Shown in pieces: positions 1 to 64,000 of a stretch of 64,000 nucleotides of DNA. The stretch comes from Flavivirga aquatica (GTDB lineage: Bacteria > Bacteroidota > Bacteroidia > Flavobacteriales > Flavobacteriaceae): contig NZ_MDJD01000034.1 in assembly GCF_001747085.1 (NCBI RefSeq), positions 248,001 through 312,000 on the forward strand. The letters run 5' to 3'. Position 1 is the stretch's first letter, and every line of letters starts with the position of its first letter. A program made the translations under genes and the position numbers. The notes under the pieces were generated by a model that saw nothing but the letters and a program-made list of their open reading frames with translations, did no database searches and was not told the DNA's origin.

Positions 1-55
1 GTTTTTGTTTAACTTCTTTTTCAAGTTTACTTGTTTCAAATAAAATGTATGGCAT
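1..55 (-). CDS. Partial tautomerase-like protein (N-terminus only)
   Basis: An ATG at 55-53 opens a reading frame that runs off the left edge. The 18 visible residues begin Met-Pro and read MPYILFETSKLEKEVKQK. A proline directly after the initiator Met, followed by a short beta strand and a charged helix, is the layout of 4-oxalocrotonate tautomerase-like enzymes, where Pro1 is the catalytic base after Met removal. Too little is visible to fix the family. The rest of the gene lies outside the window. Confidence 0.35.
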   Translation of the reverse strand, partial: MPYILFETSKLEKEVKQK

Positions 56-78
56 ATTATTTATATTTTATTAAGTTT

Positions 79-291
79 TTAGTTATATTCTTCGATTTCA
101 TTATATGAACTTATCTTGACTTTTTTATTTCCTAAAAAATGTCTGAAATTTTGCTGATATTTCATTACTTTTTTTAAACGTAGCGATGTTGTTTTCAAAA
201 AGTGCTTAATCTGAACAAACTTCAATTCATTTTCAGTTAAAAACAAAAAGTCAAGATGAGTTATATGTTTTGTATAATATTTATATTTCAA
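79..291 (-). CDS. Hypothetical protein, 70 aa
   Basis: A 70-codon frame rich in Lys, Phe and Tyr, placed just upstream of the partial tautomerase-like gene on the same strand. I see no signal peptide, membrane segment or known motif, and I do not recognise the family. It could be a small gene or the tail of a degraded one, since this half of the window holds many gene fragments. The frame may be chance in A+T-rich DNA. Confidence 0.25.
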   Translation of the reverse strand: MKYKYYTKHITHLDFLFLTENELKFVQIKHFLKTTSLRLKKVMKYQQNFRHFLGNKKVKISSYNEIEEYN

Positions 292-355
292 TCAAAACTG
301 TTTCTTTCTAATTTATTCTTTTTTTGAAAGTAAAAACAGTACGCTGTTCCTTCTG

Positions 356-417
356 GAATATAACTTTATTCTCTATTATATGATCTGTTAAAATTAGAAG
401 AGGATAAAGTTATATTC
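356..417. terminator. 19-bp inverted repeat between converging regions
   Basis: Arms at 356-374 and 399-417 pair over 19 bp with one mismatch or G-U position and a 24-nt loop. A T-rich run follows at 418 on the plus strand. It lies 50 bp past the stop of the isonitrile operon, so it may end that operon's transcript as a bidirectional hairpin, although the T-run favours plus-strand transcription. Confidence 0.4.
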
Positions 418-466
418 TTTTTGAGCTTTTACTAAACCCCAATACACGTTTTTTTAATAAAAATGC

Positions 467-1945
467 CTAACTAAGATTAACTTCTACTTCTGGTTTAGAA
501 TACTTAGAAAGAAAGTCTTTAATTAAGGAGTCTGTTTCGCTTAGTGGTCCTAAAGATTCGATATAAGAATCTGGTCTAACTAAAACGATTTGATTCTTGT
601 AGTGTTCACTTTCAGTCCAAAGTTCATGTTTCGAGTCATTTGAGTGAATTTGTATTAACTTTACAAAATCGGGTAACTCCAAATCTATTTTTTGATCACT
701 AAAATAAAGAAGCGTGAACTTAGTATAATCAAGAAGCGTATAAAGTCTATTTTTCTCTTTTCCTTTGTTCACTTTGATATCATAAACTCTTGTTCCTGCT
801 AATCCTTTCTCGCTATAGCGAATTCCCATACCTGTAATATTTCCAGCTCTCTTCTCAACAATTTCAACATAATCTTTAGCGTGAGTTCCTGATTTTGAGT
901 ACTTTGTAGATCGTACAAGCTCTCCGGAACTCTGAATTACACTTAAAGCAATTGGTTTTCTTTCATTTTCATACGAGTTAAGCAGGCTTTTATTAGCACC
1001 GTAATTTTTTATCATACTTAATTTCCAAATTAAGTTAAATGAATCAGCTAACCCTGTATTTAAACCTTGACCTCCATTTACCGAGTGAATATGGCAAGCA
1101 TCTCCAGCCAGAATGACGCGATCTTGAATGAGAAATTTCTCTGCAACAGATTCTTTTACAGAAAATTGAGAAAACCAAACAAGTTCTTTTATCTTGACTA
1201 TATATGGAGACATTGCGATGTTAACCCTTTCCATAGCGTCTTCTATGGTAAAATCTTTTCGATCCATTCTAACATAAAATCTATCAATATTGCCTTCTCT
1301 TGGAATCCAAGCAACATCTGACGTTTCTGCTTGGAAAACAATGATTTCTGGTACCTTTGTAAAATCAGTATCCAATACAGCATCGATTACTGCCCATACA
1401 ATTTGAGGACGTGTAATTTCAAAAGGTACATTAAAGTGTTTTCGAACAAAAGAATGAGAACCATCTGATCCAATAAGATAATCAGATTTTATTACATCTC
1501 CATTGGAAAGTATACTAATACATCCTTCATCTGTAACTAGAATATCTTCTAATGTTGTTTGTCTTAATACAGAAGCATTAAGTGCGTTAAGTTTTTCATC
1601 TAAGAGTTTCTCTACAAATGATTGACCCAACATCAAAAAATGTTTATGAAAACAACCTTCGAGTTCATCCCACCAAGAAGATTGACGAGACACAAATTTT
1701 CCATTTTCCCATATTGAACTTGTATTACAAGGCAAACCTAAAGGATACAGTTCTTCGAAAAGATTAGCAACTTCAAGTAATTGGAGTGTTCTTCCATTAA
1801 GAGCATCTGCTCTTCCTACTTTTAGCGGGCCTTCAGATTTATCTATAATAATTGTTTTTAATCCTGAAAGTTCAGCTAGATAAGCACAAGCTAGTCCAAC
1901 AGGACCAGCTCCTACAATAAAAATATCAGTTTCTTTTGTTATCAT
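467..1945 (-). CDS. FAD-dependent aromatic monooxygenase (class A, phenol hydroxylase/PHBH type)
   Basis: A flavoprotein of 492 residues, expected to hydroxylate an aromatic ring using NADPH and O2. Visible motifs are the FAD-binding GxGxxG at residues 12-17 (VGAGPVGLA), the DG motif at 159-165 (GSDGSHS) and the GD motif at 280-300 (AGDACHIHSVNGGQGLNTG), in the right order and spacing for the family. The gene overlaps the stop of the upstream oxygenase gene by 4 nt (ATGA), so translation is probably coupled. By context it tailors the product of the isonitrile synthase, perhaps adding a second ring hydroxyl. In Pseudomonas the comparable step (PvcC) uses a different, HpaB-like flavin enzyme, so this would be a non-homologous replacement. 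Substrate is inferred from position only. Confidence 0.85.
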   Translation of the reverse strand: MITKETDIFIVGAGPVGLACAYLAELSGLKTIIIDKSEGPLKVGRADALNGRTLQLLEVANLFEELYPLGLPCNTSSIWENGKFVSRQSSWWDELEGCFHKHFLMLGQSFVEKLLDEKLNALNASVLRQTTLEDILVTDEGCISILSNGDVIKSDYLIGSDGSHSFVRKHFNVPFEITRPQIVWAVIDAVLDTDFTKVPEIIVFQAETSDVAWIPREGNIDRFYVRMDRKDFTIEDAMERVNIAMSPYIVKIKELVWFSQFSVKESVAEKFLIQDRVILAGDACHIHSVNGGQGLNTGLADSFNLIWKLSMIKNYGANKSLLNSYENERKPIALSVIQSSGELVRSTKYSKSGTHAKDYVEIVEKRAGNITGMGIRYSEKGLAGTRVYDIKVNKGKEKNRLYTLLDYTKFTLLYFSDQKIDLELPDFVKLIQIHSNDSKHELWTESEHYKNQIVLVRPDSYIESLGPLSETDSLIKDFLSKYSKPEVEVNLS

Positions 1946-2775
1946 TTGGTATATATTAAATGAGGATTATCCAGCGGCGTTTTTCCTAGTATATGTACGC
2001 GTCTGAGATGTCTAGGAGCTCCTTTAGTAAAAGGCTCTCGACCATGTAATAACGTGTAATTATCGGTAAATACGATATCACCAGTTTTCCATTGATGCGT
2101 GTATAAATTTTCAGGGCTATAAAGTGCATTATTTAGATTTTTAATAAAATCACCAGCCTCCTGTTTAGGAATGCCCTTGAGTTCGAAACTAGGATGATTA
2201 ATAAAGCCGTCATCTTGGCTAGGTGTTTCGCAGTAACGAATTACAGAGAAATCTTTTTCAGGGTGTTTATTAATAATTGGAGCAATAGTTTTACTATCAT
2301 AATATTCCATTTTTCGCGAATAAATACAAGTTACTTTATCCCAATATTCTCGAACATTTTTTGGAATTCTCTCCAAAACCATTTTTGTATTGGTAAAAGT
2401 TGTTCCTCCTCCATTAGAAATACCAGGAGCGCTTACACAATGAAACACTTGGATTTCAGGAATTTGTTTTCGATACATACCGTCCCAGTGGAGAGGCATA
2501 TAGGTATTGTCATAAACATGGTCTTTGGGGTTGTCATGCTCAACAAGCTCTAAAACTTTTCCAAAAGGCCATAAACTAATTTCTCCAAATTTCTCGCAAT
2601 ATTCAGAAAAGTCCTCGGCACTATCAAAGCTTTTAAACCCTCTCAAAGAAATTATATGTTCATTAGATAAGATATCTTTTAATTCATCTGTATCTAAATC
2701 TCGAATATCCTCTTTTCCATTAACGGGTTCTATTAATAGACCGAATGGATTTAATTTTGTTATTTTAAAATTCAT
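1942..2775 (-). CDS. pvcB: Fe(II)/2-oxoglutarate oxygenase, PvcB/IsnB-like (TauD family)
   Basis: A 277-residue non-haem iron oxygenase. The metal-binding facial triad is visible as His96-x-Asp98 (PLHWDGM) and the distal His244 (TLLHGREPF), with the 2-oxoglutarate-binding Arg near 258-259 (RHLRRVH). Relatives next to isonitrile synthases perform oxidative decarboxylation or desaturation of the isocyano amino acid to an isocyanovinyl arene. The gene starts 10 nt after the isonitrile synthase stop and overlaps the flavin monooxygenase by 4 nt, so the three form one operon. PvcB/IsnB is favoured over a sulfonate-using TauD because of this neighbour. Confidence 0.88.
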   Translation of the reverse strand: MNFKITKLNPFGLLIEPVNGKEDIRDLDTDELKDILSNEHIISLRGFKSFDSAEDFSEYCEKFGEISLWPFGKVLELVEHDNPKDHVYDNTYMPLHWDGMYRKQIPEIQVFHCVSAPGISNGGGTTFTNTKMVLERIPKNVREYWDKVTCIYSRKMEYYDSKTIAPIINKHPEKDFSVIRYCETPSQDDGFINHPSFELKGIPKQEAGDFIKNLNNALYSPENLYTHQWKTGDIVFTDNYTLLHGREPFTKGAPRHLRRVHILGKTPLDNPHLIYTK

Positions 2776-2785
2776 ATTCTATTCT

Positions 2786-3793
2786 TTAATTCTGTGAAAT
2801 AAGTTCATAGTGACTTGAACGTCCATTTTCATCTTGTACTAATTTTGTGTTCAATTTTTTAGCTTCTTTGTTCTTCATTAGTATAAATTCTTTACCCGTA
2901 TTTACTGCTACTGCATGCCAAGGAGTTGTCCATGTCTCAATACCTAGGAGCTGGATTCCAATTTTTTGTGAACCACAGATCTGTGGATGAATGGATAAAC
3001 GAATGGCTTCAGGAAATTTTTCGGCAATCAAATCTGTCCAAGCATTACTTCTTATAATTGCTAAATAGGCTTTTTCTTTACATTCTTTTTGAATAGAACT
3101 TTTAGACCTTGTTTGTTCAGGGTGCATTAAATCTTCTACTAGAAAACGTGTAAGACCACAATACATACGATTAGCCTCTACCTCTTCTGGACTGTTTGAT
3201 CCTGTTCCTCCTTTTTTTACTCTATCTTTTAAACCGTCCAAATCTTGACCGTAACTATCTACAAGTTCGATACGGGCTTGATCAAAGTTATTGTTAACAT
3301 TTACATCATCGAGGTTAAAAGTAGAAAGAGCTGTTAGATCTAATTCTTTAATAATATCATCTATTTCAGCTTGATAAGCCGTTACATGTTTTTCAGAAAT
3401 CCCTACTACATCGCTAAAAACTCTACCGTCTGAGCATATAATGACAGCTGCTCCTGGTTCGTAAATTTCTTGAATTTGTTTGCAGAGATTATTTAAAAAT
3501 TTGAGGGCTTGTCTTTCTGCCATATCGGGAAGGTATCCTAAAACTTTTGCTGGGTTAGGAGATTTTCCTGGAAATGCAGGTAAGACAAATGTAATTTTCT
3601 TTTTTTGCATAATCGCCTTAGAAACTTTATCTATATGGGGCTTATGACATTTTGGACAAGTTGCAGAATCACAGCTATTTTCAGGATTTACCATTCTCCG
3701 AAATTTCAAAACTTTAGTCAGAATATCTCTAGCTAGACTTAAAGTTTCATCAAAATCAATAGGTTTACTTTGTTTGTTGTTTAAAATTTTCAT
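2786..3793 (-). CDS. pvcA: Isonitrile (isocyanide) synthase, PvcA/IsnA/DIT1 family
   Basis: A 335-residue member of the DIT1/PvcA family, which converts the amino group of tyrosine or tryptophan to an isonitrile using ribulose 5-phosphate as carbon donor. The hallmark block is clear: FVLPAFPGKSPNPAKVLG at 69-86, LPDMAE at 88-93, and PGAAVIICSDGRVFSDVVG at 113-131. C-terminal signatures RLSIHPQ and WTTPWH are also present. An N-terminal CPKCHKPH cluster resembles the Cys/His pairs common in the family. It is the first gene of the three-gene operon, with an upstream gap of 117 nt. Whether the substrate is Tyr or Trp cannot be read from sequence; the phenol hydroxylase-type partner suggests Tyr. 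Confidence 0.93.
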   Translation of the reverse strand: MKILNNKQSKPIDFDETLSLARDILTKVLKFRRMVNPENSCDSATCPKCHKPHIDKVSKAIMQKKKITFVLPAFPGKSPNPAKVLGYLPDMAERQALKFLNNLCKQIQEIYEPGAAVIICSDGRVFSDVVGISEKHVTAYQAEIDDIIKELDLTALSTFNLDDVNVNNNFDQARIELVDSYGQDLDGLKDRVKKGGTGSNSPEEVEANRMYCGLTRFLVEDLMHPEQTRSKSSIQKECKEKAYLAIIRSNAWTDLIAEKFPEAIRLSIHPQICGSQKIGIQLLGIETWTTPWHAVAVNTGKEFILMKNKEAKKLNTKLVQDENGRSSHYELISQN

Positions 3794-3909
3794 AATAATT
3801 TATTTGGGGTTTTTATTAACATGGAAAACTTAGGTGAACTCTATTTACCTTTGGATTAACATTAACATCTTTTATAATTACCATTTGATAGTTTGAACCT
3901 TGTATGAAT

Positions 3910-4311
3910 TCAACTATTTTCATGTAATGTTAGTAAAGAATAAGAACGAGTGTTATCTATAATTTTATTAGCTCGAGATTGCAATGTAGAATTGTATGTT
4001 AAGCTATGTAATATAAAGTTAAAGGCTTGATAATTTAGTAGAGTTACAAGCGTTGTTAACCATAATTTTTTAATTGATTTTTTCTCTTTCTGATTTGTTT
4101 TAAAAAGATTTACCATTGTTATTATAGATAATAAATCAATTAAAGACAGAAATTGTGAAGATGTATAAGACAAACATTTTTGAATTGCTATACTAGATAA
4201 TTTATGTAAATAAGGAATGAATGCTATACTTACAAGTAGATAAGCAAAAGTAATTGCTGTTACAAAAGTAGGAAGGGAAATATAGGCAGATGCTTGCTTT
4301 TTTGTTATCAT
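3910..4311 (-). CDS. Small membrane protein of unknown function
   Basis: A 133-residue protein with about three hydrophobic segments (residues 10-34, 52-69 and 84-104), joined by a lysine-rich loop near 70-82. I do not recognise a family. It lies 117 nt upstream of the isonitrile synthase on the same strand, so it may be the first gene of that transcript, for example a product-export or sensing helper, but that is position only. Long A+T-rich spacers flank it. Confidence 0.45.
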   Translation of the reverse strand: MITKKQASAYISLPTFVTAITFAYLLVSIAFIPYLHKLSSIAIQKCLSYTSSQFLSLIDLLSIITMVNLFKTNQKEKKSIKKLWLTTLVTLLNYQAFNFILHSLTYNSTLQSRANKIIDNTRSYSLLTLHENS

Positions 4312-4907
4312 AATTAATTTGATAAATAATATTTTATAATGTTATTTCTAAATAAAAGAAGCTAATAAGCATGAAACATTAATTTCTGAGTTTCTAACTT
4401 ATAGGTTTTTTCCTATGTCTTAAGATTTTTTTTAATTAGAAAATAAAAATCTGAATAAAGAATCAATTAAGAGTAAGGAGTGTTACCATCAAATATTTGT
4501 CATGTGGATAGGTTATTTTATATTATGGTTCTAATCCCATAGTCGATATTAAAATTGTTATCCCTTTTATAGTTTTTAGTTGAATCATAAAATTTATTTT
4601 TTTATTTAAGACAAAGGTTTAGTTTTTTGTTTTCCTACGCATTGATGTAGGTCAATAATTACTTTTTTTGATGAAAAAACTATAAATGATTTATAACCAC
4701 ATGAATACTTTAAATGAATAATTATTCTACTTTGAAGAAGATTTTTTGTTTCTCGGAAAACAAGGTGAAATGAAAAAATTATCAAAATTGCATCAAAAAA
4801 AGAATGAAGAAATATATTCGTATGCTCCTGATGCTGTTAAAAACAAAAATTAATTAACGTATAACATGTTTAAAATCAAATTGATATAATTTAATATAGT
4901 GATGTTG
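4312..4907. other. Intergenic stretch upstream of the isonitrile region
   Basis: Almost 600 bp of A+T-rich DNA between the Crp/Fnr gene and the membrane-protein gene. It holds one FNR-type dyad (listed separately) and a short plus-strand frame at 4722-4853 (43 codons, ending NEEIYSYAPDAVKNKN) that could be a gene tail or tiny gene. I recognise nothing else. Confidence 0.5.
4642..4655. promoter_or_regulatory. FNR/CRP-type dyad TTGAT-N4-GTCAA
   Basis: The 14 bases TTGATGTAGGTCAA fit the Fnr/Dnr half-site pattern TTGAT-N4-ATCAA with one mismatch. It lies 250 bp downstream of the stop codon of the neighbouring Crp/Fnr gene and 330 bp upstream of the start of the leftward membrane-protein and isonitrile genes. 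It may be the binding site by which that regulator, or another Fnr-family protein, controls them. Confidence 0.4.
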
Positions 4908-5378
4908 TTACTTAGTTTGTGATATTTTATGCCTAACTCTACTTAGTGCTTCTGGAGTAATTCCTAAATAAGAGGCCACCATTTTTTGAGTAGTACGGAG
5001 AACAATATTTGGATAAGTTTCTTGAAAATGTATATAACGCTCTAAAGCTGAAGAACTCATTAGCATAATGATTCTATTTTGTAGTACTTTCATTCTATTT
5101 TTTAACTTAACCTCGTCAACAAAACTAATCTGTGGGTCTTTTTGAATAACAGTTATTTCAGAATTTTCTAAAGCATCAATAAAGAGTTGGCAAGGTTCTG
5201 TTGGAGACGATAAATCTGCAATTATCCATTTTTCAGGTGCGAACTGATAAATATATTCTTTGCCTTTATCATCAATTGTATAACTTCTTAGTAAACCAGT
5301 ATTTACAAAATAAATCTTAGTATTTAAATCACCACTTCTCTGTATTATTTCTCCTTTGCTAACTTTTATGATATTCAT
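4908..5378 (-). CDS. Crp/Fnr-family transcriptional regulator, short form
   Basis: A 156-residue cyclic-nucleotide-binding-like regulator. The beta-barrel part is visible (KGEIIQRSGDLNTKIYFVNT, then LLRSYTIDDKGKEYI), followed by a dimer helix and a C-terminal winged helix (MVASYLGITPEALSRVRHK). Family members are usually about 190 residues. Here the first helix of some 30 residues is absent, and an in-frame stop lies 10 codons upstream of the ATG with no other start between, so the short form is real or the 5' end has decayed. No cysteine cluster for an iron-sulfur centre is visible. It may regulate the isonitrile genes, which run in the same direction beyond a 600-bp gap. Confidence 0.85.
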   Translation of the reverse strand: MNIIKVSKGEIIQRSGDLNTKIYFVNTGLLRSYTIDDKGKEYIYQFAPEKWIIADLSSPTEPCQLFIDALENSEITVIQKDPQISFVDEVKLKNRMKVLQNRIIMLMSSSALERYIHFQETYPNIVLRTTQKMVASYLGITPEALSRVRHKISQTK

Positions 5379-5923
5379 TTTGTTATTTAATTCGAGTTTT
5401 ATTTTTTAGATTAAATACCAAACTAATTAAATAGTAAACTTTATTATAGATAGAAGGTGAAACTTTCATTTATAGCTAAATTCTTATATTTTATGAGCAA
5501 AAATAAGAATTTAGCTACTTATTAAAAAGTTTTAATTTGTTAAAACATGATGATCCAATGGTTATGACAGATTAAATATTTTTTAATTTTTAAGAAGCAA
5601 TGGTTTTTACTTCTTCCTAGGTAAAAGAAAAGCTATTAATTAAATGTCTATATTGTTTTTACATATTCAATAAAATATGTGGTTCAAGTTTTTTTAATAT
5701 ATTTTATGTACTGTTTGTTTATTGAGTATTGTCTATAGATAATGATACAATATTACTAATTGAGTATATAGAGACGTAAAAATTTAACAAATTAAAACGG
5801 AATAAAAGATTCTTGCAGATTTTTGTGACTAAGCTAATGACTTTGAAATAATAATTGAATCAATTTAGATGGTTTATGTTTTGGAGTTAAAAAAGAATGC
5901 TAATTTAGATAGGTATAAATTTT
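5379..5923. other. Intergenic stretch with a 15-bp perfect inverted repeat
   Basis: A 545-bp spacer. The only structure I see is a perfect 15-bp inverted repeat at 5473-5487 and 5503-5517 with a 15-nt loop, 95 bp upstream of the Crp/Fnr start. It could be an operator or a hairpin ending a lost gene. No coding remnant is recognisable in the remainder. Confidence 0.4.
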
Positions 5924-6349
5924 TTATTCATCAAGAATATTGCCTTTTTCATCTAAAGAAAGAAATGGATTAAAAGCGATTTCCCAAAGGTTATTATCTG
6001 GGTCACTTACATAACTACTATAACCACCCCAAAATGCTTCTTGAGGTCTTTTTATAATTTTTACTCCTTTATTTTCTAAGGTTTCAATCATTATATCGAC
6101 TTCTTCTTTTGTTCTGGTGTTATAAGCTAAAGAAAAGGCATTAAATCCATTTCCTTTAGAGCTAATACCAGCATCTTCTGCTAATTTTTCACGTGGGTAT
6201 AGTGATAAGAGTATACCATTTAATTGAAAAAAGGAGATGGATTCATTACTGGCTTTAGTCTTTTTCCAACCAAACTTGTTTTCGTAAAATGCTGTTAGTT
6301 GTTTTAAATTTGATACGCCTAAACCTATAATTGTTAATCGTTGTTCCAT
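5924..6349 (-). CDS. VOC-family (glyoxalase/bleomycin-resistance fold) protein
   Basis: A 141-residue protein with two beta-alpha-beta-beta-beta halves: TIIGLGVSNLKQLTAFYENKF at the start, and YVSDPDNNLWEIAFNP near 112-127. The terminal Glu in the LWEIA motif is the usual metal ligand, and the segment WGGYSSYVSDPDN is typical of the EhpR/lactoylglutathione-like branch. The family includes dioxygenases, isomerases and drug-binding proteins, and the substrate cannot be predicted. It stands alone on the minus strand between two spacers. Confidence 0.8.
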   Translation of the reverse strand: MEQRLTIIGLGVSNLKQLTAFYENKFGWKKTKASNESISFFQLNGILLSLYPREKLAEDAGISSKGNGFNAFSLAYNTRTKEEVDIMIETLENKGVKIIKRPQEAFWGGYSSYVSDPDNNLWEIAFNPFLSLDEKGNILDE

Positions 6350-6410
6350 GATAATTGATATTTATATTAAAAATGATGCCTATAAGATAGCTTAAGAATC
6401 AAAATTGTAT

Positions 6411-7514
6411 TTAATTTTTTATTAATTCAAAATCTAATATTTCAAATTCTTTTCCATTTATTATTATGGATAATTGATGTTTGCCTAAATGAAATTTCCG
6501 TGTCGTTATAATTTTAAAAGGTTGTTTTCTATTAATCGATGTTGTCGAATTTTTTGAATATTCTTTTTCGCTTATTTTGAATACTTTTTTAGATAATGTA
6601 CTATTTGCTTTTTGGTAATACAAACCATATTCAAGTCTTATTTTTGAACTTAAGTTACTTAGATTATTAAGTTTAAATTCTAAAAAAGCTCCAAGCTTAA
6701 CTTTAGGAGTAATTATTTTAAAGTAGGTTATATTTATTTTATCAATAGAACCAAAACCAAAAAGAGGCATTAATTCTTGGTTTCCTTGTTTTAAAAGCGT
6801 TCTGCAAGCATGTTTAACAAGTTTATCTGTCTCTCTTGTTTTTCCTAGCCATTTTTTTGCAATATTAATAACTGTTTTAGGGTTGTCCTTAGAAATATCA
6901 TTTAAATTATTAGCTACACTTCTTCTTACATATTCAGATGGATCATTTTTTAGATTTTCTAGAATGGGTAGGATAGGAGTTGGATCTGCTTTTAACATTG
7001 GAATAGCCATTGCCCAAGGCAACCTAGGTCTGCAACCCTCAGAAGCTAATCTTCTTACTGTTGAATAATTGTGCTTTGACCACTTTTTCATTTCTTCAAT
7101 CATTTTATCTTGATATTTAATAATAAAAGGTCTCACTGCAAATTCACAGCTTGTAAACTGTGTTATTTGTTCGAATGCTTTTATTGATATATCGTAGTCC
7201 TTTATGCCATAGACTTCAATAAAATCTGGAAAAAACATAAACTCAAGCCTATCTTCTTTAAATTTAATTTTTTGTAATTGTTGAATAATTTGCAATATTA
7301 AATTAGCCTTCTTACTATAATTACCAGATAGGCATTTGTTAAGCACAATTGATATATGTCGCATGCGTTGTTTTAACTCTTTGTTATTCCATTCATCATT
7401 ATATATTTCGGTTAAAAATAATGTCGAATTAAAGTTTGGTATAATCTCTTTAACGGAAGTTATAAATTTATTAAAAAAGGTTTAGTTATATACGTTTTTG
7501 AATAATTCTGCCAT
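6411..7514 (-). pseudogene. alkC: AlkC-type DNA glycosylase gene broken by a nonsense codon at codon 11
   Basis: The 317-residue frame from the ATG at 7364 has the AlkC layout: a HEAT-like repeat region (RLASEGCRPRLPWAMA, then DPSEYVRRSVANNLND) and a C-terminal immunoglobulin-like domain (about residues 225-317). AlkC excises 3-methyladenine without base flipping. Its usual N-terminus is missing from that frame, yet continues upstream in the same frame (NDEWNNKELKQRMRHI) back to a TAA at 7482-7484. Before that stop lies ATG GCA GAA with the family start MAELFKNVYN at 7514-7485. So the whole gene is present in one frame, interrupted by one stop, probably from an AAA lysine codon. A shortened protein from Met 7364 is possible but would lack about 50 residues. 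The rest looks intact, so the mutation is recent or is an assembly error. Confidence 0.85.
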
Positions 7515-7589
7515 AATATATTATTATAGTTGCTTAAAACCCTTTTCAAGTATTATAATTGATATTATTAAAAAAGAGATTTAATTATT

Positions 7590-7790
7590 TTATCTTTCTG
7601 TATCTATTTCGATATTGAAACGATCAAATTTTATGGTGCTTTGATTTATCATTTTAAAGTACACTTTCCTTAGATTATTTTTAATATATGATTGCTGATT
7701 TTTTTGCATTTTGTATACTTGTCCAATATACTAAATCCATCCATTGATTATCTTTTGTAGAGTTAGTTTTTTTGAAATATATCTACTATA
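7590..7790 (-). pseudogene. Remnant of a small ABM-like (antibiotic biosynthesis monooxygenase fold) protein
   Basis: Reading the minus strand gives DNQWMDLVYWTSIQNAKKSA, then stops and frameshifts, then KMINQSTIKFDRFNIEIDTER and a stop at 7592-7590. The phrase WMDLVYWTS followed by a phenylalanine/methionine-rich helix and a closing beta strand is the pattern of small ferredoxin-like ABM proteins. No open frame survives. The identification rests on pattern memory, so the family is tentative; that this is decayed coding sequence is firmer. Confidence 0.45.
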
Positions 7791-7874
7791 ATTTTTCTTT
7801 GAAATAGGTTTTTTCTTATTATTATACTATGTATATCGAGAATCTTGATAAGATCTAGTATTTCAATGTGTACG

Positions 7875-8127
7875 TTACCATATAATTTTATCACTTAACC
7901 AAGTATTTTCTGTTTTTATAAGAAATAAATAATCGTACCCCTTTTTATTTAAAGCCCAACCCATTTGAATTTTTACAATGGTTATTCTTTCTTGAAAATC
8001 AATAATTTTGGTATTATTTCATAATCAGGCATTATGTTTTGCTTATTATATTTAATGATCCATTGTTTGATTTCGTCAATACCTACACGGTAGACATATC
8101 CACCCAATTGTTGGAATTGTAATTGAA
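7875..8127 (-). pseudogene. Remnant of an NTF2-like/lumazine-binding-like protein (C-terminal part)
   Basis: The minus strand reads GGYVYRVGIDEIKQWIIKYN and continues KQNIMPDYEIIPK. After a one-base frameshift it continues FQERITIVKIQMGWALNKKG and YDYLFLIKTENTWLSDKIIW, ending in a stop at 7877-7875. This is the C-terminal half of the NTF2/SnoaL fold (strand, strand with IVKI, strand ending in IW). The N-terminal half is gone, and the remnant ends close to the IS3 remnant, so insertion and deletion probably removed it. Confidence 0.55.
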
Positions 8128-8218
8128 CAAAAATTCAGTTTTGGTTACTTGCTTTGAAAAAAACGATCGATTAAGTTAATATCCCAATTAGCAAAAACTC
8201 AGATCCCAAGTAATCGAT

Positions 8219-9165
8219 ATGTTTAAATCAAATTATAGAGAAAGTATATCATCGACCTGTGAGTTACTTGGGATTAGTAGGCAGGTGCACTACAGAGCTA
8301 TTCGTTCTAGAGATAAACGACAGTCTACAGCAGACAACGTCATTGAACTGGTTAGAGAGGTGCGTATGGAGATGCCCAGAATAGGCGCTCGCAAGTTGTA
8401 CCATCTTTTAAAGGTACCTCTAAGAGAGTTAGGAGTTGGAAGGGATAGGTATCTTTGCTATTCTAAAAGCCAACCATATGCTTATAAAACCTAAGAAGAG
8501 CTATCACCTGACCACCAATTCCCATCATCGTTTTAGAAAGCACAAGAACCAGATAGAGGATATTGATATCGTCAGACCGGAACAGGTATGGGTATCAGAC
8601 ATCACATATATAGGGACTAGACAAAATCCGATGTATTTATCATTGATTACAGATGCTTATTCTAAAAAGATTTTAGGATATTATGTTATCCAATACCCTA
8701 GAAACAAATAGTTCTATTAAGGCTTTAAAACAAGCTATAAATAATAGAAGCTATCCTAAAGAAGCATTGATACATCATTCCGATAGAGGGCTACAGTTGT
8801 AGTAATGATTATCAAAAACAACTTAGTAAAATCAAATTTAACTGTAGCATGACGGAGCAATATGATCCTTATCAGAATGCCATAGCAGAACGCATTAATG
8901 GTATCTTAAAACATGAATTTTTAATGAATACGGATAAGGTTGATATAAATATGATGAGGAAAATAGTAGCTCAAAGTATTAAAATATACAATACTAAAAG
9001 ACCGCATCTATCCTGTAATTTGCTAACACCAGAACAAATGCATAAACAGAATGAAATCAGACCAAGATCATATAAAAGAAAAAACACTGAAGAGTTGCAA
9101 CTCTGCAGTTTTTAAATTATTTTTAAACTAATCTAAAAACTGTAACGCTATTTCAGGACTAGTCA
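8219..9165 (+). mobile_element. Decayed IS3-family (IS150-like) element, orfB only
   Basis: Transposase fragments follow each other in shifting frames. They include an HTH-like start (ELLGISRQVHYRAIRS), a middle with the first catalytic Asp (VWVSDITYIGTRQNPMYLS), then IHHSDRGLQ with the second Asp, and NAIAERINGILKHEF with the Glu, so the DDE set can be followed. At least three frameshifts are visible, near 8445, 8690 and 8802. The segment at 9131-9165 (ctaaaaactgtaacgc onward to gtca) looks like the right terminal repeat. No orfA and no matching left repeat is seen, so the left end is deleted. It cannot transpose by itself. Confidence 0.85.
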
Positions 9166-9177
9166 ACTAATAGAAAT

Positions 9178-9210
9178 AAAGAGAGAGGTATTTTATATAC
9201 CTCTCTCTTT
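9178..9210 (-). terminator. Hairpin terminator after the GH9-GH48 gene
   Basis: A perfect 13-bp stem (9178-9190 with 9198-9210, AAAGAGAGAGGTA on the plus strand) and a 7-nt loop, 45 bp past the stop codon of the cellulase gene. On the minus strand it is followed by a T-rich stretch. It also separates the cellulase from the IS3 remnant. Confidence 0.7.
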
Positions 9211-9254
9211 TAGACTTAAAATTCAAATAAAATTTTAAATAAATTGTTTATTCG

Positions 9255-12200
9255 TTATTCAATAACGATTTTTTGGATATGTTTTTCACCTATTTTAGTT
9301 GTTACAGTTACGATATACATCCCTGTAGGTAATGCGTCAACTGATAACTGGTATTTTGAATTTTTTGTATCAACAGTTATAGATTTTACAGTTCTACCAA
9401 CTAAACTAACTACATTAATGTGGGCTCCTTTTAAACTAGAATCACTCTCAATAGTTACCGTAGTTTTTTTAGATTGATTTACAGGATTTGGATATAGTCT
9501 TATAGTATTATTTTTAGTTTCAGTTTGAACTTTTTCAGAAGATTTGGCTGAATCTTCCCCAAAAAAGAAGCCATACTCTGCATTAGCTAATGCAACTTCT
9601 ATTTGTGCCCAACTTCTGTGGTAGTTTTGTGTAAAAGCTTCTCCAGCATCGTATGCTGCTTTTAATCTAGCATATTCTGGATCATCCTTGTATTTAGAAC
9701 GAATATCGAGGAAACTAACTCCTGGTTGAATAAGGTCTCCATTTGCCATAACACCAGAGTATCCAGCTGGAATGTATACTTCTTGATCAAACATTCTGTT
9801 GAAATCTTCTCTAATTTCTGTTGAAGATACACCTTTGGAATCTCTATATTTAATCCACATTCTATCTAGAATTTCTTTTGCTAATGTTTTTGCTCCATTA
9901 TCAAGAGTTCCATATTTTTCAGTAGCTGCAGCATAATAAATTAAAGTTTTTGCTGTTGAGGCCGCTATACCAAGATCTGTATTGTATGATGTTACTGTTA
10001 CACTAAGGTTGTTATTAGCACCAGGACTTGCGGGATTCCAGGTATCTGGTTCTCCAGTCCATTCTAATCCAGCAGGAATTAGGAAATCATCTGTACCAAC
10101 AAGTTGAACGATTCCTTCAACCCAAGTTGACCATTTATCCATTAGTGTTTTTGCAGTAGGGTCGTTGGTAATATAATAGTATTCAGCTACACGTTCCATA
10201 GACCAAGCTTGCCATCCAAACCATGTTCCACTTCCTGGATCAAGATAAACAGGGTTAGTATCGAATGCCATATCATAGAAAGTAGACTTTCCAGAAGGGT
10301 AAGTGCTATAATCACCATTCCAACTATTTGTAGCTCCACCTGCTATAGCACCTTCTTTAGATTGTAGGTATTGGTAGAATTCCATTTGTCTTTCTAAACT
10401 ATCTCCCCAATCACGTTTTCCATTTGTTGATTTTGGTGCGAATTCATTTAGTTGAGACATCGCATAGGCTGCAACTGGATTTTGATATCCAAAATGACAA
10501 TGACTTGAACTAATTCTAAAAGCCCAAGGTGCAGAAGTATCGGTGGCTCCTCCCCAAGAAACATACCAAGACATTAGGTAATGTGCACTATCGTAACCTG
10601 TTCCAGCCCCAGAAGTAGCACTTTGAACGCCCATAGGTTTAAAATACTTGTCAAACATGGATAATCTTAAATAATCACCCATTTTTGTGGCTTTATTTAA
10701 TAATGTTCCATCGATAGTTGTACCCTGTTCTTTGGCATATTCTACAGCCCAATACATAGCTTGTACAGCTCTTGCATCTGCATCTGGAGCACTTGTGTAA
10801 CGCCATTGTTTTGCGTAGTTATTATCATCTATAAATATAGGTAAGAACCCATTTGTTCCTCCCCAATTAAAGCCTTCCCATGATGGGTGCGGTACTGTTT
10901 CGAAAACAGATTCTTGTGGTCCTCTTTGAAAGGTATTAATATATGATGGGGTACTAACACCATCTCCACGATTTCCATAACCGTAGAAGTTATCATTATC
11001 TAATAACCAGTGCATTTGATAAATATCTTCACCATATGCTGCTGTAAGTTCTGGAGACACAGGGTCTATACCAACTGGAGCGCTTAGGTTAAGTAGAGCA
11101 GGGTAGTTCTGTGGTAAAGGAAGTTCGCCAGCATATCCTGCTGGTGAACTAGGATTGTAAGCACTATTTGTTGGTTGATCTGCTTTAGTAGGAATAATTA
11201 ATTCCTCTATTTTATCCCATACGTTAGCAACAGGAGACCAGTCGTTAGTAACACGACCATTCATGACTTCTAACCATAACCAATACGAATATAACTCAGA
11301 TGTAGACTCATGACCATAGTCTGGAGCTTCTACTATTAATGTCTCTATAGAATGGTGAGGTGATCCGTCTGGACTAAAATAACCATTAGCAGGATCTAAG
11401 AATTTGCTACGCATTTCTACGAAACGATCAATATATTCATTGTTTGTAGGTGGTGGAGGTGTAATACTACCAGTAGAAGTGATAGATACAGAAGCGGTAT
11501 CTGTACCACCATTACCATCACTTACAGTTACAGTAGCAGTAAAAGTATTTGCCGTAGTATATGTGTGGCTAGTAGATGCACCTGTACCAGAAGTACCATC
11601 ACCATAGTCAATAGCATAAGTAAGCGTATCTCCATTGGCGTCTGTACCAGAAGCTGTGAAGTTTACTGCCAAAGGAACTGTACCAGAAGTAGGTGTTGCT
11701 GTTAAGGTTGCAACAGGCGGTGTATTTGTTGTCGAACCACCACAATCTGGAGCTGTAGCAGAATCACTAAAATAAATACTGTGACTCCCTGTTTTAGATA
11801 CGATAGCAAAATTGCTACCATCTTTTGTAACCCAATAATTACCATCAAGTCCACTAATTCCAGAGCCACTTATTGTAAGCTCAGGTTGCGCAGAATTAAG
11901 GTTTTTAGTGATTTTAGGTAATAAATTTACATACCAACTAGGTTGCCCGTTGTTGGTATTAAACGAGAATTGGTATAAACCATTGTTATTTAAGTTCCAA
12001 TTAATAGTAAATCTGTGAACGTTATCAAGATTAGGACCACCGCTACCAAGTACGTGAATATGATTATATGATTGTTTGATAGTACTAAGCGAAGTTGCTA
12101 ATGGTGTACCAAAAGTACAGTCACCTCCTGGAGGATTTGTACTACCAATTGTATTAATAAATACCGAAGCAGTATCTGTACCACCATTACCATCACTTAC

Positions 12201-14327
12201 AGTTACTATTGCAGTATAAGTTCCAGTTGTAGTATACGTATGACTAGAAGTGGCTCCTGTACCAGAGGTACCATCTCCATAATTAATTGTATAGTTAAGT
12301 GTATCTCCATCGGCATCTGTTCCAGAAGCGGTAAAAGTTACTGAAAGAGGAGCTATTCCATTAGTTGTTGATGCTGTAAGAGATGCTACAGGAGCGTTGT
12401 TTGTAGGGACTTGTGTGCCATCTGACTCATTTCCAAAAACTAATACACCATCATCATATACTGGAATATTAATACTCTCTACATCTGAAGAATTATTAAG
12501 TCCAGCCGCAGACCAATCGTTAGATATGTCGTATGGCGTACCATTTTTCACTCTAATATTCAGTTGCGCTTCTCTTCTAAACTGAGGATCTCCAACTGGT
12601 GCTATTTGCTCACCAAGCATAGATACTTCTGCATAATATACAGAACCATTCCATTGATTTATTGTTAGAGAACTACTTCCTTGTACCGAGTTTAGTTGAA
12701 TGTCGTAATCTGCAATAGTTTTTCCTGCAGCTATACCTTCAGAAATATCAAAGAAATATCTAAAAGATAATTTATCTGTAATACGTGCTGGCCAAGCAGT
12801 TCTATTTTGAACTAAAACCCTAATAGTACTTCCATATTGGTTATTATTATTGAATTTTGCTATGGTACGAACCTCAGATCGTGTTGGAGTTTCTTGAATA
12901 GGGAAGTTAGATAATGGAGCACCTCCGTATTGAGAATACATTTTAGCTAAAGCACCTGTAAGTCCTGCATTATAATCGCAAGCAACTTCATTAGCTTTAA
13001 AATCACCTCTGTCATCAACGAATTGATCATTAGGTGCTGCAGGACCACCAGCTAATGCGCCATATAATATATGACTTGGTAGTACTGGTCGATCAATTAA
13101 AGTATTTGCCCATGGACCATGTGCCGATCTGTGGTGTACATTATTAGCTGGATTGTTACCAAAACCAACCATGTAACTTCTGTTAATAGGATTGTCTCCT
13201 AATGCATAATTAATTTGTTTAACAGCAAAATCATGATACTTTGTTTTATTAGCAGCAGAAGTGTTTACTTTATCACTATATATAAAAGCTAAAAAAGCTG
13301 TATTGGATGAGTGACGTAAAGAACCCCATTCTGTTAAGTGAGCTTGTCCACCTGGACTATAAGAAATTCTCTGTCCATTGTATCCACTAGTCCAATAATC
13401 TAGATGACGCTCTGCATCTGTCATGTATTGTGCATCTCCAACAAGTTGAGACATTAGTACGTAGCAACCATAAGATTTGTCGTCCCATGCGATTCCCCAT
13501 TTATATGCTTTTACATTCTCACCTTGTTGATTACTAAGGTTAGCATATTCAGTTTCTGCCTTGGTAAGGTAAGAAGGTGTATTAGTGGCTCTATATAACC
13601 ATGCAGCTCCCCAAACTAATTCATCTTGGTAACCACTAAAAGACCTATAATATCCTCCTACATCTGTAATAGCATCAGAATACTTTCCTCTATAAGAGTC
13701 TGCAAAATTATAAAGTTCAATAGCATGCCTTTTAAGTAAATTGCTATATGCTGGATCATCTTCAAAAACAATACTAGCGGCTGCTAAGGCTGCTGCTGTT
13801 TCTCCAGCCAAATCTGAACCTGGAGCGGAGGTATCAATTTTGTAAGCGGGTCTTGCTGGAGGATAAACTTCTGGAGCTCCCCAATAGGCATGATCTAAGC
13901 CTCCATTTCCTACTTGACCCCATAGTTCATTTGGAGCTGTATGACATTTTACAAAGTAATCGCATACAAAACGTAAATTTCGTTTTGCTATATCAAGTTG
14001 TCCACTTTGAATATAAGCATCCTTATATTCAATGATTCCCCAAGCTAGCATAGTAGTGGAAAATGCCATTGGAAAATTAAATTTAACATGATCTCCAGCA
14101 TCGTACCATCCGCCAGTTAAATCGTGTCCTACATTACTGCCGTCTTTAAGGGCAGAATTTCCTCGCCATTTTACGCGGTTCCAACTGGGTAATTCACCAG
14201 ATTGCTGGGCTTCATAAAAGAACCACGATTTTTGTAGTGCTTCTCCATAATTAAAATTTTGAGCAGTTAGCTGATTAATGTTAATTGCTATTAATAGCAA
14301 AAATAGTTTTAATGGGTTGTGTCTCAT
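9255..14327 (-). CDS. Secreted multimodular cellulase: GH9-CBM3-PKD-X-PKD-GH48-T9SS sorting domain
   Basis: A 1690-residue exported enzyme predicted to cut crystalline cellulose by pairing a processive endoglucanase with a reducing-end cellobiohydrolase. Signal peptide 1-22. GH9 domain about 25-468: Asp76 and Asp79 in WYDAGDH, HHR at 398-400, and acid Glu447 in [13 protein letters not shown]3 (3c-like, fused as in theme-B GH9 enzymes) about 483-636. PKD 643-727. A module of about 130 residues (733-862) that I do not recognise. A second PKD 867-952. GH48 about 961-1591: acid Glu1007 in [10 protein letters not shown] and the [10 protein letters not shown] motif at 1180-1189, which holds the base Asp. 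T9SS sorting domain about 1607-1690, starting LYPNPV and ending in [10 protein letters not shown] and KIVIE. The layout recalls CelA of Caldicellulosiruptor. The gene stands alone between fossil strips, which suggests acquisition by transfer. Confidence 0.93.
11472..12401 (-). repeat. Two near-copy PKD modules inside the cellulase gene
   Basis: The two PKD-encoding segments (11472-11729 and 12147-12401) are close copies. Both encode [21 protein letters not shown] and [14 protein letters not shown], and they share long blocks at DNA level, for example CTGTACCACCATTACCATCA in both. The unknown module lies between them. This points to an internal duplication used as a linker around a captured module. 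It is also a possible site for recombination that would delete the module. Confidence 0.85.
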
Positions 14328-14352
14328 CTCATTTAAAATTTAGATTTGTTAA

Positions 14353-14374
14353 ATACACTTAGTACTAAGTGTAT
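14353..14374. promoter_or_regulatory. 22-bp perfect palindrome upstream of the cellulase gene (candidate operator)
   Basis: The sequence around ACACTTAGT|ACTAAGTGT is a perfect palindrome over 22 bp, centred between 14363 and 14364. It begins 26 bp upstream of the cellulase start codon. Long perfect dyads at this position usually bind a dimeric repressor or activator such as LacI-, GntR- or MarR-type proteins. No regulator gene of these types lies beside it, so a trans-acting factor encoded elsewhere is inferred. Confidence 0.55.
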
Positions 14375-14447
14375 AATTATTCATTTTTAGGTAGAATTAA
14401 TAAAAGTTTATGTTAGATCATTGTTGGTTAAACAGTATTTTTTTAAC

Positions 14448-14499
14448 ATTAATATGATTCATTTTTTAACTTAAGAGTTAAAAAATGAATCATATTAAT
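14448..14499. repeat. 24-bp perfect inverted repeat with 4-nt loop
   Basis: Arms 14448-14471 and 14476-14499 are exact reverse complements around the loop TAAG, giving a 52-nt hairpin with no mismatch. It lies 120 bp upstream of the cellulase start, beyond the palindrome. It has no G+C-rich core and no clear T-tail. It could be a cruciform-forming operator region, a MITE-like scar or part of a lost element. Confidence 0.6.
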
Positions 14500-15034
14500 A
14501 GCAAAAATACCTTATATTCAAAAGAATGAATAATACTATACTTACAAAAAGTTAGCTTTTTTTTACGATAATTGAGAATTAGCTTGGTAGAAGTAAAAGC
14601 ATATAGAGAAAATTAAATGTTATTTATAAGTAAGTAAATTATATGGTAATAATATTGTGGTAATTGATGTTTGATATGATATTTTTTTAGGAAGAATACT
14701 GTAAAAAAGAGTAGATTTACTAATATTAGTGAAGGAACTAGAAAAAAGAGGATGAATTTGATTATAATAAAGGTGCAGACATGTTTGTTTATCCTGCGAG
14801 ATATAAGATTATCAAAATTTTATGCAAAAACCAAATATTACATAGGCACCAGATTATGCATAGACTATAGAGAAGACCAGAAAGATTAGTTTTATTACCA
14901 ATAATACCTTGTTGCAGGAAAATGGAGTAGTGGTATTTTCTATATCATGGTAGAATAAATAATAAAAAATCAAACAGACTATGTTATTGCGGAGTAACGA
15001 AGCAACCTCAATAAATATTAATAAATAAAAACAT
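14500..15034. other. Non-coding or decayed stretch upstream of the cellulase
   Basis: No intact gene. The minus-strand 72-codon frame at 14854-15072 has no recognisable features and overlaps the start of a better supported plus-strand fossil, so I treat it as chance. I could not identify coding remnants between 14500 and about 15030 with confidence. Confidence 0.4.
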
Positions 15035-15237
15035 GCCCAAAAACTATTTACACAAAAATGTCTATACCGCAACTAGAAAACGTTTGCAAGACATTTTAAT
15101 ACGTTTCCAAAAACATACATAGCCTTTAGTGGAGGAAAAGACAGTACAGTTATGATGCATTTGGCACTTAAAGTAGCAAAATCAGAAAATTGTTTGCCTT
15201 TTAATGGCGTTACCGAATTAGATGAAGCAAATGGATA
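15035..15237 (+). pseudogene. Remnant of a PAPS-reductase-like ATP-pyrophosphatase (IbrA/DUF3440-like)
   Basis: The plus strand reads NYLHKNVYTATRKRLQDILI, then after a one-base shift FPKTYIAFSGGKDSTVMM and HLALKVAK, before ending at a stop. SGGKDS is the pyrophosphate-binding P-loop of PAPS reductases and related N-type ATP pyrophosphatases. The NVYxATRKRLQ start matches the IbrA-like branch. Only the first 65 residues or so remain, in two frames. Confidence 0.65.
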
Positions 15238-15500
15238 GTGTCTTAACTAATTATAAATTTATAAGAGTAGGGCGAGATGATGGAAAAGCATTAGGAGAGT
15301 ATTCTGCATTTTTTATAAAAAATATAAATTTTAAGGCACTAGAAATAACTACATTTTGATTTTCAGAAACACTAAACAAAGTCTCCATGGGTTGGGCTTA
15401 TGCTTTATTTGAAGAAATAAAAACTAAAAATAAATTCTGAGTATTTAATACCCATTTTGACCATGTTGGTAAGCCGTCAAGGTAGGAAAGCCCTAAAATT
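15225..15500 (+). pseudogene. Remnant of an endonuclease/exonuclease/phosphatase-family protein
   Basis: The plus strand reads MDSVLTNYKFIRVGRDDGKA and LGEYSAFFIKN, a stop, FSETLNKVSMGWAYALFEEI, a stop, then VFNTHFDHVGKPSR. The phrases VGRDDG...GEYSAFF and FNTHFDHVG are conserved blocks of this nuclease/phosphatase fold; the latter His and Asp are normally catalytic. It follows directly on the PAPS-reductase-like remnant in another frame, so a deletion has joined two unrelated genes. The middle of the family is missing between the two blocks. Confidence 0.65.
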
Positions 15501-15522
15501 TTTCAGTATAAAAACAGAAAAA

Positions 15523-16953
15523 TCATTGATTTATAAAAGGCATTTTTTCACTATCTTTAATTCTTTCACTCTTAAAAAAAACTGTAGGATTTTCTTTTGA
15601 GCGTATTTGCTCTATCCAATAAACACCATCAAAAGGGTGACTGTTACCGCGTGTATATACAAAATCTAAATCTCCATCTTTATCCATATCATAAGCGATA
15701 AATTTATCATACATTCCCCTTTTTCTTCTCACGATAGGGTGAAAAATCCATTTTTTTGATAGATTAGTAGGTTGCTCAAACCAAGCAAGACTTCCTAAAT
15801 GATCATTAACTGTTACATTTCCATCTTTTGTTCTTGCACCTTTGCTATAACTACCTACAATGATATCCATTAACTGATTACCATTAATGTCAGCAGTAAC
15901 AAAACCAACTAAAATATCAGGTGATATTGAACCTATATTATGAGGAATCCATTCTTTAGAGAATATGGGTGGCTGTTCAAGCCAAATCAAATTTTCTTGA
16001 TTATCCTTTATAATGATGTCTAATAAAGTATCTTTATTTATATCATAAAAGTCAAGGTTAAAACCTGAAACCTCAACGTTAGGTAAGTTTAAATTGGCTA
16101 TTTTAGAAATATTAATATTATGTGCTTGGAATTGTATGGAATCTTGACTAATATTTTCCATTAAAACAATTCGATTCTCACCTCTAGACCCAACTAATAT
16201 GTCTAAATCCCCATCATTGTCAATATCTATTGGTTGAGCGTTAATTGGAACCAATACATTTAATAAAACCGTTTCTTTCCAAGAGCTATTATTTAAAGGA
16301 TTACCTATTATCTCAAAGTAAGAAATAGGTTTAGGAGTGGCACCTTTAGCATATCCAGCCTGACTCCCTTTATTAGCAGTAATAATTTCTGATTGTCCAT
16401 CTTTATTCAAATCTGCTGTAAATACTCGAATAAAGGAACCTCTGTTTTTAGTGATTTCAGGTATAAGTCTTTTCCAATAATGTGTTCTTATATTTTTGCC
16501 AGGATTTTCAAAATAGGTGATATGCGATAATTCACAAGCAGCTATGATATCTAAAAACCCGTCTTTATTAAGATCTACAACGGCTACATCTTCTATTCCT
16601 CCAACTTCCTGACCTTCTCCAATAGTTGTTAAATAAAAAATATCTGGATCATTACTGCCAAATGCGATTCTTAAATGCCCTCTTGGAATTCCATCATATT
16701 TCCAGTCTGATTCGTGAACAGAAATAATATCTTCAAACCCATCCATATCAATATCAGCCATTACCAACCCATCTCCACCACTAATCTTATTTCCGCTTAA
16801 TTCATAGTCATCAATTGTATGCTCTTTCCAACTTATATAATTTGATTCTGATGATTCTTTTTTGTAAGAATTACAATTCAAAATAGAAAAGCTAATTATT
16901 AAAATAAATATAAGTAGTATAGGTTGTTTCAAAATAATAAACTTTATTCCCAT
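15523..16953 (-). CDS. FG-GAP/VCBS-repeat lipoprotein, predicted beta-propeller
   Basis: About 476 residues from the ATG at 16953. The longer frame would need TTG at 16968, so I prefer ATG. A hydrophobic signal ends in a lipobox (FSILNC), so the protein is probably anchored to a membrane by its N-terminal Cys. The body has repeated Ca-binding FG-GAP motifs such as ADIDMDGFEDII, VDLNKDGFLDIIAA, ADLNKDGQSEIITA, IDIDNDGDLDILVG and YDMDKDGDLDFVYT, typical of a seven-bladed integrin-alpha-like propeller. It overlaps the GH127 stop by 10 nt and is the last gene of the carbohydrate operon. Similar proteins sit in Bacteroidota polysaccharide loci; a glycan-binding or enzymatic role is possible but not shown. 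Confidence 0.85.
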   Translation of the reverse strand: MGIKFIILKQPILLIFILIISFSILNCNSYKKESSESNYISWKEHTIDDYELSGNKISGGDGLVMADIDMDGFEDIISVHESDWKYDGIPRGHLRIAFGSNDPDIFYLTTIGEGQEVGGIEDVAVVDLNKDGFLDIIAACELSHITYFENPGKNIRTHYWKRLIPEITKNRGSFIRVFTADLNKDGQSEIITANKGSQAGYAKGATPKPISYFEIIGNPLNNSSWKETVLLNVLVPINAQPIDIDNDGDLDILVGSRGENRIVLMENISQDSIQFQAHNINISKIANLNLPNVEVSGFNLDFYDINKDTLLDIIIKDNQENLIWLEQPPIFSKEWIPHNIGSISPDILVGFVTADINGNQLMDIIVGSYSKGARTKDGNVTVNDHLGSLAWFEQPTNLSKKWIFHPIVRRKRGMYDKFIAYDMDKDGDLDFVYTRGNSHPFDGVYWIEQIRSKENPTVFFKSERIKDSEKMPFINQ

Positions 16954-18989
16954 ATAATTGGTAACCAAACAGTCATTTCACTTAATCCTCTATTTGCCCA
17001 TGAAAAATAAGGTATAAATTTAGTCTTTACAGTTTCCCACTCTGGTTTTTTTACTTCATAATACATACCGTTGGTTTTTTCTTTACGTAGCTTAATATCT
17101 CCTGAAATAGTTGTAACACCGCCTAATAAATTAGGAATATAATTTGCTTTTAATTCTGATGATTGCGGTAAATAAATATCTAAAATTTTTGAATACTTAG
17201 GAAGGTCTGTTGATTCAGCACAATAAACAATAGGGCCGCGTTTGATGGCTACTTGATTGCGTACTTCTTCAATTTCTGAATGTCCTCCAATTAATTTGAT
17301 ATCCATTGGCATATCTAGAGAAACTGAATCTCCTTTTTTCCATTTTCGATTAATAACAGTAAATTTACCAGGTGTTATCTTAGAGACAGTCTCCATTCCA
17401 TTTACGGTTATCTTAGATCCAGTAGCCCATTCCGGAATTCGAAGCATTAAATCAAATGGTTCTTTCTTACACTTGTTTATTGTAATATTAATTTTTCCTT
17501 TCCAGGGATATTGTGTGCTTTGTGATAATTTAAGTTCTGAGCCATCTAGCATTTTTGTATTAAGTTTATTCCCTCCATATAAATTTACAGCTACGCCATT
17601 TTTAGATAGACTATAAGCCCACCCAGAAACTTTTGCGATAGTACGTACAATGTTTGGTGGACAACAAAAACAATCTAAATATGCTTGACGTTGATGATCT
17701 TGTTTATGTATTTGATGCGCTTGTTTATCATTTTCATCTACAGTTGTTTTTCCAGAAATTGCTCGTAGTGGGTTTTGATAGAAGTAGTTCTTCCCATCCA
17801 CACTTATACCTGAAAGTGCACTATTTAACATTACTAATTCCATAATATCTGCATATTTAGACTCTCCTTTTAAACCTAACATTCGCCAATTGAACATAGC
17901 ATTTCCAATATTAGCACAGGTTTCACAATAAGCACTTGCATTTGGCATTGCATAATCAGCATCAAAGGCTTCATGAACCATATCTCCATACCCATAAGCA
18001 CCATGGTCTACTTGACCGCAGGCACCAGTTATATACATCTTTTTATCTACCACACTAGCTCTTATCTTCTCTAAAGCATCTAATAAAGCTTTCTCTCCCG
18101 TTTCAGCATAAACATCTGCAGCTCCTGAATATAGGTATAAAGCTAATACTGCATGTCCCACTGCTTCCGTTTCTTCACGTAGAGGGGTTCTATCTTGAAA
18201 AGCATCTCCGACAAACCAAAATGGCACAGAAGAATGATCTGTTCCCCATTTCATTTTTTCTTTCCCTCTATTATTAATAAAGATCTCAGACAATTCTAAA
18301 TATCTTTTATCTTTAGTTGTTCGGTACAATTCTACTAATCCCATAATTTGAGACGGATTAAATCCAAAATGGACTAATTCTTCAGATGGAGACTGAAAAA
18401 TATTATACAAATTATCAGCGTGTTTAATAGCTATATTTAGAAAATTAGTTTTACCCGTAATGCGATTATGAATACACGCACTGGTTAATAAATGTCCACT
18501 ATTATATAATTCATGATTTGTGATTTTTGAAAATGGCTCTATTTTTCTAATTTGTATATGTGTAGATAGGTAACCGTTATCTTCCTGTGCTTTGGCTATA
18601 ACTTCAATAATTTCATCAAGCTCATTATTTATTTTTTCATCTTTGTTTTGAGCATAGACATACATAGCAGATTCCATCCATTTGTAAAAATCGCCATCGT
18701 GCCAAAGCTTTCCTTTTGCTTCTCCTTCTTTTAATCCAGCAGCAATTTTAAAGTTATTGTATGCATGACCAGTATCACCTTTTAAAATAGTTCCCATATG
18801 AGGAACCATGGTAGATGAACAGACATTAAATTTATCAGCCCAAAAACCTTCAGTCCATACGCAATCTCCAATGTTAATACTTTTTAGCTTTACATTGGGA
18901 CTATCTGAGTTATTTGCTATTCCATGTAATTGAGCATGTGAATAACCAATCGTAAGAAGTGTAGAGATTATTGTTATTAGATTTTTCAT
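16944..18989 (-). CDS. GH127-type beta-L-arabinofuranosidase-like glycoside hydrolase (DUF1680 family)
   Basis: A 681-residue enzyme with a signal peptide (1-19, ending SHAQ). It keeps the zinc-thiolate active site of GH127: Glu356 and Cys358 in YCETCAN, and Cys442-Cys443 in CFCCPPN, where the first Cys of the pair is the nucleophile in HypBA1. The alpha/alpha-barrel signatures (GHAVLALYLYSGAADVY, MYITGACG) are present. The lack of a T9SS domain suggests a periplasmic location. It sits between a GH2 gene (52-nt gap) and the FG-GAP lipoprotein. The substrate may be beta-L-arabinofuranosides or another sugar, since related families act on other residues. Confidence 0.87.
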   Translation of the reverse strand: MKNLITIISTLLTIGYSHAQLHGIANNSDSPNVKLKSINIGDCVWTEGFWADKFNVCSSTMVPHMGTILKGDTGHAYNNFKIAAGLKEGEAKGKLWHDGDFYKWMESAMYVYAQNKDEKINNELDEIIEVIAKAQEDNGYLSTHIQIRKIEPFSKITNHELYNSGHLLTSACIHNRITGKTNFLNIAIKHADNLYNIFQSPSEELVHFGFNPSQIMGLVELYRTTKDKRYLELSEIFINNRGKEKMKWGTDHSSVPFWFVGDAFQDRTPLREETEAVGHAVLALYLYSGAADVYAETGEKALLDALEKIRASVVDKKMYITGACGQVDHGAYGYGDMVHEAFDADYAMPNASAYCETCANIGNAMFNWRMLGLKGESKYADIMELVMLNSALSGISVDGKNYFYQNPLRAISGKTTVDENDKQAHQIHKQDHQRQAYLDCFCCPPNIVRTIAKVSGWAYSLSKNGVAVNLYGGNKLNTKMLDGSELKLSQSTQYPWKGKINITINKCKKEPFDLMLRIPEWATGSKITVNGMETVSKITPGKFTVINRKWKKGDSVSLDMPMDIKLIGGHSEIEEVRNQVAIKRGPIVYCAESTDLPKYSKILDIYLPQSSELKANYIPNLLGGVTTISGDIKLRKEKTNGMYYEVKKPEWETVKTKFIPYFSWANRGLSEMTVWLPIIWE

Positions 18990-19041
18990 GTGGTTCTAAT
19001 TTATTTAGTTTTCATTGCTTTATATAATTAACAAGCACGTT

Positions 19042-21600
19042 TTATTCTATGTTAAATAATAATTTCTTAGATTCTTTTATATCATTACTGGTTGCTGTAA
19101 TAGTTAAGGAGGATTCCATTTTTGTTGCTTGTAACACAAGCAAGCATTTACCAAATTCAGTTGTAACTGTTTTATTTTTAAAGTTGTTTATTTTGGCTGA
19201 GTTTCCACAGTCTGTGCCTAAAAATCTATATAAACCTTCTATTTCAAAAGTTATGTTTTTATCTACATTTTTAACTTCACGTCCGTTTTTATCAATCAAT
19301 TGTGCAATTACATGTAAGACATCAGTATTATTAGCAGTCATATTTTTTCTATCAGGACTTAGACGAATTGCTACAGGATTACCAACTGATTCTAAGTAAG
19401 TTTGTACCTTTAATTTTCCTTTGACTCCTTTAGCAACAAGTTTTCCTTTTTTATAATCTACAGCCCATTTAAAAGTACGATCATCTTGGTCTTTTAAATA
19501 TTGTTTTCCCAATGATTTTCCATTTTGAAATAATTCTACAACTTCACAATTTGAATACACTTCAACTATTGTAGCTTCACCATTTTTATAATTCCAGTAA
19601 GGATTCACATCTTGCCAGGTACGTGGCGCAAGTTTCCAATAGTCTTTTTCCTTTTCAATTACACCACGTTTTTTATCATTTCTATAAATGGATTTTTCTT
19701 CAGTTTGTGAGTAAATAGATATTACTGCTTCATCATTTTTCCATAAAGATTTAAACATATAGTATGATGCCCGAGGGAATCCTGCTAAATCTAAAGGTCC
19801 ATCAACAGTTGCTTTAAGTGGCCAATGACTAGATCTACGTTCGCCTATATAATCAATTCCTGTCCATAAAAATAACCCAGGAATAAAATCACGATCAATA
19901 ACTGCTTTCCATTCATACCAACGAGGTACATTTTCAGTTCCCATCATTGGTTTATCTGGATAGGTTTCTTTGAAATAATCATACTTATGGGGTTTATAAC
20001 TAAGCCCAATAACATCTAAAGCATCCGTATATCCATTTTCAAAGCTAGAAGTTGGCAATATACAATTAGCCGTTACAGGGCGACTTACATCCATCTCCCT
20101 TGTCCATTGAGCTAATTTTTGAGCTGTATTTTGAATATAAAAAGTTTGTTTTGGGAAATTCTCCCAGTATTCTCGAACCTGTTTGGGTGTATGTGGTGGA
20201 ACTACAGTTCGCCAAAGTGTCCAATCTATTTTGTCATCTTTGTTTGTTTCTTTGAATATACCTGTTGCACCACGGTTTCCAGGATACGTCCATTCTATTT
20301 CATTTCCAATACTCCACTGAAAAACACTAGGGTGGTTGCGACTAGAAAGCATAGTATTTTTTAAATCTTTTTCAGCCCACAATTGAAAATGCTCCGAATG
20401 TCCACGTGTAATATAATCAACCTCTTTATCGTGCATATTATATCGTTTGTCTTTTGGTAAATCCCACTCATCATAAAACTCATTTTGTACTAAAATCCCA
20501 AGTTCATCACATAAATCTAAAAACTCATCAGAAGCTGGATTATGTGCTGTTCGTATAGCATTACAGCCTCCATCTTTTAATTTTTGCAAGCGTCTTTTCC
20601 ATACATCTTTAGGAACAGCTGTTCCAACCAGTCCAGCATCATGATGCAAGCAAACACCTTTAATTTTCATATTCTCATCATTCAAGAAAAAGCCTTTATT
20701 TTTATCGAATCGGATGGATCGTATACCAAATCTTGTTGTTCGCTTTTTAGATGCCTTATTGTTTGCTATAATGTAAGTTTTAGCAGTATATAAATGTGGA
20801 GATTCCAGTTTCCACATTATGGGTTTTGAAATTTGTACGTTTTGAGTAACAACTGAATCCTTATTTTCATTTAAAGAAAAAGGATTACGTATTGTTGTTA
20901 CTTTAGTATTTTGCATATCAAATATTTCACTGATAATTGCCCCCTTTTTAATAGTTGAGGTGTCATTTTTTAGCGAGACCTTGATTTCCACAGATGCACT
21001 TTCGTTTGATACTTTTGGTGTTGTAATAAAAGTGCCCCAAACAGGGATATGCAATTTATCAGTAATTAAAACATGTACGTTTCGGTAAATACCTGAACCC
21101 GTATACCAACGCGAGTCGGCATATCTGCTGTGATCAACACGAACCGAAATCCTATTCTTTTTTCCCTTTGGAGCAAGTAGGTTTGTTAAATCATAATAAA
21201 CTGGGGCATATCCGTAAGGGTGATTTCCAATTCGTATTCCATTTATCCAGAATTCGGCATTGTTATATATCCCATCAAATATTATATAAAACTTCTGATT
21301 TTTATTGATTTTGGTATTAAACATTTTACTATACCAGCCAATTCCACCTGGTGTAAACCCGGTACAACCTTCTAAATCTTGCGAAAAACCTTGTTCAATT
21401 GTCCAGTCATGTGGCACATCAATTTTTTGCCAATTTTTCGGTTGATAGTTTGTTAGACTATATTCTACTGAGTCGGATAAAGTAAAAATCCAGTCATTAT
21501 TAAAATTTTCAAGACCATTGTTTTGGGCTGTTCCGTTAAAAACTACAGTAAAAAAAAAGACTTGAATAAAAAGAGTTTTAATTTGTTTAAATAATACCAT
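19042..21600 (-). CDS. GH2-family glycoside hydrolase (beta-galactosidase/beta-glucuronidase type)
   Basis: An 852-residue periplasmic enzyme with a signal peptide (about 1-25, ending GTAQ). Domains in order: N-terminal sugar-binding jelly roll (about 30-180), immunoglobulin-like domain (190-295), TIM barrel (300-600), and C-terminal beta domains. The general acid is Glu434 in SIGNEIEW; the nucleophile is probably Glu556 in MMGTENVPRW. The motif GGCNAIRTAHNPAS (344-357) is typical of GH2. No T9SS domain is present. It lies 6 nt downstream of the GH88 gene and is clearly co-transcribed. Pairing with GH88 suggests work on uronic-acid-containing oligosaccharides. Confidence 0.92.
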   Translation of the reverse strand: MVLFKQIKTLFIQVFFFTVVFNGTAQNNGLENFNNDWIFTLSDSVEYSLTNYQPKNWQKIDVPHDWTIEQGFSQDLEGCTGFTPGGIGWYSKMFNTKINKNQKFYIIFDGIYNNAEFWINGIRIGNHPYGYAPVYYDLTNLLAPKGKKNRISVRVDHSRYADSRWYTGSGIYRNVHVLITDKLHIPVWGTFITTPKVSNESASVEIKVSLKNDTSTIKKGAIISEIFDMQNTKVTTIRNPFSLNENKDSVVTQNVQISKPIMWKLESPHLYTAKTYIIANNKASKKRTTRFGIRSIRFDKNKGFFLNDENMKIKGVCLHHDAGLVGTAVPKDVWKRRLQKLKDGGCNAIRTAHNPASDEFLDLCDELGILVQNEFYDEWDLPKDKRYNMHDKEVDYITRGHSEHFQLWAEKDLKNTMLSSRNHPSVFQWSIGNEIEWTYPGNRGATGIFKETNKDDKIDWTLWRTVVPPHTPKQVREYWENFPKQTFYIQNTAQKLAQWTREMDVSRPVTANCILPTSSFENGYTDALDVIGLSYKPHKYDYFKETYPDKPMMGTENVPRWYEWKAVIDRDFIPGLFLWTGIDYIGERRSSHWPLKATVDGPLDLAGFPRASYYMFKSLWKNDEAVISIYSQTEEKSIYRNDKKRGVIEKEKDYWKLAPRTWQDVNPYWNYKNGEATIVEVYSNCEVVELFQNGKSLGKQYLKDQDDRTFKWAVDYKKGKLVAKGVKGKLKVQTYLESVGNPVAIRLSPDRKNMTANNTDVLHVIAQLIDKNGREVKNVDKNITFEIEGLYRFLGTDCGNSAKINNFKNKTVTTEFGKCLLVLQATKMESSLTITATSNDIKESKKLLFNIE

Positions 21601-21606
21601 AATTTT

Positions 21607-22800
21607 TTATTGCTTATTTTTAAACATTTTAATTTGCAGTTTTTTTAAGCGTATAAGTGCCTCAATAAAATAGTAATCGGCATAATTAATATTTACATTA
21701 ACTTCTGAATTTATTGGTTTGTATCCAACGCTATGCAATAAAACACATGAATAATTGTCTGTTTTCGCTAAGTACTTGTCCGATGCGAGCTCATTTAAGA
21801 TACTTATTGCTTGGTTATAATACATTTTCTTTTCTGTAAGTTCGAATAATTCTAAGCAGGCTGAAGCTACAATAGCCGCTGAAGAGGCATCACGGGGTTC
21901 GTTAGGTATATTAGGCGCATTAAAATCCCAATAAGCAATATTATCAATGGGTAAGCTTTCAAAGTATGTTTTTGCTAGATTTTCTGAGGTTTTTAGATAT
22001 TTTTTAATGGCTGTTTCACGATACATCATTATAAATCCATAAATGCCCCAAGCTTGCCCTCTTGACCACATAGAATCATCAGCAAAACCTTGAACAGTGG
22101 ATTTATTTTGAACTTTGCCTGTGTTAGGGTTATATTCTACTAAATGATAGGAGCTGAAGTCTTTTCTAAAATGATTTTTTAAAGTAGTATTTGCATGATT
22201 ACGTGAAATTTTATCAAATTTTTTACTTCCTCCATTTTTAGATGCCCATTCCAACATTTCAAGGTTCATCATATTATCTATAATTACCTTATGTGTTTTT
22301 GGGTTTTTCTCATTAATATCTCCCCAAGAGAGTATTGTTTTTGTTGTTGGGCGATATCGAGTAGCTAGTGTATTAGATGTTTGTAAAATAATTTCCTTAT
22401 AGTTTTTATTTTGTGTTAAACGATATCCATTTCCGTAACTACAATAAACCATAAAACCAATATCATGGTGCTTATTAAAAAGCTTTAGGGGTTCTAAAGG
22501 TGCCGTCCATTTTTGAGCAGCTTTTAACCATTTTTCATTTTTACTATTTTCATATAAATACCATAATGTACCTGGGAAAAAACCGCTAGTCCAATCTTCA
22601 ATAGGTTTTTGATTCCAACTTCCATCAGAATGACCGTTTCTTGGCATCCCGTTTTCAATTTTTAATTGATTTATAGCCTTTTCATACTGAGATTCTGCAA
22701 ATAATAGGACTTCATCTGGGTCGAATTTCAATAAAACTTGAGATTCAATTGTATGAGAAAAACAATAAAGGATGATTAATAGAGCTTTTTTTCTGTACAT
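21607..22800 (-). CDS. GH88 unsaturated glucuronyl hydrolase
   Basis: A 397-residue enzyme with a signal peptide (1-20, ending IESQ). It hydrates and removes the 4,5-unsaturated uronic acid left by polysaccharide lyases. The two active-site Asp residues are Asp113 (HHDIGFMVY) and Asp175 (VIIDNMMNLE), 62 apart, as in Bacillus UGL (88 and 149). WSRGQAWGIYGF and RDASSAAIVAS are also family blocks. It heads the operon with GH2, GH127 and the FG-GAP lipoprotein. Its presence implies that a lyase acts earlier, as in ulvan or glycosaminoglycan breakdown, but no lyase or SusCD pair lies in the window. Confidence 0.92.
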   Translation of the reverse strand: MYRKKALLIILYCFSHTIESQVLLKFDPDEVLLFAESQYEKAINQLKIENGMPRNGHSDGSWNQKPIEDWTSGFFPGTLWYLYENSKNEKWLKAAQKWTAPLEPLKLFNKHHDIGFMVYCSYGNGYRLTQNKNYKEIILQTSNTLATRYRPTTKTILSWGDINEKNPKTHKVIIDNMMNLEMLEWASKNGGSKKFDKISRNHANTTLKNHFRKDFSSYHLVEYNPNTGKVQNKSTVQGFADDSMWSRGQAWGIYGFIMMYRETAIKKYLKTSENLAKTYFESLPIDNIAYWDFNAPNIPNEPRDASSAAIVASACLELFELTEKKMYYNQAISILNELASDKYLAKTDNYSCVLLHSVGYKPINSEVNVNINYADYYFIEALIRLKKLQIKMFKNKQ

Positions 22801-23184
22801 TATAATTTTATAGTTTAAATAGTATAGAATATGCTGAACTGAGATTGTTTAAAGCATACCTTATGTTTTATGTAAATATGATGAATCTATCGACAAATGA
22901 AAGTAAATAAATCCTTAAAACACTACTGAAACTATAGTTAGACGGTAGGCTTAACGGTTAATAATTAAAAACAATTCTCTGGAATTCAGTTTCTTATATT
23001 TTTAGTGTGATTTTAGGTTTTTTCTCATTTAAAAAGATAAACTTGCCTATATTCTTTATATTTGTTTGCTTTTTCAACTTGATTTTAATATCTAATTTCT
23101 TTTTCAAAAAAAATCAGTATAAAAATTATTTGTGATATGAAGAGGGGTATTAGAAATTAACTTATAATTATGTAATTTTATCAA
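22801..23184. other. Divergent promoter region between GH88 operon and regulator gene
   Basis: A 384-bp A+T-rich spacer between the leftward GH88 operon and the rightward membrane regulator. Divergent layout suggests control sites here. I find no strong palindrome and no clear TTG/TANNTTTG promoter pair for either direction. Confidence 0.4.
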
Positions 23185-24336
23185 ATGAAATTATCTTCTG
23201 AAAAGAAACAAGTACTTTTTGCTGAATTAATAAAAAGCAAAGCATTTTCTAAACCAACAACAAGTACATCTTTATTGAAATACCTTTTTGATGCTACAGA
23301 AAAAGGCACTAACTTAAAAGAGAGCGTAATTGAGCTTGAATTTTTTAAAAATGAAATAAAAGATGATAAAAACACGACTAAAGTTCGTGTTCATGTCTAT
23401 AACCTTAGAAAGAAACTTCTAAATCATTATCAAAAAGAAGGAAAAAATTCTGAATATCAGCTTATTATTGAAAAGGGGCAATATGAAGTCAAATTTATAA
23501 AACCAAATTCAACTAAATTATCTCTTAATAAAATAAGCATTTCTAATTATATACTATTTTTTTTACTTTGTGTAACTACTTTATTTTTAATAATTTCCAT
23601 TTGGCCAGCAAAAAAGCCTGGTTTATGGAGTTCATTTCTGGATAAAGAGCAAAAAACAACATTATATATTGGTGATTTTTTTGGGTTTTCTGGTCCCACG
23701 ATTACAGGTAGCCTAGGTTGGACTAGAGATTATAGTATTAATTCTATTGAAGAGTTTTATGCGAAAAGTGAAGAATTGCCAGAATTGAAGAAATTTCATA
23801 GGCCCGCCAAATATTCATATGCTACAGGTATGGCAGCTGGAGCAACACAAAATTTACATGCACTTTTTCAAAATCATAAACAGTCGTTTGATATTCGTTT
23901 GTCTTCCAAAACTTCTATTTCTGAAATAAAAAGTGGTAATTCAATTTACGTTGGACCTCTAAGGAACTATAATCCATTTATTCATTTTTTTAATGAGGGG
24001 AATCCATACTTTGAAATAAATGAACAGACTTTAAAGTTTCATAAACACCCAGTACTTAAAGATACTATCTTTCAATTAAATTCTACAGGCTTAAAATATG
24101 AATACTCCATAGTCTCTAAAATTTCAGGACCAGATAATACGGATCAGTTTATTTTTTTTTCGAATCATGATATAGGAATTGAAGCTACTATAAAATATTT
24201 CACTAGATTTAATACGTGTGAGGAGTTTTCAGATTATCACTTAAATAATCATGAATATTTTACTTCAATATTCTATGCTAGTGGGGTAGATAGAACAAAT
24301 ACTAGTTTAAAAGAAATATTTACAGTAAGTTTTTGA
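23185..24336 (+). CDS. Membrane-anchored winged-helix regulator with periplasmic sensor domain
   Basis: A 383-residue protein in three parts: a cytoplasmic winged-helix-like domain (about 1-112), one transmembrane segment (about 116-140, ILFFLLCVTTLFLIISIW), and a periplasmic domain of about 240 residues of unknown type. The N-terminal part (LKESVIELEFFKNE, then TTKVRVHVYNLRKKLLNHYQKEG and the beta wing QLIIEKGQYEVKF) resembles winged helices fused to TolB-like or cyclase proteins in other bacteria. This layout is that of one-component, ToxR/CadC-like regulators that sense a periplasmic signal and bind DNA from the membrane. It is divergent from the GH88-GH2-GH127 operon and may sense its sugars. 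Sensor ligand unknown. Confidence 0.72.
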   Translation: MKLSSEKKQVLFAELIKSKAFSKPTTSTSLLKYLFDATEKGTNLKESVIELEFFKNEIKDDKNTTKVRVHVYNLRKKLLNHYQKEGKNSEYQLIIEKGQYEVKFIKPNSTKLSLNKISISNYILFFLLCVTTLFLIISIWPAKKPGLWSSFLDKEQKTTLYIGDFFGFSGPTITGSLGWTRDYSINSIEEFYAKSEELPELKKFHRPAKYSYATGMAAGATQNLHALFQNHKQSFDIRLSSKTSISEIKSGNSIYVGPLRNYNPFIHFFNEGNPYFEINEQTLKFHKHPVLKDTIFQLNSTGLKYEYSIVSKISGPDNTDQFIFFSNHDIGIEATIKYFTRFNTCEEFSDYHLNNHEYFTSIFYASGVDRTNTSLKEIFTVSF

Positions 24337-24484
24337 AGGCATCTAGTCTCAAAAGAAGCACAAATGCTTTAGCGGAAGCTTTCAATGCTAAAGTTAAAGC
24401 ATTTAGAGCTCAGTTTAGAGCTGTTAAAAATGTAGAATTCTTTCTATTTAGGGTAGAACTAGTTTTACCTAAACACAACATTTA
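24337..24484 (+). mobile_element. C-terminal remnant of an ISAon1-type transposase
   Basis: Directly after the regulator stop, a frame without a start reads KRSTNALAEAFNAKVKAFRA and QFRAVKNVEFFLFR before a stop. The pattern NAAAESFNAKIKAFRxQFRGV with NxEFFLFR is the tail of ISAon1-family transposases. The first part of the transposase is absent. The following TTTAGGAATGATCC may belong to the element's right end. Confidence 0.65.
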
Positions 24485-24530
24485 GGAATGATCCCAATTT
24501 TTGCTATTATTTAGTAATTGATAAAATTAA

Positions 24531-24563
24531 AAAAGCCCATAAACATAATGTTTACGGGCTTTT
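24531..24563 (-). terminator. Terminator of the tRNA-Ser transcript
   Basis: A 15-bp stem (24531-24545 with 24549-24563) around a 3-nt loop. One position is A-C on the plus strand but G-U on the minus strand, and the T-run follows on the minus strand, so it serves leftward transcription. It lies 24 nt beyond the tRNA 3' end. Confidence 0.75.
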
Positions 24564-24586
24564 AGTAGAATTTAGTAAATTCTCAG

Positions 24587-24671
24587 CGGAGAAAGAGGGA
24601 TTCGAACCCCCGGAGGTGTGACCCTCAACAGTTTTCAAGACTGCCGCATTCGACCACTCTGCCATTTCTCC
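24587..24671 (-). tRNA. tRNA-Ser (anticodon TGA)
   Basis: Read on the minus strand, the 85-nt gene has acceptor stem GGAGAAA paired with TTTCTCC, discriminator G, the D-arm AGAGTGGTCGAA, anticodon stem-loop CAGT-CTTGAAA-ACTG with anticodon TGA, a long variable arm and the T-arm GGGTTCGAATCCC. No CCA is encoded. The long variable arm and anticodon fix serine. Its 3' end faces the accessory genes on the left. Confidence 0.97.
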
Positions 24672-24889
24672 AAGTGTCTCATCAAGTATTCCCTGAATGC
24701 GGGTGCAAATATAGAACCCTTTTTCAATTCTATCAAATAAAAAACTACTTTTTTTTATACTTTTTTTTTATAGTATTGTTTTTGAGTTTAATAGCTAATA
24801 ATTAATTTAAAAGGATAATTTATTTTATTTAATAAGATAGTGAAAAACACATTTCAAACCTTATTTTTGCAGGTAATAGAATATTAAGC

Positions 24890-25519
24890 ATGGATACTAT
24901 AAAACAATTGCAATGGCGTTATGCCACAAAAAAGTTTAATAATAACAAGAAACTATCTAATGCTAAATTAGATGTTTTAAAAGAAGCATTTAATTTAACA
25001 GCGACTTCTTTTGGTCTTCAAACTATAAAGTTAATTGTAATTGAAGATAAAACATTAAGAAAGTCATTAGTTGAATTATCATATAATCAAAAGCAAGTAG
25101 AAGAAGCATCACATTTATTGGTTATATGTATTCAAAAAAATATTATAACAGAAGATGTTAATAATTACTATGATAATATAAAAGACATAAGAAAAACTTC
25201 AGAATCTATACTAAAACCATTTAGAGAAGACCTTACTCAAATGATGAGCAAAAAATCTGTTAACGAGCGTCAAGAATGGTCTAAAAAGCAAGCTTACATA
25301 GCATTAGGTAATTTAATGACTGTCTGTGCTATAGAAGGTATAGATTCATGCCCAATGGAGGGGTTCTTGCCAGAAAAATATGATGAGATTCTTAAATTAG
25401 GAGATAAAGAATTAAAATCGGTACTATTATTACCAGTAGGTTATCGTGCAGACGATGATATATTTGCAGATTTTAAAAAAGTTAGAAAACCCATAGAAGA
25501 AGCCGTTATAGAATTATAA
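24890..25519 (+). CDS. NAD(P)H-dependent nitroreductase-family oxidoreductase (NfsB-like)
   Basis: A 209-residue FMN enzyme of the nitroreductase fold. It starts with QLQWRYATKKFNNNKKLS, the common NfsB opening that contacts FMN, has SFGLQTIKLIVIED, and ends with PVGYRADDDIFADFKKVRKP. The segment ALGNLMTVCAIEGIDSCPMEGF is the conserved dimer and flavin region. Such enzymes reduce quinones, nitroaromatics or flavins. A TATTTTTG box lies about 18 bp upstream of the start. It stands alone beside tRNA-Ser. Confidence 0.9.
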   Translation: MDTIKQLQWRYATKKFNNNKKLSNAKLDVLKEAFNLTATSFGLQTIKLIVIEDKTLRKSLVELSYNQKQVEEASHLLVICIQKNIITEDVNNYYDNIKDIRKTSESILKPFREDLTQMMSKKSVNERQEWSKKQAYIALGNLMTVCAIEGIDSCPMEGFLPEKYDEILKLGDKELKSVLLLPVGYRADDDIFADFKKVRKPIEEAVIEL

Positions 25520-25533
25520 AGAATATTAAATAT

Positions 25534-25671
25534 TTGGACGTTACCACAAGGAGCGGGCTTTATTCGTAATTTAATATTTAGAATTATTGAACTTATGAAT
25601 ATAAATATTTCAACAGTCGCTTTTTTTAGAAATACAAAAAAGAGCTTCAGTAAAGTCTCAATCCTTAATGC
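25534..25671 (+). repeat. Degenerate copy of a dispersed intergenic element (pair of 49867-49949)
   Basis: The segment begins TTGGACGTTACCACAAGG, continues GAGCGGGCTTT, and ends CTCAATCCTTAATGC. The reverse complement of 49867-49949 begins GGCGCATCCCTTCAGGG, continues TCGGGCTTTC, and ends TTCAATCCCTTGCGC. Both share the order GGCG/GGACG, CGGGCTTT, TCAATCC-TT-GC. This looks like a flavobacterial intergenic repeat or structured RNA; the copy here is weaker. Confidence 0.45.
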
Positions 25672-25712
25672 AAAAACTATCCAAAAACAACTTTAAAAAA
25701 TAAAAATAGTAT

Positions 25713-26906
25713 ATGCCAGGATTCGAATTATTTGGAGATTTAGAACGAAAAGAAGTTAATGATGTATTAGACAATGGTGTCCTAATGCGTTATGGGTTCG
25801 ACGGTATGCGAAATGGTCATTGGAAAGCCAAAGCATTAGAAGAAGAGCTAGGAAGTTTTTTTAAAACAAAACATGTACAATTAGTATCAAGCGGTACGGC
25901 AGCAGTTTCTGTAGCACTTGCGGCAGCAGGAGTAGGAGCTGGGGATGAAGTTATCATGCCTACTTTTACATTTGTAGCCAGTTTTGAAGCGATTATGATG
26001 TTAGGAGCCATACCTGTGTTAGTAGATATAGATGATACATTGGCATTAGATCCTAAAGCTGTAGAAGCGGCAATTACGCGAAAAACAAAAGCCGTTATGT
26101 TGGTGCAGATGTGCGGTAGTATGGGAGACATGGAAGCGCTACAAGCAATTTGTGATACACATAATTTGTTATTGGTAGAAGATGCTTGTCAAGCCATAGG
26201 AGGTAGTTATAAAGGAAAAGCACTTGGTAGTATTGGAGATTTAGGTTGTTTTTCGTTTGATTTCGTTAAAACAATAACTTGTGGAGAAGGTGGAGCAGTT
26301 ATAACTAACAATAATGACTATTATACAAATGCAGATCATTACAGCGATCATGGGCATGATCATGTAGGTAACGATAGAGGTGCAGAAACACATCCTTTTT
26401 TAGGTTATAACTTTAGGATTTCGGAATTACATGCAGCTGTAGGTTTAGCTCAAATAAAGCGTTTACCAGACTTTTTAGGTATTCAGAAGAGAAACTATAC
26501 CATATTAAGAGAAGCGTTAGCAGAAATCCCAGAAGTCACTTTTAGAACAGTTCCAGAAGGTGGTGAAGAAAGTTATGCTTTTTTAAACTTCTTTTTGCCA
26601 GATTTAGAAATTGCTCGTAAAGTTTCTGGAGAATTTAAAGAAAATGGAATAGACGTATGTTTCCATTATTACGATAATACCTGGCACTATATACGTAAAT
26701 GGGATCATTTAAAGGATTTAAAATCCCTATTTCCTATTTCTACCGAAGTTAAAGAAGGATTAAAATATCTTGAAACAAAAACATTTAATCAATCTGATAG
26801 TTATATTGCTAGAAATATATCTTGTTTAATAAAATTGTCTTGGACAGAAGAACAGGTTAAGGCAAGAGCGAATAAAATGGTTGAAACCATTAAAGCTTCC
26901 CTATAA
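25713..26906 (+). CDS. DegT/DnrJ/EryC1/StrS-family PLP-dependent aminotransferase
   Basis: A 397-residue aminotransferase of the sugar-aminotransferase type. Visible are the cofactor region LVSSGTAAVSVALAAAGVGA, the FPTFTFVA-like block (MPTFTFVASFEAI), EDACQAIGGSYKGK, and the PLP lysine in SFDFVKTITCGEGGAVI. These enzymes transfer amino groups to keto-sugars for antibiotics, LPS or glycans; other members work on cyclitols. No sugar-nucleotide genes lie nearby, so the substrate cannot be named. A strong bidirectional terminator follows. Confidence 0.9.
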   Translation: MPGFELFGDLERKEVNDVLDNGVLMRYGFDGMRNGHWKAKALEEELGSFFKTKHVQLVSSGTAAVSVALAAAGVGAGDEVIMPTFTFVASFEAIMMLGAIPVLVDIDDTLALDPKAVEAAITRKTKAVMLVQMCGSMGDMEALQAICDTHNLLLVEDACQAIGGSYKGKALGSIGDLGCFSFDFVKTITCGEGGAVITNNNDYYTNADHYSDHGHDHVGNDRGAETHPFLGYNFRISELHAAVGLAQIKRLPDFLGIQKRNYTILREALAEIPEVTFRTVPEGGEESYAFLNFFLPDLEIARKVSGEFKENGIDVCFHYYDNTWHYIRKWDHLKDLKSLFPISTEVKEGLKYLETKTFNQSDSYIARNISCLIKLSWTEEQVKARANKMVETIKASL

Positions 26907-26910
26907 TTAT

Positions 26911-26945
26911 AAAAACCTCCAAGATTTTAAATCTTGGAGGTTTTT
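26911..26945. terminator. Bidirectional terminator between the aminotransferase and ribB
   Basis: A perfect 15-bp stem (26911-26925 with 26931-26945, AAAAACCTCCAAGAT) around a 5-nt loop, with T-runs on both strands. It serves the two converging genes. Confidence 0.9.
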
Positions 26946-26988
26946 ATAAATTAATTTGTACTTATTCTACTAAAAGACAAAAATATTT

Positions 26989-28155
26989 TTAATACTTAAC
27001 ATATTCTAAAATCTCTAAACCATAACCAATTAAACCAACACGTTTAGTTTGTTCTGTATTAGAAATTAAACGAAGCTTATGTATGTTTAAATCATGTAGT
27101 ATTTGAGCACCAATACCAAAATCTCTAGAATCCATATTTATTTTAGGTGCCTTAATTATAGTATTTTCTTTTTGATTGTTACTTAAAAAAGACAAACGTT
27201 TTAATATATTCATAGATTGAGATTCTTGATTAATAAAGATAATAGCGCCCTTACCAGCTTCATTAACAAGTCTAAACATATTGTCTAACTGCTTATCTAC
27301 ATTATTTGTAAGTGTACCTAAAATATCGTTATTAATTAAGGTTGAATTTATTCTTGTAAGAATAGCTTCGTTGTCTTTCCATTGTCCTTTGGTTAAAGCA
27401 ATGTGAACTTGGTTATTTGTAGTTTGCTTATAAGCTCTTAATCTAAAACTTCCAAACCTAGTTTCAATTTGAAAATCCTCTTTTTTATCAATCAAAGAAT
27501 CATGCTGCATTCTATATGCTACTAAATCTTCAATAGATACAATTTTTAAATCAAGTTTTTTGGCTACTTTAATAAGTTGAGGTAACCTAGCCATTGTGCC
27601 ATCCTCATTCATAATCTCTACGATCACACCAGCAGGATTTAAACCCGCTAATCTTGCAAAATCTATAGCAGCCTCGGTATGTCCAGTTCTACGTAAAACA
27701 CCACCTTCTTTAGCTACCAAAGGAAAAATATGTCCAGGTCGTGCTAAATCAAGAGGTTTAGTATCATTACTAATTAAAGCTTTAACTGTTTTAGATCTGT
27801 CACTTGCAGAAATTCCTGTAGTAACACCATTACCCCTTAAATCTACTGATACAGTAAAGGCAGTCTCCATAGGATCTGTGTTATTACGAACCATCAGATT
27901 AAGTTCCAATTCTTTACACCTAGTTTCAGTTAAAGGTGTGCATATAAGACCTCTACCATGTGTAGCCATAAAGTTTATCATTTCTGGAGTTACTTTATCG
28001 GCAGCAGCTAAAAAATCACCTTCATTTTCACGATTTTCATCATCAACAACTATAATAACTTTTCCATTTCTTATATCGTCAATAGCCTCATGTATCGTAT
28101 TTAGCTTAAACTTTGGATCATTTTTTTGTGTCATGCTATCTGTATCTGCTATCAT
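26989..28155 (-). CDS. ribB: 3,4-dihydroxy-2-butanone 4-phosphate synthase with degenerate GTP cyclohydrolase II domain
   Basis: A 388-residue riboflavin-pathway protein. The RibB half (about 15-215) is complete: DDENRENEGDF for metal and substrate, HGRGLICTPL, TGISASDRSKT, and RPGHIFPLVAKEGGVLRRTG-HTEA. The second half has RibA landmarks (MDSRDFGIGAQIL and VGLIGYGLEI), but the zinc site of GTP cyclohydrolase II, normally three Cys in a GDVF-x-S-x-RCDCG block, is replaced by NDILGTLTNNVDKQLDN with no Cys. So RibA activity is unlikely and another ribA should exist. The gene starts 16 nt after the LptF/G-like gene, so both are co-transcribed. Confidence 0.92.
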   Translation of the reverse strand: MIADTDSMTQKNDPKFKLNTIHEAIDDIRNGKVIIVVDDENRENEGDFLAAADKVTPEMINFMATHGRGLICTPLTETRCKELELNLMVRNNTDPMETAFTVSVDLRGNGVTTGISASDRSKTVKALISNDTKPLDLARPGHIFPLVAKEGGVLRRTGHTEAAIDFARLAGLNPAGVIVEIMNEDGTMARLPQLIKVAKKLDLKIVSIEDLVAYRMQHDSLIDKKEDFQIETRFGSFRLRAYKQTTNNQVHIALTKGQWKDNEAILTRINSTLINNDILGTLTNNVDKQLDNMFRLVNEAGKGAIIFINQESQSMNILKRLSFLSNNQKENTIIKAPKINMDSRDFGIGAQILHDLNIHKLRLISNTEQTKRVGLIGYGLEILEYVKY

Positions 28156-28171
28156 TATGCAAAGATATTGC

Positions 28172-30142
28172 TTATTTTAAAGATTCTAAACAATTTTGTT
28201 TTAAGTCTTCTTTTATTTTAACATTTAAAAACATATAAGTTATCATATGTAAAGGAATTCCTAATATTAAAAGTAATAGCTTAGGTTTTTTCTCTTGCAT
28301 ATTTATATGCTTATAGAATTTGAATGTATTAACTAATGATTTTATATAGTAAATTATAAATAAGAGAAATGAACCAATACTAATTTTTATAGAAACATCA
28401 GCTACAGATGGTAGTTTGTTATTTTTACAAACAAAGAAAAGTACCAATAAAACAATAGCAATACCATATAAAACAACAGCAAACTTGGAGTATTTTTTAT
28501 AACCCTTAGCTAAAGCTTGAGATATCTCATAACCTTTATCGATTGTTATGCCTTTTTCACGTAATTGATCTATTGAAACACCATTAGTATTTAAAATATT
28601 AAGAGCTTCATATCTGGTTCCTTCTCCATGTCCAAGCGTTTTATAGTTTTGAATAAGGTCTATTAATGCTTCATGCTTATATGATGATAAGAATTTATAG
28701 TCTACACTGTCTTTTTCTTTTATCTTAAATATTTTCTTTAGAGGTACAGTAATAGAACCAAAAGATACTAAACCTTTATCGGCGGTAGCTCTCTTTGTTA
28801 AAAAGACACCCAGAGGTAACATAATAAGGGTAGAAAACCAACTGGCGAGTATAGGATTGAAGCTTCCGTTTTTAGCACTATTAATAGCAAAAATACCAAT
28901 AAAGTGATAGCTTAAAAATAAAATTATGGCTATAACCATGGGTAATCCAATGCCCCCTTTGCGTATTAGAGCACCTAATGGAGCACCTACAAAAAACAAA
29001 ATTATACAAGCAAAACCTAATGCAAATTTTTCGTGAAGTGAAATAATATGTCTATTCAACCATGCTTTTTGTGTTTTTCTAGTGTTTTCTTTAGATGTGA
29101 TAACTTGTTTTGAACTCTTCATGGCTTTTGCTACGGCATCAACTAATTCTAATTTGTCTTTAGTACTAAAAATATCTAAAAGATATTTTGGAGCAATAAT
29201 AGAGTCATTAACAATTTCTTTTTTATCTACAGGCTTTAAAAGTCCAGATCTTAGATGTAAATTTTTAGAAAATGATTCATAATCAGACTCACTTTTTATA
29301 ATAAGAGAGTCAATAGTTTTAGTCAAACCAATAACATCTAACATGTTGTATTTATCGGTTTTCGATTGTTCATCAAAATCGACTTTATTAAGCTGAGATA
29401 AATCTATATTAATAATCTTTTTTTCGAATGCACTTTTTATAAAAGGTTTTCTCTTTTTAGCTTTTGAATCTTTTGGATATTCATCTCTATAAAAATAGCC
29501 ATCGAGTAAAATAAGTTTTAAAACATCTGAGTTTTTTTCACTAAAAAGCTCTCCTTTTTTAGATATTATCGTCGTCTGGTTTCTTCTTCCATCTACAGAT
29601 TTAAGATGGATAATTACATCCTCTAAATATTGCCCTCGGTCACCACTTTTCTTTTTTACTTTTATGTTATAGGGGGTAGATTCTATTTGATTAAATTGCC
29701 CCTCGGCAATAGCCATACTAGGTTTTACTTTTGCTATATTTCTACGTAAGTTATAAGAGTTTAGTTCAGCCCAAGGAATCACATTATTTGAAAAGAAAAA
29801 TGTAGTAGTTGCTAAAATGACAATAAAAATACTGAGACCAGACATAGCACGTTGTAAAGAAATCCCTGTAGATTTCATGGCTGCGAATTCATAGTTTTCT
29901 GCAAAGCTACCAAATACCATAATAGAAGATAATAGTATAGTAAGAGGTAATACCAGCGGTATTAATTTGGGCATAAAGTAGACTAAAAACTTTACTATAA
30001 TCATAATATCAAGTTCCTTGCCAGCAAGTTCTTTTATATACAACCAAATAGTTTGTAAAATAAATATCAGCATGAGTATAAGAAACACGCTGATAAAAGT
30101 TTTAAGGTATGAGGTAATTATGTAACGGTCTAATATTTTCAT
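28172..30142 (-). CDS. LptF/LptG-family LPS-transport permease (YjgP/YjgQ)
   Basis: About 656 residues from the ATG at 30142 (MKILDRYIITSYLKTF, the usual opening). An ATG 13 codons upstream is less like the family. Transmembrane helices at the N-terminus (about 12-110) flank the conserved block PLTILLSSIMVFGSFAENYE-FAAMKSTGIS. A periplasmic beta-jelly-roll region follows, then more helices near 390-450 (FVGAPLGALIRKGGIGLPM). The tail is longer than in E. coli, with extra membrane segments near 550-620, as in other Bacteroidota. With LptB it would extract LPS from the inner membrane. Neighbours are lolA and ribB. Confidence 0.9.
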   Translation of the reverse strand: MKILDRYIITSYLKTFISVFLILMLIFILQTIWLYIKELAGKELDIMIIVKFLVYFMPKLIPLVLPLTILLSSIMVFGSFAENYEFAAMKSTGISLQRAMSGLSIFIVILATTTFFFSNNVIPWAELNSYNLRRNIAKVKPSMAIAEGQFNQIESTPYNIKVKKKSGDRGQYLEDVIIHLKSVDGRRNQTTIISKKGELFSEKNSDVLKLILLDGYFYRDEYPKDSKAKKRKPFIKSAFEKKIINIDLSQLNKVDFDEQSKTDKYNMLDVIGLTKTIDSLIIKSESDYESFSKNLHLRSGLLKPVDKKEIVNDSIIAPKYLLDIFSTKDKLELVDAVAKAMKSSKQVITSKENTRKTQKAWLNRHIISLHEKFALGFACIILFFVGAPLGALIRKGGIGLPMVIAIILFLSYHFIGIFAINSAKNGSFNPILASWFSTLIMLPLGVFLTKRATADKGLVSFGSITVPLKKIFKIKEKDSVDYKFLSSYKHEALIDLIQNYKTLGHGEGTRYEALNILNTNGVSIDQLREKGITIDKGYEISQALAKGYKKYSKFAVVLYGIAIVLLVLFFVCKNNKLPSVADVSIKISIGSFLLFIIYYIKSLVNTFKFYKHINMQEKKPKLLLLILGIPLHMITYMFLNVKIKEDLKQNCLESLK

Positions 30143-30336
30143 CTGATCAAACTTATTGTTTTTTATAGTAAGATTCAGCATTTATATGATAATCCTTGTA
30201 GGTGATTAAATTTTTAGTCATAAATGTTTTAAACATATAAATTTTACTAATAAATTGTTTAACAAGCTAATTCAAAAAAATTAAGAGCACATGCATAAAC
30301 AGCATTCTTATTTTTTTTATAAAGTTTGTTAAATAC

Positions 30337-30978
30337 CTAATCTAATTTGTTGATGTAATAATCTTTATATTTATTAGCATCAAAGGTAAATAAGGTTTTT
30401 GATAAAGGCGTATTCGTTTTAAAAGAATTAACAGTAAGTGTGGTTTTTGTACCGTTTTTACCAACTTGAATTAAATTATAGATGTGTTTAGTTTGCGCAT
30501 CAATACCCAAAAGAATATTCTTAATTTCAGAATTAGAATCAATTGGTGTAAGCTTTACATATTGAATTTTTCTGCCTTTTATATTTTGTTCAATATCTAA
30601 GTTATACATATAACCATCTTCATAAAAAGAGAGCATCTTACTTGGTGTTATAGCATCATTTTCATCATTAATTAGAGAAGAAATCGTTACTTCTTCGTCT
30701 TCAGGACTAATTGAATAAAGTGCTTTTCCGTCGAATAAGCGTGTCACTCCAAGAATATTTAATCTGTACTTATCACCTTGCATTACAACATCTCCCTTAG
30801 TTTCTTGTTTGATGTTCTCTGCAACATTCTCTAATGTATATTTAAAATCTAAAGAAATATTATCATAGCTTTTTACTTTTTTTGAAACTTCATTTAGTAA
30901 GGCTTTTCCTTTATTTTGAGAAAATCCAGTTAAGCTAATAGTAATACATAATATGGTTATAAAGTTTTTAATCGTCAT
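30337..30978 (-). CDS. lolA: Outer-membrane lipoprotein carrier protein LolA-like
   Basis: A 213-residue periplasmic protein with a signal peptide (about 1-20, ending GFSQ). The half-barrel LolA features are present: YDNISLDFKYTLEN, KGDVVMQGDKYRLNILG, then FDGKALYSISPEDEEVTI, and the late SFKTNTPLSKTLFTFDANKY. It shuttles lipoproteins from the inner to the outer membrane. It lies 18 nt after ftsK and upstream of the LPS permease, an envelope-related order seen in flavobacteria. Confidence 0.88.
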   Translation of the reverse strand: MTIKNFITILCITISLTGFSQNKGKALLNEVSKKVKSYDNISLDFKYTLENVAENIKQETKGDVVMQGDKYRLNILGVTRLFDGKALYSISPEDEEVTISSLINDENDAITPSKMLSFYEDGYMYNLDIEQNIKGRKIQYVKLTPIDSNSEIKNILLGIDAQTKHIYNLIQVGKNGTKTTLTVNSFKTNTPLSKTLFTFDANKYKDYYINKLD

Positions 30979-30996
30979 AGTGTTGTTCTAAATAAG

Positions 30997-33390
30997 TTAT
31001 ATTTCGTTTTCTAAATGTTGATCTAAAGCTATTAAATCTGGAACTAAAACTTGTCTTGCTTTACTACCTTCAAAAGGTCCAACTATTCCTGCGGCTTCTA
31101 ATTGATCAATTAATCTACCAGCTCTATTATAACCTAATTTTAATTTTCGTTGTAATAATGAAGCAGAACCTTGTTGAGCTGTTACAATAACAATAGCAGC
31201 GTCTTTAAATAGTTTATCTCTATCGGAGATGTCTATATCAAGACTTGTGCCACTTTCTTCTCCAACATACTCAGGAAGTAAATAAGCTTCAGGATATGCC
31301 TTTTGAGAACCAATAAAATCTGTAATTTTTTCAACCTCGGGTGTGTCTACAAAGGCACATTGTACACGAATTAGATCATTTCCTTGTGTATATAGCATAT
31401 CACCTCGACCAATAAGTTGATCTGCTCCAGAACCGTCTAAAATAGTACGTGAATCAATTTTTGAAGTTACTCTAAAAGCAATACGAGCAGGGAAATTTGC
31501 TTTTATAATACCAGTAATTACATTTACAGATGGACGTTGTGTAGCAATAATAAGATGAATACCAATGGCACGAGCTAATTGAGCTAAACGCGCAATAGGT
31601 GTTTCAACTTCCTTTCCAGCAGTCATTATTAAATCTGCAAACTCATCAACAACTAAAACTATATATGGTAAAAATTGATGGCCATCATTGGGGTTTAATT
31701 TACGAGCTTTAAATTTTGCGTTATATTCGGCTAAATTTCTACATAGTGCATTTTTAAGTAGCTCATAACGGTTATCCATTTCAATACACAAAGAGTTTAA
31801 TGTATTGATAACTTTAGTGTTATCTGTGATAATGGCATCTTCGCTATCTGGTAATTTTGCTAAGTAATGACGCTCAATTTTATTAAAAAGTGTTAGTTCT
31901 ACTTTTTTAGGATCTACTAAAACAAATTTAACTTCTGCAGGATGTTTTTTATAAAGTAATGATGTTAAAACAGCATTTAATCCAACAGATTTTCCTTGTC
32001 CTGTAGCACCAGCCATAAGTAAGTGAGGCATTTTAGCTAAATCTACTACGAAGGTTTCATTGCTAATTGTTTTTCCTAAAGCAATAGGAAGTAACATGTC
32101 TGATGTTTGAAACTTTTTTGAAGCAATTACAGAGCGCATAGATACAATGGTAGAGTTATTATTTGGTACTTCAATACCAATAGTACCCTTACCTGGTATA
32201 GGCGCTATAATACGAATACCAAGAGCAGAAAGAGACAATGCAATATCGTCCTCTAAATTTTTAATTTTTGAAATTCTAACACCTGCTTCTGGTACAATTT
32301 CATATAATGTAACTGTTGGTCCTATGGTTGCTTTAATGCTAGAAATACCTATTTTATAGTTGTTTAAAGTTTCAACAATTTTATTTTTATTCTCTTCAAG
32401 TTCTTCTTGATTTATAGTGATACCTTCTGTATCGTATTTTTTTAATAAATCTAATGTTGGAAATTGGAATTTTGCTAATTCTAGAGTTGGGTCGAATTGT
32501 CCAAAATCTTCTACCAATTTATTAGCTAAATTATCAGTTTCAGATTGTTCTTCTGGAACTTCTTTTACTTCCATTTCTAAAATAGATAAATCTTCTTCCT
32601 CTTCTTGTGCTACTTTTACCTCTAGAGTCGCTATGCTTACATCAGCTTTAACTTTTACTTCCTTTTTTACTGGAGTCTTATTATTCTCTAAAGGTACTTC
32701 AATAGTGGACTTAATGGCTTCAGCTTCTTCAGATAAATTGTTATCTATAGGGACAACAAGATCGTTTTTTAATTCTGAAAATTCATTTTTTATATCCTTT
32801 TTAGCTGATTTAAAAATATTTTTAAAACTTTCAAAAGTAAATTTAAAACGAATAGCCAGATAGGTTATTAACCCAAATAAGAGCAAGAGAGAAGTTCCTA
32901 TTTTTCCTATATAATCTTGTAGGTAAGTATTTAATTCATAACCAACAGTACCTCCTAAAATATCATTCTTTTTGCTAAAAAATCCTAAAAGAATAGATGC
33001 CCAAATAATAATAAATATACCCCAGAACCAGTGTTTTCTTAGTTTGGCTTTATTAATATCCATTAAAACATATACACCAGATAAGAAAATTAATCCAGAA
33101 TATATAAAAGAAGCAATACCAAAGCCACGTTGAATAAAAAAGTGACTTAACCATGCTCCAAATTGACTAATCCAGTTTTGGGTTTCAGATTTTCTAGAAG
33201 GAAGAGAATTTATAACGCTTTGATCTGCTTTTCCTGTAAAAAAGAAAGAGATAAAAGCAATACAAAGTATAATACCTAAAATTATGAGAAAGCTACCTAA
33301 AACCAGTTTTTGCTGACTAGACAGCTTAAGATTAGGTTTTTTAAATTTTTTTCTAGGTGCTTTTTTAGCTTTGGGTTTGCTTTTCGCCAT
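30997..33390 (-). CDS. ftsK: DNA translocase FtsK/SpoIIIE
   Basis: About 797 residues from the ATG at 33390 (MAKSKPKAKKAPRKKF). The alternative ATG at 33462 falls in the -7 promoter box, which rules it out. The N-terminus has about four to five membrane segments (residues 30-180), then an acidic linker, the alpha/beta motor with Walker A GATGQGKSVGLNA and Walker B YIVLVVDEFADLIM, and a C-terminal gamma winged helix (GSASLLQRKLKLGYNRAGRL) that reads KOPS-like sequences. It pumps DNA at the septum and helps resolve dimers through XerCD. It heads an operon with lolA. Confidence 0.96.
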   Translation of the reverse strand: MAKSKPKAKKAPRKKFKKPNLKLSSQQKLVLGSFLIILGIILCIAFISFFFTGKADQSVINSLPSRKSETQNWISQFGAWLSHFFIQRGFGIASFIYSGLIFLSGVYVLMDINKAKLRKHWFWGIFIIIWASILLGFFSKKNDILGGTVGYELNTYLQDYIGKIGTSLLLLFGLITYLAIRFKFTFESFKNIFKSAKKDIKNEFSELKNDLVVPIDNNLSEEAEAIKSTIEVPLENNKTPVKKEVKVKADVSIATLEVKVAQEEEEDLSILEMEVKEVPEEQSETDNLANKLVEDFGQFDPTLELAKFQFPTLDLLKKYDTEGITINQEELEENKNKIVETLNNYKIGISSIKATIGPTVTLYEIVPEAGVRISKIKNLEDDIALSLSALGIRIIAPIPGKGTIGIEVPNNNSTIVSMRSVIASKKFQTSDMLLPIALGKTISNETFVVDLAKMPHLLMAGATGQGKSVGLNAVLTSLLYKKHPAEVKFVLVDPKKVELTLFNKIERHYLAKLPDSEDAIITDNTKVINTLNSLCIEMDNRYELLKNALCRNLAEYNAKFKARKLNPNDGHQFLPYIVLVVDEFADLIMTAGKEVETPIARLAQLARAIGIHLIIATQRPSVNVITGIIKANFPARIAFRVTSKIDSRTILDGSGADQLIGRGDMLYTQGNDLIRVQCAFVDTPEVEKITDFIGSQKAYPEAYLLPEYVGEESGTSLDIDISDRDKLFKDAAIVIVTAQQGSASLLQRKLKLGYNRAGRLIDQLEAAGIVGPFEGSKARQVLVPDLIALDQHLENEI

Positions 33391-33459
33391 TAATGGTATA
33401 TTGTTTTCAAATTTAAATCCTGAAATAATTTCAGGGTTGAATTGTTTTTCACAATGCAA

Positions 33460-33467
33460 CAAAAATA
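33460..33467 (-). promoter_or_regulatory. -7 promoter box of ftsK (TATTTTTG)
   Basis: On the minus strand TATTTTTG matches the Bacteroidota -7 consensus TANNTTTG. A TTT triplet lies 19 bp upstream in place of the usual TTG. Transcription from here starts downstream of the ATG at 33462, so the ATG at 33390 must be the ftsK start. Confidence 0.6.
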
Positions 33468-33598
33468 CAAATTACTAACGTTAACGAAACTTTATTTTAA
33501 AAAATTGCAGAGCGATAATTTCAAAACAGGAGTCAAGTCTACTATTTCTTTAAATACGAGGAAACAGCTTAATTAGTTCTATATGTATATACAGTAGT

Positions 33599-33967
33599 TT
33601 AAAAAATCTTGGGAATATAAATAATTAATCCAATTATTGTAGCAAAAACAGCAGCTATAAAAACGGCACCAGCAGCTATATCTTTTATTAAGCCTATTTT
33701 ATTATGACGCTCTGGGTGAATAAAATTAGCAACTTCTTCAATGGCAGTATTAACACCTTCAATACTCATAACCAAACCAATGGCTAACATTTGTATAATC
33801 CATTCGTTTGAAGAAATATTAAAAAAGAATCCTGTTCCTGTAACCAGTAGTGCAATTACAAATTGAATTTTAATACTAGATTCTGTTTTTAGTAATAAAA
33901 CAGCACCTTTAAAAGCGTATCCTACGCTTTTAAGGCGGTTAACTAAGAAGGATTCTTTTTTAGACAT
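33599..33967 (-). CDS. dgkA: Diacylglycerol kinase family protein (DgkA/undecaprenol kinase)
   Basis: A 122-residue integral membrane kinase. The start RLKSVGYAFKGAVLLLKTE-SSIKIQF and the catalytic block MSIEGVNTAIEEVANFIHPE are characteristic, with Glu residues for metal and three transmembrane helices. After the catalytic helix comes KIGLIKDIAAGAVFIAAV. It phosphorylates diacylglycerol or undecaprenol for lipid recycling. It is 26 nt downstream of tpx on the same strand. Confidence 0.9.
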   Translation of the reverse strand: MSKKESFLVNRLKSVGYAFKGAVLLLKTESSIKIQFVIALLVTGTGFFFNISSNEWIIQMLAIGLVMSIEGVNTAIEEVANFIHPERHNKIGLIKDIAAGAVFIAAVFATIIGLIIYIPKIF

Positions 33968-33993
33968 TTTTGTGAGGCTAAACTAATAAAATG

Positions 33994-34497
33994 TTATGAA
34001 TATAAAGCTTCTAATGCAGCTTTGTAGTTTGGTTCATCAACAATTTCTGGAACTTGCTCTGTGTATAATATAGTACCGTTCTCGTCTAAAACTATAACAG
34101 ATCTAGAGTGTAATGTTTCTAAAGGACCATCAATAAAATCTAAACCATAAGCTTTACCAAATTCTCCAGTTTTATAGTCAGATAAGCTAATGACATTATC
34201 TAAACCTTCAGCACCACAAAAACGTGCATGAGCAAATGGTAAATCGTGAGAAATACAAAGCACTTTAGTGTTTTCTAATTCGCTAGCTTCTGTATTAAAT
34301 TGTCTAACAGACTGCGCACATGTTCCAGTGTCTATACTAGGAAAAATGTTTAATACCACTTTACTACCAGAAAAATCACTTAAACTTTTAGATGATAAAT
34401 CGTTTGCTGTTAATGTAAAGTCTGGAGCTTTAGTTCCAACTTTTGGTAAGTTTCCTGATGTATTTATTGCATTTCCTTTTAAAGTAACTGTTGCCAT
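33994..34497 (-). CDS. tpx: Thiol peroxidase (Tpx, atypical 2-Cys peroxiredoxin)
   Basis: About 167 residues from the ATG at 34497 (MATVTLKGNAINTSGNLP). The upstream ATG at 34533 adds 12 residues not typical for Tpx. The peroxidatic Cys is in SIDTGTCAQSVRQFN and the resolving Cys in ARFCGAEGLDNV, as in the family. It reduces lipid and hydrogen peroxides using thioredoxin. It is divergent from katG, so the 221-bp spacer probably holds peroxide-responsive control. Confidence 0.94.
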   Translation of the reverse strand: MATVTLKGNAINTSGNLPKVGTKAPDFTLTANDLSSKSLSDFSGSKVVLNIFPSIDTGTCAQSVRQFNTEASELENTKVLCISHDLPFAHARFCGAEGLDNVISLSDYKTGEFGKAYGLDFIDGPLETLHSRSVIVLDENGTILYTEQVPEIVDEPNYKAALEALYS

Positions 34498-34706
34498 TTT
34501 TTCGGTTTTATATTGAAAGTTAAAAATAGACATTATACTTATAAGTTATCTAATTAATAAAGCACAAATTTCCTTTATTAAAATAATAAATATTTATTGA
34601 TTTTTTTTTTACTATAGCAAAAACTTATAATAAAATAAGGACAATCAATTTTTTATACGTTGAGTTGGCTTCATAATTTATTAATTTTAAGGAATAAATA
34701 AATTAA

Positions 34707-36917
<2,211 letters not shown>

Positions 36918-37057
36918 TTTTATATTATTTAATGTTATAGAAAATAATGAGCTAGTTGAAATTGAGATAAGTATGTTTTTATACTTGTCTCAATTTTTTA
37001 TTAGTATGAAATTATTTTTAAAAATATTAGATTTAATTGGTACGAAAGAATAAAAGT

Positions 37058-37531
37058 ATGAATAAAATAGACCGTTTTTTTGATGCTATTCGTTCAAATG
37101 AAAATGAACAGGTAGCACTTATGTTAAAATCAAACCCGGAATTAATAAACTCAAAAGATTCTAGAGGTTTTACTCCTTTAATTTTTGCTTCTTATTTTGA
37201 TAAAGATACTATAGTGGAAACATTGTTAGAAAATAATGCATTAATTGATGCTAGGGATGCATCTGGAAATACAGCGCTAATAGGGGTTTCTTTTAAAGGG
37301 AATAGCTTATTAGCTAGACGTTTTATAGAAAACGGTGCAGATATTAATGCTAAAAATGGTAGCAGTGTAACGCCTATTACATTTGCATCTATGTATAATC
37401 AAAAAACTATTGTAGAATTATTACTTGATCATAACGCTGATAAGACTATTAAAGATAGTCAAGGTAAAACAGCTATAGATTATGCTAGAGAAAAAGGATT
37501 TGATACTATTGTTACTTTATTAAATGATTAG
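37058..37531 (+). CDS. Ankyrin-repeat protein next to katG (AnkB-like)
   Basis: About 157 residues from the ATG at 37058; a longer frame would need TTG at 37037. Four ankyrin repeats are visible: SRGFTPLIFASYFDKDTIVE, SGNTALIGVSFKGNSLLARR, NGSSVTPITFASMYNQKTIV and QGKTAIDYAREKGFDTIV. No signal peptide. In Pseudomonas a similar ankyrin protein beside a catalase gene is needed for full catalase activity, and the same link is likely here by position after katG. The binding partner is inferred. Confidence 0.9.
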   Translation: MNKIDRFFDAIRSNENEQVALMLKSNPELINSKDSRGFTPLIFASYFDKDTIVETLLENNALIDARDASGNTALIGVSFKGNSLLARRFIENGADINAKNGSSVTPITFASMYNQKTIVELLLDHNADKTIKDSQGKTAIDYAREKGFDTIVTLLND

Positions 37532-37588
37532 TTTTCATTTCAAGTATTTTTGTGTAATAAATGTCAGGACGAGACAATTTTAAAATAG

Positions 37589-37616
37589 AAAAACCACTTC
37601 AATTGAAGTGGTTTTT
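37589..37616. terminator. Bidirectional terminator (28-bp perfect palindrome)
   Basis: Arms 37589-37602 and 37603-37616 form a perfect hairpin with core ACCACTTCAATTGAAGTGGT and a T-run on the plus strand (A-run on the left). It separates the ankyrin gene from the converging small gene. Confidence 0.88.
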
Positions 37617-37637
37617 TATCATACTATTATTTCTTTT

Positions 37638-37895
37638 CTATTTATCTATAGAACCCATGACACGTTTCATAAAACTATTTAAAGCTTCTTTTTGCGGTGT
37701 ACCTTCTTTAATCGTTTTATTGACTTCAATGGCACCATACATATTAGAGATTAATTCTCCAATAACGTCAAGTTCTTCATCTTTAAGAGAAGGTATTTCG
37801 GTTAAAGCTTCTAAAGTTTCAATAGTTTCAACAATGTAATCTTCATCATTTTTTGCTATAAACTGTGTTAAGTGTTTTATTACTGGTAATTTCAT
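37638..37895 (-). CDS. Small conserved flavobacterial protein (DUF6952-like)
   Basis: An 85-residue acidic, all-helical protein (MKLPVIKHLTQFIAKN, then EEELDVIGELISNMYG-like and EALNSFMKRVMGSIDK). It has no signal peptide or Cys. I recall it as a short conserved family found beside thioredoxin and peroxiredoxin genes in Flavobacteriaceae, but its function is unknown. It is the last gene of the leftward prx-trx group, 69 nt after the thioredoxin gene. Confidence 0.72.
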   Translation of the reverse strand: MKLPVIKHLTQFIAKNDEDYIVETIETLEALTEIPSLKDEELDVIGELISNMYGAIEVNKTIKEGTPQKEALNSFMKRVMGSIDK

Positions 37896-37964
37896 AGAAA
37901 TTTTTTTTAATTTCCGTTCTTATATATTCTTTTTTAGAATAAACTTTATAAGGAAACTTCTAGT

Positions 37965-38273
37965 TTATAATACTTCGTCAACTAATTCTTTTAAAACGTC
38001 AAATTTGTTAGTCTGTACTTGATTAACAAAAGCACCGTCTTTAAAAGTAGCAAAAGTTGGTAAATTGTCAACTGTAGCTAATTGTCTCGATTCAGGAAAT
38101 TTTTCCGCGTCAGCGATAATAAAAGTTATGTTTTCTAACTCTGAAGCTAATTTTTTAACTTTAGGTTTCATAATACGACAGTTACCACACCATGTTGCAG
38201 AATATTGTACTACAACAGTTTTGTTATTGGAAACGAATTCACTTAAATTATCTTGACTTAATTCTTGTATCAT
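37965..38273 (-). CDS. Thioredoxin-family protein with a CGNC active site
   Basis: A 102-residue cytoplasmic thioredoxin fold. The redox motif is WCGNC in YSATWCGNCRIMKPKVKKL, not the standard CGPC, which shifts redox potential in related proteins. The cis-Pro follows in VDNLPTFATFKDG. It starts 10 nt after the peroxiredoxin stop, so it is probably the dedicated reductant of that peroxiredoxin. Confidence 0.93.
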   Translation of the reverse strand: MIQELSQDNLSEFVSNNKTVVVQYSATWCGNCRIMKPKVKKLASELENITFIIADAEKFPESRQLATVDNLPTFATFKDGAFVNQVQTNKFDVLKELVDEVL

Positions 38274-38283
38274 GATTTTAAGA

Positions 38284-38928
38284 CTAGTTTACGTGAGCAG
38301 CTAAATATTCAGCAGTTCCTTTTGCATTAGGAGCCATAGCTGTTTTTCCTTCTTCCCAGTTGGCAGGACAAACCTCACCGTTTTCTTGTACATGCGTTAA
38401 AGCATCAACTAAACGAATGTATTCATTTACATTTCTACCTAATGGCATATTGTTAATACTTTCGTGTTGTACAATACCGTTTTCATCTATAATATAAGTC
38501 GCTCTATAAGTTACGTTGTCTCCTTCTACTTGAACAGTACCAGTTTCTTCATCAAAAGTTTCATTGGTAATATCTAAAATACCTAAGATGCTAGATAAGT
38601 TTCTGTTGCTATCAGCAAGAAGTGGGTAAGTAACACCTTCTATACCACCATTATCTTTTCCAGCACTTAACCATGCAAAGTGAACTTCTGGTGTATCACA
38701 AGATGCACCAATTACAATAGTATTACGTTTTTCAAATTCTGGTAATGCTGCTTGAAATGCGTGTAATTCTGTAGGGCAAACAAATGTAAAATCTTTAGGG
38801 TACCAAAAAAGTACTACTTTTTTCTTGTTTTTTACTGCTTCTTCTAGAACGTTTACTTTAAAAGTATCGCCCATTTCATTCATTGCGTCTACGTTTAAAT
38901 CTGGAAATTTTTTTCCTACTAATGCCAT
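38284..38928 (-). CDS. Typical 2-Cys peroxiredoxin (AhpC/Prx type)
   Basis: A 214-residue peroxidase. Peroxidatic Cys in KDFTFVCPTELHAFQ and resolving Cys near the C-terminus in NGEVCPANWEEGK. The active-site Arg and Thr positions are conserved (VTYRATYIIDENG). It reduces H2O2 and alkyl peroxides in the cytoplasm. A TATTTTTG box lies about 40 bp upstream of the start on the minus strand. It heads the prx-trx-small protein operon. Confidence 0.95.
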   Translation of the reverse strand: MALVGKKFPDLNVDAMNEMGDTFKVNVLEEAVKNKKKVVLFWYPKDFTFVCPTELHAFQAALPEFEKRNTIVIGASCDTPEVHFAWLSAGKDNGGIEGVTYPLLADSNRNLSSILGILDITNETFDEETGTVQVEGDNVTYRATYIIDENGIVQHESINNMPLGRNVNEYIRLVDALTHVQENGEVCPANWEEGKTAMAPNAKGTAEYLAAHVN

Positions 38929-39073
38929 TTGTGTTTTCTTTTATAATTAATGATTAAATTTTCGAAAGCACAAAAATACATACTAAACTAAAGGTTTTAA
39001 TAGGAATAAAATCTTTAATTCTTATTGAATAATAGATTTAAACTATGTGATCTGATTTTTAGATAATTAGATC

Positions 39074-40567
39074 TTATTTTGAAGATTTTAATTGTTTGAT
39101 TTTAATATTTAAACCAGCAAAAAGAAGTGTCATAAAAGGACTTAAAATACTAAAAAACAGATAAGGTATATATGCAGTTGCTCCTGCATAACCAAATAAT
39201 ACTTTAGAATGATATGCGCCGCAAGTATTCCAAGGAATTAAAACTGAGGTCACTGTGCCAGAGTCTTCAAGAGTTCTGCTTAAATTTTCAGGAGCTAAGC
39301 CTTTATCTTGGTAGGCTTGTTTAAACATTTTTCCAGGAACAACTAAAGCTAAATATTGATCTGAAGCAGTAAGGTTTAATGCTAAGCAGCTAGCTACTGT
39401 ACTTGCAAATAAGCCAAATGTAGTTGTTGCTAAATTTAATAAGGATTTTGTAATTCTAGATAATGCACCTATAGCATCCATGACACCTCCAAAAACCATT
39501 GCACATACTATCAACCAAATGGTGCCTAGCATACCTTTCATTCCTCCCGCGGTAAATAAATCGTTTAATTCTGGACTAGTAGTTTTAACAACTGTATCTA
39601 CAGTTAGAGCATTCATAATGCCTTGGTATCCAGATTGAAATGTTAATGAATCTGCTCCAGCAATTTTTACAACAATATCAGGTTGTGCAATTAATGCAGC
39701 GGTTCCTCCAAGTAAAGATCCTGTTAATAAGGCGATTAACGGCGGAGTTTTCTTTACAATCATTATAATAACTAAAGCGGGAACGATAAATAGCCAAGGA
39801 CTTATATTAAAAGCACCTTTTATAGCAGATAGTTTATCATCTATTTGTGGCGTACCAGTTGTATCTATGTTTAGTCCTATTATAATAAAAATAATAAGCG
39901 TTATTGCTATTGTAGGTATTGTGGTTAATGACATGTATTTAATATGGCTGAATAATTCACCACCAGCCATAGCAGGGGCTAGGTTTGTTGTATCACTAAG
40001 AGGTGACATTTTATCTCCAAAGTAAGCCCCAGATAAAACAGCTCCAGCTGTCATGCCAACCGATATACCCAATGTTTCTCCAATACCTACAAGAGCAATA
40101 CCAACAGTAGCAGAAGTTGTCCAAGAACTACCTGTCGCTATTGATATTATAGAACATATAATTACACATGCTGCTAAAAATATAGTTGGATTTAATATCT
40201 GTAAACCATAATAAATCATAGTTGGTATAATACCACTAATTAACCAAGTTCCAGCTAATGAGCCTACCATTAAGAGTATTAATAATGCACCAGTTGTAGA
40301 TTTTATATTTTCTGCAACTTCTTCAAGCATTCTATCGTAAGATACTTTATTCCTAAAGCCAACAATTGCAGCAACTGCAGCTCCTAGTAACAAGACAAAT
40401 TGATTACTACCACTTAAGGCATCATCTCCATAAACGTATATGTTATAAGCTAACATACTAACTAAAGCAAATACAGGAATTAATGCTTCCCAAATATTTA
40501 GCTCTTTATTATCAATAATTTTTTGATTTTCTATATTTATTTCAGAGATATTGCTTTTGTCTTGCAT
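39074..40567 (-). CDS. nhaC: Na+/H+ antiporter NhaC family
   Basis: A 497-residue inner-membrane transporter with about 12 hydrophobic segments. Family blocks are TGSSWTTSATVGIALVGIGE (around 145-165), GAVLSGAYFGDKMSPLSDTT, and the late TSVLIPWNTCGAYHSKVL with NLTASDQYLALVVPGKMF. The motif GDKMSPLSDTTNLAP holds ion-binding Asp and Ser residues. It exchanges Na+ for H+, which fits a marine lifestyle. It stands alone. Confidence 0.93.
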   Translation of the reverse strand: MQDKSNISEINIENQKIIDNKELNIWEALIPVFALVSMLAYNIYVYGDDALSGSNQFVLLLGAAVAAIVGFRNKVSYDRMLEEVAENIKSTTGALLILLMVGSLAGTWLISGIIPTMIYYGLQILNPTIFLAACVIICSIISIATGSSWTTSATVGIALVGIGETLGISVGMTAGAVLSGAYFGDKMSPLSDTTNLAPAMAGGELFSHIKYMSLTTIPTIAITLIIFIIIGLNIDTTGTPQIDDKLSAIKGAFNISPWLFIVPALVIIMIVKKTPPLIALLTGSLLGGTAALIAQPDIVVKIAGADSLTFQSGYQGIMNALTVDTVVKTTSPELNDLFTAGGMKGMLGTIWLIVCAMVFGGVMDAIGALSRITKSLLNLATTTFGLFASTVASCLALNLTASDQYLALVVPGKMFKQAYQDKGLAPENLSRTLEDSGTVTSVLIPWNTCGAYHSKVLFGYAGATAYIPYLFFSILSPFMTLLFAGLNIKIKQLKSSK

Positions 40568-40762
40568 TTATTTTTAATTTAATCCTGTAATGTTACGATA
40601 ATCTTATTTTTTGAACAAATAAGAGGCGTATCTTTTTTGTGTTAAAAAAAATGCCTTTAGTCGAAAAATTGTTAAATTATATAAAATAATGTGACTTTTT
40701 ATACTTAATTATGTGTCATAGGGGTAATCAAACCATATTTATCAATTTTACCCTAAAACAAA

Positions 40763-41212
40763 ATGACATATTTTATTTATTTAAATCTTTTTGAAATTTT
40801 TATTTTTTCACTAACAAGTTTTGCGTATCGTTTTAATACTAATGGAATGGTATTAAACTTTAAACCTATTAAAAACACCATGATAAAACCATTAATATTT
40901 GATAATTTCAATTATATGGAGGGCGCATTTATGCCTAGGAAAACCAATAATTTTAATAGGCATAAGGAGAAAATAAAGCTTGAAGATATAGAGATTATTT
41001 TGAAACTTAAAAAGTATAATGAACAACTGATTTGGAGTTTAAAAACTCTGGAATATATTTCATTTATAGAAGTTAATTCGGTAACTAAAGATAATCTAGA
41101 TCAGTTATTTGAAATTTTAAATTTAAAAACTAATATCCAGCGTGATGTGATTGAAATTACGAAAAAAGTAAGTTATTATAAATCATTTCAAAATAAAATA
41201 AGACGTACTTAG
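40763..41212 (+). CDS. Hypothetical protein, up to 149 aa
   Basis: A frame with a hydrophobic start (MTYFIYLNLFEIFIFSLTSF) and a charged, helical second half (KEKIKLEDIEIILKLKKYN, DNLDQLFEILNLKTNIQRD). Several later Met residues (29, 40, 52, 57) could be the true start, which would remove the hydrophobic part. I do not recognise the family. It lies alone between nhaC and the broken hydrolase gene. Confidence 0.4.
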   Translation: MTYFIYLNLFEIFIFSLTSFAYRFNTNGMVLNFKPIKNTMIKPLIFDNFNYMEGAFMPRKTNNFNRHKEKIKLEDIEIILKLKKYNEQLIWSLKTLEYISFIEVNSVTKDNLDQLFEILNLKTNIQRDVIEITKKVSYYKSFQNKIRRT

Positions 41213-41239
41213 TATTAGTTGTATTTTTATCCATTATAT

Positions 41240-42262
41240 ATGGATTCATTAACTCAGATTGTTTTAGGAGCTGCTTGTGGAGAAGCAGTTTTAGGAAATA
41301 AAATAGGTAATTGAGCTTTGTTGTTTGCAGCTATTGGGGGAACTGTGCCAGATTTAGATGTCTATTTTGGAAGTTTACTTTATAATAACGAAATTGATGC
41401 AATGCTTTTTCATAGAGGCTTTATGCATTCTATTTTATTTTCTGTTTTAGGAGCATTTCTTTTTGGTTGGTTAGTACATAAATTATATAATTCAGGTAAA
41501 CGTTTGCATTCCACTACTCAAAAGGATTGGATAAGTTTATTTTTCTGGTCACTATTTACGCATCCTATTTTAGATTGTTTTACACCTTATGGAACGCAAT
41601 TATTTGCGCCTTTTAGTAGTTATAGAGTGGCTATAAATAATATAGCGGTTGCAGACCCTATATACACACTTCCTTTTCTTATTTGTATGATTGTTTTGAT
41701 GTTTTTTAATAGAGCATCAAATAAAAGACGTTTTTGGTTGAATTTGGGGTTAGGAATAAGTTCTGCTTATATGCTATTTACTTTAGGGAATAAGCTATAT
41801 GTTGATACTATTTTTAAGAAGTCTTTGGTGGAAAATAATATTCAGTTTAAAAGATATAGTAGTCAGCCATCTATTTTGAATAATATATTATGGTTTGGTG
41901 TTGCTGAAACCGATACATCATATGCGGTAACTAATTATTCCTTATTTGATACTAAAAATAGATTTTTAAATTTTAAACTAATCTCTAAACAGCGAGATTT
42001 AAAGCCTTCGGAATTTAAGGATATTGAAGAGTTATCATCGTTTAGTAATGGTTATTATAGTGTTTACAAGATTACTGAAAATGAATATGAGTATAATGAT
42101 TTGCGTTATCCGCTTTTAGATGGAGAAAATTCAAATACGTCTATATTTAGTTTGTCTTTGTATAAGGAAGAAAAAAGACTTAACATGAAGCCTTTCGAAC
42201 CAAATTTTGATGATTTTGGAGAGGTTATATCTAGACTTTGGAAGCGTTTAAAAGGAATTTAG
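41240..42262 (+). pseudogene. YdjM-like membrane metal-dependent hydrolase gene interrupted by TGA at codon 25
   Basis: From ATG 41240 the protein begins MDSLTQIVLGAACGEAVLGN, the usual start of this family, then a TGA at 41312-41314, then LLFAAIGGTVPDLDVYFGS and the rest in the same frame to 42262. Key features survive downstream: PDLDV, HRGFMHS (metal His), and THPILDCFTPYGTQLF, with four to five membrane segments. In homologues the stop position is usually a basic residue, so CGA to TGA is a simple explanation. A TTG at 41318 could restart translation but would remove the first helix. Selenocysteine is unlikely. Either a recent null allele or a sequencing error. Confidence 0.82.
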
Positions 42263-42368
42263 AATGCTTGGTTTATAAAAACAGTGTTTTATTTATTTTG
42301 AAATAGAAGAAACTGTATAATAAGTATGATTTATTAGGAAAGTGAGATGTTTTAATTACAATCCAATT

Positions 42369-42406
42369 TTAACATGACTAGAAAGGAGGACATCTAGTCA
42401 TGTTGA
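42369..42406. terminator. 12-bp perfect hairpin between converging genes
   Basis: Arms 42371-42382 and 42393-42404 (AACATGACTAGA and its complement) surround the loop AAGGAGGACA. No long T-run follows on either strand. It is placed between the hydrolase pseudogene and the methionine gamma-lyase-like gene and could end both. The loop resembles a Shine-Dalgarno sequence, which is unusual for this phylum. Confidence 0.55.
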
Positions 42407-42433
42407 TATAGGGAAAAACAATAATAGTATTTG

Positions 42434-43663
42434 TTAATTACATTCTTTTTCGATTTGATTAAGATGTAAAATTCCAATTTTAACCATACATTCTTTCATC
42501 ATTTGGTAAGTACGTTTAATATCTGCATCCAGACCAATAGAAAAACGAATTAAGCCATCACTTAAGCCCATTACTTTTTGTTCTTCTTCGGGTATTTCTG
42601 ATGATGTCGAAGACCCAGGTGCACTAAATAATGTTTTGTAAAAACCTAAGCTAACTGCTAAATATCCTAAATTTTTATCTTGCATCATTTCCATAAGTTC
42701 ATTAGCTTTTTCTAAAGAACCAGCATCGATAGTTAGCATACCTCCAAAACCATATTGTTTGTTCATCATGCTTTTAAAGAGATTATGAGAAGGATGCGAT
42801 TTTAGCCCTGGATATACCGTTTTTAAACCATCGTTTTCAAATTTTTCGGCTAAAAACATGGCATTTTTGCTATGTTTTTGCATCCTAATGTGTAATGTTC
42901 TTAAGTTTTTTAAAATAGATGAAGCTCTTAAGCTATCCATAGTCGACCCTAAAAGCATACAAGCTCCGTTGTTTACATTACGTAAATCGTTTATAAATTC
43001 TTGAGTACCGCAAACGACGCCACCAACAGTATCACTTGATCCATTTATAAATTTTGTTAAACTATGTATAACAATATCTGCTCCTAAAATAGCAGGTGAA
43101 ATGGACAATGGTGAAAACGTATTATCTACTACTAATTTTAAATCATGTTTTTTTGCTATATCTGCTAAACCTTTAATATCTGCTATTTCTAATAATGGGT
43201 TGCTTACAGACTCACAGTACAGTACTTTAGTGTTTTCTGTAATAGCAGCTTCGACAGCATCAAGTTTTGTAATATCTACGAAAGATGTTTTAATGTTAAA
43301 CCTAGGGGTGAAATTTTTTAAAAAGGCATAAGTTCCACCGTAAATAGTTCTACTAGATACAATATGATCATTGGCATCACAAAGCTGTAAAAGAACAGGG
43401 GTAATAGCTCCCATACCAGAAGCAGATACATTTGCCGTTTCTGTACCTTCCATAGCGGCTAAAGCCTCACCAAGATATAAATTAGAAGGTGTAGTATGAC
43501 GAGAATATAGGTAACACCCGTCTGCATTACCTTCAAAAGTATCGAACATGGTTTTTGCAGATAAAAAGGTATAGGTAGATGAATCTGATATAGAAGGATT
43601 CACGCCTCCAAATTCTCCAAAGTATTGCAAGTCTTGTATATTGTTTGCGGGTTCTAAAGCCAT
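42434..43663 (-). CDS. Cys/Met-metabolism PLP enzyme, methionine gamma-lyase-like
   Basis: A 409-residue PLP enzyme of fold type I. The cofactor Lys is in VIHSLTKFINGSSDTVGG. Other marks are SASGMGAITPVLLQL, VVDNTFSPL and the substrate-binding start YLYSRHTTPSNLYLGEALA. Family members cleave methionine or cystathionine, or use O-acyl-homoserine. The divergent Lrp-type regulator suggests a catabolic, amino-acid-induced role such as methionine gamma-lyase. The exact reaction is not certain. Confidence 0.85.
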   Translation of the reverse strand: MALEPANNIQDLQYFGEFGGVNPSISDSSTYTFLSAKTMFDTFEGNADGCYLYSRHTTPSNLYLGEALAAMEGTETANVSASGMGAITPVLLQLCDANDHIVSSRTIYGGTYAFLKNFTPRFNIKTSFVDITKLDAVEAAITENTKVLYCESVSNPLLEIADIKGLADIAKKHDLKLVVDNTFSPLSISPAILGADIVIHSLTKFINGSSDTVGGVVCGTQEFINDLRNVNNGACMLLGSTMDSLRASSILKNLRTLHIRMQKHSKNAMFLAEKFENDGLKTVYPGLKSHPSHNLFKSMMNKQYGFGGMLTIDAGSLEKANELMEMMQDKNLGYLAVSLGFYKTLFSAPGSSTSSEIPEEEQKVMGLSDGLIRFSIGLDADIKRTYQMMKECMVKIGILHLNQIEKECN

Positions 43664-43851
43664 AATTATTGTTTTTTTAATATTAAACCTGCCCCATTTT
43701 TAGGATGTGGTTAAACAAAATTCAGAATAACTAGATTAAAAAACAATTGATATAATTATATGTAGAAAATAAAACTATTTATGTGTATTTTTTTAGATTT
43801 TTTTATGTATATTTTATGAAAAGCATATGTTTTAATGAAAAATTTTCAATT

Positions 43852-44310
43852 ATGATATTTGATAAAACAGACAAGAAGTTATTAGAATATCTTCAAAAGG
43901 ACAGTAAACAAACTAATAAAGAATTGTCTAATAAACTTAATCTTTCTGTTACAGCAGTTTATGAGCGAATTAAAAAACTTGAAAAGGAAGGGTTTATTAA
44001 TGGCTATACAGTATTAGTTAATAAAGAAAAAATTGATAGGAATTTTGTGGTTTTTTGTCATATTAAACTAGTAAAACATAGTCAAGACTATGTAGTTAGT
44101 TTTGAAAAAGAAGTAACAAAATTAAATGAAGTACTAGAATGTTATCATATTAGTGGAGATTACGACTATTTACTAAAAGTTTTAGTGAAAGATATAGCCG
44201 CTTTTAGAGAATTTATGGTAAAAAAGTTAACCACAATTAATCATATTGGTAGTACGCATAGTATGTTTGTAATTAATGAAGTAAAGCATACACATATTAT
44301 AGGGTTTTAA
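43852..44310 (+). CDS. Lrp/AsnC-family transcriptional regulator
   Basis: About 152 residues from the ATG at 43852 (MIFDKTDKKLLEYLQKDSKQ); a longer frame from 43783 adds 23 residues that do not fit the family. The HTH is TNKELSNKLNLSVTAVYERIKKLEKEGFI. The RAM ligand domain follows (VVFCHIKLVK, CYHISGDYDYLLKVLVKDIAAF). It is divergent from the methionine gamma-lyase-like gene with a 188-bp spacer and probably controls it in response to an amino acid. Confidence 0.93.
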   Translation: MIFDKTDKKLLEYLQKDSKQTNKELSNKLNLSVTAVYERIKKLEKEGFINGYTVLVNKEKIDRNFVVFCHIKLVKHSQDYVVSFEKEVTKLNEVLECYHISGDYDYLLKVLVKDIAAFREFMVKKLTTINHIGSTHSMFVINEVKHTHIIGF

Positions 44311-44358
44311 ATAGAGGTTGCTAATAAAAAAGGAATATATTTATAAATTATTAAAGAC

Positions 44359-44988
44359 ATGATGGAATCCACAGCTTATAAATTAACAGAGTTCTTTATA
44401 ATTTTCATCATAATACCTATTAGTTTTACTATAAATTATTCTCCTTGGCTAAAATTGGCTATTGGTTTTATAGGGTTCATTTATATTGTTTATGTGTTAT
44501 TAAAAGTTGAAAAAGAAAAAATAAAAATAGCTCCAAATTTAAATTGGAAATTTTTCTGGAAAGAAACCATGATTAAGTTATTAGTTATTGTTATTCTTAC
44601 AGTTTTTTTTGTTTTTATAACAGATAAACCTGCGCTTTTTAATGTTTTATTAAATAAACCCAAATTATGGGTGCTTATACTATTTATATATAGCTTCTTT
44701 TCAGTTTATCCTCAAGAGTTAATTTATAGGACTTTATATTTTAAGCGTTACAGAAGTCTATTTAAAGATAACACACTCTTTATTTTTGTAAATGCTATAG
44801 TATTTGCCTTAGCTCATTTGTTTTTTAGAAACACTTTAGTACTTGCATTAACTTTTTTAGGAGGAGTGTTATTTGCAGTAACCTTTAATAAAACAAAATC
44901 TACACTTTTAGTATCTATTGAACATGCTATTTATGGTTGTTGGTTATTTACTGTGGGTATGGGAGAAATGCTAGGTTTTCCTGCATAA
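44359..44988 (+). CDS. CPBP-family intramembrane metalloprotease (CAAX protease-like)
   Basis: A 209-residue membrane protein with about six hydrophobic segments. Motif 1 reads PQELIYRTLYFKRYR, with Gln in place of the first Glu of the usual EExxxR; motif 2 is ALAHLFFRN, and motif 3 ends with SIEHAIYGCW. The Glu-to-Gln change is seen in other flavobacterial members by my recollection, so it may be active. Substrate unknown. It lies 48 nt after the Lrp gene, possibly co-transcribed. Confidence 0.82.
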   Translation: MMESTAYKLTEFFIIFIIIPISFTINYSPWLKLAIGFIGFIYIVYVLLKVEKEKIKIAPNLNWKFFWKETMIKLLVIVILTVFFVFITDKPALFNVLLNKPKLWVLILFIYSFFSVYPQELIYRTLYFKRYRSLFKDNTLFIFVNAIVFALAHLFFRNTLVLALTFLGGVLFAVTFNKTKSTLLVSIEHAIYGCWLFTVGMGEMLGFPA

Positions 44989-45090
44989 ATACCTGACGAA
45001 ATTTGTGTAAAACATATAAAATCTTACGTGAGTTAAATATTTTCTCTATTTTTGATCGCTATTATTTATTAACCTAAACTAACAAAAGGG

Positions 45091-45639
45091 ATGAAAAAAT
45101 TAATTTACATTATTTTAGGGATTATTATTGGTGCGTTAGGTATGCATTATTTTAGTCCAAAAGAATTTGAATTAGATGATTATAAAACTGAATTTGGCGA
45201 TTTTGAGAAAGGCACTAAAAAACCAAGAGGAGTCATTAAAAAAGAATATGCCGAGGCGTTAAGTAAAAACTGGACCAAGTATAGAAAACCAGCAGTGGAC
45301 TCTTGTGCTGCAATGGGAGGACACAAACAAGACGATCGTTCTGTGTGGTGGTCTGCTAAAGAAATTAGAAACTATTTAAGATATTCTAGAAAACAAGCCG
45401 ATAGCTTAAATTATAAAATTACAGGATACCGCGTATATTTAGGTGTTTATGGAGAAGAAGCTGGCTCTGCAAAATGTGATTTAACAACGATGTTTATGGT
45501 GCCAACTGGTATTAAAAAGAAAAATGGAAAACAAGATATTATGACTAATAATTTTGCTCCATTAACCATGCAAAATCGCCGAGATTTACCTATAGGTCCT
45601 TTGAATGATGGTTCTGGAGGACAAGGCTCGTATCCTTGA
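45091..45639 (+). CDS. Hypothetical protein with N-terminal membrane anchor
   Basis: A 182-residue protein. Residues 1-20 form one membrane anchor (LIYIILGIIIGALGMHYFS), and the rest is charged and probably outside the cytoplasm. It contains SCAAMGGHKQDDRSVWWSAK and a late Gly-rich end (GPLNDGSGGQGSYP). I recall similar flavobacterial proteins beside the membrane/kinase pair that follows, but the family has no known function. It precedes the membrane-protein and kinase genes by 45 nt and is probably in their operon. Confidence 0.75.
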   Translation: MKKLIYIILGIIIGALGMHYFSPKEFELDDYKTEFGDFEKGTKKPRGVIKKEYAEALSKNWTKYRKPAVDSCAAMGGHKQDDRSVWWSAKEIRNYLRYSRKQADSLNYKITGYRVYLGVYGEEAGSAKCDLTTMFMVPTGIKKKNGKQDIMTNNFAPLTMQNRRDLPIGPLNDGSGGQGSYP

Positions 45640-45684
45640 TTAAAATAATCGAGTGTTTTTATTTTTAGGAGTTATTATTATTTT

Positions 45685-46389
45685 ATGAATGATTTTTTAT
45701 TACAATATAATAGATTAATTACTTCTTGTATTGAAGCTTTTGCAGCCATAGTTGGTTTGTTTGTATTAAAAAAATATGTAAATACGCCTGCTAAATATTT
45801 TATTTATTTTTTAGTTTACCTTTTAATTTGTGATTTTATTGGTAACTACGTAAAATATATTGATAATGATGGTTTATTTGGTTTTTTAAAAGGAACCAAA
45901 CTAGTAAAAAACTTTTGGTGGTCTACATTGTTTTGGAAAATAGGTGCTATAATATTTTTTGTGTTTTATTATCATAAGGTTATACAAACAGATTTATTTA
46001 AAGCAATAATTAAATATTCAGGCTATAGTTTTCTTGTATTTTCATTTACCTATATTACCTTACATTGGGAAGAGTATTTTATTCGTTTTTTTCCTATTAT
46101 TAGCATTTTAGGAGCAGTAATTATATTTTTATGTACAGTATTTTATTTTATTGAAATATTACAGAGTGAAAGGATATTAACTTTTTATAGATCTTTAAAT
46201 TTCTATATTAGTTTTGCGGTGTTTATTTGGTGGCTTATAATAACACCTTTAGTGTTCTATGATATTTATAATTCCCATAAAGATTTATATTTTATTTTTT
46301 TAAAATGGGAAATTTATTTATTTGCTAATATCTTCATGTATTCAACTTTTACATTTGCTTTAATATGGTGCAGACCTCAGAACGATTAG
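45685..46389 (+). CDS. Multi-pass membrane protein, probable sensor partner of the kinase
   Basis: A 234-residue protein that is almost entirely hydrophobic, with about six to seven transmembrane segments and no recognised motif. It overlaps the next gene, a histidine kinase with only one membrane segment, by 25 nt. That overlap suggests coupled translation and a joint membrane complex, like a 7TM sensor kinase split into two genes. This is inference from position and topology. Confidence 0.75.
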   Translation: MNDFLLQYNRLITSCIEAFAAIVGLFVLKKYVNTPAKYFIYFLVYLLICDFIGNYVKYIDNDGLFGFLKGTKLVKNFWWSTLFWKIGAIIFFVFYYHKVIQTDLFKAIIKYSGYSFLVFSFTYITLHWEEYFIRFFPIISILGAVIIFLCTVFYFIEILQSERILTFYRSLNFYISFAVFIWWLIITPLVFYDIYNSHKDLYFIFLKWEIYLFANIFMYSTFTFALIWCRPQND

Positions 46390-47180
46390 CTAGCACAGCT
46401 GCAGAACGGTATTTACTAGTATATATGATAGCTGTATTGGTTATTGTTACCTCGTTAGTTATTGTGTTTTTTGTAGTGTTTTTAAAACGTAAAAATAAAA
46501 TACTTTTAGATAAAGTAAAGCAACAACAGGCTTTTGAGGCTGAAATTGCTCAAGCACAAACAGAAACTCAAGAACAGACCTTAAAGAATATTGGCTGGGA
46601 GTTACATGATAATGTAGGTCAATTATTGTCTTTTGCAAGTATGCAATTAAGTATATTAAAAATGCAGGTGGCAGACGATGTTAAAGATAAGTTTAAAGAT
46701 ACTTCTGATGCGCTTAAAGATAGTTTATCTGAAGTGCGCTCACTTTCAAGAACCTTAAATAACGAAGTGGTTTTAAATATTGGTTTTGAAAAATCAATTA
46801 CCAATGAGTTAAACAGATTAAAAAAGATGAAATTTACATCTGCAGAACTTAAAATTATTGGCGAAAAAGTAGATTTTAAGGATAAGAAACATGAAATTAT
46901 TATTTTTAGAATTCTTCAAGAGTTTTTATCAAATTCTGTTAAATATTCTGAAGCAAAAAATTTAAATATTATTTTAGATTATCAACCAGAAAATTTGGTT
47001 ATTACAGCAAAAGACGATGGTAAGGGATTTAATGTAAATGAAATAGAAAAAGGTTCTGGTTTAATTAATATGAAAAGTAGAGCAACTCTAGTTAATGCTA
47101 CTTTAAATTTAGCTTCTAAGCCTAACGAAGGTGTTGAGTTGACACTTTGTTATCCTCTTTATTCTTTTTTAGAGAAATAG
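46365..47180 (+). CDS. Sensor histidine kinase, NarL/DegS class (HisKA_3)
   Basis: A 271-residue kinase. One transmembrane helix (about 18-40), a coiled-coil (45-75), the HisKA_3 helix with phospho-acceptor His81 in WELHDNVGQLLS, and an ATPase domain with EFLSNSVKYSEAKN (N-box), DDGKGF (G1) and GSGLINMKSRA. Kinases of this class pair with LuxR-type response regulators, but none lies beside it. It probably forms a unit with the overlapping membrane protein. Confidence 0.92.
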   Translation: MVQTSERLASTAAERYLLVYMIAVLVIVTSLVIVFFVVFLKRKNKILLDKVKQQQAFEAEIAQAQTETQEQTLKNIGWELHDNVGQLLSFASMQLSILKMQVADDVKDKFKDTSDALKDSLSEVRSLSRTLNNEVVLNIGFEKSITNELNRLKKMKFTSAELKIIGEKVDFKDKKHEIIIFRILQEFLSNSVKYSEAKNLNIILDYQPENLVITAKDDGKGFNVNEIEKGSGLINMKSRATLVNATLNLASKPNEGVELTLCYPLYSFLEK

Positions 47181-47223
47181 TTTCTGTATCATTTCGAGAA
47201 TATTAAGAAGTATTTTTCGTTTT

Positions 47224-47290
47224 TTGTCATTTCTGCGTTAGAAGAAATCACATAAGAGTAAGTTTTTTGCATTGACTCTTGTTGTGATTT
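47224..47290. repeat. Imperfect palindromic intergenic repeat (TTGTCATTTCT type)
   Basis: The segment TTGTCATTTCTGCG with GAAGAAATCACATAAG resembles a palindromic intergenic repeat common in Bacteroidota (GTCATTTCG...AGAAATC). Arms at 47245-47259 and 47275-47290 pair imperfectly (aaatcacataagagt with actcttgttgtgattt). It lies between the converging kinase and pseudouridine synthase genes and may also act as terminator. Confidence 0.45.
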
Positions 47291-47334
47291 GATGTATCAA
47301 TCGTACCTAATTTCGATCTAAGTTAGAAGAAAAA

Positions 47335-48039
47335 TTAAGTATAATTTATACATGCATTCCAAATAGTATCGTTAGGTAATGGGGCTTCAATATTTATAGG
47401 TTCCTTTTTTACAGGGTGTATAAACGAAATATAACGCGCATGTAAGCTTATACTAGAATCTTTATTACTTCTATCGAAACCATATTTTAAATCTCCTTTA
47501 ATAGGGCTACCAATATTAGATAGTTGAGATCTTATCTGGTGATGCCTACCTGTTTCTAAATTAATTTCGAGTAAATAGTAATTATCTAATGTTTTTATTA
47601 ATTTATAATGAAGAATGGCTTTTTTACTGTCTTTTATTTCTTTAGAATATGCTGAAGATTTATTGTTTTTAGGATTCTTTTTTAACCAATTGATTAAAGT
47701 ATCTTCTTTTTTTGTAGGAGCATTTTTTACAAGTGCCCAATAGGTTTTTTTTATTTCTTTGGAGAGGAATAATTTGTTAAGTCTAGGTAATACCTTACTA
47801 GTTTTTGCAAAAATAACAAGACCTGTTGTTGGTCTGTCTAGCCTGTGTACAGTTCCTAAATAAACATTGCCTGGTTTATTGTATTTGTTTTTAATATATT
47901 CTTTAACAACGTCACTTAAGGGTTTGTCTCCTGTTTTATCACCTTGTACTATATCACCTGCGCGTTTATTTACGACAATAATGTGATTGTCTTCGAAAAG
48001 AACTTGTAAGTTGTTTTTATTGGAGAAGGTTTTCGACAT
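47335..48039 (-). CDS. RluA-family RNA pseudouridine synthase
   Basis: A 234-residue enzyme. The catalytic Asp is in VHRLDRPTTGLVIFAK. Other blocks are DNHIIVVNKRAGDIVQGD and the late LLEINLETGRHHQIRSQL. There is no S4 domain, so it is a short RluA type. It isomerises uridine in rRNA or tRNA; the target site cannot be read from sequence. It is followed on the same strand by no gene and lies 61 nt after panB. Confidence 0.92.
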   Translation of the reverse strand: MSKTFSNKNNLQVLFEDNHIIVVNKRAGDIVQGDKTGDKPLSDVVKEYIKNKYNKPGNVYLGTVHRLDRPTTGLVIFAKTSKVLPRLNKLFLSKEIKKTYWALVKNAPTKKEDTLINWLKKNPKNNKSSAYSKEIKDSKKAILHYKLIKTLDNYYLLEINLETGRHHQIRSQLSNIGSPIKGDLKYGFDRSNKDSSISLHARYISFIHPVKKEPINIEAPLPNDTIWNACINYT

Positions 48040-48100
48040 TTTATTTTTTGAGACGAATTTTTACCTTTTACTTAAGAAAATATTCGTAGGACAATGAGGA

Positions 48101-48919
48101 TTAATACTGTTCGTTATCATTAGGGAAATCTTGACTTTTTACATCACAAACATATTGGGAAATGGCATTAGTCATATCTTCATATAAATTTAGATATCTA
48201 CGTAGAAAACGTGGATTAAATTCGTGTGTCATACCAAGCATATCATGTAATACTAATACTTGTCCATCTACGCCGTTACCAGCTCCAATACCAATAATTG
48301 GTATGTTTACGCTTTCGGCTACTTGTTTTGCTAGTTTTGCAGGAATTTTTTCAAGTACAATAGCAAAACAACCAACACGTTCAAGCATTTTAGCATCTTG
48401 TATAAGTCGTATAGCTTCTTCTTCTTCTTTAGCTCTTACGGTATAGGTTCCAAACTTATATATAGATTGTGGTGTTAAGCCTAAATGTCCCATTACTGGG
48501 ATACCTGCATTTAAAATACGCTTAATAGATTCTTTTATTTCTTTACCACCTTCTAATTTTACAGAATGTGCTCCACTTTCTTTCATTATTCTAATAGCAG
48601 AACGCAAAGCTTCTTTAGGGTCGCTTTGGTAGCTTCCAAAAGGTAAATCTACAACTATTAAAGCTCTATCTATTGCCCGTATTACCGAAGAGGCATGATA
48701 TATCATTTGGTCTAAAGTAATAGGTAGTGTTGTTTCATGTCCAGCCATTACATTACTAGCAGAATCACCGACAAGAATAACATCTATACCCGCACCATCA
48801 ACAATTTTCGCCATGGTATAGTCGTAAGCTGTTAACATAGAAATTTTCTCTCCAGAAGCTTTCATATCTACTAATGATTTAACAGTGACGCGCTTATACT
48901 CTTTTTTAGCTAGAGACAT
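48101..48919 (-). CDS. panB: 3-methyl-2-oxobutanoate hydroxymethyltransferase (PanB)
   Basis: A 272-residue enzyme of the pantothenate pathway that adds a hydroxymethyl group from methylene-tetrahydrofolate to ketoisovalerate. Signatures are [53 protein letters not shown] and [21 protein letters not shown]. Length is normal. Located upstream of the RluA-type gene on the same strand, probably one transcript. Confidence 0.97.
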
Positions 48920-49185
48920 ATCTTTTTTTTATTTAAAATAGTATGTAAAAGTACTAAATTATACCAGATTTGTTTTTATAATATTATATAAATTAATTTT
49001 AACTAGTTAGATACTTAATGCTTAACTAGTATTTGATTTAAAGATGCAGAAGCAGTAAAAAGTAATGTAGACTTTATGTTGCATTTTAAGAAGATAGGCG
49101 TGATTAAATAGATTTTGTTAAATTTTTCTTTAAGTGTTAAAAAGAATGAATTGTATAATCTATTTTAGTTAAAAATCTTTGAATT

Positions 49186-49644
49186 ATGGTACGTATTATA
49201 TTGTTTTTAGTAATTATTGTAACTTCATCTATTGAGGCTCAAATTGATGAAAAAGCAGAAGTGAAAGCTGCTGTAGATACTTTTTTTGAGGGCTTTCATA
49301 AAGGAGATACTTTAATAATGAAATCTGTTATGATGGATAATATATTGTTGCAAACCGCTTATAGAAATAAAGAAGGAAAAGATATTCTGGTGACCGATGA
49401 CCTTAAAAAATTATTTGATGCTATTGCTACTAGAACTAAAGACCAGAAATGGGATGAACGCTTGTTAGATTATAATATTCAGGTTGATGGCAATATGGCA
49501 AATGCTTGGACGCCTTATGAATTTTGGTTTAATGATATGTTTAGTCATTGTGGAGTGAATTCATTTCAGTTGTTTAAGGATGGAGATCAATGGAAAATTA
49601 TTTACTTAATTGATACGAGACGTAAGTCTACTTGTGGGAAGTGA
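49186..49644 (+). CDS. Secreted NTF2/SnoaL-like fold protein
   Basis: A 152-residue protein with a signal peptide (about 1-18, ending SIEAQ). The cone-shaped NTF2 fold shows in EVKAAVDTFFEGFHKGDTLI at the start, then MANAWTPYEFWFNDMFSHCG and FQLFKDGDQWKIIYLIDTRR. Proteins of this type (DUF4440 or lumazine-binding-like) have varied roles, and no catalytic residues can be assigned. It has a decayed relative at 7875-8127. Confidence 0.8.
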   Translation: MVRIILFLVIIVTSSIEAQIDEKAEVKAAVDTFFEGFHKGDTLIMKSVMMDNILLQTAYRNKEGKDILVTDDLKKLFDAIATRTKDQKWDERLLDYNIQVDGNMANAWTPYEFWFNDMFSHCGVNSFQLFKDGDQWKIIYLIDTRRKSTCGK

Positions 49645-49866
49645 TTTTTTGTTACGCAGAAATTATATTGTATACTTTATTACTGAATATTATAGACTGT
49701 ATGATGTTTACTTTAGGATTGTGAAAGATTAAGATAGTTGTGTTAACTGAGCTAGTGACTGAAAGCTAAATATATTTAGAAAAGTTGCAAGAACTCATTT
49801 TTTTAAATTTTAGAGCAGGTAATTTTCTTATTGAAAAAAGGAAAATTGCTTATTGAGTCTTTATTT

Positions 49867-49949
49867 GCGCAAGGGATTGAACGGTATGTTTGAGCTCACC
49901 GACGTAGGAGGAAGCGAGTAGTGAAAGCCCGACCCTGAAGGGATGCGCC
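49867..49949 (-). ncRNA. Structured intergenic element, possible Flavo-1-like RNA
   Basis: The segment opens with GCGCAAGGGATTGAA and closes with GAAAGCCCGACCCTGAAGGG and ATGCGCC. The ends can pair (GCGC with GCGC), and CCCTGAAGGG forms an inner hairpin. It is G+C-rich against its surroundings. A weaker copy in the opposite orientation lies at 25534-25671. I recall such elements as dispersed in flavobacterial genomes and similar to Flavo-1 RNA; neither the Rfam identity nor the strand is secure. The rest of the 478-bp spacer holds the dnaK control region. Confidence 0.45.
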
Positions 49950-50025
49950 ACAATTATTATTCACGATTTAATATTTTTATTGATTTTTTTGTGAAACTGT
50001 TTATTATAATTACTTATTCTAACTG

Positions 50026-50070
50026 ATATCTGACACTGTGTCAGATATTTTTAGTTGGCATAATGATTGA
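50026..50070 (+). promoter_or_regulatory. dnaK control region: 23-bp palindrome and sigma-54-like promoter
   Basis: A perfect 11-bp dyad around a central T (50026-50048, CTGACACTGTGTCAG core) is followed by TTGGCATAATGATTGAC at 50055-50071. The latter fits the sigma-54 pattern TGGCA-N6-TTGCA in spacing, with GA in place of GC at -12. A start near 50083 would leave a 40-nt leader before the dnaK ATG. The palindrome may bind a heat-shock regulator or, with the T-run behind it, end upstream transcription. Confidence 0.45.
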
Positions 50071-50122
50071 CTTAAATAAATCGAAATAAAAAATGAACAT
50101 TCAACGCTATAAATAAAATATT

Positions 50123-52027
50123 ATGAGTAAAATTATTGGAATCGATTTAGGAACAACCAACTCTTGCGTTTCAGTGATGGAAGGTAACGAACCAGTTGTA
50201 ATTCCAAATGCTGAGGGTAAACGTACAACACCATCGGTTATCGCTTTTGTAGAAGGTGGTGAGATTAAAGTTGGTGATCCAGCAAAAAGACAAGCTGTTA
50301 CTAACCCAACTAAAACAGTTTATTCTATTAAACGTTTTATGGGTAATAAATATTCTGAATCTAGTAAGGAGGCAGAACGTGTACCATATAAAGTAGTAAA
50401 AGGTGATAATGATACACCTAGAGTTGATATTGATGGTCGTTTATATACGCCTCAAGAATTATCTGCTATGATTCTTCAAAAAATGAAGAAAACTGCTGAA
50501 GATTATTTAGGTCAAGATGTTAGTGAGGCTGTTATTACTGTTCCAGCTTATTTTAACGATAGCCAACGTCAAGCTACTAAGGAAGCTGGTGAGATTGCAG
50601 GTTTAAAAGTTCGTAGAATTATTAACGAACCTACAGCTGCAGCTTTAGCTTATGGTATGGACAAAAAAGGTACAGACCAAAAAATCGTTGTTTTTGATTT
50701 TGGTGGTGGTACACATGATGTATCTATCTTAGAATTAGGTGATGGTGTATTTGAAGTATTATCTACAGATGGTGATACACACTTAGGTGGTGATGATGTT
50801 GATGAAAAAATTATTAACTGGTTAGCTGATGAGTTTCAAGCTGAAGAAAGCATGGATTTAAGACAAGATCCTATGTCTCTTCAACGTTTAAAAGAGGCTG
50901 CAGAAAAGGCTAAGATTGAATTATCGTCTTCTGAGCAAACAGAAATTAATTTACCATATATTACTGCTACTGCTAGTGGACCAAAACACTTAGTACGCAC
51001 ATTAACACGTTCTAAATTTGAGCAATTAATTGACGATTTAGTAAAACGTACTATCGAGCCTTGCCAATCTGCATTAAAAGCAGCTGGTTTAAGCAAAAGT
51101 GATATTGATGAAGTGATTTTAGTAGGTGGTTCTACACGTATTCCAGCTGTACAAAAAGCAGTTGAAGCATTTTTTGGAAAAACGCCAAGTAAAGGAGTTA
51201 ACCCTGATGAAGTTGTATCTTTAGGTGCAGGTATTCAAGGTGGTGTTTTAACAGGAGATGTTAAGGATGTATTACTTTTAGATGTAACACCATTATCTCT
51301 TGGTATTGAAACTATGGGTAATGTATTTACTAAGCTTATTGAAGCGAATACAACGATTCCTACTAAGAAATCTCAAGTATTCTCTACTGCGGCAGATAAT
51401 CAGCCTTCTGTAGAAATTCATGTTTTACAAGGAGAACGTGCTATGGCAGCAGATAATAAAACGATTGGTCGTTTTCATTTAGATGGTATTCCACCAGCAC
51501 AACGTGGTACGCCACAAATTGAAGTAACGTTCGATATTGATGCTAATGGTATTATTAAAGTATCTGCTACAGATAAAGCTACAAATAAAACACAAGATAT
51601 TCGTATTGAAGCATCTTCTGGTTTAACTGAAGAGGAAATCGAAAAAATGAAAGCAGATGCTGAAGCTAATGCTGAAGCAGATGCTAAAGCTGCTGAAAGT
51701 GCTAAAACTTTAAATGAAGCAGATTCAATGATTTTCCAAACGGAAAAACAATTGGCAGAGTTTGGTGATAAATTATCTGATGATAAAAAGCAACCAGTTG
51801 TTGATGCTTTAGAAGAACTTAAAAAAGCTTACGAAACTAAAGATTTAGAAGTTATAACGCCTGCTTTAGAAAAAATAAACGAAGCTTGGAAAGTAGCCTC
51901 TGAAGAAATGTACAAAGCACAAGCAGAAGCTCAAGGTGGAGCAGCAGGACCAGAAGCTGGAAATGCAGAACCTCAAGCAGAAGAAGCTAGTGATGTTGAA
52001 GATGTAGATTTCGAGGAAGTGAAATAA
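50123..52027 (+). CDS. dnaK: Molecular chaperone DnaK (Hsp70)
   Basis: A 634-residue chaperone. The ATPase domain starts [20 protein letters not shown], with [31 protein letters not shown] (usual D is H here) and [14 protein letters not shown]. The linker [18 protein letters not shown] leads into the substrate-binding domain, then the helical lid and the acidic tail ending [11 protein letters not shown]. Length and motifs are standard. grpE and dnaJ are not adjacent. Confidence 0.99.
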
Positions 52028-52075
52028 GTTGAAGGATACATAAAGCATGAAGTTGGAAGGCTTTAGCTAAAAATA

Positions 52076-52107
52076 AAAAAACGCAATCAGAAATGATTGC
52101 GTTTTTT
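52076..52107 (+). terminator. Terminator of dnaK
   Basis: A 14-bp stem (52076-52089 with 52094-52107) with the core ACGCAATCA, loop GAAA and a T-run. It lies about 50 bp after the dnaK stop. Confidence 0.9.
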
Positions 52108-52208
52108 GTATGATAAGGTCGAATTTTGTCATTTAAGAGAAGGAGTTTAAAAATACAGTTTTTTTATCCTTATAAAACCTATACTTTTACCATAAATTTC
52201 ACTAAAAC

Positions 52209-53438
52209 ATGTCCTTTTCAGCTCAAATAAAATCGAATTATAAACCTAAAAACTTAGCAGTAAAACTAAATGCAAAAGGAGAACAATTTGTTATTCAGGG
52301 ACATCCTTGGGTATTTTCCAATAATATTACTAAAATAAACGATAATGCACGCTCTGGAGATTTAGCAATTATTTTTGGTAAAAATAAAAATCGAGTTATA
52401 GGCTTAGGGTTTTACGATGCTAATTCCCCCATACGTATTAAAATGTTACATCATGGTACTAAAAAAGTAACCATTGATGAACAGTACTTTGAAAATAAAA
52501 TACAAGAAGCCTATACTAAAAGGTCACGTTTACTAAAAACAAATACTAATAGTTACCGTTTGTTATTTGGAGAAAATGATGGTTTTCCAGGATTAATAGC
52601 AGATGTTTATGCGGCTGTTTTAGTAGTGAAAATTTATTCTGAAATCTGGTTACCTTATTTAGATAGTATTATTCCAATTTTACAAGAGGTAAGTCATATA
52701 GAAACTGTTGTAGTACGTTTAAGCAGAGCTTTAGAGCAATCTAAATTACATAATATAAAAAACGGTGAAGTGGTTTATGGAACGCTTGAAAACGAAGTTG
52801 TACAATTTGTAGAACATGATGTAAAGTTTTCGGCAAATGTTATTAAAGGGCATAAAACAGGTTATTTTTTAGATCATCGTGCTAACAGAAAACAGGTAGG
52901 AGAGTGGAGTAGAGGTAAAACCGTTTTAGATGTGTTCTCTTATGCCGGTGGATTTTCGGTACATGCACTTTATAATGGAGCTAAAGAAGTTACAAGTTTA
53001 GATATAAGTAAACAGGCGTTGAAAATAGCTGTTCAAAATGGAAAGTTAAATAATTATGTAGGAATCCATAAAACTATAGCAGGTGATGCTTTTGAGGAAC
53101 TTAAAGAACTCATTAAAAATAACATTTCTTTCGATGTTGTAGTTATAGACCCTCCAAGTTTTGCAAAACAAGCTTCAGAAATTGATTTGGCTAAAAAAAA
53201 ATATGCACAGTTAGCTCAACTTGGTGAGAAACTAACATCTAAGAATGGCTTATTGGTTTTAGCATCTTGTTCTTCTAGAATTGTTTCCCAAACTTTTTTT
53301 GACATTAATAGCCAACTTTTATCTTCTTGTAATCGAGCATATAAAGTTATTTTAAAAACAGATCATGATACAGATCATCCCATTGGTTTTGAAGAAGGTG
53401 CTTATTTAAAATGTGGATATTATAGGTTTTTAGACTGA
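52209..53438 (+). CDS. SAM-dependent rRNA cytosine methyltransferase, RlmI-like
   Basis: A 409-residue enzyme with an N-terminal PUA domain (about 18-95, HPWVFSNNITKINDNARSGD), a middle EEHEC-like domain, and a Rossmann methyltransferase. SAM motif: TVLDVFSYAGGFSVHALYNG; catalytic region VVIDPPSFAKQ; late LLVLASCSSRI with the conserved Cys. RlmI methylates C1962 of 23S rRNA in E. coli, and this is the likely role. It stands alone after dnaK. Confidence 0.92.
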   Translation: MSFSAQIKSNYKPKNLAVKLNAKGEQFVIQGHPWVFSNNITKINDNARSGDLAIIFGKNKNRVIGLGFYDANSPIRIKMLHHGTKKVTIDEQYFENKIQEAYTKRSRLLKTNTNSYRLLFGENDGFPGLIADVYAAVLVVKIYSEIWLPYLDSIIPILQEVSHIETVVVRLSRALEQSKLHNIKNGEVVYGTLENEVVQFVEHDVKFSANVIKGHKTGYFLDHRANRKQVGEWSRGKTVLDVFSYAGGFSVHALYNGAKEVTSLDISKQALKIAVQNGKLNNYVGIHKTIAGDAFEELKELIKNNISFDVVVIDPPSFAKQASEIDLAKKKYAQLAQLGEKLTSKNGLLVLASCSSRIVSQTFFDINSQLLSSCNRAYKVILKTDHDTDHPIGFEEGAYLKCGYYRFLD

Positions 53439-53629
53439 TTGATTTATAGTAAAATATTTTTTAATACAATGATAATCATTGTGTTATTTTTTTTGTAAGA
53501 ATAAAAGAAAGATTGTAATTAAAATTTATTATTATGCGTGCATAATAATTTATTATATTTGGCTATAAATACAAAAGGAAAAGTTATTGTTTAATTAATA
53601 AGTTTCCTGCCTTTGTAGGAATAGTACAT

Positions 53630-54577
53630 ATGAAAACGAAACTCACAGAACTTCTAAATATAAAATATCCTATTATTCAAGCACCAATGTTTTTGGTATC
53701 AAATGTAGATATGGTTAAAGAAGCTATGCGAAGTGGTATAGCAGGGTGTATTCCTGCATTAAACTACAGAATGATTGATGAGTTAAAAGTAGCTTTAAGA
53801 GAATTGAAAGCAGCTAAAGTTGAAGGAGGTTCTTTTGGATTTAATTTAATTGTAAACAAATCGAATTTAAAGTATAGAGGGCAGTTAGAAGTCATTTGCG
53901 ATATCGGGTGTGATTTTATAATAACATCTTTAGGAAGTCCAGAAGAAACTATAAAGGAAGCTCATAAAGTAGGTATAAAAGTATTTTGTGATGTTACCGA
54001 TTTAAAGTTTGCTAAAAAAGTTGAAGCTTTAGGAGCAGATGCTATTATTGCTGTGAATAATGAAGCTGGCGGACATAGAGGGAATAAATCGCCAGAAGAA
54101 CTAATTAAAGAGCTCAATGAGAAATGTAGTATTCCAATAATTTCGGCAGGAGGTGTAGGATGTAAGTCTGATATTGATAAAATGATAAGTTATGGAGCTC
54201 AAGGGGTTTCTGTAGGGAGTCCGTTTATAGCTTCAATAGAAGCAGGAGTTATTGAAGAATATAAACAAGCTTGTGTTGATTATGGTGCAAAAGATATTGT
54301 AATGACAGAGCGTATTTCTGGAACACCCTGTACTGTTATTAATACGCCTTATGTACAAAAAATAGGTACTAAACAGACTTGGTTAGAGTCTATCTTAAAC
54401 AAAAATCGAAATCTGAAAAAATGGGTAAAAATGATTCGTTTTTCGATAGGTATGAATGCTACAAAAAATGCAGCAACTAAAGCGACTTATAAAACTGTTT
54501 GGGTTGCAGGTCCAAGTATAGAACATACTAATAAAATATTGCCAACTAAGGAAATAATTAGACGTTTAATTAATTAA
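53630..54577 (+). CDS. Nitronate monooxygenase (2-nitropropane dioxygenase family)
   Basis: A 315-residue FMN enzyme with a TIM barrel. Start KYPIIQAPMFLVSNVDMV, the catalytic His in NNEAGGHRGNKSPEELIKEL, and the phosphate-binding IISAGGVGCKSDIDKMISYG, then QGVSVGSPFIAS. It oxidises propionate 3-nitronate or other nitronates, which are natural toxins. Its 3' end overlaps the converging next gene by 8 nt. Confidence 0.9.
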   Translation: MKTKLTELLNIKYPIIQAPMFLVSNVDMVKEAMRSGIAGCIPALNYRMIDELKVALRELKAAKVEGGSFGFNLIVNKSNLKYRGQLEVICDIGCDFIITSLGSPEETIKEAHKVGIKVFCDVTDLKFAKKVEALGADAIIAVNNEAGGHRGNKSPEELIKELNEKCSIPIISAGGVGCKSDIDKMISYGAQGVSVGSPFIASIEAGVIEEYKQACVDYGAKDIVMTERISGTPCTVINTPYVQKIGTKQTWLESILNKNRNLKKWVKMIRFSIGMNATKNAATKATYKTVWVAGPSIEHTNKILPTKEIIRRLIN

Positions 54578-54911
54578 CTAAGGCAACTCTTTTTTTCTTT
54601 TTTCCAACAAACAAATTAATGGTTGTACTTGCTGTTAAACCTCCTATGGTTGTTGCTACTATTTCACCAGTATCAAAACGTTCATTTTCACTAACATCAA
54701 TAAGCTCTTTGGTAACTCCAGCCAGAACAGAAGTACCTAAACTCATCCAAAATGCCTTTTTTTTGTTTTTTGTAGCTGTATAAACTACGATATAAGTTGT
54801 AGCAGAAATTAAAGCTCCAGCTCCTAGATGTAGTTTATCATCTGCAGATACAAATTGAGCGCTACATATATTACTTAAAAAGAGTATTAGAGTTGTTGTA
54901 ATTATTTTCAT
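54570..54911 (-). CDS. YfiM/DUF2279-like small envelope protein
   Basis: A 113-residue protein with a signal peptide (about 1-18, ending ICSAQ) and two hydrophobic stretches (about 30-48 and 57-67). The motif DKLHLGAGALISA, then GVTKELIDVSENERFDTGEI and ATTIGG, recalls the YfiM family (DKxxHF, AGxxKE, DxxDxxAT). Function unknown. A basic end (GKKKKRVALVN) follows a last hydrophobic piece. Confidence 0.65.
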   Translation of the reverse strand: MKIITTTLILFLSNICSAQFVSADDKLHLGAGALISATTYIVVYTATKNKKKAFWMSLGTSVLAGVTKELIDVSENERFDTGEIVATTIGGLTASTTINLFVGKKKKRVALVN

Positions 54912-55016
54912 TTTAGAAGGTTGATCTTTGGTTATTTTAATGTAATTTTAATCAATATTTGTAATACGACTTATAAATACCTGATGAAATACTCTTTTAT
55001 TTGATTATATGGCATT

Positions 55017-55622
55017 ATGAAAATTAATAACCTATCTCAACTTCTTGATTTATACGGTTTTCCAAACGGAAGGGCCAAGGATAAAGTTTTATCTAGTTTA
55101 GAAAAGCATGCCATTAATTTTATTGAAATGGCTCCATTTTTGGTGCTGTCTACATCTAGTTCTGAAGGGAAATTGGACGCTTCTCCAAGAGGTGGTGTTC
55201 CAGGGTTTGTACAAGTGACTAGCGCCACAGAAATAGTTATTCCAGATGCTAAAGGGAATAATATTGTGGATAGTATCTCAAATATTGTAGAAACAGGTAA
55301 TGTAGGTTTATTATTTTTAATTCCTGGGATTGATGAAACCTTGCGTTTAAATGGAAGTGCTTATGTGAGTATAGATAAATCGTATTTAGACTTATTTACT
55401 TTTGAGAAGACTCCACCAAAAGCTTGCATAGTCGTTACAGTTAAAGAGGTGTTTTTACATTGTGCTAAAGCTTTTATGCGTTCTAAATTATGGGACGAAT
55501 CTGTAAAAATAAATCAAGATACGTTTCCTAGTATGGGGCAGATGTTAAAAGATCAATTGGGATCTAATAAAGTTCCAGAACCTCGTAAAGAAATGATAGA
55601 GCGCTATAAGAGAGATTTGTAG
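55017..55622 (+). CDS. Pyridoxamine 5'-phosphate oxidase-family FMN protein (MSMEG_1061-like)
   Basis: A 201-residue split-barrel protein. Signatures are FIEMAPFLVLSTSSSEGKLDASPRGGVPG-like (about 36-64), then IPDAKGNNIVDSISNIVET, VGLLFLIPGIDETLRLNGSA, and CAKAFMRSKLWDE near the end. This is the phosphohydrolase-associated PPOX branch named after MSMEG_1061. It binds FMN; the substrate is unknown. It stands alone. Confidence 0.87.
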   Translation: MKINNLSQLLDLYGFPNGRAKDKVLSSLEKHAINFIEMAPFLVLSTSSSEGKLDASPRGGVPGFVQVTSATEIVIPDAKGNNIVDSISNIVETGNVGLLFLIPGIDETLRLNGSAYVSIDKSYLDLFTFEKTPPKACIVVTVKEVFLHCAKAFMRSKLWDESVKINQDTFPSMGQMLKDQLGSNKVPEPRKEMIERYKRDL

Positions 55623-55777
55623 AGTTTATTCTTTACTATTTAAATGATTCTTTTTTATGTATTGTAAAGGCTTTTTCTTTTTAGATAACCATTCTTTTTA
55701 AAAATCCTGAAATATATAAGACATTTTATGTTTTGACTAAATAAAGAGAGGTATTCAAAAAATAAAGTAGAAATGTT

Positions 55778-56413
55778 TTAAGCCAATTCATTAATAGCCT
55801 TAATATTTACCTCATGCATACCATCAAATATTATAGTATTCAAATGAGTTTTAAATAATTTTTTAGCTTTATCAATTTCTAATGTTAACCTTTCCTTTGT
55901 TATATACTTATCTTTGGTTCCGCAAATTAAATGTGCTTTTCCAGTGTAAAATGCTAAATCTTCAACATTCAATTCTTTAGGTATTCCTCCAGAATGCAAA
56001 ATAAGTTGTTGACATTGTATTTGTCTCGAAGAGACATAACGCATAGCTACGCTAACGCCTTGTGAATATCCAAATACTATAAGATTAACTGTTTTTGGTA
56101 AGTTTTCGTTTTGAAAAACAGTATCAAAATATTTCATAATGTTTTCCGTTTCAATTTTAGTATTTTCTTTAGTTAGCCAGCTAGCACCAACATGTCTAAA
56201 ATTTGAGTTTATATAATATTTACTTGCAGCTTGCGGAGCAATAATATAATTTGTTTTTGGATCTAATCCTTTAAAATATTTTAAGAAGTATCTACTTAAA
56301 TAGCCCATACCGTGGCAAACAAACCATACATTTTTAGTTGTTTCTGTAAGTGTATTTAAAGTAGAATAGGAATTGGTTATAGTATATAATATTTCTTTTT
56401 CTTGAGATTTCAT
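55778..56413 (-). CDS. Alpha/beta hydrolase, phospholipase/carboxylesterase-like
   Basis: A 211-residue cytoplasmic hydrolase. The oxyanion start is VWFVCHGMGYLSRYFLKYF, the nucleophile Ser117 lies in VFGYSQGVSVAMRY (GYSQG elbow), the Asp in LICGTKDKYITKE, and the His in DGMHEVN. The nearest type is the esterase/phospholipase group that also holds acyl-protein thioesterases. It is divergent from the menaquinone cluster with 52 bp between starts, but I see no direct link. Confidence 0.85.
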   Translation of the reverse strand: MKSQEKEILYTITNSYSTLNTLTETTKNVWFVCHGMGYLSRYFLKYFKGLDPKTNYIIAPQAASKYYINSNFRHVGASWLTKENTKIETENIMKYFDTVFQNENLPKTVNLIVFGYSQGVSVAMRYVSSRQIQCQQLILHSGGIPKELNVEDLAFYTGKAHLICGTKDKYITKERLTLEIDKAKKLFKTHLNTIIFDGMHEVNIKAINELA

Positions 56414-56465
56414 TTACACTTATCTTTTGTATTTTTGTTAACGAGATTAAAAATACACTATTTCT

Positions 56466-56891
56466 ATGACCTTATCTAAAGAAGCTGTTTTGGAACAAGC
56501 CAATTCAGCCTGTAAAAATACCTTAATGGAAACTTTAAACATTGAAGTTGTAGATTTTGGCGATGACTTTTTAATAGCAAAGATGCCTGTGAATTCAAGA
56601 GTACATCAACCTGATGGTGTATTACACGGAGGAGCTACAGCAGCTTTAGCAGAAAGTGTAGGTAGTTTTGCATCTCATATTTTTGTTGATACCGAAAAAT
56701 TCTTTATTCGAGGTTTAGAAATAACAGCCAATCATTTAAAAAGTGTTAAAGAAGGATTTGTTTATGCTAAGGCTACTTTTTTACATAAAGGAAGAACTAC
56801 GCAATTATTAGATATACGTGTAACTGATGACGTTGATAATTTAATTTCAATATGTAGGCTATCTACCATTTCGTTGCCAAAAAATAAATAA
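56466..56891 (+). CDS. Hotdog-fold acyl-CoA thioesterase, PaaI/MenI-like
   Basis: A 141-residue thioesterase. The hotdog catalytic motif VLHGGATAALAESVGSFASH (about 52-71) has the His-Gly-Gly and Glu of the PaaI/EntH/MenI type. It is followed by LEITANHLKSVKEGFVYAKA. Its stop overlaps the menF start (TAATG), and menD follows, so it is most likely the DHNA-CoA thioesterase of menaquinone synthesis. Assignment as MenI rests on position. Confidence 0.87.
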   Translation: MTLSKEAVLEQANSACKNTLMETLNIEVVDFGDDFLIAKMPVNSRVHQPDGVLHGGATAALAESVGSFASHIFVDTEKFFIRGLEITANHLKSVKEGFVYAKATFLHKGRTTQLLDIRVTDDVDNLISICRLSTISLPKNK

Positions 56892-58006
56892 TGATTTCGG
56901 AAGATTTTTTTAAGCGTATTGATGCGCAATATAAGTCGCAATATCCTTTTGTAGTTTATAGAAAACCAAATAGTATTAAAGTTAATGGTTTACTTCAAAA
57001 CAATGATAATCTCTTTTTTACTGAAGACTTTATAGAAAAAGGTTTTGTGTTTTCGCCTTTTGATGATGAAAAGAAAACAGTATTAATTCCTGTAGAAGTT
57101 TCAGAAAGTATATCTACACGCTTTGATTTGTCAATAAGTATTGAAAACTCTCAATTAGAAACTTCAATAAATAAAGAAGAAAAAGAATTTCATATCAATC
57201 TCGTAAAAAAAGGAGTTGATGAAATTAAAAATTCAATATTTAAAAAAGTAGTTTTGTCAAGGAAGGAAATAGTGAGTATTTCGGGTACGAACCCTTTTAC
57301 TATTTTTAAAAAACTTTTAAATAATTACACTTCCGCATTTGTATATTGTTGGTATCACCCAAAAGTAGGCTTATGGTTAGGAGCAACTCCAGAGACCTTA
57401 ATTAAAATAGAAGGGAATCGATTTTCTATTATGGCATTGGCGGGTACCCAAGATTATAAAGGATCGTTAAATGTATTTTGGAAAGAAAAAGAAAAGCAAG
57501 AACAACAATTTGTAACCGATTTTATATTAGAAAATTTAAAACCATCGGTTGAGAATTTTAAAGTATCAGATGTTGAGACAGTTAAGGCAGGTAATTTGGT
57601 GCATTTAAAAACTATGATTTCAGCACAATTAAGACAGAATACTAATTTAAGGGAAATAATAACAGCTTTACATCCAACACCAGCTGTTTGCGGATTACCA
57701 AAATTGCCTGCAAAGCAATTTATTTTAAAAAATGAAGGTTATAATCGTGAGTTTTATACAGGTTTTTTGGGCGAATTAAATATAGAAACAATAGTTGCTC
57801 CGAGGTCTGGTAGGCGTAATATTGAAAATAGAGCATATGCTGTGACTAAAAAAAGCACGCAATTATATGTAAACTTACGCTGTATGCAAGTTAAAGAAGA
57901 AGATGCTATCATTTATGTAGGAGGAGGAATTACAAAAAGTTCGAACGCAGAAAGTGAATGGAAGGAAACAATTAGTAAAGCTTTAGTTATTAAAAAGGTT
58001 TTATAG
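56891..58006 (+). CDS. menF: Isochorismate synthase (MenF-type chorismate-binding enzyme)
   Basis: A 371-residue enzyme that converts chorismate to isochorismate, the entry to menaquinone. The C-terminal chorismate-binding fold is complete: KKVVLSRKEIVSI, VGLWLGATPETLIKIEG, IMALAGTQDYKGS, LHPTPAVCGLPKLPAKQFI, NREFYTGFLGEL, and YVGGGITKSSNAESEWKET. It starts inside the stop of the thioesterase gene and is followed by menD. Confidence 0.95.
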   Translation: MISEDFFKRIDAQYKSQYPFVVYRKPNSIKVNGLLQNNDNLFFTEDFIEKGFVFSPFDDEKKTVLIPVEVSESISTRFDLSISIENSQLETSINKEEKEFHINLVKKGVDEIKNSIFKKVVLSRKEIVSISGTNPFTIFKKLLNNYTSAFVYCWYHPKVGLWLGATPETLIKIEGNRFSIMALAGTQDYKGSLNVFWKEKEKQEQQFVTDFILENLKPSVENFKVSDVETVKAGNLVHLKTMISAQLRQNTNLREIITALHPTPAVCGLPKLPAKQFILKNEGYNREFYTGFLGELNIETIVAPRSGRRNIENRAYAVTKKSTQLYVNLRCMQVKEEDAIIYVGGGITKSSNAESEWKETISKALVIKKVL

Positions 58007-58015
58007 GTATTAGGT

Positions 58016-58046
58016 TTGAGGTTAGTGTCCTAATTTGTTACTTTTG
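58016..58046 (+). promoter_or_regulatory. Promoter of menD (TTG-N20-TACTTTTG)
   Basis: TTG at 58016-58018 and TACTTTTG at 58039-58046, separated by 20 bp, match the Bacteroidota promoter pattern. The menD ATG follows 21 bp later. menD may thus also be transcribed apart from menF. Confidence 0.55.
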
Positions 58047-58066
58047 GTACTCATTATATCCAGTAC

Positions 58067-59824
58067 ATGATTTATCCAAAAATTCCACTTGCACAAACTG
58101 TAATTCAACTGTGTGAGGCTAAGGGCATAAAACATATTATTCTCTCTCCAGGTAGTAGAAATGCACCTTTAACTATTGGTTTTACAAATAACGCTTATTT
58201 TAAGTGTTATAGTATTGTTGACGAGCGTTGCGCAGCTTTTTTTGCATTAGGTATTGCACAACAATTACAAGAACCAACAGCAGTAGTTTGTACTTCTGGA
58301 AGTGCTCTTTTAAATTATTATCCAGCTATTGCAGAGGCGTTTTATAGTAATATCCCTTTAGTTGTATTATCTGCAGATAGACCTAAGCATTTAATTGGAG
58401 TAGGAGATGGACAAACGATTAATCAAAAAAATGTATTTGAAAATCACATTTTATATTCGACTAATCTAAAATTAGATTTAAAAGAAACCGACGGTGAAAT
58501 AGAGGAGGAGTTGCCTATTTTTAAAAATATTGAAAATAAACTAGAAAATTTATTGGGGTTAAAACAGGGCATTCAAGAATTTAATGAATTAGAGATAAAT
58601 AAAGCAATTAATGTATCGGTATTAAAACAAGGTCCTGTTCATATTAACATTCCTTTTGATGAACCATTATATGAAACGGTAGATGAATTGTATGTTAACC
58701 CTAAAGTTATAGAGGTAGATAGTCCTTTTATAGGTATTGAACCTAGTGTTTTTGACGCATGTATAGAATCATGGAATGCTTCATCTAAAAAAATGATTCT
58801 AGTTGGTGTTAATTATCCAAATCAAATCAATGAAGAATGGTTAAATGTTTTAGCTAAAGATGAAAGTATTGTTGTGTTTACAGAAACCACATCAAATTTA
58901 CATCACGATAGTTTTTTTCCTAGTATAGATCAAATTATAGCACCATTAACTATTGAAGAACAACAAGATTTACAACCTGATATTCTTATTACATTTGGAG
59001 GCTTAATAGTTTCTAAAAAAATAAAAATACTGTTAAGAAAATATAAGCCTAATCAGCATTGGCATATCGATAAAAATAAAGCAAACGATACTTTTTTTAG
59101 CTTAAAACATCATATTAAATCTACACCAAATCAATTTTTTGAAGCCTTTTTTCTAAAAGTACCAAACGCTATAAAAAGTAATTATAAATCGACTTGGAGC
59201 AGTGTAAAGGCAAAGAGAATACATAAACATCAAGACTATATAAATCAAATCCCTTTTTCAGATTTTGTAGTTTTTAATAGTCTTTTAAAATCTATTCCTA
59301 ATAATTATACTTTGCAAGTTTCTAATAGCTCTGCAATTCGTTATACACAATTGTTTAGCTTAAATAATACTCTTAAAGTATTTTGTAATAGAGGAACAAG
59401 CGGTATTGATGGAAGTACTTCTACAGCTATTGGAAGTGCTGTAGTTAATACTAAACCCACTTTATTGATTACGGGAGATTTAAGTTTTTTATATGATAGT
59501 AATGCACTTTGGAATAATCATTTACCAAAAAGTTTTAGAATAATTGTTATAAATAATCAAGGAGGCGGGATATTTAGAATATTACCAGGACATAAAAACA
59601 CCGAAAATTTTGATACTTATTTTGAAACTAACCATAATTATACAGCAGAACATTTATGTAAAATGTATAATTTTAAGTATGAATGTGTTTCTAATGGAAA
59701 TGAATTAGATGAAACTTTACAATCATTTTATGTAAAAGGTGATCAACCAAAGCTTTTAGAAGTCTTTACTCCAAAAGAAGTAAACGATGAAGTACTTTTA
59801 AATTATTTTAAATTTATAAAGTAA
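58067..59824 (+). CDS. menD: SEPHCHC synthase MenD (thiamine-diphosphate enzyme)
   Basis: A 585-residue enzyme that joins isochorismate and 2-oxoglutarate. The start IPLAQTVIQLCEAKGIKHII and LSPGSRNAPLTIGF is typical. The active-site Glu region VDERCAAFFALGIAQQ, CTSGSALLNYYPAIAEA, and the ThDP/Mg motif TGDLSFLYDSNALWNN ending in INNQGGGIF are all present. It completes the gene group with menF and the thioesterase. Confidence 0.96.
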   Translation: MIYPKIPLAQTVIQLCEAKGIKHIILSPGSRNAPLTIGFTNNAYFKCYSIVDERCAAFFALGIAQQLQEPTAVVCTSGSALLNYYPAIAEAFYSNIPLVVLSADRPKHLIGVGDGQTINQKNVFENHILYSTNLKLDLKETDGEIEEELPIFKNIENKLENLLGLKQGIQEFNELEINKAINVSVLKQGPVHINIPFDEPLYETVDELYVNPKVIEVDSPFIGIEPSVFDACIESWNASSKKMILVGVNYPNQINEEWLNVLAKDESIVVFTETTSNLHHDSFFPSIDQIIAPLTIEEQQDLQPDILITFGGLIVSKKIKILLRKYKPNQHWHIDKNKANDTFFSLKHHIKSTPNQFFEAFFLKVPNAIKSNYKSTWSSVKAKRIHKHQDYINQIPFSDFVVFNSLLKSIPNNYTLQVSNSSAIRYTQLFSLNNTLKVFCNRGTSGIDGSTSTAIGSAVVNTKPTLLITGDLSFLYDSNALWNNHLPKSFRIIVINNQGGGIFRILPGHKNTENFDTYFETNHNYTAEHLCKMYNFKYECVSNGNELDETLQSFYVKGDQPKLLEVFTPKEVNDEVLLNYFKFIK

Positions 59825-59910
59825 ATATGTGACTACAAAAGATTTATTGTGTCTAAATAATAGTTAACTTTAAAACAGATATTAATTAAACAATTAAAAA
59901 GTAAATAATT

Positions 59911-60249
59911 ATGAGTAAAAGAGATGAACTTATTGTAAAATATGCAGCCGATTTAAAAGATAAATGTGGTGTTATACCAGACATGGATTTATTGACTAAG
60001 GTAACTATTGGTTGTGGACCATCAATTTATAATGCCGATGCTTCGACAGTTTCTGGATCTGATGAATCTGAATTAGCAACAGTGAAAAATAATTTTTTAA
60101 TTAAGAAATTAGGATTAAGTGACAGCTCAGATTTAGATAAAGGTATAGAGATGGTTATTGAGCAATATGGAAAATCTAATCGTAATAAATATAGAGTAGT
60201 TGTATATTATTTACTAGCAAAACATTTTGGAAAAGAATCTATTTATTAA
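59911..60249 (+). CDS. DUF2853-family protein
   Basis: A 112-residue soluble helical protein. Segments KRDELIVKYAADLKDKCGVI, DLLTKVTIGCGPSIYNADAS, and NRNKYRVVVYYLLAKHFGKE match the short DUF2853 family as I recall it; its function is unknown. It lies 86 bp after menD and may be read through from it. Confidence 0.85.
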   Translation: MSKRDELIVKYAADLKDKCGVIPDMDLLTKVTIGCGPSIYNADASTVSGSDESELATVKNNFLIKKLGLSDSSDLDKGIEMVIEQYGKSNRNKYRVVVYYLLAKHFGKESIY

Positions 60250-60305
60250 AATATAAATTTATTGAGTTGTCCTAAAAAGGGTGACAATTTTAATAAAATT
60301 AAATC

Positions 60306-60338
60306 AAACCTGCGGAGGCTAACTTCACAGGTTTTTTT
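60306..60338 (+). terminator. Terminator after the DUF2853 gene
   Basis: A hairpin AAACCTG...CAGGTTT with a long T-run, about 57 bp after the stop. The spacer to cvfB (60250-60643) is otherwise non-coding as far as I can see and ends in the cvfB promoter. Confidence 0.75.
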
Positions 60339-60631
60339 ATTGTGCATAAAGTTAGGTGTTTTCTTATTAAGGTTTTAATGAGATGTTTTATTTAGATGAA
60401 GTTTTAAGAAGAAAGTAACCTTTCTGAGATTTCGATATTTCAAAATTTTTAAGAGTAAGTCTTGAATATGGAAAATATACGCTTTAATGAAAATAGCATT
60501 TTAGTATATAATTACTATATGTTTTTTAAATTAAGTACTTTTTAACACTTTTCGTTACGTTTGATTTTCTAATTTTAAAAAAAGGACTATTAGTTTTATA
60601 TTTATTAATAAAGCTTCTCCTTCTAATATAT

Positions 60632-60639
60632 TACCTTTG
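60632..60639 (+). promoter_or_regulatory. -7 box of cvfB (TACCTTTG), possible leaderless transcript
   Basis: TACCTTTG fits TANNTTTG and ends only 4 bp before the cvfB ATG at 60644. If used, the transcript would start at or next to the start codon. No good TTG lies at the -33 distance, so support is moderate. Confidence 0.4.
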
Positions 60640-60643
60640 CAGA

Positions 60644-61474
60644 ATGATACATTTAGGACAAGTAAATACATTAGAAATACTCCGTGAAACAGATCATGGC
60701 GTATATTTAATTGATAATGAAGATAACGAGGTATTGTTACCAAATAGATATGTTCCGCAAACATTTAAAATTTGGGATAAGATTGATGTTTTCGTGTATT
60801 TAGATAACGAAGAACGTCCAGTTGCTACTACAGATATGCCATATATCAAGCTCAATGATTTTGCTTTGTTACGATGTAACCAAGTGACTGATTATGGTGC
60901 TTTTTTAGATTGGGGATTGGTTAAAGAATTATTTTGCCCTTTTAAAGAGCAAGCCTTTAAAATGAAACCAGGAGGTTGGTATTTAGTACATTGCTATTTA
61001 GATGAAAGAACAAATAGATTAGTAGCATCAAGTAAAACGAATAGTTTTTTAGATAACAAAGATCTTACGGTTAGTGAATTTGACGAAGTTGATTTAATTG
61101 TATCACACCCCTCAGACATAGGTATGAATGTTATTGTAAACAAAATACATATGGGGTTAATTTATAAAGACAGTATTTATAAAGATATTAGTGTTGGAGA
61201 TAAGCTAAAAGGTATTGTTAAAAAAGTGCGGCCTGGGAATAAATTAGATATTGTTTTAGGACAAATTGGTTATAGAAATATAGAACCTAATGCAGAGCGT
61301 ATTATGCATGAGTTACATGATAATAGTGGATATTTAAATCTTACAGATAAATCTAACCCTGAAACTATTAAAGAGACCCTTCAAATGAGTAAGAAAAACT
61401 TCAAGAAAGCTATAGGTACGCTATATAAACAGAGGCAGATAGAAATTAAATCAGATGGTATTTATTTGGTCTAA
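60644..61474 (+). CDS. cvfB: S1-domain RNA-binding protein CvfB-like
   Basis: A 276-residue protein of the CvfB/YitL family: S1-like modules (about 1-62, 65-130 and 140-207) and a C-terminal winged helix (SKKNFKKAIGTLYKQRQIEI). Marks are DHGVYLIDNEDNEVLLPNRY, TDYGAFLDWGLVKELFCPF, and GIVKKVRPGNKLDIVLGQIG. CvfB binds RNA and affects virulence-factor expression in Staphylococcus. Its role in flavobacteria is unknown. The 3' end overlaps the converging next gene by 24 nt. Confidence 0.9.
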   Translation: MIHLGQVNTLEILRETDHGVYLIDNEDNEVLLPNRYVPQTFKIWDKIDVFVYLDNEERPVATTDMPYIKLNDFALLRCNQVTDYGAFLDWGLVKELFCPFKEQAFKMKPGGWYLVHCYLDERTNRLVASSKTNSFLDNKDLTVSEFDEVDLIVSHPSDIGMNVIVNKIHMGLIYKDSIYKDISVGDKLKGIVKKVRPGNKLDIVLGQIGYRNIEPNAERIMHELHDNSGYLNLTDKSNPETIKETLQMSKKNFKKAIGTLYKQRQIEIKSDGIYLV

Positions 61475-61894
61475 AATAGATACCTCTTTTTTCTTAACTT
61501 TAGTGTAAACTATATTGATAGCTTCATATAGATTATCATAATTAATTTTACAACCTACGCAAAAATTATTTTCTATTTCTGCATTCATCCTACTTGCAGT
61601 ATTATGACCAATCACAGCGTAAGCAGATAAATTATTTAGTTTTTTTCTAAATAGTCTCATGTCCATTAATTTTACAGAGTATGAGTTAACCCTGTTTGCT
61701 ATAACACCAAATGGCTTTGATATTCCATAATAATCTTTTAATTCATTAAAAATGACTGAAGAGTTATTTATATCTATATCTACACCTTCATTAAACTCTA
61801 TTATAGCTATTTGCTTTAGAAAAAAGATATTTCCTAATTCTTTTTCTACAGATTTTTGAATATGTTTTGAAAAATCAGATTCAATAATTTTCAT
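61451..61894 (-). CDS. SpoIIAA/STAS-like protein of unknown function
   Basis: A 147-residue soluble protein. The pattern LKQIAIIEFNEGVDIDINNS, then FGVIANRVNSYSVKLMDMRL and LSAYAVIGHNTASRMNAEIE, fits the SpoIIAA/STAS-like alpha/beta proteins common in Flavobacteriaceae. I see no catalytic motif and no partner kinase nearby. It converges with cvfB with overlapping ends. Confidence 0.6.
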   Translation of the reverse strand: MKIIESDFSKHIQKSVEKELGNIFFLKQIAIIEFNEGVDIDINNSSVIFNELKDYYGISKPFGVIANRVNSYSVKLMDMRLFRKKLNNLSAYAVIGHNTASRMNAEIENNFCVGCKINYDNLYEAINIVYTKVKKKEVSILDQINTI

Positions 61895-62277
61895 ACTTAT
61901 ATAACTTTTTTATTAATGAATTTGGGATTATGAAGCTATAATTTTTTTGTTTTAAACCTGGTTATGATTATAAGAACAGAATACAAAGATACTATGTCTC
62001 GATATTAAATTTAATCAAAAAATTGATCACTAAAATTATTATGATATATGTTATTTAAAGTTCTGAGGTTTAAAATATTCGTTTTTTTTTAATATCAATT
62101 TTATTAAATGTATGAGTTGAATGTTTTTTTGTTGAATTATTGTAATCTATACATAGTATATACTTACATATTGAGTAGGTAATATTTTCTTTTTTAAGGC
62201 GAGTAATATTTTGAAATCACTTTTTTTGTATTAAAAATTTATTGGTGCTAGCATTTCAAATTTAGTATTTTTGCTAT
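61895..62277. other. Divergent spacer upstream of mnmE
   Basis: A 383-bp A+T-rich spacer between the STAS-like gene and mnmE. It ends in the mnmE promoter (62242-62273). I see no coding remnant or strong dyad in the rest. Confidence 0.5.
62242..62273 (+). promoter_or_regulatory. Promoter of mnmE (TTG-N21-TATTTTTG), possible leaderless transcript
   Basis: TTG at 62242-62244 and TATTTTTG at 62266-62273 with 21 bp between fit the Bacteroidota pattern. The mnmE ATG starts 5 bp after the -7 box, so the transcript would have almost no leader. Confidence 0.5.
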
Positions 62278-63666
62278 ATGATTAATCAAGATACCATAAT
62301 TGCTTTAGCTACACCATCAGGGGCTGGAGCTATAGCTATTATAAGACTATCTGGAAAAGATGCAATAGGTTTAGTAGAGAGCCATTTTAGATCTATTTCT
62401 GGTAAGACTTTAGTAAAGCAAAAAACACATACAATACATTTAGGGCATATTATAGATAAAAATAGAACTATTGATGAAGTATTAATATCTATTTTTAAAA
62501 ACCCAAATTCGTATACAGGTGAGGATGTAATTGAAATTTCGTGCCATGGTTCTAATTATATACAACAAGAAATTATACAATTATTTTTAAGAAAGGGCTG
62601 TCGTATGGCTACAGCTGGGGAGTTTACATTACGCGCTTTTTTAAATGGTAAGCTAGATTTGTCTCAGGCCGAGGCAGTAGCAGATTTAATCTCTAGCGAT
62701 AATGAAGCATCACATCAGATTGCGATGCAACAAATGCGAGGTGGTTTTTCATCTGAAATAGCTAAACTCCGTGAAGAACTTTTAAATTTTGCATCTCTTA
62801 TAGAGTTAGAACTTGATTTTGCTGAAGAGGATGTGGAGTTTGCAGATAGAATTCAGTTTAAAGATTTAATAGAACGTATTGTATTTGTTTTAAAACGATT
62901 AATAGATTCTTTTGCTGTTGGAAATGTTATTAAAAATGGTATTCCAGTGGCTATAGTTGGAGAGCCTAATGTTGGAAAATCAACACTTTTAAATGCGCTT
63001 TTAAATGAAGAACGTGCTATTGTTTCAGACATTGCAGGAACAACAAGAGATACTATTGAGGATGAAATTTCAATAGGAGGTATGGGGTTTCGATTTATAG
63101 ATACAGCAGGTATTCGTGATACGAAAGATGTAGTTGAAAGCATAGGTATAAAAAAAACTTTCGAAAAAATTGATCAAGCTCAAGTTGTTATATATTTATT
63201 TGATGCATTGGATTTTAAAGTATCAAGCTCTAGATTTCAAGTTGAAATAGAAAAAATAAAAAATAAATACCCACAAAAGCCACTTTTAGTTATTGCTAAT
63301 AAAATTGATAAGTTATCAGAGGAAGAAATTTTTAGTCTAAAATCTAAAATTTCATATGTAGAATTATTATCAGCAAAAACAAATATTGGTGTTGATACTT
63401 TACAAGAAAAGCTACTCAGTTTTGTAAATACTGGAGCATTGAGGAATAATGATACAATAGTTACTAACTCACGTCATTATGATTCTTTATTAAAGGCATT
63501 TGAAGGTATAGAAAAAGTAAAAGAAGGATTAGAGTTTGGTTTGTCTGGAGATTTATTAGCGATAGACATTAGACAAGCACTATATCATTTTGGTGAAATT
63601 ACTGGCGAGATTACTAATGATGATTTACTTGGTAATATTTTTGCTAATTTCTGTATCGGTAAATAA
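62278..63666 (+). CDS. mnmE: tRNA modification GTPase MnmE (TrmE)
   Basis: A 462-residue enzyme that, with MnmG, modifies U34 of certain tRNAs. The N-terminal folate-binding domain starts DTIIALATPSGAGAIAIIRL. The G domain has G1 GEPNVGKS at 228-235, then DIAGTTRDTIEDE (G2), DTAGIRDT (G3) and NKID (G4). The C-terminal Cys motif FCIGK ends the protein, as in all active members. Length is normal. Confidence 0.98.
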   Translation: MINQDTIIALATPSGAGAIAIIRLSGKDAIGLVESHFRSISGKTLVKQKTHTIHLGHIIDKNRTIDEVLISIFKNPNSYTGEDVIEISCHGSNYIQQEIIQLFLRKGCRMATAGEFTLRAFLNGKLDLSQAEAVADLISSDNEASHQIAMQQMRGGFSSEIAKLREELLNFASLIELELDFAEEDVEFADRIQFKDLIERIVFVLKRLIDSFAVGNVIKNGIPVAIVGEPNVGKSTLLNALLNEERAIVSDIAGTTRDTIEDEISIGGMGFRFIDTAGIRDTKDVVESIGIKKTFEKIDQAQVVIYLFDALDFKVSSSRFQVEIEKIKNKYPQKPLLVIANKIDKLSEEEIFSLKSKISYVELLSAKTNIGVDTLQEKLLSFVNTGALRNNDTIVTNSRHYDSLLKAFEGIEKVKEGLEFGLSGDLLAIDIRQALYHFGEITGEITNDDLLGNIFANFCIGK

Positions 63667-63736
63667 GGGTATATCTATGATAATTAACTATTTATAATGT
63701 TAATAGCTTAGACCCTTTTGGAGATATTAAGTCAAT

Positions 63737-64000
63737 TTACAAGCAGTTACTACATACGCCTACAATAAACAAACTTGCAGATTCAACCATATAACCATTT
63801 ATGGGAGGTAGCGTAAAGCTTACCGATAGACATTCAACCTCACCACATGTTTTACATTGGAAGTGCGGATGCACGTCATTATGTGTTTCGCAAGAGCAGT
63901 CCTGACATTTCGCATACCACTTAAGACCTCCTTTACCAACAAAAGAATGCACAACACCATCATCCATAAGTTTATCCAATATACGATAAACAGTGGTTTT
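63737..64000 (-). CDS. Fur-family transcriptional regulator (C-terminal part, truncated by window edge)
   Basis: The frame continues through the right edge: upstream of the Met at 63979 it reads KTTVYRILDKL, the end of the Fur winged helix. The visible part has the dimer/metal domain: YAKCQDCSCETHNDVHPHFQ, CKTCGEVECL and GVCSNCL, with the two CxxC pairs of a structural zinc site and the His-rich sensor site. It could be Fur, Zur or PerR-like; the sequence here cannot decide. It converges with mnmE. Confidence 0.88.
   Translation of the reverse strand, partial: KTTVYRILDKLMDDGVVHSFVGKGGLKWYAKCQDCSCETHNDVHPHFQCKTCGEVECLSVSFTLPPINGYMVESASLFIVGVCSNCL

Follow-up and report, generated by a model that had tools for sequence, protein, structure and literature searches.

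Within the window (the whole 64,000-nucleotide stretch of Flavivirga aquatica DNA analysed here), one gene encodes a protein that joins a GH9-CBM3c head to a GH48 tail ending in a type IX secretion system (T9SS) sorting domain (CTD). The new finding is that the GH9 heads and the GH48 tails of this protein family have conflicting histories. We consider it very probable, taking both parts together, that the protein is a T9SS-exported bifunctional cellulase, surface-bound or released, and that it combines a stable GH48 half with a repeatedly exchanged GH9-CBM3c head.

Gene, modules and catalytic residues

The gene is an uninterrupted open reading frame (ORF) at 9255-14327 on the minus strand, with an ATG start and 1690 amino acids. 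In order it encodes a putative signal peptide, GH9, CBM3c, PKD, UKD (127 residues), PKD, GH48, and the sorting domain:

9255..14327, minus strand: predicted GH9-CBM3c-PKD-UKD-PKD-GH48-CTD cellulase, 1690 aa (ORF and Pfam)
14262..14327, minus strand: putative signal peptide, residues 1-22 (read by eye)
12942..14255, minus strand: GH9 catalytic module, residues 25-462; D76, D79 and E447 at catalytic positions
12426..12890, minus strand: CBM3c-like module, residues 480-634, joined to GH9 as in Cel9A
12162..12401, minus strand: PKD module 1, residues 643-722
11742..12122, minus strand: UKD/CBM113 module, residues 736-862 (match to CelAly UKD)
11487..11726, minus strand: PKD module 2, residues 868-947
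9558..11444, minus strand: GH48 catalytic module, residues 962-1590; E1011 and D1182 at catalytic positions
9261..9497, minus strand: T9SS type A C-terminal sorting domain, residues 1611-1689 (Pfam and NCBIfam)

All the domain modules that the preliminary description had named were recovered by profile searches. Pfam places GH9 at residues 27-460 (501 bits) and CBM_3 at residues 494-568 (31.9 bits), together with two PKD matches, all above the curated cut-offs; GH48 at residues 965-1589 reaches 950 bits against a cut-off of 25. These scores rule out a chance match or a wrong frame. The T9SS domain is likewise borne out, by Por_Secre_tail PF18962 of Pfam (residues 1611-1689, 40.5 bits against 27) and, in agreement, by NCBIfam TIGR04183 (36.7 bits against 23). 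The NCBIfam equivalog CbhB (NF041611) scored 849.4 bits, under its cut-off of 1950. The module once called unknown proves to be UKD/CBM113, whose structure was solved in 2026 from the flavobacterial CelAly and which there binds PASC, Avicel, and alginate (PMC13235733): residues 736-862 match PDB 9KVN, the UKD domain of CelAly, with 160.8 bits and 60% identity. The window's UKD keeps the aromatic cellulose platform (Y/W/Y at CelAly Y50/Y63/Y64) and carries H/K/K at the alginate residues R36/K100/K110 of CelAly, which are poorly conserved (R36 in 28 of 149 UKDs, K100 in 10 of 149).

The catalytic residues said to be visible in both enzymes are indeed in place when aligned with solved structures. 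GH48 E1011 and D1182 align with E55 and D230 of Clostridium cellulolyticum Cel48F, and GH9 D76, D79, and E447 with D55, D58, and E424 of Thermobifida fusca Cel9A, all of which we take to be the catalytic residues. Key GH48 residues are thus retained: equivalents of E1011 and D1182 occur in 99 of 100 aligned rows, the remaining row being gapped. For GH9 the counts are 83/84 for D76, 83/84 for D79, and 84/84 for E447, with one row gapped at D76/D79. Among what we presume to be tunnel residues of Cel48F, W298, W310, and W417 have equivalents in 100 of 100 GH48 rows; W312 is replaced by F in the window's GH48 and in 61 of the 100. Measured against Flavivirga jejuensis, dN/dS is 0.126 for the GH48 part and low too in GH9 (0.137) and UKD (0.107).

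The GC content of the gene is 37.6%, against 30.8% for the window, and two decayed fragments lie beside it, the first just downstream and the second upstream:

8190..9110 (approximate), plus strand: decayed IS3-type transposase, orfB-like, in several frames and with stops (six-frame reading, by eye)
15090..15250 (approximate), plus strand: decayed fragment resembling a PAPS-reductase family protein (six-frame reading, by eye)

The former is assigned to the IS3 type by its motifs.

Distribution of the fusion and its relation to CelA

GH48 had been thought rare in Bacteroidota, and it is: a match above cut-off was found in 3 of 395 genomes sampled evenly across the phylum, this genome included. 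A 2018 paper states that Bacteroidetes genomes are without GH48 (PMC5831590), and possession of the family has been described as the mark of a true cellulose degrader among bacteria (PMC7565076, accessible part). This genome is not alone in carrying the fusion. One collection scan gave 73 relatives, 58 of them from Bacteroidota, and the GH9-GH48-CTD fusion is present in 44 of these 58 loci, with Aquimarina, Tenacibaculum, Flammeovirga, and Reichenbachiella among the genera. The preliminary description held that many described homologues in the phylum would refute its claim of novelty; homologues are many as sequences, but no description of the Bacteroidota fusion was found in the accessible portions of the literature on GH48. 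The 125 GH48 ORFs above a 600-bit filter came down to 97 distinct ones (left out by the filter: L130 and one of the fragments into which the L052 gene is broken). The other of the two L052 fragments lacked the length needed for the GH48 tree, and the fragments were kept unjoined. L136, L140, and L141 were exchanged for the longer stretches L158-L160; the GH48 of L058, identical to that of L157, was merged with it, L058 still being counted among the 58 loci; and L010, cut by a contig end, was scored neither fused nor split.

GH9 and GH48 are adjacent separate genes in several basal Bacteroidota, and also in Chloroflexota, Hahella sp. HN01, and a Cellvibrionaceae strain; in the Fulvivirga loci of the relative set they are unfused. 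A separate fusion of Fulvivirga type in Reichenbachiella (L036) was considered and rejected: the 56-row group, to which the Bacteroidota fusions belong, includes the GH48 of L036 as a nested member, so that the GH48-PKD-UKD order of this locus looks like a rearranged tail. Further modular genes occur at some loci: immediately downstream, a GH5-PKD-UKD-CTD cellulase gene follows the fused gene in L012 and the GH9 gene in L156, and in L006 and L021 the fused gene has another GH9-...-CTD gene next to it. Plasmid carriage was rejected, a GH48 match being present in 6 of 72,556 plasmid records, and only one of these records, the megaplasmid of Persicobacter sp. JZB09, belonging to Bacteroidota. This megaplasmid encodes GH48-PKD-PKD-CTD, and GH9 is absent from the 17.9-kb stretch.

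The label CelA-like survives for the layout and fails for descent. CelA (CbCel9A/Cel48A) of Caldicellulosiruptor bescii also has an N-terminal GH9-CBM3c and a C-terminal GH48 in one secreted chain; it differs in having two CBM3b between the halves where the window's protein has PKD-UKD-PKD, besides its T9SS sorting domain, and in its host, a thermophilic Firmicute. That the fusion is a true CelA descendant, gained whole from Firmicutes and fitted later with PKD/UKD and the T9SS tail, would account for the matching module order and for CbCelA (4el8) being, among solved structures, the one that the GH48 matches best, at 60.1% identity. We regard this as highly improbable. In the GH48 tree, CbCelA grouped with clostridial GH48 (99*; one CelA sequence in the trees). 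An AU test rejected CbCelA and the 56-row group as one GH48 clade (p 8.5e-5), and with it CelA ancestry. Moreover, the window's GH9 scores 609 bits with T. fusca Cel9A and 475 bits with CbCelA, the former being its closer relative, and the two genes are neighbours in the four groups named above. Judged by the GH48 phylogeny, the resemblance to CelA is convergent.

For each catalytic module there are solved structures of relatives with 55-60% identity. The best for GH9 is T. fusca Cel9A (E4, 1js4), 55.0% identical over 596 columns of the GH9-CBM3c unit, although its solved chain has neither GH48 nor a T9SS tail. Cel48F (1f9o) and the Hahella GH48 (4fus) are 57.1% and 59.6% identical to the window's GH48 and have the catalytic positions in common with it, but the matched chains are GH48 alone, and in Hahella sp. 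HN01 the GH9-CBM3 is a neighbouring gene, not fused. CelAly of Aquimarina sp. 2-A2 (GH5-PL31, UKD/CBM113, T9SS CTD; PMC13235733) shares the UKD, the CTD, and the marine flavobacterial multimodular design; it combines a cellulase with an alginate lyase, whereas the window's protein combines two predicted cellulases. Where that paper speaks of GH48, which it does twice, it refers to an enzyme of Caldicellulosiruptor and to the reference for it. T9SS-linked multimodular cellulases are also known in Bacteroidota from 'Candidatus Paraporphyromonas polyenzymogenes' (PMC5831590, accessible part).

Conflicting histories of heads and tails

The GH9 and GH48 trees (of the 'quick' type, without bootstraps) conflict. 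On the GH9 tree, AU tests rejected two GH48-defined groups, chosen after the trees were seen, with p 1.2e-6 and 1.3e-90. Bacteroidota yield 192 pairs, not independent of each other, whose GH48 identity is at least 88%; GH9 identity is below 80% in 103 of them, and in 0 of 18 such pairs outside the phylum. The 59 'Bacteroidota' rows of this count are GH48 proteins with CTD or UKD and include the MAG L052, which is without phylum assignment. On the GH48 tree of 54 rows, GH9 type changes at least eight times. Three of four pairs inspected show a jump in identity at the CBM3-PKD border. Beyond that border, the identities of L017/L019 fall and then rise (PKD1 83%, PKD2 54%, UKD1 60%, UKD2 86%), so that a single clean break is unsupported. 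In L006, the neighbouring genes have in common a 1195-bp block with one mismatch, reaching from the last CBM3c bases to the end of UKD. Short-read assembly across this repeat may affect the block itself and the head swap between L006 and L021.

The conflict could also reflect ancient paralogy with differential loss (two ancestral GH9 genes), or misassembly, rather than exchange. The second GH9-...-CTD genes of L006 and L021 speak for this, as does the near-identical repeat of L006, which could mislead an assembler; we find it possible, though rather unlikely. Separate assemblies (L017/L019, L026/L029) show the two deep GH9 types in fusion with GH48s of 90-91% mutual identity, which means that the gene joined to the head must have changed, and no pair outside Bacteroidota shows the discord. 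In the relatives, as far as sequence can tell, tails look stable and heads exchangeable. The GH48 half would have been inherited fairly stably within a marine Bacteroidota family, and the GH9-CBM3c head exchanged repeatedly, probably via recombination in the PKD/UKD array common to neighbouring genes. Our confidence is evenly balanced for the fuller account as a whole, that is, a stable T9SS-exported GH48 tail, GH9-CBM3c heads recombined through PKD/UKD, and a fusion that arose, independently of the CelA fusion, from neighbouring genes such as Bacteroidota and Chloroflexota still have.

For the window's own head, the signals point to a replacement with moderate strength. Its GH9 forms a long branch in the GH9 tree; the AU test rules against placing it as sister to the GH9 of F. 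jejuensis (p 0.025), and a four-row group with F. jejuensis, L008, and L142 is compatible with the data (AU p 0.095). Against F. jejuensis, dS is 0.57 for GH48, 0.98 for FtsK, and 1.62 for GH9, a pattern that agrees with a foreign GH9 head, a single housekeeping gene being a thin yardstick.

Proposed function, substrate and significance

We infer activity, export, and substrate from the modules. The signal peptide would take the protein across the inner membrane and the sorting domain, via T9SS, across the outer one; SprA, the T9SS translocon and the one component searched, is present in the same genome (2774 bits). The flat aromatic platform of UKD, as in 9KVN, would anchor the protein to insoluble cellulose and perhaps to alginate-rich algal wall. 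GH9-CBM3c would, by analogy with Cel9A/E4 and CelA, act as a processive endoglucanase opening chains, and GH48 would act as a processive cellobiohydrolase on the chain ends so made, with the PKD modules as spacers. Constructs of CelA GH9/CBM3c and GH48 showed synergy on crystalline cellulose (PMC3865294, accessible part).

It is improbable, in our view, that the protein acts on chitin or some other polysaccharide instead of crystalline cellulose. The idea draws on papers accessible in part: GH48 is listed among chitinolytic families (PMC10535946), and Fulvivirga GH48 genes were counted under chitin in a study of three strains with one GH48 and one GH9 each, of which one degraded chitin and none cellulose, all three being cellulose-negative by DNS assay (PMC10113389), a result that also weighs against the cellulase reading. 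Against this, GH9, CBM3c, and UKD are cellulose modules, the GH48 shows 57-60% identity to bacterial cellulases of known structure, the three Cel48F tryptophans are kept in every row (though W312 is F here), and relatives have GH5 neighbours.

A T9SS-exported GH9-GH48 in several marine genera would supply the phylum with the classical endo/exo pair for crystalline cellulose, and the fused enzyme would mark candidate marine degraders of algal and tunicate cellulose. The conflict of heads and tails makes module exchange between cellulases directly testable in named strains, and enzyme studies would find ready material in the natural variants of the head that sit on one tail. If true, head swapping would let one polypeptide do by evolution what the cellulosome does by assembly.

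The genome's only GH48 and UKD matches are in this protein, as is its only strong GH9 match (506 bits; the second reaches 33.5 bits); there are two GH5 matches, and a search for LPMO_10 found none. One might read the gene as a remnant about to be lost, its host no longer using cellulose, given the degraded transposase on one side and the degraded fragment on the other (both by eye), the absence of GH5 among the neighbours examined, and the single UKD match. This too seems improbable: the 1690-codon frame is open, the catalytic residues are kept, and dN/dS is 0.107-0.137 in three modules.

Modules and catalytic residues of the fused cellulase

The subject of our analysis is a single open reading frame:

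9255-14327, minus strand: GH9-CBM3c-PKD-UKD-PKD-GH48-CTD cellulase, 1690 codons without interruption

The GH9, CBM3, two PKD, GH48 and T9SS C-terminal sorting (CTD) modules assigned in the preliminary description are all found by Pfam above curated cut-offs. The sorting domain is also confirmed by NCBIfam, in which the equivalog CbhB scores 849 bits (cut-off 1950). The module there called unknown lies between the PKD modules and can be named: this 127-residue stretch has a single PDB match at E ≤0.001, 9KVN, the UKD domain of flavobacterial CelAly, proposed as family CBM113 (PMC13235733). An N-terminal hydrophobic stretch, read by eye, resembles a signal peptide.

The GH48 module aligns over its full length with those of Caldicellulosiruptor bescii CelA (CbCelA) and Hahella and with Cel48F, and the GH9 module with T. 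fusca Cel9A, on through CBM3c. The catalytic residues said to be visible in both enzymes fall into register: E55 and D230 of Cel48F correspond to E1011 and D1182, and D55, D58 and E424 of Cel9A to D76, D79 and E447, all of which we take to be catalytic positions. Both GH48 positions are kept in 99 of 100 rows (the remaining row is gapped), and the GH9 positions in 83, 83 and 84 of 84. Cel48F W298, W310 and W417 are retained in all 100 GH48 rows; the W312 position is F in the window and in 61 of the 100. By the Nei-Gojobori method (own script), comparison with Flavivirga jejuensis locus L005 gives a dN/dS of 0.126 in GH48 and 0.107 in UKD; for GH9, compared with L156 of the same species, it is 0.137. 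The enzyme is real and intact and is probably active.

For the CelAly UKD, PMC13235733 gives Y50, Y63 and Y64 as important for cellulose and R36, K100 and K110 as possible alginate-binding residues. The window UKD has Y, W and Y at the former positions and H, K and K at the latter. Among 149 distinct UKDs from the fetched loci, Y or W occupies position 50 in 148 and positions 63 and 64 are aromatic in 149 each, while R36 occurs in 28, K100 in 10 and K110 in 118. Because the aromatic positions are near-universal and R36 and K100 rarely kept, cellulose binding, not alginate binding, looks like the general UKD trait; alginate binding by the window UKD is possible, yet would be no family rule.

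Distribution and literature

GH48 is as rare in Bacteroidota as had been supposed: with each sample's central genome included, it exceeds the cut-off in 3/395 genomes of an even phylum sample, 4/397 of the family sample, 11/390 of Reichenbachiella's order and 20/301 of a Chloroflexota sample. A scan of named genomes, which favours close relatives because its six peptide patterns were taken from the window's GH48, gave 73 GH48 loci (L-numbers), scored as fused or unfused with our own domain profiles. Fifty-eight are from Bacteroidota: 44 are fused, every one with a CTD; nine have GH9 and GH48 as adjoining genes; and five have GH48 alone or are undecidable (L005, L049, L051, L058, and L010 at a contig end). 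The other 15 comprise Chloroflexota (5, of which 3 fused), Pseudomonadota (5), Bacillota (2), Bdellovibrionota (1), a Verrucomicrobia MAG and an unassigned MAG (L052, tandem, broken frame).

Close GH9-GH48-T9SS homologues, which the preliminary description had set against novelty, are thus many as sequences, but none was found described. Our search covered full-text literature and hardly subscription papers, preprints or CAZy, so an earlier description is possible; as far as the literature was searched, the fusion is common to many sequenced relatives, yet undescribed. It is likewise not described in the parts seen of PMC5575103, PMC6247017, PMC4928363, PMC3966224, PMC10535946, PMC13386854, PMC11653725 and PMC13070388, and a text search of PMC5707792 and PMC7565076 for Bacteroid* gave no match. 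PMC5831590 reports the absence of both GH6 and GH48, in line with other Bacteroidetes; PMC10113389 lists one GH48 per genome, under chitin, in three Fulvivirga genomes, all three strains being cellulose-negative; and PMC3865294 treats CelA synergy. As a multimodular GH9/GH48 cellulase the window enzyme is of a known kind; what is new is its setting, namely T9SS, CBM113 and marine Bacteroidota.

Giant proteins of 2182-2331 aa by stop-to-stop frame (L045:10468-17457, L046:10480-17472, L054:11350-17895) adjoin GH9/GH48 pairs and carry PKD and UKD modules. That of L045, the only one scanned with Pfam, has cytochrome c, MauG-like, PKD, CBM3 and CTD modules; such proteins are possible secreted redox partners in cellulose attack. 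In Saccharicrinis aurantiacus, one protein (L059:5712-10904) with two tandem GH48 modules and a weak CTD match adjoins a GH9-CBM3-CTD gene.

Origin of the fusion

In a GH48 tree of 99 rows (IQ-TREE quick, LG+C20 PMSF) the Bacteroidota form one 65-row group (support 94, not starred), Verrucomicrobia MAG included. CbCelA falls together with two clostridial rows and Cel48F (99*); an AU test rejects its placement within a group of 56 rows that unites flavobacteria, Flammeovirga and Reichenbachiella (p 8.5e-5). GH9-CBM3 and GH48 genes are neighbours on one strand in the basal Bacteroidota L054, L055, L056 and L059, and also in Hahella sp. HN01 and a Cellvibrionaceae strain. Nine of 12 Chloroflexota stretches (L143-L154) have the two genes adjoining on the same strand, GH9 lying upstream in seven and downstream in two; L146 is fused and L154 has the genes on opposite strands. 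Fused Chloroflexota enzymes are L060, L065, L070 and L146; L060, the only one scanned, has a CBM2 in the middle. The whole tree requires a minimum of 8 switches between the fused and unfused states, with at least 5 within 63 Bacteroidota rows and at least 4 among 55 of the rows in the 56-row group. The simplest reading would be repeated fusion, perhaps also splitting, of a conserved GH9/GH48 gene pair.

The Verrucomicrobia MAG protein (L057:5268-12317, a 2350-aa frame) has its GH48 inside the Bacteroidota group, by either transfer or misbinning.

Signs of head exchange and the history of the window gene

The GH9-CBM3 tree (84 rows) holds two deep types of head (the GH9-CBM3c half) that sit on closely related GH48 tails. 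GH48 and GH9 identities are 90 and 55% for L017/L019, 91 and 55% for L026/L029, 93 and 56% for L006/L021, and 96 and 76% for L020/L023. Three of these four inspected pairs step sharply at the CBM3-PKD border (CBM3 to PKD1 42 to 83%, 42 to 80% and 41 to 89%, respectively), the step in L020/L023 being gentler (63 to 74%). Beyond PKD1 in L017/L019 identities dip and recover (PKD2 54%, UKD1 60%, UKD2 86%), so the PKD/UKD array has itself been reshuffled and the profile falls short of one clean break. The GH9 tree rejects two GH48-defined groups (p 1.2e-6 and 1.3e-90); they were picked after the trees were seen, a practice against which the note to the test cautions.

Among 1711 non-independent pairs from 59 fused or tandem Bacteroidota rows, 192 have GH48 identity of at least 88%; their GH9 identity is below 60% in 73, 60-80% in 30 and at least 80% in 89. 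For 15 other rows, GH9 falls below 80% in 0/18 such pairs, and the rank correlation of GH9 and GH48 identity is 0.87 versus 0.20 in Bacteroidota. The reverse conflict is absent: all 82 pairs with GH9 of at least 88% have GH48 of at least 80%. On the GH48 tree the type of head switches a minimum of 8 times across 54 rows, of which 20 are type A. We see in this a sign of GH9 head exchange in the Bacteroidota fusions, which was unexpected.

In L006 a standalone GH9 gene and the adjoining fused gene have 1195 bp in common with one mismatch, from the last CBM3c bases through the UKD end, and differ in their GH9 heads; L021 has the same two heads in the opposite arrangement. Head exchange via the shared array is plausible here, with the reservation that short-read assembly can go wrong across a repeat of this kind.

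The window GH48 is sister to that of F. jejuensis L005 (100*, 87% identity). Its tail looks vertically inherited, since its divergence (dN 0.071) is close to that of FtsK (dN 0.080; 87.5% identity over 798 aa). F. jejuensis is unfused: UKD-PKD-GH48-CTD (L005) and GH9-CBM3-UKD-CTD (L156), the latter next to a GH5 gene, lie on separate contigs of 933,891 and 408,865 bases, respectively. The window GH9-CBM3 is 72% identical to L156 and 73% to Flammeovirga L042; the window and F. jejuensis GH9 are rejected as a sister pair (p 0.025), but not as members of a wider group that also takes in L008 and L142 (p 0.095). A new head in the window gene and an old split are both possible.

Downstream of GH9 genes in two relatives lies a further cellulase:

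L012:10329-12752: GH5-PKD(-PKD)-UKD-CTD cellulase immediately following the fused gene, Aquimarina
L156:10448-12646: GH5-PKD(-PKD)-UKD-CTD cellulase immediately following the GH9 gene, F. jejuensis

The genes scanned next to the window's fused gene include no GH5-PKD-UKD-CTD cellulase. The Flavivirga aquatica genome (4.64 Mb, 54 contigs) has one GH48 match, one UKD match, two GH5, two GH9 matches of which one is strong and the other weak, SprA, and no match to LPMO_10. By eye, the cellulase gene is solitary between decayed DNA, with an apparent IS3-type transposase remnant downstream and a decayed fragment upstream; about 1.2 kb of decayed-looking DNA separates it from the first of these rows:

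15523-22800, minus strand: successive genes for an FG-GAP protein, GH127, GH2 and a GH88-like protein, upstream on the cellulase's strand
467-3793, minus strand: DIT1_PvcA (isocyanide synthase-like), TauD-like dioxygenase and FAD-binding hydroxylase, consecutive

The latter trio resembles a small gene cluster for an isonitrile natural product, presumably of the paerucumarin/rhabduscin type.
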